A stretch of DNA of 32,228 nt, from contig JAIQFW010000022.1 in assembly GCA_020073105.1 (NCBI GenBank), forward strand, positions 1,016-33,243, read 5' to 3'. Source of the DNA: Terriglobia bacterium. GTDB lineage: Bacteria; Acidobacteriota; Terriglobia; Terriglobales; Acidobacteriaceae. The notes beneath the pieces were generated by a model. That model was not told the origin of the DNA, searched no databases, and saw only the letters and a list, made by a program, of their open reading frames with translations. Positions 1 to 32,228 of the stretch are shown here, piece by piece; position 1 is the stretch's first letter; each line of letters starts with the position of its first letter. Both the position numbers and the translations under genes were made by a program.

Positions 1-2
1 AG

Positions 3-758
3 AGCATGCAGGCCACGGTCGATATCGATACCAACGTGGGGGGAGTGAAGAAGGGCAAAGTCATTGAATACCAACAAATCCGGGGATACGTACTTCTCCG
101 CAAGCCGTCCATGCTGCGCATGATCGGGTTGACCCCCCTCGTCCGCAACACCGCATTCGATATGGTGAGCGACGGCCGCGACTTCAAGCTCTGGATTCCG
201 CCCAAGAACCGGTTCATGATCGGTCGCAACGACATTGCGACCCACAATGTCTCCCGACCTCTGGAGAATTTGCGCCCGCAACATATCTACGATGCCCTGC
301 TCATTCGGGCTATTGATCCGCAAAATGAAATTGCCGTGCTGGAGAATGACACCCAGACCGTCGTCGATGCCAAAGGGCATAAGATGCAGCAAGCCGACTA
401 CGTCATCGACGTGATCGCCAAGGGAGACCACGGTTGGTTCCTTGCCCGCAAGATCGTCTACAGTCGCACTGACCTGCTGCCCCATCGGCAACTCCTGTAC
501 GACGAGCACGGGGAGTGGGCCACCAACGCAATCTACGAAGACTACCGCAATCAGGATGGGATAAACTTCCCTTGGCAAATTGAAATCGCGCGGCCACAAG
601 AGGAGTACGACATTACTCTGACCACGGTGAAGCTGCAGCTCAACCAGCCGCTTCCGGACGACAAGTTCGTGCTGGAACAGCCACCCGGCGTCGAGGTGGT
701 ACACCTGGACAAGCCAGAGAGCGGTTCAGCAGCAGGTCCGCAGAACAGCAGCCGGTAA
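3..758 (+). CDS. LolA/DUF4292-like outer-membrane lipoprotein-sorting protein, 5' partial
   Basis: The reading frame is open to the left edge, so the N-terminus and any signal peptide lie outside the window; the ATG at 6 is only the first internal Met. The visible 250 residues have the pattern of the LolA-like/DUF4292 beta-sheet fold: a strand-rich start, then a 'RKPSMLRM' segment (residues ~33-40), then 'FDMVSDGRDFKLWIPPKN' (~51-68). Those two segments are the family's most recognisable part (lipid-pocket strands). The C-terminus is hydrophilic and Ser/Gly-rich. Family members are periplasmic or lipid-anchored and bind lipid or lipoprotein. An ABC permease of the MacB/FtsX type follows 71 bases later in the same direction, so the two may serve one envelope export function. 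That link is inference. Confidence 0.7.
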   Translation, partial: SMQATVDIDTNVGGVKKGKVIEYQQIRGYVLLRKPSMLRMIGLTPLVRNTAFDMVSDGRDFKLWIPPKNRFMIGRNDIATHNVSRPLENLRPQHIYDALLIRAIDPQNEIAVLENDTQTVVDAKGHKMQQADYVIDVIAKGDHGWFLARKIVYSRTDLLPHRQLLYDEHGEWATNAIYEDYRNQDGINFPWQIEIARPQEEYDITLTTVKLQLNQPLPDDKFVLEQPPGVEVVHLDKPESGSAAGPQNSSR

Positions 759-784
759 AATCGCTCGTTGGGCACTTTGGGTTC

Positions 785-822
785 GGGTTTAGCTGAGAGC
801 TAGGAGCTAAGAGCCAGGAGCC
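785..822 (+). repeat. Degenerate 'agctgagagctaggagct' repeat, copy 1
   Basis: A run of imperfect 7-8-base units of the form (t)agctgag/aggagct. It closely matches the segments at 2645-2681 and 3084-3123. Its last unit contains AGGAG (816-820), the only good ribosome-binding site for the ABC permease starting at 830. Confidence 0.7.
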
Positions 823-829
823 GCTTTTC

Positions 830-1930
830 ATGATGAACAAAATGATTGTCGCCAACCTGGCGCACCGGCCGATGCGGTCGCTGATCAGCATTGTGGCGAT
901 CGCGCTGGAAGTCACGCTGATCCTGCTGATCGTTGGCCTGTGCCTCGGCTTGCTGAGCGATTCCCGCCAGAGGCAAGCGGGCATCGGCGCGGATGTGATC
1001 GTCATGCCGCCGGGCTCCTCGTTCATCGTTGGCCTGACCGGCTCACCGATGTCGATCAAGATCGGCGGCATCCTGGCCAAACTGCCCCACGTGGTGACCG
1101 TCGCACCGGTGGTTCAAAGCGTCTCCACCCATGGCGCGATTGAGATGATCGCCGGCATCGATCCCAAGACTTATCAGGAACTCTCCGGCCCCTTCGAGTA
1201 CCTGCAGGGTGGCCCGATGCAGGTCCCCGATGATTGCCTGGTTGATGATATCTACGCCCGGCCGCACCACGTGAAGGCCGGTGACAGCATCGAGATTTTG
1301 AACAACAAGTTCCGGGTTGCCGGGATCGTCGCACCCGGCAAGGGCGCGCGCAAGTTTCTGCACATCGGCGTGATGCAGGACCTGATTGGCGCTCAAGGCA
1401 AGGCCACGCTCTTTTATCTGAAGCTGGACAATCCGGCCAATGCCGACCTCGTGGTGGATGAGATCAAGAAAGCGGGCATGGATAAGTATGTCGTGAGTTC
1501 GATGGGCTACTACCTCTCCATGATGACCACCAGCAACTACCCGGGTGTCTCCAAGTTCATCGATTTTGTGATTGCGATCTCAGTGATTATCGGTTTCATC
1601 GTGATTTTCCAGGCTATGTACACCGCGGTCATGGAGCGGACCCGGGAGATCGGAATCCTGAAGTCCATGGGCGCGTCGAAGTTTTACATTGTGAACGTGG
1701 TTCTGCGGGAGACGGTGTTGCTGGCCCTGGGCGGGATCGTAGTGGGTATTTTGTTCAGCCTGGCGGCACGGGCTGGTATCAACGAAAAATCCACCTTGCG
1801 GGTGGTTGTCACTGGAGGCTGGATCGCGAAGGCAACCGCAATCGCCATTGTCGGTGCTCTTCTGGGCGCACTGTATCCAGCATTCAAGGCGGCTCAGAAA
1901 GACCCGATTGAGGCCCTGGCGTATGAATAA
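830..1930 (+). CDS. ABC transporter permease, MacB/FtsX family
   Basis: A 366-residue membrane component of an ABC exporter of the MacB/LolCE/FtsX superfamily. One N-terminal membrane helix (~residues 17-42) is followed by a large extracytoplasmic MacB-like domain (~45-235). Three C-terminal helices follow (~240-262, ~290-312, ~330-352), the FtsX domain. Between the first two is the cytoplasmic coupling segment 'MERTREIGILKSMGAS', and the C-terminus 'AAQKDPIEALAYE' is the usual ending of the family. The start is set by AGGAG at 816-820, nine bases before the first of two consecutive ATGs. No ATP-binding subunit gene is next to it in the window; it may be upstream. Substrate unknown; the LolA-like gene before it hints at lipid or lipoprotein handling. 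Confidence 0.88.
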   Translation: MMNKMIVANLAHRPMRSLISIVAIALEVTLILLIVGLCLGLLSDSRQRQAGIGADVIVMPPGSSFIVGLTGSPMSIKIGGILAKLPHVVTVAPVVQSVSTHGAIEMIAGIDPKTYQELSGPFEYLQGGPMQVPDDCLVDDIYARPHHVKAGDSIEILNNKFRVAGIVAPGKGARKFLHIGVMQDLIGAQGKATLFYLKLDNPANADLVVDEIKKAGMDKYVVSSMGYYLSMMTTSNYPGVSKFIDFVIAISVIIGFIVIFQAMYTAVMERTREIGILKSMGASKFYIVNVVLRETVLLALGGIVVGILFSLAARAGINEKSTLRVVVTGGWIAKATAIAIVGALLGALYPAFKAAQKDPIEALAYE

Positions 1931-2020
1931 TGGAACCCATATTTGGCGCTCGCAATGGGCCGGTTTGGAAGAGGTTACTTCAGCGAAACGGACCAGCCAC
2001 CAGATGCTGGAGCGCTTTCA

Positions 2021-2050
2021 TTGACATTCCGCCGCGCCCTAAGTTATCTT
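2021..2050 (+). promoter_or_regulatory. Sigma-70-type promoter for rplM-rpsI
   Basis: TTGACA (2021-2026), an 18-base spacer, then TATCTT (2045-2050). The -35 is perfect and the -10 matches 4 of 6. It lies in the 231-base gap before rplM and implies a leader of about 105 bases, T-rich near its 3' end. Confidence 0.65.
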
Positions 2051-2161
2051 TAAGTCTTTAGCAGTCCTGCGGTTGCCCGCCTGATAGCCCTGCGCGTTCA
2101 GCGCTTGCGAGGTTACTCAGCGGTCTTCTTTTGCGTTTTTTTATTTTCTGGGAGATTTTGC

Positions 2162-2602
2162 ATGTCTACCTATTTCCCCAAAGCGGGGGAAATTGTGCGC
2201 AAGTGGTACGTCGTCGACGCTTCCGGGCGGACGCTCGGCCGTCTCGCGTCACAAGTCGCCCGCATTTTGATGGGCAAAGAAAACCCGAAGTACACGCCTT
2301 TTCTTGATACCGGCGATCACGTGATTGTGATCAATGCCGACAAGGTGAAGACCACCGGCATGAAGTCGGAGCAGAAGGTGTATCAGCACTACACTGGCTA
2401 CCCCGGCGGTCTGAGGACGGAAGAGTTCCGCAAGCGCTTTGACCGGAAGCCGGAGTTGATCGTCGAGCAGGCGGTCCTGCGGATGCTCCCCAAGTCGAAA
2501 CTGGGGAAGCAAATGATCAGCAAGCTGAAAGTTTACCGTGGGGAGAAACATCCCCACGAAGCCCAGAAGCCGGAAGCGCTGGCCCTGGCAACGCGGGCGT
2601 AA
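2162..2602 (+). CDS. rplM: 50S ribosomal protein L13
   Basis: L13 is an early-assembly protein of the large ribosomal subunit. The 146-residue product begins [20 protein letters not shown] and contains the family's '[18 protein letters not shown]' and '[19 protein letters not shown]' segments and the 'HYTGYPGG' motif, with usual length. The start at 2162 is chosen over an in-frame upstream start because GGGAG (2150-2154) lies 7 bases before the ATG and homology begins there; the upstream extension is hydrophobic and unlike L13. It is followed by rpsI, the conserved L13-S9 pair. Confidence 0.97.
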
Positions 2603-2644
2603 ATTTTGTGGGTTCCGCAATTCTTGGAAAGGTGAAAGCACCGG

Positions 2645-2681
2645 GTTGGCTGAAAGCTGACGGCTGAGTGCTGAGAGCTAA
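2645..2681 (+). repeat. Degenerate 'agctgagag' repeat, copy 2
   Basis: Units such as 'tgaaagctgacggctgag' and 'tgctgagagcta' fill the gap directly before the rpsI ATG. The weak GAGAG (2673-2677) inside the repeat is the only possible ribosome-binding site. Same family as 785-822 and 3084-3123. Confidence 0.65.
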
Positions 2682-3077
2682 ATGGCAGAATTGGTTCAAT
2701 ACTACGGGACGGGGCGCCGCAAGTCGGCGATCGCGCGGGTTTATCTGCGTCCGGGCAGCGGCGATTTCAAGGTCAATGGACGCCCTTTTGAGCAGTATTT
2801 CGTGACCGAGTCGCAGCGGGTCAGTGCGAAGCAACCACTGGTCTCGAGTGAGACGGCTGCTGCGTTCAATGTCATCGCCCGAGTTACGGGCGGCGGTGTC
2901 AACGGTCAGGCCGATGCGGTCAAGTTGGGAATTGCGCGGGCTCTCATGTTGTTCAACATTGAGCTGCGCAAGAAGCTCAAGACCGAAGGTCTGGTGAGCC
3001 GCGACTCCCGCTCGAAGGAACGCAAGAAGTACGGACAGAAGGGCGCCAGAAAGCGCTTCCAGTACAGCAAGCGCTAG
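2682..3077 (+). CDS. rpsI: 30S ribosomal protein S9
   Basis: S9 sits in the head of the small subunit, its basic C-terminal tail reaching the P-site tRNA. The 131-residue product has the diagnostic '[21 protein letters not shown]' region at the N-terminus, '[19 protein letters not shown]' in the middle and the typical basic ending '[16 protein letters not shown]'. Length is normal. The start follows homology; the ribosome-binding site is weak and made of repeat sequence. Downstream of rplM by 79 bases, and very probably cotranscribed. Confidence 0.97.
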
Positions 3078-3083
3078 GTTCTT

Positions 3084-3123
3084 TGGGTTTAGCTGACGGC
3101 TAGGAGCTAATAGCTAGAAGCTG
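3084..3123 (+). repeat. Degenerate 'agctgacggctaggagct' repeat, copy 3
   Basis: Starts with the same 'gggtttagctga' as the copy at 785-822 and continues with imperfect 7-8-base units. It lies just after the rpsI stop codon. Confidence 0.7.
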
Positions 3124-3141
3124 GTTTTATGTGTTCAATTC

Positions 3142-3171
3142 TTCCCGTGCCTGGAGGTGCGGGGACGGGAA
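3142..3171 (+). promoter_or_regulatory. Hairpin in the rpsB leader
   Basis: TTCCCGT (3142-3148) can pair perfectly with ACGGGAA (3165-3171), a 7-bp stem with a 16-base G-rich loop, about 60 bases before rpsB. It could be part of an S2 autoregulatory leader, but no known leader class was recognised and no terminator follows. Confidence 0.3.
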
Positions 3172-3229
3172 TGGCAATCGGGGGCAGCCGCAAGGTGAGC
3201 CGCCGATGCAGACCAAATAAGGAGGTTGA

Positions 3230-4141
3230 TTGGCTAACATCACCATGAAGGAGTTGCTCGAAGCGGGCGTCCACTTCGGGCACCAGACCAAGCGCTGGAA
3301 TCCCAAGATGAAGGAATACATCTTCGGCGAGCGCAACGGGATTTACATCATCGACCTGCAGAAGACGCTCAAGATGTTCAAAGAGGCCTCGAAATTCGTG
3401 CAGGACCTGGCCGCCGAAGGGAAGATCATTCTCTTCGTGGGTACCAAGCGCCAGGCGCAGGACGCAATTGCAGAAGAAGCAACGCGCTGTGGCGGTTTCT
3501 ACGTCAATCAACGCTGGCTGGGCGGGCTGCTCACCAACTGGGTGACGGTGCAGAAGTCGGTGAAGCGGCTGAAAGAACTCGACGAGATGGCCACCGATGG
3601 CCGCTACGAACTGTTGCCCAAGAAGGAAGTCATCAAGCTCGAGCGGGAGCGCAAGCACCTGCAGGCGAACCTGGCCGGCATCAAGAACATGACCCGGCTG
3701 CCCGACGCAGTCTTTGTGATCGACTCGAACAAAGAACAGATCGCGGTGCGCGAGGCGCGCAAGCTGGGCATTCCGGTGGTCGCCGTTGTGGACACCAATT
3801 GCGACCCCAGCGAAGTGGATTATGTAGTTCCCGGCAACGACGATGCGCTGCGGGCGATTCGCCTGTTCGCCGCCAAGATAGCCGATTCGGTTGCGGAAGG
3901 CGCTCAGCTCATGACTGACAAGCAAGTGGCTGACCTGGCCAGCGCAGCCGACGCCGCCCAGCAGGCGGCAATGGGTGCAGAGGCATCTGCCGAAGGCGTC
4001 GCGGAAATCTCAGCGGAAGCTGACGCCGGTTCCGAAGACATCAGCATGGAGGATGTGCTGGGCACAGGCACTCGCAAACAGCCCGCCGCCAAGGAACCTG
4101 CGGCGGACGCCTCGGAAGAAATCGAGCAACAGGCATACTAG
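3230..4141 (+). CDS. rpsB: 30S ribosomal protein S2
   Basis: S2 bridges the head and body of the small subunit. The core (~residues 1-228) carries '[35 protein letters not shown]', '[13 protein letters not shown]' and '[29 protein letters not shown]', all family hallmarks. The remaining ~75 residues are an acidic, Ala-rich extension, making the protein 303 aa against ~240 in E. coli. The start is a TTG: a full AAGGAGG (3219-3225) lies four bases before it, and S2 proteins usually have a few residues before the conserved 'M-K/R-E/D-L' segment; the ATG at 3245 would leave them out. The spacing is short for such a strong site. Followed by tsf, as in most bacteria. Confidence 0.97.
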
Positions 4142-4243
4142 GAACCGCGGGAAGGGCGCGTCTTGAAGAGCCTGCCCTGAGCGAGGTTGAAGGGTGCCGG
4201 AGTGGGCCAGACAAGATCCGGGCTTTAGCCCCTGAGGGAATCA

Positions 4244-4271
4244 GACCCGCGCGGGTCGTCCGGCGCGGGTC
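4244..4271 (+). promoter_or_regulatory. Strong hairpin in the rpsB-tsf spacer
   Basis: GACCCGCGC (4244-4252) is a perfect 9-base complement of GCGCGGGTC (4263-4271) with a 10-base loop. The first 14 bases are also a perfect palindrome on their own (4244-4257), so two alternative folds exist. No T-run follows, so it is more likely an mRNA-processing or stability element, or attenuator half, than a full terminator. Confidence 0.45.
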
Positions 4272-4304
4272 AAAGTTTGTTAGGGTAAAGGAAGATTCTT
4301 AGCA

Positions 4305-4958
4305 ATGAGCACATCGACTGTGAATATTTCTGCGACGCAAGTGAAGGAGCTCCGGGAGAAAACCGGGGCTCCAATGATGGACTGCAAACAGGCTTTGACC
4401 GAGGCCAAGGGCGACATGGACCAGGCGGTCGTATGGTTGCGCAAGAAGGGTGTGTCGGTGGCAGCGAAGAAAGCGACGCGCGTCACCAGCGAAGGCTCCG
4501 TGGCCCACTACATCCATGCCGGCGGCAAGATCGGCGTGATTGTGGAAGTCAACTGCGAAACTGACTACGTCGCCCGCACCGAGGACTTCAAAGAACTGGT
4601 GCACGACATCGCCATGCACATCGCCGCCAGCGATCCCAAGTTCGTACGCAAGGAAGACGTCACGCCCGAAGCCTTCGAGCGTGAAAAGGACATTTATCGC
4701 GCCCAGGCTGCCGCTACCGGCAAGCCGCCTCAGGTGGTCGAGAAGATCGTCGAAGGCAAGATGAGCAAGTTCTACGAGGAAGTTTGCCTTTACGAGCAGC
4801 CCTTCATCAAGGACCAGACGATCAGCATCGCGCAGCTTATCGCCACCAAGATCGGCAAGCTGGGCGAGAACATTTCCGTCCGCCGCTTCGCCCGATTCAA
4901 AGTGGGCGACGTGGGCGAGACTATCGCCATCAGCAAGCCTGAGCAACAGGCTGAGTAA
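4305..4958 (+). CDS. tsf: Translation elongation factor Ts, short form
   Basis: EF-Ts is the nucleotide-exchange factor of EF-Tu. The N-terminal UBA-like domain holds '[19 protein letters not shown]' (~residues 13-31) and '[13 protein letters not shown]'; then comes '[18 protein letters not shown]' (~82-99), the signature that contacts EF-Tu. At 217 residues it is shorter than the ~283-aa E. coli protein and has a single core subdomain, as in cyanobacterial and Thermus-type EF-Ts. Start: AAAGGAAG at 4287-4294 before ATG 4305. A good terminator follows directly. Confidence 0.97.
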
Positions 4959-4960
4959 CC

Positions 4961-4986
4961 TAAGGGCGCCAGGGGCGCCTTTTTTT
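4961..4986 (+). terminator. Intrinsic terminator after tsf
   Basis: GGCGCC (4965-4970), loop AGG and GGCGCC (4974-4979), extended outward by G-U and A-U pairs and followed by seven T (4980-4986). It lies three bases after the tsf stop, so pyrH is probably expressed at a lower level or from another promoter. Confidence 0.85.
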
Positions 4987-5013
4987 AATGTCTGCGAACT
5001 GAGAACTGAATCC

Positions 5014-5730
5014 ATGACTACTCTCATCTTCAAGCGCATTCTCCTGAAGCTCTCCGGCGAAGCTCTTGCCGCCAATCAGGGATTCGGTGTGGACACAGTG
5101 CGCATCCACGAGATTGCAGCCGAACTCGCGGATGTGCATTCGCTGGGCATCCAGATTGCGATCGTCGTGGGCGGAGGCAACTTCTTCCGCGGGGTAACCG
5201 AGCAGGCGCGGGAGATGGATCGGGTTTCCGCTGATCACATGGGCATGCTGGCCACGGTGATCAATGCTCTCGCCTTGCAGGATGCACTGGAAAAGCAGGG
5301 TGTCTACACCCGCGTACAGTCTGCTATCGAGATGAACCAGGTGGCAGAACCTTTCATTCGGCGCCGCGCCATTCGCCACCTGGAAAAAGGCCGAGTGGTG
5401 ATCTTTGCCGGGGGCACGGGCAATCCGTATTTCTCGACTGACACCGCCGCATCCCTGCGGGCCATGGAGATCAAAGCGGACGTGATCCTGAAGGCCACCA
5501 AGGTGGATGGCATCTACAACGCCGATCCCATGCTGGTCAAAGACGCCAAGAAGTATACCCAGATCACCTACATGGATGTGCTGAAGAAGGGTTTGAAGGT
5601 GATGGACTCAACCGCCATCTCGCTCTGCAAGGACAACAATCTGCCGATCATCATCTTCAATCTCAATCAGCACGGCAACATCAAGAAAGTCGTGACCGGC
5701 GAGAAGGTGGGATCGCTGGTGAGCGCGTAA
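5014..5730 (+). CDS. pyrH: UMP kinase
   Basis: Converts UMP and ATP to UDP and ADP in pyrimidine nucleotide synthesis; hexameric cytoplasmic enzyme of the amino-acid-kinase fold. The 238-residue product has '[12 protein letters not shown]' at residues ~8-19 (phosphate-binding Lys), '[11 protein letters not shown]' (~51-61), '[19 protein letters not shown]' and '[20 protein letters not shown]' (~131-150), all typical. Length normal. No good ribosome-binding site is visible before ATG 5014; the start follows homology. Lies between tsf and frr, the common bacterial order, but is separated from tsf by an intrinsic terminator. Confidence 0.97.
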
Positions 5731-5740
5731 CTGCATTTCA

Positions 5741-5840
5741 CCGCAGATGAACGCAGATCAACGCAGATCAACGCAGATCAACGCAGATCCAATTTCAGAC
5801 TCGCCGGCTACTTTCTGCGTTCTCAGCGAAGATCTGCGGC
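5741..5840 (+). repeat. Tandem 'acgcagatca' repeat with an inverted distal arm
   Basis: Five consecutive 10-base units: a degenerate one at 5741-5750, three exact copies of acgcagatca at 5751-5780 and a variant at 5781-5790. After ~22 unrelated bases, the segment 5813-5840 reads as a degenerate reverse complement of the same units (ttctgcgt ... gatctgcgg). It fills most of the pyrH-frr gap. Confidence 0.8.
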
Positions 5841-5851
5841 CAGAATGGGTT

Positions 5852-5857
5852 TATAAT
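5852..5857 (+). promoter_or_regulatory. -10 element for frr
   Basis: A perfect TATAAT 37 bases before the frr ATG. No recognisable -35 lies at 16-18 bases, so the promoter is only probable. It is adjacent to the repeat arm at 5813-5840. Confidence 0.45.
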
Positions 5858-5894
5858 TCACGGTTTTGATAACTAATTTCCTGGGGAGCTGATC

Positions 5895-6485
5895 ATGGCT
5901 CAAGCTAGTATGGCCGCGATTCCCGGCCTCAAAGATACTTACGTCCAACTCAAAACTCGCATGGACAAGGCGGTCGAGGACTTCCGCAAGGCTATGGCCG
6001 CTACCCGAACCGGGCGCGCCAATGTCCACATGCTGGATGCAGTCAGCATCGACTACTACGGCTCACAGATGCCCCTCAATCAGATCGCCCAGGTGCACGC
6101 GCCCGAGGCCCAGCTCATCACCGTGCAGCCCTTCGATCCCGGTTCTCTGGCTGCTATCGAGAAGTCGATTCGCACCGCCGATCTTGGTCTGAACCCCATG
6201 AACGACGGCAAGATCATCCGCGTGCCTGTTCCGCCCTTGACCGAAGAACGCCGCAAGGACATGGTGAAACACCTGCACAAGGTCCTCGAGGACCACCGCA
6301 CCGCCGTCCGCAACATCCGCCGTGACGGCAACGACGCCATCAAGAAGGCACTGAAGGACAAGAAGATCACCGAGGACGAAGAAAAGCGGGCCATGGACGA
6401 GATCCAGAAACTCACCGATGACGAAATCAAGAAGATGGAAGACATGAGCAAGGGCAAAGAGAAGGAAGTGATGGAGATCAAGTGA
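5895..6485 (+). CDS. frr: Ribosome recycling factor
   Basis: With EF-G it splits post-termination ribosomes. The 196-residue product has the long-helix segment 'KTRMDKAVEDFRKAMAATRTGRANVHMLD' (~residues 20-48), 'VSIDYYGSQMPLNQIAQV' (~50-67), 'IRTADLGLNPMNDGKIIRVPVPPLTEERRKDMVK' and a helical C-terminus 'VRNIRRDGNDAIKKALKDKKITEDEEKRAMDEIQKLTDD', all diagnostic. It is ~10 residues longer than most at the N-terminus. GGGGAG at 5883-5888 lies six bases before ATG 5895. Confidence 0.97.
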   Translation: MAQASMAAIPGLKDTYVQLKTRMDKAVEDFRKAMAATRTGRANVHMLDAVSIDYYGSQMPLNQIAQVHAPEAQLITVQPFDPGSLAAIEKSIRTADLGLNPMNDGKIIRVPVPPLTEERRKDMVKHLHKVLEDHRTAVRNIRRDGNDAIKKALKDKKITEDEEKRAMDEIQKLTDDEIKKMEDMSKGKEKEVMEIK

Positions 6486-6555
6486 CGGCGTTTTGCGGGC
6501 CCTTCGGCCACTTCGCTCTGCTCAGTTGCTCAGGGCAGGCTCAGAGCCCGCAGCC

Positions 6556-6581
6556 GTCATCCCGAGCAAAGCGAGGGGTCT
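6556..6581 (+). repeat. Dispersed 'gtcatcccgagc...gcgagg' repeat
   Basis: The string gtcatcccgagcaaagcgag and the following bases match a short intergenic repeat (gtcatcctgagcgaagcgaagg type) that I recall from many environmental bacterial genomes. It lies in the 152-base frr-flavoprotein spacer. Recall only; copy number in this genome is unknown. Confidence 0.5.
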
Positions 6582-6605
6582 GGAGTTTCTTCGGTTTCTG
6601 AGCTG

Positions 6606-6626
6606 GCATCCGGTAACGCCGGGTGC
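6606..6626 (+). promoter_or_regulatory. Hairpin just before the flavoprotein gene
   Basis: GCATCCGG (6606-6613) pairs with CCGGGTGC (6619-6626), an 8-bp stem with one G-U and a 5-base loop, ending 11 bases before the ATG at 6638. It is followed by 'ctttactttgt', so it could act as a weak terminator of the upstream operon or as a translation-control hairpin. Confidence 0.4.
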
Positions 6627-6637
6627 CTTTACTTTGT

Positions 6638-7804
6638 ATGACCGAAAAGTTTGATGTCGTCATCCTCGGTGGCGGCGCCGCCGGCCTGATGTGCGCCATT
6701 GAGGCTGGCAAGCGCGGACGCCGCGTGGCAGTTCTGGAGCACTCCGACCGCTGCGGCAAGAAAATCCTCATCTCGGGCGGCGGCCGTTGCAACTTCACCA
6801 ACATTCACTGCCGGCCCGAAAACTTTCTCTCTGGCAATCCGCATTTCGCCAAGTCGTCACTGGCTCGTTACACGCCTGGCAATTTCCTGGCGCTCGTGCA
6901 AAAGCACAACATTCCTTACCACGAGAAAACCCTAGGTCAGCTGTTCTGCGACCGCTCGGCCCAGGACATTCTGCAAATGCTCGAAGACGAATGCCGCGCC
7001 GCCGGGGTCAGCATCTTGTGTGGAGTGTCAGTGCACGAGGTCACGAGGACCACAGAGTTTGTTCTGCGCACGACGCGCGGCGAGTTTCGAGCTCCTGCCT
7101 TGGTCGTTGCCACCGGTGGCCTGTCCATCCCTAAGATGGGTGCCACCAGCTTCGGTTACGACCTGGCCCGTCAGTTTGGATTGAAGATTCGAGAGCCCTG
7201 GCCGGCACTCGTTCCGCTGCTGCTGACCGCGGAAGATCGCAGCCGCTACTGCGACCTCGCCGGCGTGTCTGCCGAGGTAATTGCCTCCTGCAACGGTGCC
7301 CAGTTTAGGGAGAAGATGCTCATCACCCACCGCGGACTCAGCGGCCCAGCCATCCTCCAGATATCCTCTTACTGGAAGCCGCCTGCGCCGGTCGTCATCG
7401 ATCTGGCCCCGGGGAGAGATGTGATTGCTCCATTTAATGATCCCGCGACTCCTCGCAACCTCAAGGCGCTGAAGTCTACGTTCCGCGAGTTCTTGCCCAG
7501 CCGCTTGGCGGATCGCTGGCTGGAGCTTAACGCTCCTTCTTCGTTCATCACTCATGCCCTCGCCGACCTGGAACGCCGCGCCCATCACTGGGAATTCCGT
7601 CCAGCCGGTACCGAGGGCTACGCCAAAGCCGAGGTGACTGCCGGCGGAGTGGACACCGACGAACTTTCAGCCAAGACGATGGAAAGCCGCAAAGTGCCCG
7701 GCCTGTTCTTCATCGGCGAAGTGGTTGACGTCACCGGCCACCTTGGCGGATTCAACTTCCAGTGGGCTTGGGCCTCGGGAGCCTGTGCAGGGCGCACGGT
7801 TTGA
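6638..7804 (+). CDS. HI0933/BaiN-family FAD-dependent oxidoreductase
   Basis: A 388-residue flavoprotein of the HI0933/BaiN type. The N-terminus has a Rossmann FAD motif 'VVILGGGAAGLMCA' (~residues 6-19), then 'GKKILISGGGRCNFTN' (~43-58), the fingerprint of this family. 'APALVVATGGLSIPKMGATSFGYDLA' (~155-180) is a second conserved FAD/substrate segment, and 'GLFFIGEVVDVTGHLGGFNFQWAWASG' near the C-terminus is the typical closing FAD contact. The ATG at 6638 is chosen because the Rossmann strand begins right after it; the in-frame GTG at 6623 lies inside a hairpin. No clear ribosome-binding site. Physiological substrate not known for most members. Not obviously linked to its neighbours. Confidence 0.92.
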   Translation: MTEKFDVVILGGGAAGLMCAIEAGKRGRRVAVLEHSDRCGKKILISGGGRCNFTNIHCRPENFLSGNPHFAKSSLARYTPGNFLALVQKHNIPYHEKTLGQLFCDRSAQDILQMLEDECRAAGVSILCGVSVHEVTRTTEFVLRTTRGEFRAPALVVATGGLSIPKMGATSFGYDLARQFGLKIREPWPALVPLLLTAEDRSRYCDLAGVSAEVIASCNGAQFREKMLITHRGLSGPAILQISSYWKPPAPVVIDLAPGRDVIAPFNDPATPRNLKALKSTFREFLPSRLADRWLELNAPSSFITHALADLERRAHHWEFRPAGTEGYAKAEVTAGGVDTDELSAKTMESRKVPGLFFIGEVVDVTGHLGGFNFQWAWASGACAGRTV

Positions 7805-7843
7805 CCCCAAGCGACTCGCCTGCACTCCCCGACCAGTTGACCT

Positions 7844-7849
7844 TATAAT
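7844..7849 (+). promoter_or_regulatory. -10 element, possibly for a leaderless transcript
   Basis: Perfect TATAAT nine bases before the GTG start at 7859. With usual spacing, transcription would begin within 2-3 bases of the start codon, and no ribosome-binding site is visible. No convincing -35. Confidence 0.5.
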
Positions 7850-7858
7850 CAAAGATCT

Positions 7859-10063
7859 GTGAAGAAGGTTATCCACGCCGCCTGTCCGCACGACTGTCCC
7901 GATGCTTGCGGAGTCCTGATCACGATAGACGACGGTCGTGCGACCAGGATCCAGGGCGATCCGGCCCATCCCGTGACTCGCGGCTTCCTGTGCGCGAAGG
8001 TGGCCAAATATCTGGATCGGGTGTACTCGCCCGACCGCGTGCTGTATCCAATGCGGAGAATCGCTCCTAAGGGGCCGGACACGGCTCGTGTGGGGACGGT
8101 CGCCCCCGGCCGTCCGGGCGGAGCGGAGCTCCGCAGCGCATTTAAGCGCATTTCCTGGGACGAAGCGCTCAACGAAATCGCTTCCCGCTTCAAGCAGATC
8201 GCCGCTGAGTTTGGTAGCGAAGCCATTCTGCCTTACTCCTACGGCGGCACTTTGGGAGTCTTGAACGGCGCCTCCATGGACCGCCGCTTCTTTCACCGCC
8301 TGGGTGCGTCGCAGCTGGACCGGACTATTTGTTCAATGGCCGGGGAAGCAGGGCTAAAGTCCGTACTTGGAGTAAAGCTCGGTACTGAACCCGAGCAGTT
8401 CGTACATTCCCGCTACATCATTGCGTGGGCCTCGAACATCCACGGTAACAATGTGCACTTGTGGCCCTTTATCGTCGAAGCTCGCCGCCAGGGCGCAAAG
8501 CTGGTAGTCATCGATCCCTACCGCACCCGCACTGCCGCCTGTGCTGACTGGTACATGCCGATCAACCCCGGCACCGATGCCGCCCTCGCGCTCAGCATGA
8601 TGCATGTCATCATCGGTGAGAACCTGCATGACGCTGATTATGTCGAGCACCACACCATCGGCTTCAGGGAACTCCGCGAGAAGGTGCAACAGTACCCGCC
8701 GGAGCGCGTCGCCCAGTGGACCGGCATTTCGGCCTCTGATATCAGAAAGCTGGCGCGGGAGTACGCCACGGTTCGGCCTGCCGTCATACGGGTGAACGAC
8801 GGCATCCAGCGTTCCGAAGGTGGCGGCATGGCGATGCGTGCGGTCACCATGCTGCCCTGCATTACCGGCTCCTGGAAGGAAGTGGGGGGCGGTCTGCAGT
8901 ACGCTACCAGCGGGGCATTTGCGCTTGCACTCGACAAGGCGACCCTGGCTCGCTCCGATCTGATGATCAAAGCTCTGGGCCGGCCTGCCCGCATCATCAA
9001 TATGGTGGAACTCGGCAAGGTTCTCAATCAACCTCCCGATCCGCCGGTTAAGGCGCTGTTGGTCTACAATTCGAATCCGGCAGCGGTTTGCCCCGACCAC
9101 AATGCGGTGATTCGCGGCTTGAAGCGTCCCGACCTGTTCACCGTGGTCCACGAACAGTTCTTCACCGATACCACGGACTATGCCGATATCGTCCTGCCGG
9201 CGACAACATTTTTCGAGCACAAGGACCTGCAGGGCGCGTACGGCCACTACTTTCTCCAGATGTCGAATCAGGCCATCGAGCCACTGGGCGAGTGCCGCTC
9301 GAACGTTGACCTGTTTCGCGCCCTAGCTGACCGCATGGGATTCCACGATGAGTGTTTCCGCGAATCCGTGGACGAGATGATCGACGCGGCACTCAAGTCG
9401 AACCATCCCTGGCTGCAGGGGATCGACCGGCAGCGGCTGGAAGCTGAAGGACACGTCCGGCTCAATCTTGCAGCAGCCGCGGAGCTTCGCGCCGCCGGAC
9501 AGCCGAGGGCGGCTGTCCCCACGTGTTATGAGACGGCGCCCTTCCTGCCGTTTGCTGAAGGAGACTTTGGCACAGCCAGTGGCAAAGCGGAGTTCTATAG
9601 CGAGGCGTTGAAGTCTCAAGGGCTTGATCCCGCGGTTCAATTCACTCCGCCCGGCGAATCGCGACACAGCGAGCAGGCCCAGGCCTTTCCGCTCGAATTG
9701 TTGGCTCGCAAGGCGGACAACTTCCTCAACTCCACATTCTCGAATCTCCCGGCCATACAGAACATGGAAGAATCAGGCTTGCTGGAGCTGAACGCGGTGG
9801 ATGCCGGCGCCCGCGGAATCAGCGACGGGGACACGGTGAAGGTGTTTAACCGCCGCGGCGAAGTCCTGTTGAGGGCCCGAGTTGATGGTGCCGTGCCACC
9901 AGGCGTGGTCAGCGCCCATCTTCACTGGGCCAAGCTTTCCTCGGGTGGGCGCAACATTAATGTCCTTACCTCGCAAAAACTTACGGACATGGGCAACTCC
10001 GCCACGTTTTATTCCGTCTTGGTTGAGGTGGAACTCTTCCAGCCCGCCTCGACAGGGAAGTGA
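7859..10063 (+). CDS. Molybdopterin (bis-MGD) oxidoreductase, DMSO-reductase superfamily
   Basis: A 734-residue catalytic subunit. The N-terminal [4Fe-4S] motif is C9-x3-C13-x3-C17-x27-C45 ('CPHDCPDACG', 'RGFLCAKV'), followed by 'FKRISWDEALNEI' (~95-107), a superfamily hallmark. 'LVVIDPYRTRTAACADWYMPINPGTDAALALSMMHVII' and 'FTVVHEQFFTDTTDYADIVLPATTFFEHKDL' bind cofactor; the C-terminal dinucleotide-binding domain contains 'FSNLPAIQNMEES' and 'GDTVKVFNRRGEV'. No twin-arginine signal is visible, so it is probably cytoplasmic. Substrate unknown; no electron-transfer subunit is adjacent. Residues ~73-94 and ~540-556 are extra relative to the family pattern and coincide with two copies of a palindromic DNA element. 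The GTG start is placed directly before the Fe-S domain. Confidence 0.9.
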   Translation: MKKVIHAACPHDCPDACGVLITIDDGRATRIQGDPAHPVTRGFLCAKVAKYLDRVYSPDRVLYPMRRIAPKGPDTARVGTVAPGRPGGAELRSAFKRISWDEALNEIASRFKQIAAEFGSEAILPYSYGGTLGVLNGASMDRRFFHRLGASQLDRTICSMAGEAGLKSVLGVKLGTEPEQFVHSRYIIAWASNIHGNNVHLWPFIVEARRQGAKLVVIDPYRTRTAACADWYMPINPGTDAALALSMMHVIIGENLHDADYVEHHTIGFRELREKVQQYPPERVAQWTGISASDIRKLAREYATVRPAVIRVNDGIQRSEGGGMAMRAVTMLPCITGSWKEVGGGLQYATSGAFALALDKATLARSDLMIKALGRPARIINMVELGKVLNQPPDPPVKALLVYNSNPAAVCPDHNAVIRGLKRPDLFTVVHEQFFTDTTDYADIVLPATTFFEHKDLQGAYGHYFLQMSNQAIEPLGECRSNVDLFRALADRMGFHDECFRESVDEMIDAALKSNHPWLQGIDRQRLEAEGHVRLNLAAAAELRAAGQPRAAVPTCYETAPFLPFAEGDFGTASGKAEFYSEALKSQGLDPAVQFTPPGESRHSEQAQAFPLELLARKADNFLNSTFSNLPAIQNMEESGLLELNAVDAGARGISDGDTVKVFNRRGEVLLRARVDGAVPPGVVSAHLHWAKLSSGGRNINVLTSQKLTDMGNSATFYSVLVEVELFQPASTGK
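8088..8137 (-). repeat. ~50-bp palindromic element inside a coding region, copy 1
   Basis: Read on the minus strand, this segment aligns along its whole length (about 80% identity by eye, one gap) with 9476-9525 on the plus strand. It contains a 9-bp stem (8094-8102 with 8107-8115, loop cccc, one G-U) and the perfect palindrome GCGGAGCTCCGC (8123-8134). It is translated in frame as part of a loop just before the 'ISWDEAL' motif. Confidence 0.75.
9476..9525 (+). repeat. ~50-bp palindromic element inside a coding region, copy 2
   Basis: Inverted copy of the element at 8088-8137. The stem GGACAGCCG (9497-9505) and CGGCTGTCC (9510-9518) is perfect with loop aggg; the outer part 'gcggagcttcgc' corresponds to the palindrome of copy 1 with one change. 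It is translated in frame as an Ala/Arg-rich loop before the C-terminal cofactor-binding domain. Confidence 0.75.
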
Positions 10064-10074
10064 GGCTTAGTTCT

Positions 10075-10104
10075 TGGACGGTGTCCACCGCACTACCGTA
10101 TAAT
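10075..10104 (+). promoter_or_regulatory. Promoter for bamA
   Basis: TGGACG (10075-10080), an 18-base spacer and a perfect TATAAT (10099-10104). The implied transcription start is near 10111, which rules out the in-frame TTG at 10104 as a start for mRNA from this promoter. Confidence 0.5.
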
Positions 10105-10283
10105 TGCCGTTTTCCATACTCCCAGTCGCTGAGGTAGAGGAGATTCTGCGCTCTCATCAGGATAGCCCTGCGATCCCCAAGGGCAGGCATTGCCGCGCAC
10201 CCGGCAACCGTGCGCCTTGCAACCACCCATCTCCTTCATTCAAAGAGTGTTGCGAGAACTCTCAGCGGGGATTTCTCGGTTTT

Positions 10284-13055
10284 GTGCTGGTTGTCTTCCT
10301 GTTATGCTCCTTCGCCCCCGGACAGCAGGCGGTAATTGCCGGGATTGAAGTCAATGGGAACCGTCGCATACCCGCCGAGACGATTCGAGCCCGCGTCTTC
10401 ACCCGCCCGGGTGATGTGTATGACGAAGCTGCCCTTGAGCGCGACTTCAATTCCCTCTGGAACACCGGGTACTTTGAAGATATTCGCTTCGAACGCGAAG
10501 AAACCCCCAGGGGCTGGGTCATTCACATCTACGTGAAGGAGCGGTCGACGATTCGGGAGATCAATTACGAAGGCCTGAACTCAGTCTCCAAGAGCGATGT
10601 GCTGGACCGCTTCAAGGCGGCCAAAGTAGCTCTCTCCGTCGAGAGCCAGTACGATCCCACCAAGGTGAAGCGGGCCGAGGTCGTGCTCAAAGAATTGCTC
10701 GCCGAGCACGGCCGGCAGTTCTCCACCATTCGCACCGAAGTTAGGCCTATCCCACCAGCGGCTGTCAGCATCACGTTCGTGGTGAAGGAGGGGCCAAAGG
10801 TCAAAGTCGGAAACATCCGCTTCACCGGAAACCAGCACGTCAAGACCCGCACCTTGCGCGGCGCCATGAAGAACCTCAAGCCGATAGGGGTGCCGCACTC
10901 CATTTTCCTGGAGAACCTTTTTGCCCGTACCTACGACGCCAGCAAATTGGATGAAGATACCGAACGAGTGCGGGCGGAGTTCCAGAACCGGGGTTATTTC
11001 AAGGTGCTGGTCAACGAACCCAAGACCAACATCCGCGATAGCGGCCACAAGGGTTTTCACGTCCCCCTCCTTCAGCACGGTTCCGGCAAGGCGGTGGACA
11101 TCACCATGCCCATCGAGGAAGGTGACCGCTACCGCCTGGGCGAGATTAATTTCAAGGGCAACAAGGCCGTTCCCAACCCCAAGTACCTGCGTGCCCTGTT
11201 CCCGATCAAGGACGGCGATGTATTTGACCGCAGCAAGATTGCAAAAGGTCTGGAAGCCTTGGGGAAGGCCTACGGCCAACTGGGGTACATCAACTTCACC
11301 TCCGTGCCCAGCACTAGTTTCAACGAGGACAAGAAACTGATTCTGATCGATATCGACGTGGACGAGGGCAAGAAGTTCTTCGTCCGGCGTATCGAATTCC
11401 AAGGCAATACCACCACGCGCGACAAGGTCATCCGGCGCGAAATTGTGCTCGAGGAAGGGCAGGTATATGACTCGCGACTTTGGGAACTCAGCCTTCAACG
11501 TCTGAACCAGCTGGGTTTCTTCGATCAGCTGAAACCCGACGATCCCAGCGTTACCGAGCGTCATTTGGATGAAAAGGCGGGCACGGTGGATCTGCTTCTC
11601 AAAGTAAGAGAGAAGGGGAAGAATAGTATTGGCTTAAGTGGCGGTGTCAGTGGCCTGGCAGGCTCCTTCATCGGACTTACCTACAGTACCAACAACTTCA
11701 TGGGCAAGGGCGAGACCCTGACGGTGCAGGCCAATATCGGCAATCTCGAGCGTGACCTCATGTTCGGCTTTACCGAGCCCTATTTATTCGACCGGCCGCT
11801 GCAGTTTGGCTTCACCGTTTATGGACGGAGGTTCATTTACGACCAGGCGCGCCAGGCTGCTATCTTCAGCGGCCAGCAAATCAGCTTGCCCTCCGCCCTG
11901 CAGCAGAACCTGCAGAACTATACCCAGTCGAGCAAGGGTTTTAGTCTCAGCTTGTCGTATCCGCTGCACCGCTCCTTCAAGCGGGTGGGTATCAGCTACC
12001 AGTTCGACGATTCGTCCATTGTGGCCACCACCACGGCGTCGCAAACCTTATTCAATTTCCTGTCGTTCAGTGGAATCAGCGGTCCCAATGCGCTTAATGG
12101 GATCGTAACCAGCAAGATCGTTCCCAGCTTCTCGTCGAATACTTTGGACGCAGCTCTTTTCCCTCACAGTGGCACCAGCTTTTATGCAGCCAGCGAAATT
12201 TCGGGGCTGGGAGGGACGGTCCGGATGATTCGCCCCGTCGTGCAGTACAAACACTTTATTCCCTTGCAAAAGCACCGCAACACTTTTGGCATGAACATCA
12301 CCGGTTCCTTCCTGACCGGGTACGGCGGACTGGTGCCACCCCCTTTCCAGCGCTTCTACAACGGGGGTGAAAACGATTTACGTGGCTTCGATATCCGCTC
12401 GATATCTCCGGTTGCTTTCTTACCGACGACCACCTCGATTCAATTGCGCAACCCCGACGGCTCCGTCGTCCCCAAGAACCCCGCCAATCCGTTGCAAGGG
12501 GCTTACACCATACCCGTTCCGCTGGATCAAATCGTGTTTCCAGGTGGCGACCTGAGCCTGGTTACCAATTTCGAGTATCGCTACACGATAGCCGGGCCAG
12601 TTGCCCTGGTGCCCTTCGTCGACTTCGGCGTGGAGCCCATTCTGAGAGGCTCACAGTTGAAGATCGCGAGCGGACAACTCAACACCATCAACAACACGGT
12701 TTTCGGTTGTCCCACGGTGGACATCGCTCTGAACTGCACCGGAGGAAGCAAGGTAGCCTTTTCCCCGTTCCTGTCGCCGTTGAGCGGCACGAATTGGACG
12801 CCCCGGATGTCGACCGGTCTTCAGTTGACCGTCTTTCTGCCAGTCATCAACGCGCCCTTCCGGGTGTATTGGGCATACAATCCGCTGCGGCTGGACACGA
12901 CGGCGGATTCGCCCGTTCCCATCACTCGCGGCATGTTCCCGGCGGGCGCTGCCGGAGACTACACGTTCCAGTTAGCGAGAAACGCGTTCTCTCCTCAATA
13001 CCGGTTGCGGGAGCCGCGTAAGACGTTCCGGTTCACTGTCGCGACGACGTTCTAG
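10284..13055 (+). CDS. bamA: Outer-membrane protein assembly factor BamA
   Basis: Central subunit of the BAM complex that inserts beta-barrel proteins into the outer membrane. A hydrophobic signal segment ('LVVFLLCSFAPGQQ') is followed by POTRA repeats beginning at 'IAGIEVNGNRRIPAETIRARV'; further POTRA starts are visible at 'IREINYEGLNSVS', 'VGNIRFTGNQHVKT', 'LGEINFKGNKAVPNP' and 'VRRIEFQGNTTTRD', five in all. The C-terminal half is a 16-strand-type barrel with 'YSTNNFMGKGETLTVQ', 'GFTEPYLFDRPL', the lid-loop motif 'NDLRGFDIRS' and a terminal Phe ('FTVATTF'), the usual BAM signal. The start is uncertain: the only other in-frame standard start, TTG 10104, overlaps a -10 hexamer and gives ~60 non-conserved residues. 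GTG 10284 is chosen but leaves almost no basic n-region. skp follows, as in many Gram-negatives. Confidence 0.93.
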   Translation: MLVVFLLCSFAPGQQAVIAGIEVNGNRRIPAETIRARVFTRPGDVYDEAALERDFNSLWNTGYFEDIRFEREETPRGWVIHIYVKERSTIREINYEGLNSVSKSDVLDRFKAAKVALSVESQYDPTKVKRAEVVLKELLAEHGRQFSTIRTEVRPIPPAAVSITFVVKEGPKVKVGNIRFTGNQHVKTRTLRGAMKNLKPIGVPHSIFLENLFARTYDASKLDEDTERVRAEFQNRGYFKVLVNEPKTNIRDSGHKGFHVPLLQHGSGKAVDITMPIEEGDRYRLGEINFKGNKAVPNPKYLRALFPIKDGDVFDRSKIAKGLEALGKAYGQLGYINFTSVPSTSFNEDKKLILIDIDVDEGKKFFVRRIEFQGNTTTRDKVIRREIVLEEGQVYDSRLWELSLQRLNQLGFFDQLKPDDPSVTERHLDEKAGTVDLLLKVREKGKNSIGLSGGVSGLAGSFIGLTYSTNNFMGKGETLTVQANIGNLERDLMFGFTEPYLFDRPLQFGFTVYGRRFIYDQARQAAIFSGQQISLPSALQQNLQNYTQSSKGFSLSLSYPLHRSFKRVGISYQFDDSSIVATTTASQTLFNFLSFSGISGPNALNGIVTSKIVPSFSSNTLDAALFPHSGTSFYAASEISGLGGTVRMIRPVVQYKHFIPLQKHRNTFGMNITGSFLTGYGGLVPPPFQRFYNGGENDLRGFDIRSISPVAFLPTTTSIQLRNPDGSVVPKNPANPLQGAYTIPVPLDQIVFPGGDLSLVTNFEYRYTIAGPVALVPFVDFGVEPILRGSQLKIASGQLNTINNTVFGCPTVDIALNCTGGSKVAFSPFLSPLSGTNWTPRMSTGLQLTVFLPVINAPFRVYWAYNPLRLDTTADSPVPITRGMFPAGAAGDYTFQLARNAFSPQYRLREPRKTFRFTVATTF

Positions 13056-13190
13056 AGGGGCGGCTTCCGGCCTCAGGCATCAGGCTTCAGGAACCAACGG
13101 GATTTCGTCGACGGGTTCGTGAGTAAGTGCTCATGGGTTGGAACTTGAGACCTAGATCCTGAAGCCTAAAGCCTGAAGCCGCGGTTCTAG
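13052..13190 (+). repeat. Long imperfect inverted repeat with 'gcttcagg' units
   Basis: The left arm (13052-13091, beginning at the bamA stop codon) consists of ggcttc/caggcatcaggcttcagg units. The right arm (13158-13190) reads cctgaagcctaaagcctgaag and continues to 'gcggttctag', matching the reverse complement of the left arm including its outer 'ctaga...gcggcttc'. About 66 unrelated bases separate the arms. It could fold into a long hairpin at the end of the bamA transcript. Confidence 0.75.
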
Positions 13191-13202
13191 TACTGCTACC
13201 GT

Positions 13203-13232
13203 TTGACGCTAGGGCCGGATACTTCCTATAAT
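13203..13232 (+). promoter_or_regulatory. Sigma-70 promoter for skp, with a ~187-base leader
   Basis: TTGACG (13203-13208), an 18-base spacer and a perfect TATAAT (13227-13232), the best promoter in the window together with the one at 2021. Transcription would start near 13239, leaving an untranslated leader of ~187 bases before skp; no known leader class was recognised in it. Confidence 0.7.
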
Positions 13233-13425
13233 GAGCAACATCCACACCCTGACAACCGAGCCGTGCGGGGTGGTCTCGGCGCCAATGATCTGGGCGCGAG
13301 ACGCTGGGACGTTGGTCTGCCTTGGTTGGGCACTTGGCGTAGCTGATTGCAGCGCGCCCCGGCATTGTCTGTGACAAGATCTGAACAAAATTCCTGGAAA
13401 TTTCCAAGGAGTACAAAGTAATCCC

Positions 13426-14169
13426 ATGACAACCAAGTTCGTTCGACTTCTTCTGGCCACCGTATTCACATGTTCGCTGGTTGCCCTGGCTCAAGCCGGC
13501 AACGCAGACTCTGCCTTGCCCGCAGCTCCCAGCGCCACGCCTACTCCCGCAACGGCGGCTTCACCCGAGCCCGCCCCTACCGGTACGTCAAGGATAGGCA
13601 CCATCAACATCGAGCAGGCTATCTACGCCAGCAATGAAGGCCAGCGCGACTTCGAGCTCCTGAGCAAGAAGCTGGAGCCGAAACAGACCGAGCTGAAGAA
13701 ACTGAACGATGAGGTAGATAGCTTGAAGAAACAGCTCACCACCTCCGGGGACAAGCTCGCCGACGACGCCCGCGCCAGTCTGGTGAAGCAGATCGAGCAA
13801 AAACAGAAGTCGCTGGAACGCTCCGTACAGGATGCCCGGGACGATGCCCAAACCCAGCAAAACGAGATTGCCCAGCGCATCTTGCAGAAGATGGCTCCGG
13901 TCATTGTCAACTACGCCAGCACCACCGGCTTCGGTGTGATTGTGGATACCTCCAATCCCTGGCCGCAGGGACCAGTGCTGTGGGCCGCTCCTTCCGTGGA
14001 TATTACCAGGGCGATCGTGGAGGCCTACAACTTGAAGTCCGGTGTGCCCGCGCCGGCGAAACCGGCATCATCGCAGGCCAAGCCCGCCGGCACGGGTGCC
14101 GCCGCTAAACCCGCCGCTCCCGCAGCGACCAGACCGCAAACGACAACCCCTCCGCCGCCGACAAAGTAA
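13426..14169 (+). CDS. skp: OmpH/Skp-family periplasmic chaperone
   Basis: Skp-type chaperones hold unfolded outer-membrane proteins on the way to BamA. The 247-residue product begins with a Sec signal peptide (basic 'MTTKFVR', hydrophobic core, 'ALAQA' before the likely cut at ~25). A Pro/Ala-rich linker (~30-55) precedes the OmpH core: 'RIGTINIEQAIYASNEGQRDFELL' (~56-79) and a long coiled coil (~80-155) with 'LEPKQTELKKLNDEVDSLKKQL', closing with 'ILQKMAPVIVNYASTTGFGVIVDTS', typical of the family. The last ~40 residues are Ala/Pro/Lys-rich and low-complexity, an addition compared with E. coli Skp (161 aa). AAGGAG at 13406-13411 is rather far (14 bases) from the ATG. Own promoter and terminator suggest a single-gene unit. 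Confidence 0.88.
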   Translation: MTTKFVRLLLATVFTCSLVALAQAGNADSALPAAPSATPTPATAASPEPAPTGTSRIGTINIEQAIYASNEGQRDFELLSKKLEPKQTELKKLNDEVDSLKKQLTTSGDKLADDARASLVKQIEQKQKSLERSVQDARDDAQTQQNEIAQRILQKMAPVIVNYASTTGFGVIVDTSNPWPQGPVLWAAPSVDITRAIVEAYNLKSGVPAPAKPASSQAKPAGTGAAAKPAAPAATRPQTTTPPPPTK

Positions 14170-14206
14170 GTTCGGCGACACCTTCGATTGCAGAAAGGTT
14201 CCCGTC

Positions 14207-14236
14207 AGGCCGCGTGACTCGCGGCCTCTTTCTTTT
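14207..14236 (+). terminator. Intrinsic terminator after skp
   Basis: AGGCCGCG (14207-14214), loop tgact, CGCGGCCT (14220-14227): a perfect 8-bp stem followed by ctttctttt. It lies 37 bases after the skp stop codon. Confidence 0.9.
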
Positions 14237-14315
14237 GCCACATTCGCAAAAATTCCTGCCGGTTGATGGCTGCAGCGGTGTCCATAGAGACAAACGCTGA
14301 TCCGAGGAGCACACC

Positions 14316-15047
14316 ATGTTTGCCGATTCACTGTTTGAGTCTCAATGGTCCACTCAATCTCACCGGGGCTGGACTACTCTGCTGTCCTTTGTGCTGCAGG
14401 CTCTCGCCGTGAGTGGCCTCCTCCTGCTGCCCCTTCTCTACACGCAAGCGTTGCCGAAGTTGCTGTTGATGGGGCAACTGGTCGCTCCCACGCCGCCGCC
14501 TGGCCCACCACCCACGGTCTCTCAGCCAGCACGGAATCGCGTACCCAGCAACATGTTGGGGGACGCTCTGCTGACGCCGGCCCGCATTCCCAGCGTTGTG
14601 GCGGACCTTAACGAAACCGAAGTTCCTCCGGCACCAGACCTGAGCAACGGCCCTTGGGTCCCGGGTGGCACCGGCGGTCCCGGAGGGAGAAGCGCTCTGA
14701 CGAACCTCCTTGGCAGCGGATTGACCCCTCTCCCGCCTCAGCCCGCGCCGGTGGTTGTTCTTACGCGCGTCTCGCACATGATGGAAGGCAACCTGGTTCA
14801 CCGCGTGCAACCCGACTACCCGGTTCTGGCCCGCCAGGCTCGCGTTCAAGGCGCGGTGATCTTGCGAGCTGTGATCAGCCGCGACGGACGAATCGAAAAC
14901 CTTCAGGTGCTCAGCGGCCATCCCATGCTGGTGCCCGCAGCCATGGACGCAGTTCGCCAATGGCGTTATCGGCCTTATGTTCTGAACGATCAGCCGGTCG
15001 AGGTGGAGACCCAGGTGACGGTGAACTTTATATTGTCCGGGGGATAG
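14316..15047 (+). CDS. TonB-family energy transducer
   Basis: A 243-residue inner-membrane protein with one N-terminal helix (~residues 22-45), a Pro/Gly-rich periplasmic spacer (~55-140) and a C-terminal TonB domain (~155-243). The latter shows 'VHRVQPDYPVLARQARVQGAVILRAVISRDGRIENLQVLSGHPMLVPAAMDAVRQWRYRP', the standard signature, and ends 'QVTVNFILSGG'. Such proteins couple proton-motive force to outer-membrane transporters; neither ExbB/ExbD nor a receptor gene is next to it, so its partners are unknown. GAGGAG at 14304-14309 lies six bases before ATG 14316. Confidence 0.9.
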   Translation: MFADSLFESQWSTQSHRGWTTLLSFVLQALAVSGLLLLPLLYTQALPKLLLMGQLVAPTPPPGPPPTVSQPARNRVPSNMLGDALLTPARIPSVVADLNETEVPPAPDLSNGPWVPGGTGGPGGRSALTNLLGSGLTPLPPQPAPVVVLTRVSHMMEGNLVHRVQPDYPVLARQARVQGAVILRAVISRDGRIENLQVLSGHPMLVPAAMDAVRQWRYRPYVLNDQPVEVETQVTVNFILSGG

Positions 15048-15072
15048 AGACCCCCAAGGGGTTTCGTGGAAG

Positions 15073-15091
15073 GGCATGGCTAAGCCGTGCC
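15073..15091 (+). repeat. Short 'ggcatggctaagccgtgcc' hairpin repeat
   Basis: An 8-bp stem (one T-G pair) with a 3-base loop 25 bases after the tonB-like stop. It resembles short 'gcacggctaaagccgtgcc' repeats that I recall in acidobacterial spacers. The rest of the 296-base tonB-alr spacer holds no ORF or RNA that I can recognise. Confidence 0.4.
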
Positions 15092-15329
15092 GATAAGGCC
15101 GCAACCTTGCAAACACGAGCGGATGTAAGGCCACGACGGCGGGGTTCTCGGACGATAGTCGGAAAGCCTTCCAAGTTGGAGTCTCCGGGGGAGGTGCCCT
15201 CGGCAGCCGGGGAATCCACCGTCCCCCATTGGTGTGCAGATAGAAGAACCGCGGGTCCCTTCCGGCACCACACGCTCGCAGGCACCCGACGTAATCCCCC
15301 AGTAACCTGAGCTCCACGCCCGCCCCAGC

Positions 15330-15335
15330 TATAAT
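15330..15335 (+). promoter_or_regulatory. -10 element of alr, probably a leaderless transcript
   Basis: Perfect TATAAT eight bases before the alr ATG (15344). Transcription would start at or 1-2 bases before the ATG. The possible -35 (15307-15312) is poor. Confidence 0.5.
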
Positions 15336-15343
15336 CATCCGCA

Positions 15344-16513
15344 ATGGCTACCATCGAACTGGCGAAGCGGGTGGCGACCCGCCCCACCTGGGCGGAGGTC
15401 TCGCTGAGTGCATTACGCCAGAACTTCCGCATTGTTCAGAAACATGTCGGCGACGGCGTTACCATCTGCGCCGTGGTGAAAGCCGACGGTTACGGACACG
15501 GAGCCGTCGAATGTGCACGCGCTCTGGAGGACGAAGGCGCCCGTTGGTTCGGCGTGACCTCACTTGATGAGGCAATCCCTCTCCGCGAAGCCGGCATTCA
15601 TAGTCGCATTCTTCTGATGACCGGCTTTTGGCGTGGCGAAGAGGAAGAGATCGTCCACCTGAAACTGACTCCCACGGTTTGGGAAACCGGCCAGATCGAG
15701 CTATTGGAAAAAGCCGCCGCACACATGGATGCCAGACTTCCCATCCATTTAAAGGTGGATACGGGCATGGGCCGGCTGGGCGTTGCGCCCGAGGATCTGC
15801 CGCAGCTCTGCGTCGCCCTGAAGGCGTCCAAGCATCTGGTGGTCGAAGGCCTTTCCACCCACCTGGCTTCTTCCGAAGTGCTGGATGCGCCCTCGGTGCC
15901 GGAGCAGTTGCAATCTCTCGATCGCGTAGATCAGTTATTGGAGAACGAAGGATTTCACCCTCCGCTGGTTCACGCTGCCAATACCAGCGCCGTGATCTCG
16001 CGCGGCGAGTCCTGGAACACCATGGTGCGGCCTGGGATCGCACTCTACGGTTACTACCTGCCGTTTGAGCGGGCGGGGAGGGAGGTCAGCGGCAAGGGAT
16101 TGCGCCTGCCGGTGAAACCCGTGTTGACCTGGAAGACCCGCATTCTCTCCTTGCGCGATGTGCGCGCCAATCAGGCCCTTGGCTACGGCGGAATCTATGT
16201 CACCAAGGCGCCGGCGCGGGTCGCCGTGCTGCCCGTCGGCTATGCGGATGGCTTCAATCGCGCGTTGTCCTCCCGCGGCCGGGTCATCGTGGGCGAGCAC
16301 TACGCCCCGATCGTGGGACGCATCTCCATGGATCTGACTTTGGTCGACGTCACCGGCCTCCCCGACATCGCGGTAGGTGATGAGGCAATACTACTGGGTG
16401 CGCGGGACGGTCTCAGCGTGGATGCGCGTGAGCATGCAGCTCTGGCAAACACTGTGCTTTATGAAATTCTGTGCGGGATTTCCAAACGGGTGCCGAGAAG
16501 GCACATCAGTTAG
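15344..16513 (+). CDS. alr: Alanine racemase
   Basis: PLP enzyme that interconverts L- and D-alanine for peptidoglycan. The 389-residue product has the cofactor lysine in 'AVVKADGYGHGA' (K46), the barrel segments 'VHLKVDTGMGRLGV' and 'VRPGIALYGYYLP', and the second catalytic Tyr region 'QALGYGGIYVTKAPARVAVLPVGYADGFNRAL'. The C-terminal beta domain contains 'GRISMDLTLVDVTGLPDIAVGDEAILLG'. Length is usual. No ribosome-binding site precedes the ATG; a -10 element lies just upstream. A convergent toxin-antitoxin pair begins 15 bases after the stop. Confidence 0.97.
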   Translation: MATIELAKRVATRPTWAEVSLSALRQNFRIVQKHVGDGVTICAVVKADGYGHGAVECARALEDEGARWFGVTSLDEAIPLREAGIHSRILLMTGFWRGEEEEIVHLKLTPTVWETGQIELLEKAAAHMDARLPIHLKVDTGMGRLGVAPEDLPQLCVALKASKHLVVEGLSTHLASSEVLDAPSVPEQLQSLDRVDQLLENEGFHPPLVHAANTSAVISRGESWNTMVRPGIALYGYYLPFERAGREVSGKGLRLPVKPVLTWKTRILSLRDVRANQALGYGGIYVTKAPARVAVLPVGYADGFNRALSSRGRVIVGEHYAPIVGRISMDLTLVDVTGLPDIAVGDEAILLGARDGLSVDAREHAALANTVLYEILCGISKRVPRRHIS

Positions 16514-16528
16514 ACGGTGCCCCCGCCT

Positions 16529-16801
16529 CTAGCCTGTTCTGCTCTTACAGACCTCTACATACTTGCGGAGAACGGCGTTGATCGTAGTCTGATAACCCTT
16601 CCCATGCTTTCGAAAGAAGGCCAGTGTGTCCGGATCGAGGCGCAACGTGATCTGTTTCTTCTTGCCAGGCCAGCGAATCGCCTTTGAGAAGAATTCTGCT
16701 CCGAGCTCGGGGATATCAGAAAGATCAATTCCTGAATCCCGCAGCGCATCAACCCGCTTCCAGTTCGTTTTGGACCGCTTTTTCGTATTCTTTACGCTCA
16801 C
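16529..16801 (-). CDS. brnA: BrnA-family antitoxin
   Basis: A 90-residue protein that should neutralise the BrnT toxin encoded just before it. The C-terminal half 'KKQITLRLDPDTLAFFRKHGKGYQTTINAVLRKYVE' is the ribbon-helix-helix DNA-binding segment of BrnA; the N-terminal basic part and 'DLSDIPELGAEFFSKAIRW' make up the toxin-binding region. It begins with GTG, supported by AGGAAGG nine bases upstream, and overlaps the end of brnT by 53 bases, so translation is coupled. Known BrnA proteins, alone or with BrnT, repress their own promoter. Confidence 0.88.
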   Translation of the reverse strand: MSVKNTKKRSKTNWKRVDALRDSGIDLSDIPELGAEFFSKAIRWPGKKKQITLRLDPDTLAFFRKHGKGYQTTINAVLRKYVEVCKSRTG

Positions 16802-17075
16802 GACGGGTCGCCTTCCTCAGCGAGATAATTCGAATGGTTTCTGTGTCACGTTCCGTAAAGACCACGACCGCGATACGTCCGCGAATCGCGCCGATTCCAA
16901 TCGAGCGGTTTTCTCCGTAATCCTTCCGCGTGTCGGAGCGGAAAAGAAAGATGCCATCGAACATCCGTTCCGCGTCGACGAAGTCGAAACCATGTTTCTT
17001 GATGTTCTGCTGATTCTTGTTCTCATCCCATTCGAACCGATAGGTCGTGTGTTGTACATTGTTTCTCTGGGGCAT
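16749..17075 (-). CDS. brnT: BrnT-family ribonuclease toxin
   Basis: BrnT is a small RelE-like-fold RNase that stops translation. The product (108 residues from ATG 17075) shows 'YRFEWDENKNQQNIKKHGFDFVDAERMFDG' (family N-terminus), 'DYGENRSIGIGAIRGRIAVVVFTERDTETIRIISLRKATRRERKEYE' (core strands and the conserved Arg/Lys/Glu region), typical for the family. An in-frame GTG at 17087 is less likely because the Shine-Dalgarno-like AAGG directly abuts it. Toxin-before-antitoxin order is normal for brnTA. A perfect 14-bp palindrome lies 22 bases upstream. It appears intact, with no frameshift. Confidence 0.88.
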   Translation of the reverse strand: MPQRNNVQHTTYRFEWDENKNQQNIKKHGFDFVDAERMFDGIFLFRSDTRKDYGENRSIGIGAIRGRIAVVVFTERDTETIRIISLRKATRRERKEYEKAVQNELEAG

Positions 17076-17096
17076 AGCAAAGCACACCTTCTAAGT

Positions 17097-17110
17097 GGGC
17101 TTGCAAGCCC
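17097..17110 (-). promoter_or_regulatory. Palindromic candidate operator of brnTA
   Basis: GGGCTTGCAAGCCC is a perfect 14-bp palindrome located 22-35 bases before the brnT ATG, where an autorepressor of the BrnA type would be expected to bind. A plus-strand reading as terminator (followed by tccttttt) is possible but no plus-strand gene precedes it. Confidence 0.45.
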
Positions 17111-17562
17111 TCCTTTTTCCCTGGGTTCGGATGGCTTGGGCTTTGCCGTGTTTGCTCCGCTCGCTCTTCCCGGTTTTCTCCCTTGTGAGACGCGGTGTCC
17201 GGTCCGCGCGAAGAGCGTGAAGTCATGGCCTTGCGGCCGCCCGTTATCCTACTACCAAGAACAGCTTGGAGTGTGCCGTGTTCGTGGCTTTGCAGCATGA
17301 ACTAGAGTCAGTCTAGCTCGCCTGGCCGGAATCGGTCCGACGCGGTTTCGCTGCTCTCCCCAGTTTCGCCCACAAGGCCGCGTTGTCTGGCACGCGCGGA
17401 GAGCTCGAAGCGATTTCATTGTAACGCCAAATGTAGTTACACGCAAGCGGGTTCCTGTGTACCATTCGTAGATCTTAGGTACTCTATAGGGTACGGACCC
17501 GACGGTCCCGTCCAAAGCCGAATGCCTCGTGCGTGGGGAGTGTTGCGATTAAGTCTCGACCA
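17111..17562. other. Gene-free stretch between brnTA and the next small ORF
   Basis: About 450 bases without a convincing gene. A near-palindrome with two mismatches, gtactctatagggtac, lies at 17479-17494. No tRNA, IS end or coding signal was recognised. It could be remnant sequence from the arrival of the toxin-antitoxin module; that is speculation. Confidence 0.5.
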
Positions 17563-17766
17563 TCACTTGAGTTTTCCGAGTTCCCCGAACAACTCATGGA
17601 TCCTTCCGCTGATTCTCTCGTACTCTTCCCACTCCGCCGGTGTCAGGCCCACGAAGCTCTCTGCCTTTAACAACTTAATGTGTTGCTCCAGCAGGCGGTC
17701 CAATTCGGCGGCGATTTGCTCAGTCCTATTCCCCTTCGAGGGAGCGGCAGCACTCTCAGACCTCAT
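17563..17766 (-). CDS. Small hypothetical protein (67 aa), helical
   Basis: Family not recognised. The sequence 'TEQIAAELDRLLEQHIKLLKAESFVGLTPAEWEEYERISGRIHELFGELGKLK' is predicted by eye to be two amphipathic helices joined by a short turn (heptad Leu/Ile spacing), with a charged, disordered N-terminus. Composition (Glu, Leu, Lys, Arg) is protein-like, unlike the shadow frames, which supports reality. No good ribosome-binding site was seen before ATG 17766. The 192 bases between it and the hydrolase gene on the other strand contain a GTCCC-GTTC-GGGAC hairpin (17866-17879) and nothing else recognisable. Confidence 0.5.
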   Translation of the reverse strand: MRSESAAAPSKGNRTEQIAAELDRLLEQHIKLLKAESFVGLTPAEWEEYERISGRIHELFGELGKLK

Positions 17767-17958
17767 AGTGGAGAACCCGGAGGCAGCATACCTTTAGCGG
17801 CAACCGCCGTATGTCATGCCATTGTCAAAAGCTTGTCTGTCTGAAGCTGCAACCGGGCCGGAAGTGTCCCGTTCGGGACCGAGTGCCGTGCGCTTAATGC
17901 GTGGCAACGCGGTTCGACGTCCAGGATTACCCACCCTACCCCTTCTGCGGTATCTTTA

Positions 17959-19083
17959 ATGGGGATGCTTTCACGCTACGCAAAGCTAATGTATGACTGG
18001 GAGACCCACCTTACCTCGGTGGATAACAACCGCGTCGTGCGTCCGCTGGAATGGGGTGTGGAATGGGCGCGCGACTGGCCCTGCCGCAACGGTTTTGCCC
18101 CCGGGCACATGCCCGAAGATTGCGAACGGTATCTGCAGGATTACAACCGCCGTATTGTGGCCGCCAGTGATGACTTCTACGGCTACACCAAGCCTTCGGA
18201 TTTCCGGCTGGAACGTCGCGAGGTGCAGGTTTTCAGCACCCGGGAAGTTCCTGATCCCAAGCTGGAGGAGAAGGTTCGGGGCACGCATGCCGAGTTTTTG
18301 CGTTTCACTTCCCCGGTGCGCACACCATTCCCGGAAAATAATCTGGCCAACGCACGCTGGTTCCCCGCACGCGGGAAGCGTGCCGTCGTGGTGTTGCCTC
18401 ACTGGAACTCCGATGCCATCGCGTATACCAGCCTGTGCCGCGCCTTGAATGTTTTGGGCATTGCAGTTTTACGGTTGAGCATGCCTTATCACGATATCCG
18501 CATGCCGGCGGAAATTGGGCGCGCCGATTACGCGGTCTCCGCCAACATCGGGCGCACGCTCGATGCCTGCCGTCAGGGCGTCATCGACGTACGCTGCTGC
18601 CTCGACTGGCTCGAATCCCGCGGATACAGCCGCTTGGGTATTGTGGGGACCAGTCTCGGCTCGTGTTACTCGTTCCTGGCCGCGGCCCATGACCCGCGCA
18701 TTCGCGTGGCCGCGTTCAATCATGCTTCGACCTACGTTGCGGACGTCGTTTGGCACGGACAGTCCACCCGCCACATTCGCGAAGGCTTGGAAGCGCAGCT
18801 TGATATCGACCGCCTGCGCGGGCTGTGGAGCGCGGCCAGCCCCATGTCGTACTTCGAGCAGTTCGCCCGCTGGCCGAAGAAATCCCTGATTATCTACGCC
18901 AAGTACGATATGACTTTCCTGCCGGAATTCTCTCTCGAGGTCATAAAGCAGTTTGATCGCTATGGCTTGGACCACAAAGTCGTGGCCTTGCCCTGCGGGC
19001 ACTACACCACCGGGGAAACGCCCTTTAAATACATGGATGGCTGGCACATCGCGTCGTTCCTGCGCACCGCGTTTGAGAGCTAG
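17959..19083 (+). CDS. Alpha/beta-hydrolase family protein
   Basis: A 374-residue protein with a C-terminal alpha/beta-hydrolase fold (~residues 130-370). Nucleophile elbow 'GIVGTSLGSCYSF' gives Ser232; the probable acid is the Asp in 'IIYAKYDMTFLPEFS' and the His is in 'LPCGHYTTGETPF', both correctly placed. 'AVVVLPHWNSDA' is the first strand and likely oxyanion loop. The first ~120 residues, with 'DWETHLTSVDNNRVVRPLEWGVEW', are a conserved-looking N-terminal extension resembling ABHD18-type proteins. No signal peptide; cytoplasmic. Substrate unknown. The second ATG (17965) may be the true start, since TATCTT (17951-17956) overlaps the approach to the first. Confidence 0.82.
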   Translation: MGMLSRYAKLMYDWETHLTSVDNNRVVRPLEWGVEWARDWPCRNGFAPGHMPEDCERYLQDYNRRIVAASDDFYGYTKPSDFRLERREVQVFSTREVPDPKLEEKVRGTHAEFLRFTSPVRTPFPENNLANARWFPARGKRAVVVLPHWNSDAIAYTSLCRALNVLGIAVLRLSMPYHDIRMPAEIGRADYAVSANIGRTLDACRQGVIDVRCCLDWLESRGYSRLGIVGTSLGSCYSFLAAAHDPRIRVAAFNHASTYVADVVWHGQSTRHIREGLEAQLDIDRLRGLWSAASPMSYFEQFARWPKKSLIIYAKYDMTFLPEFSLEVIKQFDRYGLDHKVVALPCGHYTTGETPFKYMDGWHIASFLRTAFES

Positions 19084-19088
19084 AAAAA

Positions 19089-19210
19089 TAGCAGTTAGCG
19101 CTTAGCCGTTGGCACTTGGTGCCCCGTTCCTTCGCTTGGAGTAACCCAACCTTACAACCGGGGCTCCCGCGGTCATTTGGCTAGGTGCCAAGTGCTAATT
19201 GCTAATGGCT
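19089..19210 (+). repeat. Imperfect inverted repeat with 'ttagc' and 'ggcacttgg' units
   Basis: Left arm 19089-19123 (agcagttagcgcttagc then ggcacttggtgcc) and right arm 19179-19210 (ggctaggtgccaagtgc then taattgctaatggct) are related as reverse complements with small shifts, separated by ~55 unrelated bases. It fills the spacer before glyA. Confidence 0.65.
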
Positions 19211-19251
19211 TGTTTACAATGGCTTCTGGCAATCCCGTCGGAGAAATAAAT

Positions 19252-20544
19252 ATGAGCACTGCCAAGAATATGTCACGCCCACTCTACGAAGTTGATCCCG
19301 AAGTGGCTTCCGCCATCGACAACGAAGTGCGCCGCCAGCACGATGGCCTAGAACTGATCGCCTCGGAAAACTTCGTCAGCGAAGCTGTGCTTGAGGCCAT
19401 GGGCTCAGTGTTCACCAATAAGTACGCAGAGGGCTACCCCGCCAAGCGTTACTACGGCGGTTGCGAGTTTACCGACATCGTGGAGAACCTGGCGCGTGAT
19501 CGCGCCAAACAGCTGTTCGGCGCCGAGCACGCCAACGTGCAACCCCATGCCGGTTCGCAGGCCAATATGGCGGCCTATGCAGCCGTGATCCAGCCCGGCG
19601 ACACGGTCTTCGGCTTGAACCTGGCGCATGGCGGGCACCTTACTCACGGCCATCATCTGAATTTTTCCGGGAAGACCTACAAAATTGTCCCATACGGCGT
19701 GACCAAAGAAACCGAAACGATCGATTATGACGATCTCGAGAAGCTCGCCGAAAAGGAGCGTCCGAAGCTGATCATCGGCGGCGGCAGCGCCTATCCGCGC
19801 ATCATCGATTTTGCCCGGATGCGCCAGATCGCAGACAAAGTCGGCGCCATTTACCTGGTGGACATGGCACACTTCGCCGGATTGGTGGCAGGCGGAGTGC
19901 ATCCCTCACCCGTTCCGCACGCGCAAATCGTAACCACCACTACCCACAAGACCCTGCGTGGCCCGCGCGCCGGCATGATTCTCTCCAAGCAGGAGTTCGC
20001 TGCGGCCATCGACAAGGTTGTCTTCCCCGGGATGCAAGGTGGGCCGCTGGTGCACATCGTCGCCGCCAAGGCCGTCTGCTTCCACGAAGCTATGCAGCCT
20101 TCGTTCCGCGATTACGCCCGCCAGGTTGTGGCCAACGCGAAGGTGCTGGCCGACACGCTGGCAGCCGAGGGCTTCCGCATCATTTCGGGCGGGACCGACA
20201 CCCATCTCATGCTGGTGGACGTATTTGCCAAAGGCATGCTGGGGAGCGAGGCAGAGAAGGCACTGGGAGAGGCTAGCATCACGGTCAACAAGAATGCTAT
20301 TCCATTTGATACCAACCCGCCGATGAAGCCCAGCGGCATCCGCATTGGCACGCCTGCCCTGACCACCCGCGGGATGAAAGAAGGCGAGATGCGCCAGATC
20401 GGACGCTGGATTTCGGAGGGCCTACACCACCGTACCGATGCCGCCGTTCTCGGCAAGATCCGCCAGCAGGTGCTGGAGTTGGCGGAGATGTTCCCTCTGT
20501 ATCCGGAGCGTCGGGCCAAGGCACAGGCCGAACTCCGAACCTGA
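19252..20544 (+). CDS. glyA: Serine hydroxymethyltransferase
   Basis: PLP enzyme converting serine and tetrahydrofolate into glycine and 5,10-methylene-tetrahydrofolate. The 430-residue product has '[25 protein letters not shown]', '[18 protein letters not shown]', '[18 protein letters not shown]' and the cofactor lysine in '[18 protein letters not shown]' (K233); the C-terminus includes '[21 protein letters not shown]'. Length normal. The ATG at 19252 has GGAG at 19240-19243; an in-frame TTG at 19177 lies in the upstream repeat and would add residues unlike SHMT. Confidence 0.97.
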
Positions 20545-20549
20545 GCAGC

Positions 20550-20640
20550 TTTCTTCGCGGCCTCTGCGGAGGTGCTCTGCGATCTCTGCATTTCTAGGTT
20601 TCGGGTGGAATTTCTCTGTGCCCCCCGTGTGCTCTGTGGT
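20550..20640 (+). repeat. 'ctctgcgg/ctctgtg' direct repeats
   Basis: The spacer between glyA and the glycosyltransferase gene contains repeated tctgcgg, tctgcga, ctctgtg and gctctgtgg units. Similar 'ctctgcg...ctctgtgg' strings are common in the spacers of some environmental genomes; recall only. Confidence 0.45.
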
Positions 20641-20646
20641 TAGAAT
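20641..20646 (+). promoter_or_regulatory. -10 element directly before a GTG start
   Basis: TAGAAT (5 of 6 to consensus) with six bases to the GTG at 20653, placing transcription start on the start codon. No ribosome-binding site. No clear -35. Confidence 0.4.
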
Positions 20647-20652
20647 CATCCC

Positions 20653-21843
20653 GTGAAGATCGCCATTGATATCCGGCGGATCACAGAGTTCGGCGTCGGC
20701 ACCTACACCCGGAATGTGGTGCGCGCGCTGGGGCGACTGGACCACTCGAACCAGTATTTCCTGATTGGCTCACCTCAAAAAGTCGAGGAGATTGGCCCTC
20801 TGCCTCCGACTTTTAGGACCGTTCCACTCCTTGACGACGATACCAGTGCCAAGGGATATGTCGAGTTCCGGGGGATTATCAAGCGTTTGCAGTGCGACCT
20901 GGTGCACATTCCTCACCTTTTCTGGATGCCACGAACTTTGCCTTGTCCTTACGTCATGACCGTGCACGACGTGTTGGAGCACATGTACCGCGCGCACGAC
21001 CGCTCGAGTCTGCGCCGCTCGCTGCATTTTCATCTCACGCGACGTGTGCTGCGAGGCGCAGGACGGATTCTGGCAGTTTCCAAGTTCACCCGCAGTGAAA
21101 TTGAGAAGCTCTTTGGCATTCCAGGTTCGCGCATTGAGGTCGTATACAACGCAATTGACGAGCGCTTCCTGCGGGGCCACGCCTCCGAGGCGGACCGGCA
21201 GGTTTTGGCGGAACGCTACCTGGTAACTTATCCGTTCTTGCTGTATGCCGGACGGATCAGTCCCCACAAGAATCTGCTGCGTATCATCGAGGCCTTCTCG
21301 GCACTGAAGGGTGAGTTAGAGAAGGAAGGAAAATTCTCCGACCTGAAATTGATCATCATCGGGGACGAACTTTCTAAGCATCCCGACCTGCGCCGCACTG
21401 TGATCCGCAGCGGTGTGCAGAACGACGTGCGCTTCATGGGGTTCGTTCCCATTGAAATGCTGCGGGTCTTCTACGACGCCGCCAAGATCTTCGTCTTTCC
21501 CTCTCTCTACGAGGGATTTGGTCTTCCCCCGCTGGAGGCCATGGCACACGGAACGCCGGTGGTGACCTCCAACACGTCATCATTGCCCGAGGTGGTCGGC
21601 AACGCGGCCGTGTTGGTGAATCCGGAAAACGTCTTCGAAATCATGCGCGCCCTGCACCGCGTGCTGCTCGACCAACCGGTCCGGGAAAAGCTCAAGCAGC
21701 GCAGCTACGAGCAGGCGCAGAAGTTTTCCTGGGATGCCTCGGCCCGGCAGATTCTCAAAATCTACGAGGAAGTGGTAGGAAAGCGCCGGCGCATCGCGCC
21801 CGGGGACGAGAGGCCCGTGGCGGAAAACGTGGCAAGCTCCTAG
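20653..21843 (+). CDS. Glycosyltransferase, GT4 family
   Basis: A 396-residue GT-B-fold transferase that moves a sugar, often mannose, from a nucleotide donor. N-terminal half: '[26 protein letters not shown]' with the Gly-rich loop typical of GT4, then '[15 protein letters not shown]'. C-terminal half: '[21 protein letters not shown]' (~residues 196-216) and '[44 protein letters not shown]', which holds the EX7E motif (E287, E295). The donor and acceptor cannot be told. Isolated between glyA and a small convergent gene, not in a polysaccharide cluster. GTG start chosen at the first conserved strand. Confidence 0.92.
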
Positions 21844-21890
21844 ACCCACTCCGCGCGTGCTGCGCGAGGCCTTCTGCCTTGGCAGACAGC

Positions 21891-22070
21891 TCAGGCCTTC
21901 TTGAGCAAGGGAGTTCCTGGTGAAACCAGGCCCAGCCGATTCAACTTCTGCTCGATACGGCTCCGGTCACTCTCTGCCGTGGCCGCGGCCAGTCGTTTAC
22001 GAAGCTTGAGAACTTTTTCTTTACGAGTACGGCGGCGGCGGATTTCTGGCCGCCGGCTAGGTCCTGACAT
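21891..22070 (-). CDS. Small basic protein (59 aa), DUF6800-like
   Basis: A short gene found by reading the minus strand. The product starts MSGPSRRPEIRRRRTRKEKV, continues as a Lys/Arg/Leu helix (~residues 15-46) and ends 'LVSPGTPLLKKA'. The pattern 'RREIRRRR-RKEK-LKLRKRL' resembles small basic proteins (DUF6800-type) known from Planctomycetes and Acidobacteria; that family link is from memory and tentative. Reality is well supported: AGGAG lies five bases before the ATG (complement of 22076-22080), and a -35/-10 pair with 17-base spacing lies ~60 bases upstream. It is convergent with the glycosyltransferase gene. Function unknown; RNA or ribosome binding is possible from charge alone. Confidence 0.8.
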   Translation of the reverse strand: MSGPSRRPEIRRRRTRKEKVLKLRKRLAAATAESDRSRIEQKLNRLGLVSPGTPLLKKA

Positions 22071-22100
22071 GTGGACTCCTGGATGTGGCTTTCATCGACC

Positions 22101-22123
22101 GGCGGAAAGTGCCTGCTTCCGCC
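22101..22123 (-). promoter_or_regulatory. 5'-end hairpin of the small-protein mRNA
   Basis: GGCGGAA (22101-22107) pairs with TTCCGCC (22117-22123), a perfect 7-bp stem with a 9-base loop. It begins right at the predicted transcription start (about 22124 on the minus strand), so it would cap the mRNA 5' end and may stabilise it. Confidence 0.45.
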
Positions 22124-22130
22124 ACGTAAC

Positions 22131-22159
22131 ATTGTACTTATCCTTGCCCGATGCAGCAA
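22131..22159 (-). promoter_or_regulatory. Promoter for the 59-aa basic protein
   Basis: On the minus strand TTGCTG (22159-22154), a 17-base spacer and TACAAT (22136-22131). Both hexamers are good matches (4/6 and 5/6). Confidence 0.65.
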
Positions 22160-22219
22160 AGCCGGGGGTCGATTGCGGATGGTTCGACGTCTGTCTGGGC
22201 TCGAGAGAACGACTGGGGG

Positions 22220-22978
22220 CTAGGGCTGAGTGTTTTTTTGGAACTTATTTGCAACTGCTTCAGGCAGGATCTCTTCGAGTCTGCGCGCCAGCCAATTTTG
22301 CAGCTCTGACTTCTGCTGTTGGGAAAGGTTCAGGAACTGCAGGCCCAGGCGGCCGCTTCCGTCACTCCAACAGATCTTTGATTCCGTGGTGAAGCGGGTT
22401 GGCTGGTCGGGAAGAGTGAAAGCCACCGCCACCTCTGAACCCGGCTTCAGCGCAATGGGAGCAGTGAGCGCCATCCCATTTTCACTGATGTTGAGCGTCT
22501 TGCACTGAAGTTCTCCGCCCTCCCGGCTGCGCAACAGTGCCGGAAGTACGACCGGGCAACGGAAATAGCGGCGCCGCTCCCGCATGATCGTTCCATAGGC
22601 GGCCTTCAGGCTGCGGCTGACAGACTCGCCGGAAAGCGGTCTTTCCAGCACAAAATTCGACCCAGCGTTAAACGCCCGAGTGGTGTCCGACCCACCGCCA
22701 GTGACCGCGAAGGTCGCGGCGTTCTTGGTCGAAGGAGAAGATCGCACCTGCTCCAGGATCGCCCGGGCTGCGTCTCCTATCTGCAGGTCGACAATGACGG
22801 CTTCGAAGTGGCGACGATTCAGCGTCTGTAACGCGGAGGAAGGCTCGCCACATACCTCGGCCGTCATGGCGAACTGTTGCAAGCCCTCCGTCAACTGCTG
22901 GACAGTTGCGGCGTCATTGGAGACAACAAGCGCGGTTGCAACCGGGGCCGACTTCGTAGATGCACCTGTGTTTGTCAT
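22220..22978 (-). CDS. Receiver-like/PilZ two-domain protein
   Basis: A 252-residue protein joining a response-regulator-like domain (~residues 14-130) to a C-terminal PilZ domain (~134-235). In the first, 'ALVVSND', 'EAVIVDLQIGD' (Asp64 at the phosphoacceptor position) and 'FAVTGGG' follow the receiver pattern, but the usual acidic pair near the start is only S-N-D and the conserved Lys is not obvious, so it may be degenerate. The PilZ domain keeps the c-di-GMP residues: R136-x3-R140 ('RRYFR') and N163-x-S165-x2-G168 ('NISENG'), then 'RLGLQFLNLS'. It probably senses c-di-GMP; output unknown. Start: GGAAGG eight bases before the ATG; an upstream GTG (22987) is less likely. Confidence 0.85.
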   Translation of the reverse strand: MTNTGASTKSAPVATALVVSNDAATVQQLTEGLQQFAMTAEVCGEPSSALQTLNRRHFEAVIVDLQIGDAARAILEQVRSSPSTKNAATFAVTGGGSDTTRAFNAGSNFVLERPLSGESVSRSLKAAYGTIMRERRRYFRCPVVLPALLRSREGGELQCKTLNISENGMALTAPIALKPGSEVAVAFTLPDQPTRFTTESKICWSDGSGRLGLQFLNLSQQQKSELQNWLARRLEEILPEAVANKFQKNTQP

Positions 22979-23435
22979 ACCACGCACCTTCCATACGCTA
23001 GCAATTTCTTACAGCCCCTGGGGAGAAAACGGCTCCTATAGAAAATTGAGGAACGCAATTCATGTAGGCGGATTGTGGTGATTCTTGCGCCAGTAATCGG
23101 ATATGTCAAGTTCCTTCCGGACAATATGATGCGAGCTGCGTTCTGGTAGGTGTGCGCGCCATCCAGGCCTCACTATTTCGAGCATCGTGGGCTGAACATA
23201 CCGGGTCGCAATGCGCGCCAGTGCGCGAAAGCCCCAGTCCAGCTGGCCATCTCAGCATCAGGTCCTCGGGACATCCGCCCAGCTGGAACTCCACCACGGA
23301 GATCCCCCACTCGCTTAGATAGGTACTGTGGCAAGGCCGAATACTCATTCGACCGTGTACCTTGGTCATCAACTTGTCACAAACATTTAACTTGGGATTC
23401 ATCCTCCCGGAACCAGGCTGCGGTATTTCTCGAAC
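22979..23435. other. Divergent intergenic region between the PilZ and acyltransferase genes
   Basis: A 457-base region that must hold the promoters of two divergent genes. No clear sigma-70 pair, RNA gene or repeat was recognised. The open frames crossing it have unlikely composition and no ribosome-binding site. Confidence 0.5.
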
Positions 23436-25271
23436 ATGCCCATGGCGGAGTCAAGGCACGAGAACCTGGGTCAGAACCTAAGGCGGTCCACGGCCTTTTT
23501 GTCCGGCAATGGCTTCGCCTCCAGATTCCTTCCATTCCATGAGATTGAGGACCTGTACGGCAGAGTGCGCACGACTGGGGGTGGTTCATGGTTTCAACGG
23601 CTGCTCGATGAGATGCCGGTGAGCTTCAGAGTCGATGGAAAGGATTGGGAGAGGATACCGAAGACCGGACCCGTGCTGGCCGTGTCCAACCATCCTTTTG
23701 GCATGCTGGACGGCGCCGTTTTGGGGGCGTTGCTGACCCAGGTGCGCTGCGACGCAAAAATCATGACCAACTTCCTCCTGTCCGGTGTTCCCGAATTGCA
23801 GGAACACTGTATTTTCGTAGACCCACTGAACGGAAGAGACTCGGTTCAGGCCAATCGAAGGGCGCTGAGGCAGGCCCTGCTGTGGCTGCGAACCGGGCAT
23901 ATGCTTGCAGTCTTTCCCGCTGGCGAAGTGTCCCACTTACAACTCACCCAAGGCAGCGTCACTGATCCGAAGTGGAACCCGATGATTGCGCGGCTCGCCC
24001 GGGTAACCGGCGCAGCTGCCCTTCCCGTGTTTTTTCCGGGAAGAAACAGCGTGACGTTTCAGACGCTGGGCCTGATGCATCCCCGGCTTCGTACAGCCTG
24101 GTTGATGAGCGAATTTCTCGGTCAAGCGGGTAAGACCGTCGAGGTACGAATCGGAACCGCGGTCTCCGGCGATGTCCTCGCACGCCTCCATGGGGACCAG
24201 GAGACGATCGATTACCTCAGACGGCGCACCTACCTGTTGTCGCGAAGATCGTGCGCCGCTCCAGGCCCATTCCTGAACCCGAACTTTGTTTTCCCGCGGA
24301 AGGAACACGCCCCGATTGCGGCCGAAACCGAGCGGGATGCACTACTTGCTGAAATCCAGCAGCTCGACCCGGGACAACTCCTGGAAGATACGCGCGAGTT
24401 CTCGGTCTACGTGGCACGAGCTCAACAGATTCCAAGCTTGCTCCGAGAACTTGGCCGGCTAAGGGAAATCACCTTCCGTGATGTGGGGGAAGGCACAGGC
24501 GAGAGCCGGGACCTGGATCCCTTCGACGCCTACTACCTGCACGTATTTCTATGGGACAAGGCAAAGCAACAGTTAGTCGGTGCCTACCGCATGGGGATTG
24601 GCCCAGAGATCCTGGCCAGGCGGGGGCCCCGGGGCCTGTATACGAGCACCCTTTTTCACTACCACCCGCGCTTCTTCGAGAAACTCGGTCCGGCAGTAGA
24701 ACTGGGGCGATCGTTTGTTCTCCCCGATTATCAACGGCAATTTGCACCGTTGCTGCTTCTCTGGAGAGGAATTGCGCGCTATCTTTCGGACCATCCTGAA
24801 ACCCCGGTGCTGTTTGGCGCCGTGAGTATCAGCAACCGATACAGCCCGGCCTCGCGCGAGCTGATCGTACGGTATTTTGAATCACGGCAGCCGGACGAAA
24901 TGGCGGGCCTCGTCCGCCCTCGCCGTCCATTTCGCTCCTCGTGGCTCCGGCCCTGGGATTGCACTGCCATCTGCCATTCGCTGCGTGATTTGGAAGACCT
25001 GGGAGCTTCCGTCTCCGATTTGGAAACCGACGCCAAAGGGATTCCGATTCTTTTGCGCCAGTACGCCAAGCTCGGCGGCCGCTTGCTGGCGTTCAATGTG
25101 GACCGAAATTTTTCCGATGTTCTCGATGGCCTGGTACTGGTCGATCTCCGTCAGACCGACACCGCGGTCCTGGAGCGCTACATGGGAAAACAGGGGCTCG
25201 CACGTTTCCGTCGCCACCATCTGCTGTCCGATCCTCTGGCGCTCGACATGCAGGAGCTAAGCAGCAACTAA
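23436..25271 (+). CDS. Two-domain acyltransferase: LPLAT-type O-acyltransferase plus GNAT-type N-acyltransferase (OlsF-like)
   Basis: A 611-residue protein. The N-terminal domain (~residues 60-270) is a lysophospholipid-acyltransferase type: 'VLAVSNHPFGMLDGAVLG' has the catalytic His86 and Asp92, 'FVDPLNGRDS' and 'LAVFPAGEVSHLQ' the glycerol-phosphate-binding segments. The C-terminal domain (~305-480) is a 'hemolysin/OlsB' GNAT fold: 'FSVYVARAQQIPSLLRELGRLREITFRDVGEGT', 'DAYYLHVFLWDKAKQQLVGAYRMG', 'VELGRSFVLPDYQRQFAPLLLLWRGIARYL', then 'LFGAVSISNRYSPASRELI'. Known OlsF proteins combine these two activities to make ornithine lipids; this one probably makes an aminolipid, amino acid unknown. 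No ribosome-binding site near ATG 23436 or 23442. No membrane helix is obvious; peripheral at the inner membrane is likely. Confidence 0.87.
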   Translation: MPMAESRHENLGQNLRRSTAFLSGNGFASRFLPFHEIEDLYGRVRTTGGGSWFQRLLDEMPVSFRVDGKDWERIPKTGPVLAVSNHPFGMLDGAVLGALLTQVRCDAKIMTNFLLSGVPELQEHCIFVDPLNGRDSVQANRRALRQALLWLRTGHMLAVFPAGEVSHLQLTQGSVTDPKWNPMIARLARVTGAAALPVFFPGRNSVTFQTLGLMHPRLRTAWLMSEFLGQAGKTVEVRIGTAVSGDVLARLHGDQETIDYLRRRTYLLSRRSCAAPGPFLNPNFVFPRKEHAPIAAETERDALLAEIQQLDPGQLLEDTREFSVYVARAQQIPSLLRELGRLREITFRDVGEGTGESRDLDPFDAYYLHVFLWDKAKQQLVGAYRMGIGPEILARRGPRGLYTSTLFHYHPRFFEKLGPAVELGRSFVLPDYQRQFAPLLLLWRGIARYLSDHPETPVLFGAVSISNRYSPASRELIVRYFESRQPDEMAGLVRPRRPFRSSWLRPWDCTAICHSLRDLEDLGASVSDLETDAKGIPILLRQYAKLGGRLLAFNVDRNFSDVLDGLVLVDLRQTDTAVLERYMGKQGLARFRRHHLLSDPLALDMQELSSN

Positions 25272-25417
25272 CCTCAGCGAATGCCTGCCGTTGGGCCGCG
25301 GGATATGTGCTGGGGGTCCGCGAATGCACCTCCGGGGACGCCCACCGGAAGCACAGTCACCCCACCACGCATACTCCACGGCTCTAGGCAAGTTTGACTT
25401 TCCGGTTGGCCAGAACA

Positions 25418-25433
25418 CGTGATCTCGCTCACA
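25418..25433 (+). promoter_or_regulatory. CRP-type palindrome upstream of the AmmeMemoRadiSam cluster
   Basis: cGTGA-TCTCGC-TCACA matches the CRP consensus TGTGA-N6-TCACA in 9 of 10 half-site positions, centred 115 bases before the NapH-like GTG. It lies in a 268-base spacer that otherwise shows no clear promoter hexamers. A CRP/FNR-family regulator would fit a redox operon; the sequence is closer to the CRP than to the FNR half-site. Confidence 0.45.
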
Positions 25434-25539
25434 GCATTCGGGTGACAGCTTGGCAGAACATTAAGAGCGTAAGAGGGAAAGAGATCGAGAGCCGGCAGTG
25501 GGCCCGTCCAACCGGGGCCGCTTAGCGAGGAGTGCCTGA

Positions 25540-27192
25540 GTGGCTTTTGTAAAAGCAACCAAGCTGCGCTGCTTTTCGCAGGTCATCTTCTTCCTGCTGT
25601 TTCTGTTTCTTCTGCTGCGGACTGAGTTCCGCGGATCGTTTCACACCAGTGCCGGCGACATTCGACTGCCTTACCCAGTCAACTTGTTCTTCCGCTTTGA
25701 TCCGTTGGTGGCGCTGTCGAATGCCCTCTCCGGTCATGCTTTATATCGCGGTCTGCTGTGGAGCTTGGTAATTCTGGTCCCAACCATGTTTCTCGGCCGG
25801 TTTTTCTGCGGATGGATTTGCCCCCTCGGCTCCATCCATCACTTCTTCGGCAGCCTGAAGTCGGAGCGGAAGCGTGGAACACAACTTATCGAGTCGAACC
25901 GATACAAGCGCTGGCAGACGACCAAGTACTACCTGTTGATCGTGGTGCTGGTTGCTGCTCTGATGGGCACGGGGATTGTTGGGTGGTTGGATCCGCTTTC
26001 CCTGCTGGTGCGCTCTCTCGGTCTGGCAATCCTTCCTGGAGCGGACTATGCCGTGAGTGCCGTGCTGCGCACCATGGAACACAGCAGATTTGTGCCGGTG
26101 CAAACCGCAGGCAGCGTACTGCACTTCATTTTCGGGTGGGTGCTACTCAGCTTCAAACAGCCATACTTTCGGCAAGGCATTTGGCTTGGTCTGATCTTCG
26201 TCCTTCTTGTGGCACTAAACTTCCGTGTGACCCGGTTCTGGTGCCGGGCGCTCTGCCCGCTCGGTGCGTTGCTTGGCATTGTTTCCCGCTGGTCGATTCT
26301 TGGCTTGGTCAAGACGCCGGAGCACTGCAACGACTGCAACCGCTGCCTTCTACGCTGCCAGGGAGGTGATGATCCCATCGGTGGCGTTCCCTGGCGCCAA
26401 CCCGAATGTCATCTCTGTCTGAACTGTGTTGATGAGTGTCCCGAGCATGGTCTGCAGTTCAAGTTCTTTCCCCCGCAAACTTCTATGGGCATGAGCCTGC
26501 AGAGACGCAAGGTACTCACGGGATTGGCGGCTGGGGCGGCCATTGTTCCACTCGCCCGCAGCACGCCTGGATTCGCTGTCGAGCGTCATGAACGGCTGCT
26601 TCGTCCGCCGGGAGCGCTGGACGAAGACCCTTTCCTCTCACGCTGCATACGCTGCGGTGAGTGCATGAAGGTTTGTCCCAACAACGCACTGCATCCCGCG
26701 TTGACTGAAGCTGGTCTGGAGGGTCTGTGGACCCCGGTCATGGTTCCGCGGATTGGCTACTGCGAAACCAGTTGTGTAATTTGCTCGCAGGTTTGTCCCA
26801 CGGGCGCAATCTGGGAAATCACGTCGAAAGAGAAGGGCTGGGCGGAAGGCGATATCACGAAGGCGAAGCCGATCCGGTTGGGCACCGCTTTCTACGATCG
26901 CGGGCGGTGCCTGCCGTGGGCCATGGCAACGCCTTGCATCGTCTGCGAGGAGTGGTGTCCGACGTCGCCCAAGGCCATTTATCTGCAGCCCACCGACGTG
27001 GTGGATGCAGCCGGCAAAGTGAAGCAAGTGAAACAGCCGTACCTTGACCCGCAGCGCTGCGTGGGCTGTGGCGCTTGTGAATATGCCTGCCCGGTTCAGG
27101 ATCGTCCGGCAATTTACGTAACCAGCGTTGGCGAGACCCGTTCTCCAACCAACCAGATCCTCCTGAATCGAAGCAAAGGGAGTGCTACGTGA
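25540..27192 (+). CDS. NapH-NapG-like fused membrane/periplasmic ferredoxin protein
   Basis: A 550-residue iron-sulfur protein. N-terminal half: NapH/NosR-type quinol-side membrane domain with about five helices (~12-28, 68-88, 129-150, 190-207, 213-230) and CX3CP motifs at C90/C94 ('FCGWICPLGS') and C235/C239 ('WCRALCPLGA'), then two cytoplasmic cysteine clusters (C263-C273, C290-C300). At R322-R323 a twin-arginine-like stretch 'LQRRKVLTGLAAGAAIVPLA' leads into a NapG-like half with four further clusters: C369-C379, C408-C419, C466-C473 and C507-C517. NapH and NapG are separate proteins in nitrate-reductase systems, where they pass electrons from quinol to the periplasm; here they are one chain. 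GTG start is set by GAGGAG (25527-25532). First gene of the cluster; its stop overlaps the next start. Confidence 0.88.
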   Translation: MAFVKATKLRCFSQVIFFLLFLFLLLRTEFRGSFHTSAGDIRLPYPVNLFFRFDPLVALSNALSGHALYRGLLWSLVILVPTMFLGRFFCGWICPLGSIHHFFGSLKSERKRGTQLIESNRYKRWQTTKYYLLIVVLVAALMGTGIVGWLDPLSLLVRSLGLAILPGADYAVSAVLRTMEHSRFVPVQTAGSVLHFIFGWVLLSFKQPYFRQGIWLGLIFVLLVALNFRVTRFWCRALCPLGALLGIVSRWSILGLVKTPEHCNDCNRCLLRCQGGDDPIGGVPWRQPECHLCLNCVDECPEHGLQFKFFPPQTSMGMSLQRRKVLTGLAAGAAIVPLARSTPGFAVERHERLLRPPGALDEDPFLSRCIRCGECMKVCPNNALHPALTEAGLEGLWTPVMVPRIGYCETSCVICSQVCPTGAIWEITSKEKGWAEGDITKAKPIRLGTAFYDRGRCLPWAMATPCIVCEEWCPTSPKAIYLQPTDVVDAAGKVKQVKQPYLDPQRCVGCGACEYACPVQDRPAIYVTSVGETRSPTNQILLNRSKGSAT

Positions 27193-27701
27193 TCAGAACG
27201 CACACCATCTTGCGGGGCATCATGCGGATCGCTGTGTGTGTAGCCCTCCTCGGAGATGTGGGCTGCAAGCGAGAATCGCAGACGAAAATCACGACGTTCC
27301 CCGCCTCCAATGAGGCCTTGGGGTGGATGAAAACTTCCGACATTCGTAGCTTTGAAGCTGCCGACCTCTGGAAGTACGTTGACGGAGAAGCGGAAAGGTA
27401 CCTGAAAGCGGGGATACAAAGCACGTCCACGGCCGACTACAGGTTTCAAAACAAGCTCGAAGCGGTGGTTGACATCTACACCATGCAGAACACAGAAGGC
27501 GCCACGAAGATCCTTGAGTCGGAGCCGGCCGGTGGTGCGAAGTCCGTTCAATTGGGCGACAGCGCACGCTTGTACAGCCAGAGCTTGGTTTTCCGTAAAG
27601 GACCTTATCTGGTGCGGATCGTTGCCTATGAAGAATCCTCGGAGGTGCAGCAAGCACTTCTTGAGCTGGGTCGCGGCATAGAACAACGACTTGGGAAGTG
27701 A
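27189..27701 (+). CDS. DUF6599-like secreted or lipid-anchored protein
   Basis: A 170-residue protein whose body ('EALGWMKTSDIRSFEAADLWKYVDGEAERYLKAGIQSTSTADYRF', then 'VVDIYTMQNTEGATKILESE') follows the pattern of DUF6599 proteins, which often accompany AmmeMemoRadiSam and ferredoxin genes in Acidobacteria and related groups (recall, not checked). The N-terminus is a signal-like hydrophobic stretch ending at Cys21 ('LLGDVGC'), a poor lipobox because of Asp at -3; ATG at residue 12 would still keep the segment. The GTG start overlaps the stop of the NapHG-like gene (gTGA), so translation is coupled. Function unknown. Confidence 0.75.
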   Translation: MIRTHTILRGIMRIAVCVALLGDVGCKRESQTKITTFPASNEALGWMKTSDIRSFEAADLWKYVDGEAERYLKAGIQSTSTADYRFQNKLEAVVDIYTMQNTEGATKILESEPAGGAKSVQLGDSARLYSQSLVFRKGPYLVRIVAYEESSEVQQALLELGRGIEQRLGK

Positions 27702-27787
27702 CGGTAGGAGTGGTGTGCATCACTGAAAACTTACCGGGGTTGCGGTATGCGTAACTTGAGGCAGTCAACCTCTAAGTAGGACAGGTC

Positions 27788-28795
27788 ATGTGCCACAAGA
27801 GTGACACGAACCGGCGGGACTTCCTGAAGACGTGCATCACCGGCGCTGCCGTCCTCGGGGTGAGGGGGAAGATGGGGTTGCTCGAAGCCGCAGAACAAGG
27901 GGTGCCCGGCAAATCCAAGGTCGTGATCGCCCGCGATGCCATGCTGCGAGGCACTGGAACCGCTGTGGACTCCCACCGGATGCTGAATCTGCTGGATCGC
28001 ACGATGCAAACCCTCTTCGACCGCGACCATCCATCCGACCCGTGGAAGAGGCTGGTCCGCCCGGGAGAGACAGTAGGCCTGAAAGTAAACGCGCTTGGAG
28101 GCCGTGGGCTTTCGAGCAATGTGCAGCTGGTCGACGCGATCTGTGAGCGATTGCAGCAGGTTGGAATCAGGGCCAGCGACATCATTATCTGGGACCGCGA
28201 CAGCGACGAACTGGAACGGGTCGGATTTCGTGTTTCCACAACGGGCAACCGTGTGCAATGTCTCGGGACTGACCGGGTTGATTACGAGGAAGAGTTGGTC
28301 ACCTTCGGTGCTGTGGGCAGCCGCTTGTCGAGGATTCTGACGCGACGTTGCGATGTCCTGATCAATGTGCCGGTCCTGAAAGACCACGACGGCGCCGGTG
28401 TGACCGCTGCCTTGAAGAACATGTACGGCGTGATCCACAACCCCAACAAATACCACCCGAACGGCTGCAACCCCTACATCGCTGACGTCAACATGCTGCC
28501 CCAGATCAGAACCAAGATGCGCTTGACCATTTGTGACGCCACGACGGCCTGCTTCGAAGGTGGGCCGGGATACAAGCCACAGTACAGCTGGAAGAACAAT
28601 GCCCTGATCGTTTCCCAGGATCCGGTCGCACTCGACTACACTGGCTGGCAGATCATCGAGCGCAAGCGAGCCGAGAAGGGATTAAAGACACTGGAAGTCG
28701 ATGGCAGAATGCCCCACTACATCGCGACTGCGGCCGATGCTAAGCACCGGCTGGGCACGAATGATCCCAAGCGGATCACGGTGGTTGAAGTGTAG
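27788..28795 (+). CDS. DUF362 protein with twin-arginine signal
   Basis: A 335-residue protein. Residues 9-14 'RRDFLK' with the following 'TCITGAAVLGVRGKMG' make a textbook twin-arginine signal, so export in folded form is likely. The rest matches the DUF362 family: 'VGLKVNALGGRGLSSNVQLVDAICERL', 'DIIIWDRDSDELERVGF', 'DVLINVPVLKDHDGAGVTAALKNMYGVIHNP' and 'VSQDPVALDYTGWQII'. DUF362 proteins have no assigned reaction; many carry a ferredoxin domain, but this one has only a few scattered Cys. An 86-base spacer with a small bulged hairpin separates it from the DUF6599-like gene; a good ribosome-binding site is not evident. Confidence 0.88.
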   Translation: MCHKSDTNRRDFLKTCITGAAVLGVRGKMGLLEAAEQGVPGKSKVVIARDAMLRGTGTAVDSHRMLNLLDRTMQTLFDRDHPSDPWKRLVRPGETVGLKVNALGGRGLSSNVQLVDAICERLQQVGIRASDIIIWDRDSDELERVGFRVSTTGNRVQCLGTDRVDYEEELVTFGAVGSRLSRILTRRCDVLINVPVLKDHDGAGVTAALKNMYGVIHNPNKYHPNGCNPYIADVNMLPQIRTKMRLTICDATTACFEGGPGYKPQYSWKNNALIVSQDPVALDYTGWQIIERKRAEKGLKTLEVDGRMPHYIATAADAKHRLGTNDPKRITVVEV

Positions 28796-28817
28796 GGCGG
28801 GCGTCATTGAGGTTCGT

Positions 28818-30005
28818 ATGTCACGGAAGTTTGGCACCGGAATTGAGCATCCACTCACCGCCGGGCTCGGTCGCCGCTCGTTCTTGAAGTGCGGGCTGGC
28901 ATCAGGAGCCGTCTTGGGCTTATGTGAATTTGCTAAACCCCTCGTCGCGGTCCCCTCATGGGCCGTTCCGCAGAAGCAGGACGACTCCCGCTTCGTAGTC
29001 GAAGCGAAGTTTTATCAGAAACTGCCGAACAAGAAGGTCAAGTGCAAGCTGTGTCCGCGGGAGTGCACGGTGGGAGATCGGGAACGCGGCTACTGTGGCG
29101 TGCGCGAGAACCGTGGGGGAACCTACTTCACGCTGGTGCACTCGCGGGTGTGCGCGGCGCACATCGACCCGATCGAGAAGAAGCCCCTGTTCCACTACTT
29201 GCCGGGAACGTTGGCGTTTTCGCTCGCCACAGCCGGGTGCAACGTCAACTGCAAGTTCTGTCAGAACTGGGACATTTCGCAGGTGCGTCCGGAGCAGGTG
29301 CCCGCCGAATACGCTCCCCCGAAGCTGGTGGCCGAGTTGGCCCAGCAAAATCACTGCCCGACGATTGCCTTCACCTACAGCGAGCCGGTGGTCTTCAGCG
29401 AGTACTTGATGGATGCAGCCGATGCCGGACACGCAGCTGGCATCCGCAGTGTGGTCGTGTCCAACGGCTACATCCAGGAGGAAGCGCTGAAGGCGGCATA
29501 CGGAAAAATGGACGCGGTCAAGATCGATCTAAAAGCGTTCTCGGAGTCCTACTATAAGGACGTGGTCGTAGGGGAGCTCAAGCCGGTGCTGGACACGTTG
29601 ATTACGTTGCGCAAGATGGGCAAGTGGACGGAAATTGTCTACCTCGTGGTGCCAACCCTCAATGATAGCGACTCAGAGTTCCACGGTCTGGCACGGTGGA
29701 TCAAGATAAATCTGGGCGTGGATGTGCCGGTACATTTCACGCAGTTTCATCCGGAATACCTGCTGAAGAATCTGCCTATCACGCCGGTCCCCACACTTGA
29801 GCGGGCCAAGGCAATTGCTGACGCCGAGGGTCTGCACTACGTTTACATCGGGAATGTGCCGGGACATCCTGCGCAAAACACTTACTGCCCAAAGTGCCGC
29901 CACTTGCTGGTTGAACGAGTGGGCTTGACAGCGACGCAGATGCTGATCCGCAAGGGCCATTGTCCGTTCTGTCAGCAGCCGATCCCGGGCGTGTGGCATG
30001 CATGA
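28818..30005 (+). CDS. AmmeMemoRadiSam-system radical SAM enzyme with twin-arginine signal
   Basis: A 395-residue radical SAM protein. Motif C141-x3-C145-x2-C148 ('GCNVNCKFCQNWDIS') binds the SAM cluster; 'AFTYSEPVVFSEYLMDAA' and 'VSNGYIQEEALK' continue the barrel, as in the PflA-like AmmeMemoRadiSam family. An N-terminal 'CKLCPREC...GYCGV' (C76, C79, C83, C93) and a C-terminal zinc-ribbon-like C357/C360 plus C382/C385 are also family features. Unusual is the N-terminus: 'GRRSFLKCGLASGAVLG' (R19-R20), a twin-arginine signal. Start: GAGG (28809-28812) five bases before ATG 28818; an in-frame upstream start would lie inside the DUF362 gene. The gap to each neighbour is under 25 bases, so one operon. 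Confidence 0.92.
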   Translation: MSRKFGTGIEHPLTAGLGRRSFLKCGLASGAVLGLCEFAKPLVAVPSWAVPQKQDDSRFVVEAKFYQKLPNKKVKCKLCPRECTVGDRERGYCGVRENRGGTYFTLVHSRVCAAHIDPIEKKPLFHYLPGTLAFSLATAGCNVNCKFCQNWDISQVRPEQVPAEYAPPKLVAELAQQNHCPTIAFTYSEPVVFSEYLMDAADAGHAAGIRSVVVSNGYIQEEALKAAYGKMDAVKIDLKAFSESYYKDVVVGELKPVLDTLITLRKMGKWTEIVYLVVPTLNDSDSEFHGLARWIKINLGVDVPVHFTQFHPEYLLKNLPITPVPTLERAKAIADAEGLHYVYIGNVPGHPAQNTYCPKCRHLLVERVGLTATQMLIRKGHCPFCQQPIPGVWHA

Positions 30006-30028
30006 GAGCGTGCGAGGAGGGTTCGTGT

Positions 30029-31624
30029 ATGAATATCAGGATGCGATCCATGGTGTATTGGGTGGCGGGCTGCTTGATTGCAGTTCTGGGGATCACAACG
30101 CCGCAATATTCCCGTGCAGCGAATCCGCAAAGTGTGCGAAAGCCGGGGGTGGCAGGCGCCTTCTATCCGGCTGATCCCAAGGCACTGTCGGCAATGATCG
30201 ACGACATGTTGGCCCACGCATCTCCGCCGGCGATCGCTGACCCGGTCCTGGCCGTGGTGGCACCCCACGCGGGCTATCAATTTTCCGGTCCCGTCGCCGC
30301 CTACACCTACGCTGCCCTTAAGGGACACAAGTTTTCCCGGGTAGTCGTTATTGCGCCCTCCCACTACGAAGCGTTTGACTTCACCTCCGTGTATGACGGC
30401 GACGCCTATGCGACTCCGCTCGGGACAGTCCAGGTGGACAAAGCGTTTGCAAGCAAGTTAGTGAAGATGAGCTCGACCATCCGCCTTTCCAGCCGTGGGC
30501 ACGCTCCCACGAAGGAAGGATCTGAACACGCTCTCGAAGTGGAGTTGCCATGGCTGCAACGCGTGCTGGGTAATTTCGAACTCGTCCCCGTGGTCATGGG
30601 AGAACAGGGCTATGAAAGCAGCCGAGCCTTGGGAGTGGCCTTGGCAAAGCTGATTCCGGATAATGACACGCTGATCGTGGCGAGTTCCGATCTGTCTCAC
30701 TATCACCCTTACGATGAGGCAGTAACGATCGACCACAAAACGCTGAACGCACTACAGGCTTGGGATTACTTCAGCATGTCGCAGAACTTCGGGATGCGGG
30801 TGTGGGAAGCCTGCGGCGGCGCGCCTATCGTTGCGGCGATGATTGCCGCGGAGCGGATGGGCGCGAACCAGGCCGTCGTGCTCAAGTACGCCAACTCAGG
30901 AGATACGGCCGGAGACCACTCACGTGTGGTCGGATACAGCGCGGTCGCGCTAGTGAAAACCCAAAACCATCGAGCAGCAGAGCAATCGTTCTCCGTGGGG
31001 GCTCACGACAAAACTGAGCTGCTTGGTCTGGCTCGCAAGTCGGTGGAACAGGCCGTCCGGGAGCGCAAGACGTATGAGCCCCCTGCGAGTTCCAGCGAAG
31101 CGTTGAATCAGGAGCGTGGGGCATTTGTGACCCTGAAGAAGTCAGGAGAATTGCGGGGCTGTATCGGCTATACCTCCGCCGTCAAACCTCTCTACATGAC
31201 TGTGAGGGACACGGCCACTCTGGCCGCTCTGCGCGACTCCCGGTTCGAGCCCGTATCGGTCTCGGAATTGGGTCAACTCGAGTACGAAATCTCGGTGCTG
31301 TCTCCGCTACGGCGTGTGCTGGACATTCGACAGATCAAAGTCGGCCAGCACGGCTTGCTGATGAGAAACGGCGATCAACAGGGCCTTCTGTTGCCTCAGG
31401 TTCCCGTAGAGGAAGGATGGGACCGCCAGAGGTTTCTGGAACAAACATGCGTCAAAGCAGGCATGCGCCCAGCCTGTTGGAAGGATGAAAACACGGACAT
31501 CTTCATGTTCACCGCTGTGGTGTTCGGCGAAAGCAGGCCAAAGCCGCTTATGCCCGAGACGTCTTTAGCTCCCGGCTTTCCCGGCCGGCAAGGACAGCAG
31601 GTCCCAGGTTTACCGCCGCACTGA
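30029..31624 (+). CDS. MEMO-AMMECR1 fusion (AmmeMemoRadiSam proteins B and A) with signal peptide
   Basis: A 531-residue two-domain protein. A Sec signal (~residues 1-32, 'VYWVAGCLIAVLGITT', cut near 'YSRAANP') precedes a MEMO domain (~38-315) that keeps the metal-site residues of human MEMO1 by position: H80 ('APHAGYQ'), H112 ('APSHYEAF'), D221 and H224 ('SSDLSHYHP'), C262 ('EACGGAPIV'). The AMMECR1 domain (~330-520) has the 'LRGCIGYTSA' signature (C378) and 'GLLLPQVPVEEGWDRQRFLEQTC'. In most genomes A and B are separate; here they are one exported chain. The start has GAGGAGG (30014-30020) eight bases before ATG 30029. Reaction unknown. Its 3' end overlaps a convergent gene by 77 bases. Confidence 0.93.
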   Translation: MNIRMRSMVYWVAGCLIAVLGITTPQYSRAANPQSVRKPGVAGAFYPADPKALSAMIDDMLAHASPPAIADPVLAVVAPHAGYQFSGPVAAYTYAALKGHKFSRVVVIAPSHYEAFDFTSVYDGDAYATPLGTVQVDKAFASKLVKMSSTIRLSSRGHAPTKEGSEHALEVELPWLQRVLGNFELVPVVMGEQGYESSRALGVALAKLIPDNDTLIVASSDLSHYHPYDEAVTIDHKTLNALQAWDYFSMSQNFGMRVWEACGGAPIVAAMIAAERMGANQAVVLKYANSGDTAGDHSRVVGYSAVALVKTQNHRAAEQSFSVGAHDKTELLGLARKSVEQAVRERKTYEPPASSSEALNQERGAFVTLKKSGELRGCIGYTSAVKPLYMTVRDTATLAALRDSRFEPVSVSELGQLEYEISVLSPLRRVLDIRQIKVGQHGLLMRNGDQQGLLLPQVPVEEGWDRQRFLEQTCVKAGMRPACWKDENTDIFMFTAVVFGESRPKPLMPETSLAPGFPGRQGQQVPGLPPH

Positions 31625-32228
31625 GCCACGCGGTCTTCCAAAAGCCGAACACCGGGATGAGATAGCTGCTCAACAGCAGTGCGCCTGCACAGCCGCCAAG
31701 CAGATCGATGGCGTAGAGAGTGCCGATGCTTGCGCCAGCCTGGCGGTCGCGAAGATAGATCTCTGTCGCAATGGGAAATTGGTATCCACCCAACATTCCA
31801 CACAGGACCGCCAAAGCTGGGAACAGGATCTTTGCCGCCACCCACGTCGCAGTCATATTGGAAGTCTGAGACAGCAGGCTGACCAGAAACATCAGAGCAG
31901 GCGCCGAAACGGCGAGCGCAAGCTGGATGATCGCGGCCAGTCTCAGGAATCGCGGAATATCGCCCGAACCAGTCCGGCGGATACCTAACCAACTCCCCAA
32001 GGCGATGCCAGCCATGAGCATACCAACCAGAATTGCGAGCTGCTGGTAGACGTAGCCGTAGATAGACTGAAACGCCAACAGCAGGAAAATCTGCAGAGCC
32101 ATCAGCGTGAATCCAGTGGCAGCCACGCAGCCGGCCGCCGCCGCGCGGACGCGTCTGTCTCGTGCTGGCACATATGCCAGCAACACCCCTACGAACAGCA
32201 GTACGACAAGCGTCCAATCGATCATTCC
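31548..32228 (-). CDS. Spermidine-synthase-like multi-pass membrane protein, 5' partial
   Basis: The last 225 residues of a minus-strand gene that runs off the window; the visible Met at 32225 is probably internal, as the frame stays open. At least six membrane helices are visible. The stretch 'GMLGGYQFPIATEIYLRDRQAGASIGTLYAIDLLGGCAGALLLSSYLIPVFG' is typical of the membrane part of fused spermidine-synthase-like proteins, which sit near AmmeMemoRadiSam genes in several genomes (recall). The stop TAA (31548-31550) lies 77 bases inside the MEMO-AMMECR1 gene, so the two genes overlap tail to tail. The synthase domain itself is not in the window, so the call rests on the membrane half only. Confidence 0.7.
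   Translation of the reverse strand, partial: GMIDWTLVVLLFVGVLLAYVPARDRRVRAAAAGCVAATGFTLMALQIFLLLAFQSIYGYVYQQLAILVGMLMAGIALGSWLGIRRTGSGDIPRFLRLAAIIQLALAVSAPALMFLVSLLSQTSNMTATWVAAKILFPALAVLCGMLGGYQFPIATEIYLRDRQAGASIGTLYAIDLLGGCAGALLLSSYLIPVFGFWKTAWLSAAVNLGPAVLAGRESRELKTSRA

Follow-up and report, generated by a model that had tools for sequence, protein, structure and literature searches.

Gene content of the locus

The window (the whole 32,228-nucleotide stretch of the Terriglobia contig analysed here) contains a co-directional run of five genes at 25540-31624, all on the + strand, for which gene calls and family matches agree. The NapH-NapG and DUF6599 genes overlap by 4 bases, and the three remaining gaps measure 86, 22 and 23 bases, bearing out the compact arrangement given in a preliminary description of this DNA. 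An MFS-SpdSyn gene (31548-32228) and a DUF362 gene on contig C158 are additions to the five genes described earlier. The features are as follows.

25540-27192, +: NapH-NapG fusion (NapHG), 550 aa from a GTG start; quinone-linked iron-sulfur protein of the membrane, with Fer4 domains
26497-26580, +: twin-arginine-like segment between the halves of the fusion (QRRKVLTGLAAGAAIVPLA; alignment of fusions)
27189-27701, +: DUF6599 protein, probable lipoprotein or secreted (PF20244, 61.8 bits, cut-off 27)
27788-28795, +: DUF362a, LarA-like fold, Tat-type signal (PF04015, 78.7 bits, cut-off 24; AF2 model)
27809-27829, +: Tat motif of DUF362a, NRRDFLK (sequence and signal scan)
28818-30005, +: radical SAM enzyme, AmmeMemoRadiSam, Tat-type signal (TIGR04337, 380.2 bits, cut-off 220)
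28872-28877, +: twin arginine R19-R20 of the radical SAM protein (sequence)
29238-29261, +: CxxxCxxC cluster motif of the radical SAM protein, C141-C145-C148 (alignment)
30029-31624, +: MEMO-AMMECR1 fusion, Sec-type signal (TIGR04336, 263.1 bits, cut-off 26; TIGR04335, 182.9 bits, cut-off 99)
30143-30943, +: MEMO domain of the fusion
31025-31525, +: AMMECR1 domain of the fusion
31548-32228, -: MFS-SpdSyn protein, C-terminal membrane half, convergent, truncated by the contig end
G000:C158:11617-13233 (same genome, other contig): N-terminal part of MFS-SpdSyn, adjoining DUF362b
C158:10579-11649 (same genome, other contig): DUF362b, a second Tat-type DUF362

The set seems to have about seven parts, namely the five genes, MFS-SpdSyn and DUF362b, which are linked or co-occur. 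At the sequence level, it consists of a Tat-type TIGR04337 protein, a MEMO-AMMECR1 fusion bearing a Sec signal, LarA-fold DUF362 proteins (one or two) and MFS-SpdSyn, usually with NapH-NapG and often with DUF6599. The source genome has a TatC gene, and it also carries separate MEMO and AMMECR1 genes, presumably cytoplasmic, together with non-Tat radical SAM fragments.

Export signals

Signals were sought with a home-made scan, which asks for a twin arginine followed by 11 uncharged residues of mean hydropathy >=1.0. An earlier scan used a stricter, 13-residue window and was loosened once, after it had missed the signals of the window's own DUF362 and radical SAM proteins. The N-termini of DUF362a (NRRDFLKTCITGAAVLGV) and of the radical SAM protein (GRRSFLKCGLASGAVLGL) are both Tat-like, passing the 11-residue scan and failing the 13-residue scan; the twin-arginine signals previously attributed to them are thus present by the looser measure. 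The Sec signal ascribed to the MEMO-AMMECR1 fusion is likewise found (MNIRMRSMVYWVAGCLIAVLGITTPQYSRAA, Sec-like), and a signal-like stretch occurs in 44 of 45 ORFs of this family by scan and, by eye, in 10/10 unlinked copies.

With the 11-residue scan, Tat signals were found in 78 of 86 exported-type radical SAM ORFs versus 1 of 29 other TIGR04337 controls, and a second sample, slightly overlapping the first, gave 28/29 versus 2/20 other TIGR04337 proteins. The corresponding counts with the 13-residue window are 66/85 versus 0/29 and 22/29 versus 2/20. Judged by these counts, the excess of predicted Tat signals in the exported-type group is above chance. Tat-type proteins occupy one side of a tree branch (85/85, support 93/94), as do the exported rows of a second tree (41/41, support 93/83), both supports lying below the tree tool's starred level; in each tree the group is nested among non-Tat relatives. 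Mapping export signals onto a radical SAM tree, as had been suggested, therefore puts the Tat group together; at two loci within the exported group, L097 and L100, the scan finds the motif entirely absent. The group spans at least 8 phyla. The distinct form envisaged earlier, presumably extracytoplasmic, does exist; its genes are linked, and its conservation reaches well past this lineage, to which it is not confined.

It could be argued that the twin-arginine motifs are fortuitous or non-functional and that the proteins remain in the cytoplasm, given that the signals are predictions, made by a home-made scan after one relaxation of its window. The difference between exported-type and control proteins under both windows, the spread of the group over phyla, and the Sec-like signals on partner proteins all speak against this, and we regard it as most improbable. 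An extracytoplasmic location of the system is, from its sequence features, very probable.

The radical SAM enzyme and the MEMO-AMMECR1 fusion

The cluster cysteines C141, C145 and C148 are invariant in 85/85 exported and 29/29 control rows. Because all 11 cysteines (three in CxxxCxxC, four N-terminal and four C-terminal) are invariant wherever covered, the exported enzyme looks active. Only two core positions, Y103 and A137, differ consistently between exported and control proteins (exported, at least 93%; control rows, at least 80%), and five exported proteins score 331-387 bits against TIGR04337 (cut-off 220). These three observations argue against the idea that the exported protein has given up radical SAM catalysis and now serves as an iron-sulfur electron carrier. 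Such a role would make the problem of SAM supply disappear, and some other Tat substrates are iron-sulfur carriers; even so, we consider it very unlikely.

At E <=0.001, only one solved structure matches the radical SAM protein: 3c8f (E 2.9e-4), a pyruvate formate-lyase activating enzyme. That enzyme is cytosolic, and no glycyl radical enzyme is found among the genes scanned here.

Much closer is the non-Tat form of AmmeMemoRadiSam: TIGR04335, TIGR04336 and TIGR04337 all score above curated cut-offs in the window, and the catalytic cysteines are the same. The exported form differs in its Tat or Sec signals and in the fusion of MEMO to AMMECR1, and it adds MFS-SpdSyn, DUF362, NapHG and DUF6599 as partners. 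In G189, G224 and G248, the radical SAM genes are non-Tat and have MEMO and AMMECR1 nearby. The MEMO metal-site residues H80, H112 and C262, which by alignment presumably correspond to human H49, H81 and C244, are each conserved in 95% or more of the 44 rows. One relative, G008, has the exported MEMO-AMMECR1 fusion and lacks the exported radical SAM enzyme.

Co-occurrence was assessed in 61 relatives (5 with the exported enzyme, 56 without), which are not independent samples. MFS-SpdSyn is present in 5/5 versus 0/56 at E <=1e-200 (matches of comparable strength), a MEMO-AMMECR1-length frame in 5/5 versus 1/56, and NapHG in 3/5 versus 1/56. The steadiest genome-level partners among these relatives are MFS-SpdSyn and MEMO-AMMECR1. 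Of 24 further genomes searched, 4 gave no MFS-SpdSyn match.

MFS-SpdSyn

MFS-SpdSyn resembles MFS proteins but has 14 helices, and a spermidine-synthase-like domain is inserted after helix 7 and before helix 8; its AF2 model has 7 + 7 membrane helices flanking the domain. Lys plus Arg totals are 20.06 in even loops versus 4.75 in odd loops (55 sequences, summed by hand), and from loop charges and model the domain is predicted to face outside. Structure matches include SV2A (Z 24.4 over 358 residues) and NorC (Z 21.0 over 333). Within the domain, the GGG loop (G337 in 53/55, G338 in 48/55) and the adenosine-side Asp392 (55/55) are conserved, a motif pattern that makes SAM binding putative.

Membrane helices and a SpdSyn domain with a GGG loop and the adenosine-side Asp are shared with membrane spermidine synthases and fused MFS-spermidine synthases (PRK03612, NF037959), whereas the 14 helices, arranged 7 + 7 around the domain, are not. 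Four full-length relatives score 141.6-177.2 bits against PRK03612 (cut-off 472) and 39.8, 39.0, 38.6 and 51.6 bits against NF037959 (cut-off 40); the window's C-terminal half alone gives 31.5 with the latter. In the D-x-x-D/E-P region, the column assigned from the alignment to the Asp that we take to be catalytic holds Asp in 13/55 and Asn in 33/55 sequences, with Asn in the near relative L043. By score and by this column, the relatives do not qualify as PRK03612 polyamine aminopropyltransferases.

DUF362 proteins and the site of the chemistry

The AF2 model of DUF362a (pLDDT 91.8) has as its best match the malate racemase 6d6z (Z 16.9, 205 residues, rmsd 2.9). Twelve structures match at Z 14.4-16.9, eleven with racemase or LarA-like in the title, and the next rows lie at Z <=4.8; as modelled, DUF362a has the LarA fold. 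It shares this fold with the LarA superfamily (lactate and malate racemases, nickel-pincer nucleotide), differing in its Tat-type signal and in an identity of only 11-18%. PMC11770544 gives Pfam clan CL0471 as common to DUF362 and DUF2088. LarC is present in 7/7 genomes tested, two of them without the exported enzyme.

At 19 loci (11 Aminicenantes, 8 Zixibacteria-like), the DUF362 adjoining the radical SAM gene lacks an N-terminal extension, so export of DUF362 does not hold in every lineage. The earlier statement that nearly all members are exported agrees with the signals in the window, DUF6599 aside, and is not universal. At these loci a cytoplasmic step is possible, which lends some weight to the idea that the radical chemistry, and with it the use of SAM, stays in the cytoplasm and precedes or accompanies export; Tat would then move out the modified or cluster-loaded protein or complex, which would work outside without SAM. 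In its favor, we know of SAM only from the cytoplasm, and Tat exports folded, cofactor-loaded proteins. Signal-like stretches on 44/45 MEMO-AMMECR1 ORFs, however, make it hard to see how the partners could come together inside the cell. The SpdSyn-like domain, moreover, has a predicted position outside, and the same genome has MEMO and AMMECR1 as separate genes, presumably for cytoplasmic proteins, as well as non-Tat radical SAM fragments. We judge cytoplasmic chemistry unlikely; that the radical chemistry takes place outside has, in our estimate, an even chance.

NapH-NapG, DUF6599 and electron flow

NapHG has its own membrane helices, as described before, and the internal QRRKVLTGLAAGAAIVPLA precedes the NapG half, with the twin arginine kept across aligned fusions (RR in 8/9, KR in 1/9). 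The order of parts (membrane half, ferredoxin half, Tat-like segment, multi-cluster half) is that of the NapH/NapG (MauN/MauM) quinol dehydrogenases; here, by contrast, it forms a single fused chain that scores far under the NapH and NapG cut-offs. Scores against NF007012, NF007013 and TIGR02163 are 100.8, 80.6 and 88.7 bits (cut-offs 269, 234 and 213), the first being that of the NapG model and the last that of the NapH/MauN model. Equivalog status as NapH or NapG was rejected, all scores being under the cut-offs, and we call the protein NapH/NapG-like. No nitrate reductase occurs among the five genes and two flanking genes scanned.

NapHG proves separable. G015 and G058, both with the exported enzyme, have no NapHG match at E <=1e-60, and among 50 further genomes, all with the exported enzyme, it is present in 42 and absent from 8. 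Conversely, G019 carries a NapHG-DUF6599-DUF362-DUF362 module alone, with no TIGR04337 or AMMECR1 match.

The signal-like N-terminus claimed for DUF6599 holds for the family, 24 of 27 placed ORFs showing a signal; the window copy fails the scan, its hydrophobic stretch being short and interrupted by Asp. It does share with its relatives a Cys where a lipobox would have one. The gene starts with GTG, and an in-frame ATG at 27222 is a possible alternative.

The clusters of radical SAM enzymes have potentials far below that of menaquinol, so quinol would be unable to reduce such a cluster directly or to drive SAM cleavage. This gap favors an oxidative system, in which electrons from an outside substrate pass through DUF362 and NapHG to the quinone pool and no reductant travels outward. 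A DUF362 of the second kind lies near NapHG in 10/10 fetched loci, and the free-standing module of G019 fits the same scheme. The best-known NapGH relatives, on the other hand, send electrons from quinol outward. We hold the oxidative system possible, if doubtful. As to direction itself, outward flow from quinol is about evenly poised, and inward flow is somewhat less probable.

A proposed extracytoplasmic system

On balance, we favor the explanation that the locus encodes an extracytoplasmic AmmeMemoRadiSam system, with MFS-SpdSyn and a quinone link. The radical SAM enzyme would fold and receive its clusters in the cytoplasm and then be exported by Tat. Radical chemistry would occur on the outside of the inner membrane, with the metal-binding MEMO-AMMECR1 as a partner. 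Through its outward-facing domain, MFS-SpdSyn could pass SAM out, or bind nucleoside by-products and return them; that it handles SAM or its by-products is a tentative suggestion. NapHG and DUF362b may tie the LarA-fold DUF362 proteins, and hence the system, to the quinone pool. The complete version, a fully extracytoplasmic radical SAM system in which MFS-SpdSyn moves SAM or retrieves spent nucleosides and NapHG and DUF362 provide quinone coupling, is conceivable but falls short of probable. SAM has so far been known only from inside the cell, which weighs against this explanation.

We know of no extracytoplasmic radical SAM pathway so far, and this would be the first. If radical SAM chemistry does occur outside the cytoplasm, it can no longer be regarded as restricted to compartments where SAM is made or imported, a periplasmic SAM pool is implied, and a bacterial SAM carrier of the MFS-SpdSyn kind would represent a novel class of transporter. 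Conservation of AMMECR1 and MEMO extends to humans. PMC11081632 describes the main molecular function of MEMO1 as still unknown. An exported version, whose partner set is defined by co-occurrence across at least 8 phyla, narrows the biochemical question on these proteins and points to a membrane-side activity linked both to the quinone pool and to a SAM-type nucleoside.

Organization of the cluster

The preliminary description placed an AmmeMemoRadiSam cluster of five co-directional genes at 25540-31624 of the window, and gene calls and family matches bear this out: all five genes are present and run in one direction. Two further parts had gone unnoticed, a convergent gene for MFS-SpdSyn (a 14-helix MFS-like protein with a spermidine-synthase-like domain) and a second Tat-type DUF362 gene.

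Genes of the cluster (gene calls and family matches) and the two further parts
25540-27192, + strand: NapH-NapG fusion (NapHG)
27189-27701, + strand: DUF6599 protein
27788-28795, + strand: DUF362 protein
28818-30005, + strand: TIGR04337 radical SAM protein
30029-31624, + strand: MEMO-AMMECR1 fusion
31548->32228, - strand: C-terminal membrane half of MFS-SpdSyn, convergent to the five-gene cluster
C158:10579-11649 (another contig of the same genome): DUF362 of the second kind, Tat-type, divergent, beside the N-terminal part of MFS-SpdSyn

The N-terminal part of MFS-SpdSyn, which contains the spermidine-synthase-like domain, forms the end of contig C158, and two relatives (loci L043 and L072) have the same gene order on a single contig. 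The genome of the window also encodes separate MEMO (contig C56) and AMMECR1 (C95) proteins and, on contigs C2 and C225, has pieces of a radical SAM gene of the non-Tat type; these presumably make up its cytosolic set. An internal TGA was flagged in five TIGR04337 matches, that of the window among them. We rejected selenocysteine or other recoding here, as the TGA in the window is the natural stop (30003-30005) and the match overran it by two codons.

Export signals

We scanned the region before the conserved core for paired arginines with an uncharged hydrophobic stretch behind them, and loosened the scan window from 13 to 11 residues after the stricter form missed the window's own Tat signals. 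Among near relatives (the best 80 of 578 confirmed stretches, found with an exported-type query), a Tat signal is seen in 78 of 86 exported-type radical SAM ORFs, one of which is a second, fragmentary ORF in L143, versus 1 of 29 other TIGR04337 proteins of relatives; the motif of this sole control positive precedes the probable start. For a second sample we turned to 149 genomes of the phylum, each at least 90% complete, and obtained 28/29 versus 2/20 weaker TIGR04337 matches from the same search. The samples are not fully independent: three of the 29 second-sample rows (L191, L197, L206) have cores identical to first-sample rows. Within the first sample, L042 and L150 also share identical cores. 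With the 13-residue window, the corresponding counts are 66/85 versus 0/29 and 22/29 versus 2/20.

L082 and L084 start too close to the core, and L088, L109 and L111 fail despite paired arginines visible by eye, as does L198 of the second sample, which reads RRDFLK; L097 and L100 contain no Tat motif. As for the two positives among the weaker matches, the motif of L229 precedes the probable start, and L231 (G139:C80, 150-1751), a second and highly divergent copy of the radical SAM gene in a genome whose typical exported copy is L202, looks like a genuine Tat-type exported copy.

It had been proposed that nearly all members of the cluster are exported. The predicted signals agree with this for the radical SAM protein and for MEMO-AMMECR1, 44 of 45 ORFs of which have a signal-like stretch. 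DUF6599 proteins have such a stretch in 24 of 27 ORFs, yet that of the window fails. The two kinds of DUF362, pooled, have one in 42/86 ORFs. Where the DUF362 adjoining the radical SAM gene has an N-terminal extension, it is Tat-like in 32 of 39 cases, by a slightly looser motif applied by lineage; in 19 loci (11 Aminicenantes and 8 Zixibacteria-like) it has no extension, and so predicted DUF362 export is a trait confined to some lineages. Titles and trees served to assign these groups by hand, L110, L114, L118 and L126 being grouped with Zixibacteria, and L140 and L147, titled Acidobacteria, with Aminicenantes.

Phylogeny and distribution

Mapped onto a radical SAM tree, as the preliminary description had suggested, the exported-type proteins fall together: all 85 exported rows lie on one side of a branch, versus 29 controls, with support of 93/94. 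A second tree, built from 72 of 163 rows (24/85 exported, 16/29 new, 20/20 sister and 12/29 control rows), again separates 41/41 exported rows from 31 others (93/83), nested among non-Tat relatives; L231 was entered as exported on account of its motif. Branch support is good, though below the tool's starred level.

Judged by title, the carriers include members of Acidobacteriota, Latescibacterota, Calditrichota, Zixiibacteriota, KSB1, Aminicenantes, Myxococcota, Planctomycetota and Thermodesulfobacteriota. The cores of two Aminicenantes rows recur unchanged in the phylum sample, and the genome collection thus appears to count Aminicenantes inside the window's own phylum; we therefore give the spread as at least eight phyla. 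The exported form, which the preliminary description gave for this lineage, is accordingly not peculiar to it. The classical trio also occurs in the same phylum, with a non-Tat radical SAM gene and MEMO and AMMECR1 nearby (L234 in G248, L236 in G224, L237 in G189).

Conserved residues suggest that the exported radical SAM enzyme is active. None of the 11 cysteines (the N-terminal four, CxxxCxxC and the C-terminal four) varies among the rows covering them, which number 84 to 85 for the exported and 28 to 29 for the control proteins, and the two sets differ consistently at only two core positions. A sequence search for solved relatives found only pyruvate formate-lyase activating enzyme. The metal-site residues of MEMO are likewise retained.

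Co-occurrence of the parts

In 58 of the 73 loci whose sequence reaches 1 kb upstream, DUF362 directly precedes the radical SAM gene. Of the 48 loci with ample flanks, MFS-SpdSyn is found in 39, MEMO-AMMECR1 in 28, DUF6599 in 21 and NapH in 8. Parts absent at the locus are often found elsewhere in the same genome. MFS-SpdSyn is elsewhere in 20 of 24 genomes without a close-by copy (those of 23 of the 24 named loci lacking it, L150 being omitted, plus that of L073, where it lies 7 kb off), and AMMECR1 is present, within an open frame of 480 aa or more, in 29 of 36 genomes, although the genome of L107 has a close-by copy. All ten long AMMECR1 frames fetched are MEMO-AMMECR1 fusions with a signal-like start. 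NapHG is present in 42 of 50 genomes with the exported enzyme (50 of the 80 named genomes were searched).

The exported enzyme occurs in 5 of 61 relatives (G000, the source genome, and G015, G026, G058 and G059). MFS-SpdSyn (E <= 1e-200) is in 5/5 of these versus 0/56 others, two of which have partial matches near 1e-42; a long AMMECR1 frame is in 5/5 versus 1/56, the exception being G008; and NapHG is in 3/5 (as two ORFs in G059) versus 1/56 (G019). Fisher values, which ignore shared ancestry, are 1.7e-7, 1.0e-6 and 1.1e-3, respectively. TIGR04337 and AMMECR1 of any kind are found in the same 30 of 61 genomes. DUF6599 was rejected as a marker of the system, with PF20244 in 53 of the 61 relatives.

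In G008, the signal-bearing MEMO-AMMECR1 fusion (L158, G008:C84:42001-46500, at 709-2193) is the genome's only AMMECR1 match, and the only TIGR04337 match there is non-Tat. In L178 (G080:C100:1-10000), an ORF at 7497-9260 reads by eye like a frame-shifted radical SAM gene and runs into a second-kind DUF362; this copy may be broken, the genome's other copy being in L090. In nine Aminicenantes loci (L113, L116, L122, L123, L125, L128, L135, L137, L142), MFS-SpdSyn is followed by heterodisulfide-reductase-like and 2-oxoacid:ferredoxin oxidoreductase-like genes, named from sequence features. We judged this operon, seen in 9 to 10 loci, to be lineage synteny and not part of the system.

DUF362 and NapHG

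The DUF362 tree has two clades, a larger one with the copies adjoining the radical SAM gene plus a small number of others, and a smaller one with copies near NapHG or beyond MFS-SpdSyn. Ten NapHG loci were fetched from other genomes, and in each the same stretch contains a second-kind DUF362, the kind being judged by a weak score. G019, with no TIGR04337 or AMMECR1 match in its genome, has NapHG-DUF6599-DUF362-DUF362 alone (L157, G019:C6:130001-144000, at 4479-8737), which looks like a separate quinone-linked LarA-fold module. Together, these observations suggest that NapHG probably has DUF362 as its first partner and connects to the radical SAM enzyme only by way of DUF362.

The LarA fold is indicated by an AF2 model of DUF362 (pLDDT 91.8), which matches LarA-type racemases with Z of 14.4 to 16.9, the next rows being at or below 4.8. 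A sequence search for solved relatives of DUF362 gave two weak matches (best E 0.023), neither usable. LarC is present in 7/7 genomes tested, two of them without the exported enzyme. DUF362 and LarA belong to a common Pfam clan (PMC11770544).

The membrane partner

In relatives, the full-length protein has seven helices on either side of a 300-residue spermidine-synthase-like domain (AF2 pLDDT 88). Loop K+R counts, averaged over 55 sequences, total 20.06 across the even loops versus 4.75 across the odd loops (domain excluded), a bias that predicts an outside location for the domain. The membrane part matches SV2A (Z 24.4, rmsd 4.1, 358 residues, model range 33-798) and NorC (Z 21.0, 333 residues), the MFS match taking in almost all of the model. 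The membrane half is assigned to MFS by fold only; a Pfam scan of four relatives gave no MFS match. The spermidine-synthase-like domain retains the GGG loop and, in 55/55 sequences, the adenosine-side Asp392. The usual catalytic Asp column has Asp in 13/55 and Asn in 33/55, and four relatives score below the aminopropyltransferase cut-offs. The domain would thus be nucleoside-binding, probably SAM-related, and at the outer face of a transporter-like protein.

Proposed mechanism

We propose that the radical SAM enzyme would be assembled inside the cell, exported by Tat, and act together with the exported MEMO-AMMECR1 on the outer face. MFS-SpdSyn may handle SAM or its by-products across the membrane, and NapHG and DUF362 may connect the redox side to quinone. 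By its potential, quinol alone is too weak to reduce the radical SAM cluster, so the electrons would either serve the DUF362/MEMO side or flow inward from the substrate.

The three core families are already known as the AmmeMemoRadiSam system. For the MEMO superfamily, Burroughs et al. 2019 (J Biol Chem) reportedly proposed links to base and isoprenoid modification. No title or abstract opening listed in the literature searches, which covered open-licence papers, treats an exported radical SAM enzyme or this cluster, an absence that carries little weight. The exported form is best filed as a variant of the AmmeMemoRadiSam system for which those searches gave no earlier description. PMC7159879 mentions Memo-Ammecr1 systems that have a related radical SAM domain, and PMC10924467 names a radical SAM gene close to a different locus.

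Neighboring genes

Just upstream of the cluster, at 23436-25271, lies an OlsF-like bifunctional ornithine-lipid synthase (400 bits against a cut-off of 620). None is seen in the other 84 of 85 loci, many of which have short flanks, and this neighbor gives no hint of the substrate. Farther upstream, at 22220-22987 on the - strand, is a PilZ-domain protein whose match to a response-regulator receiver falls short of the Pfam cut-off.
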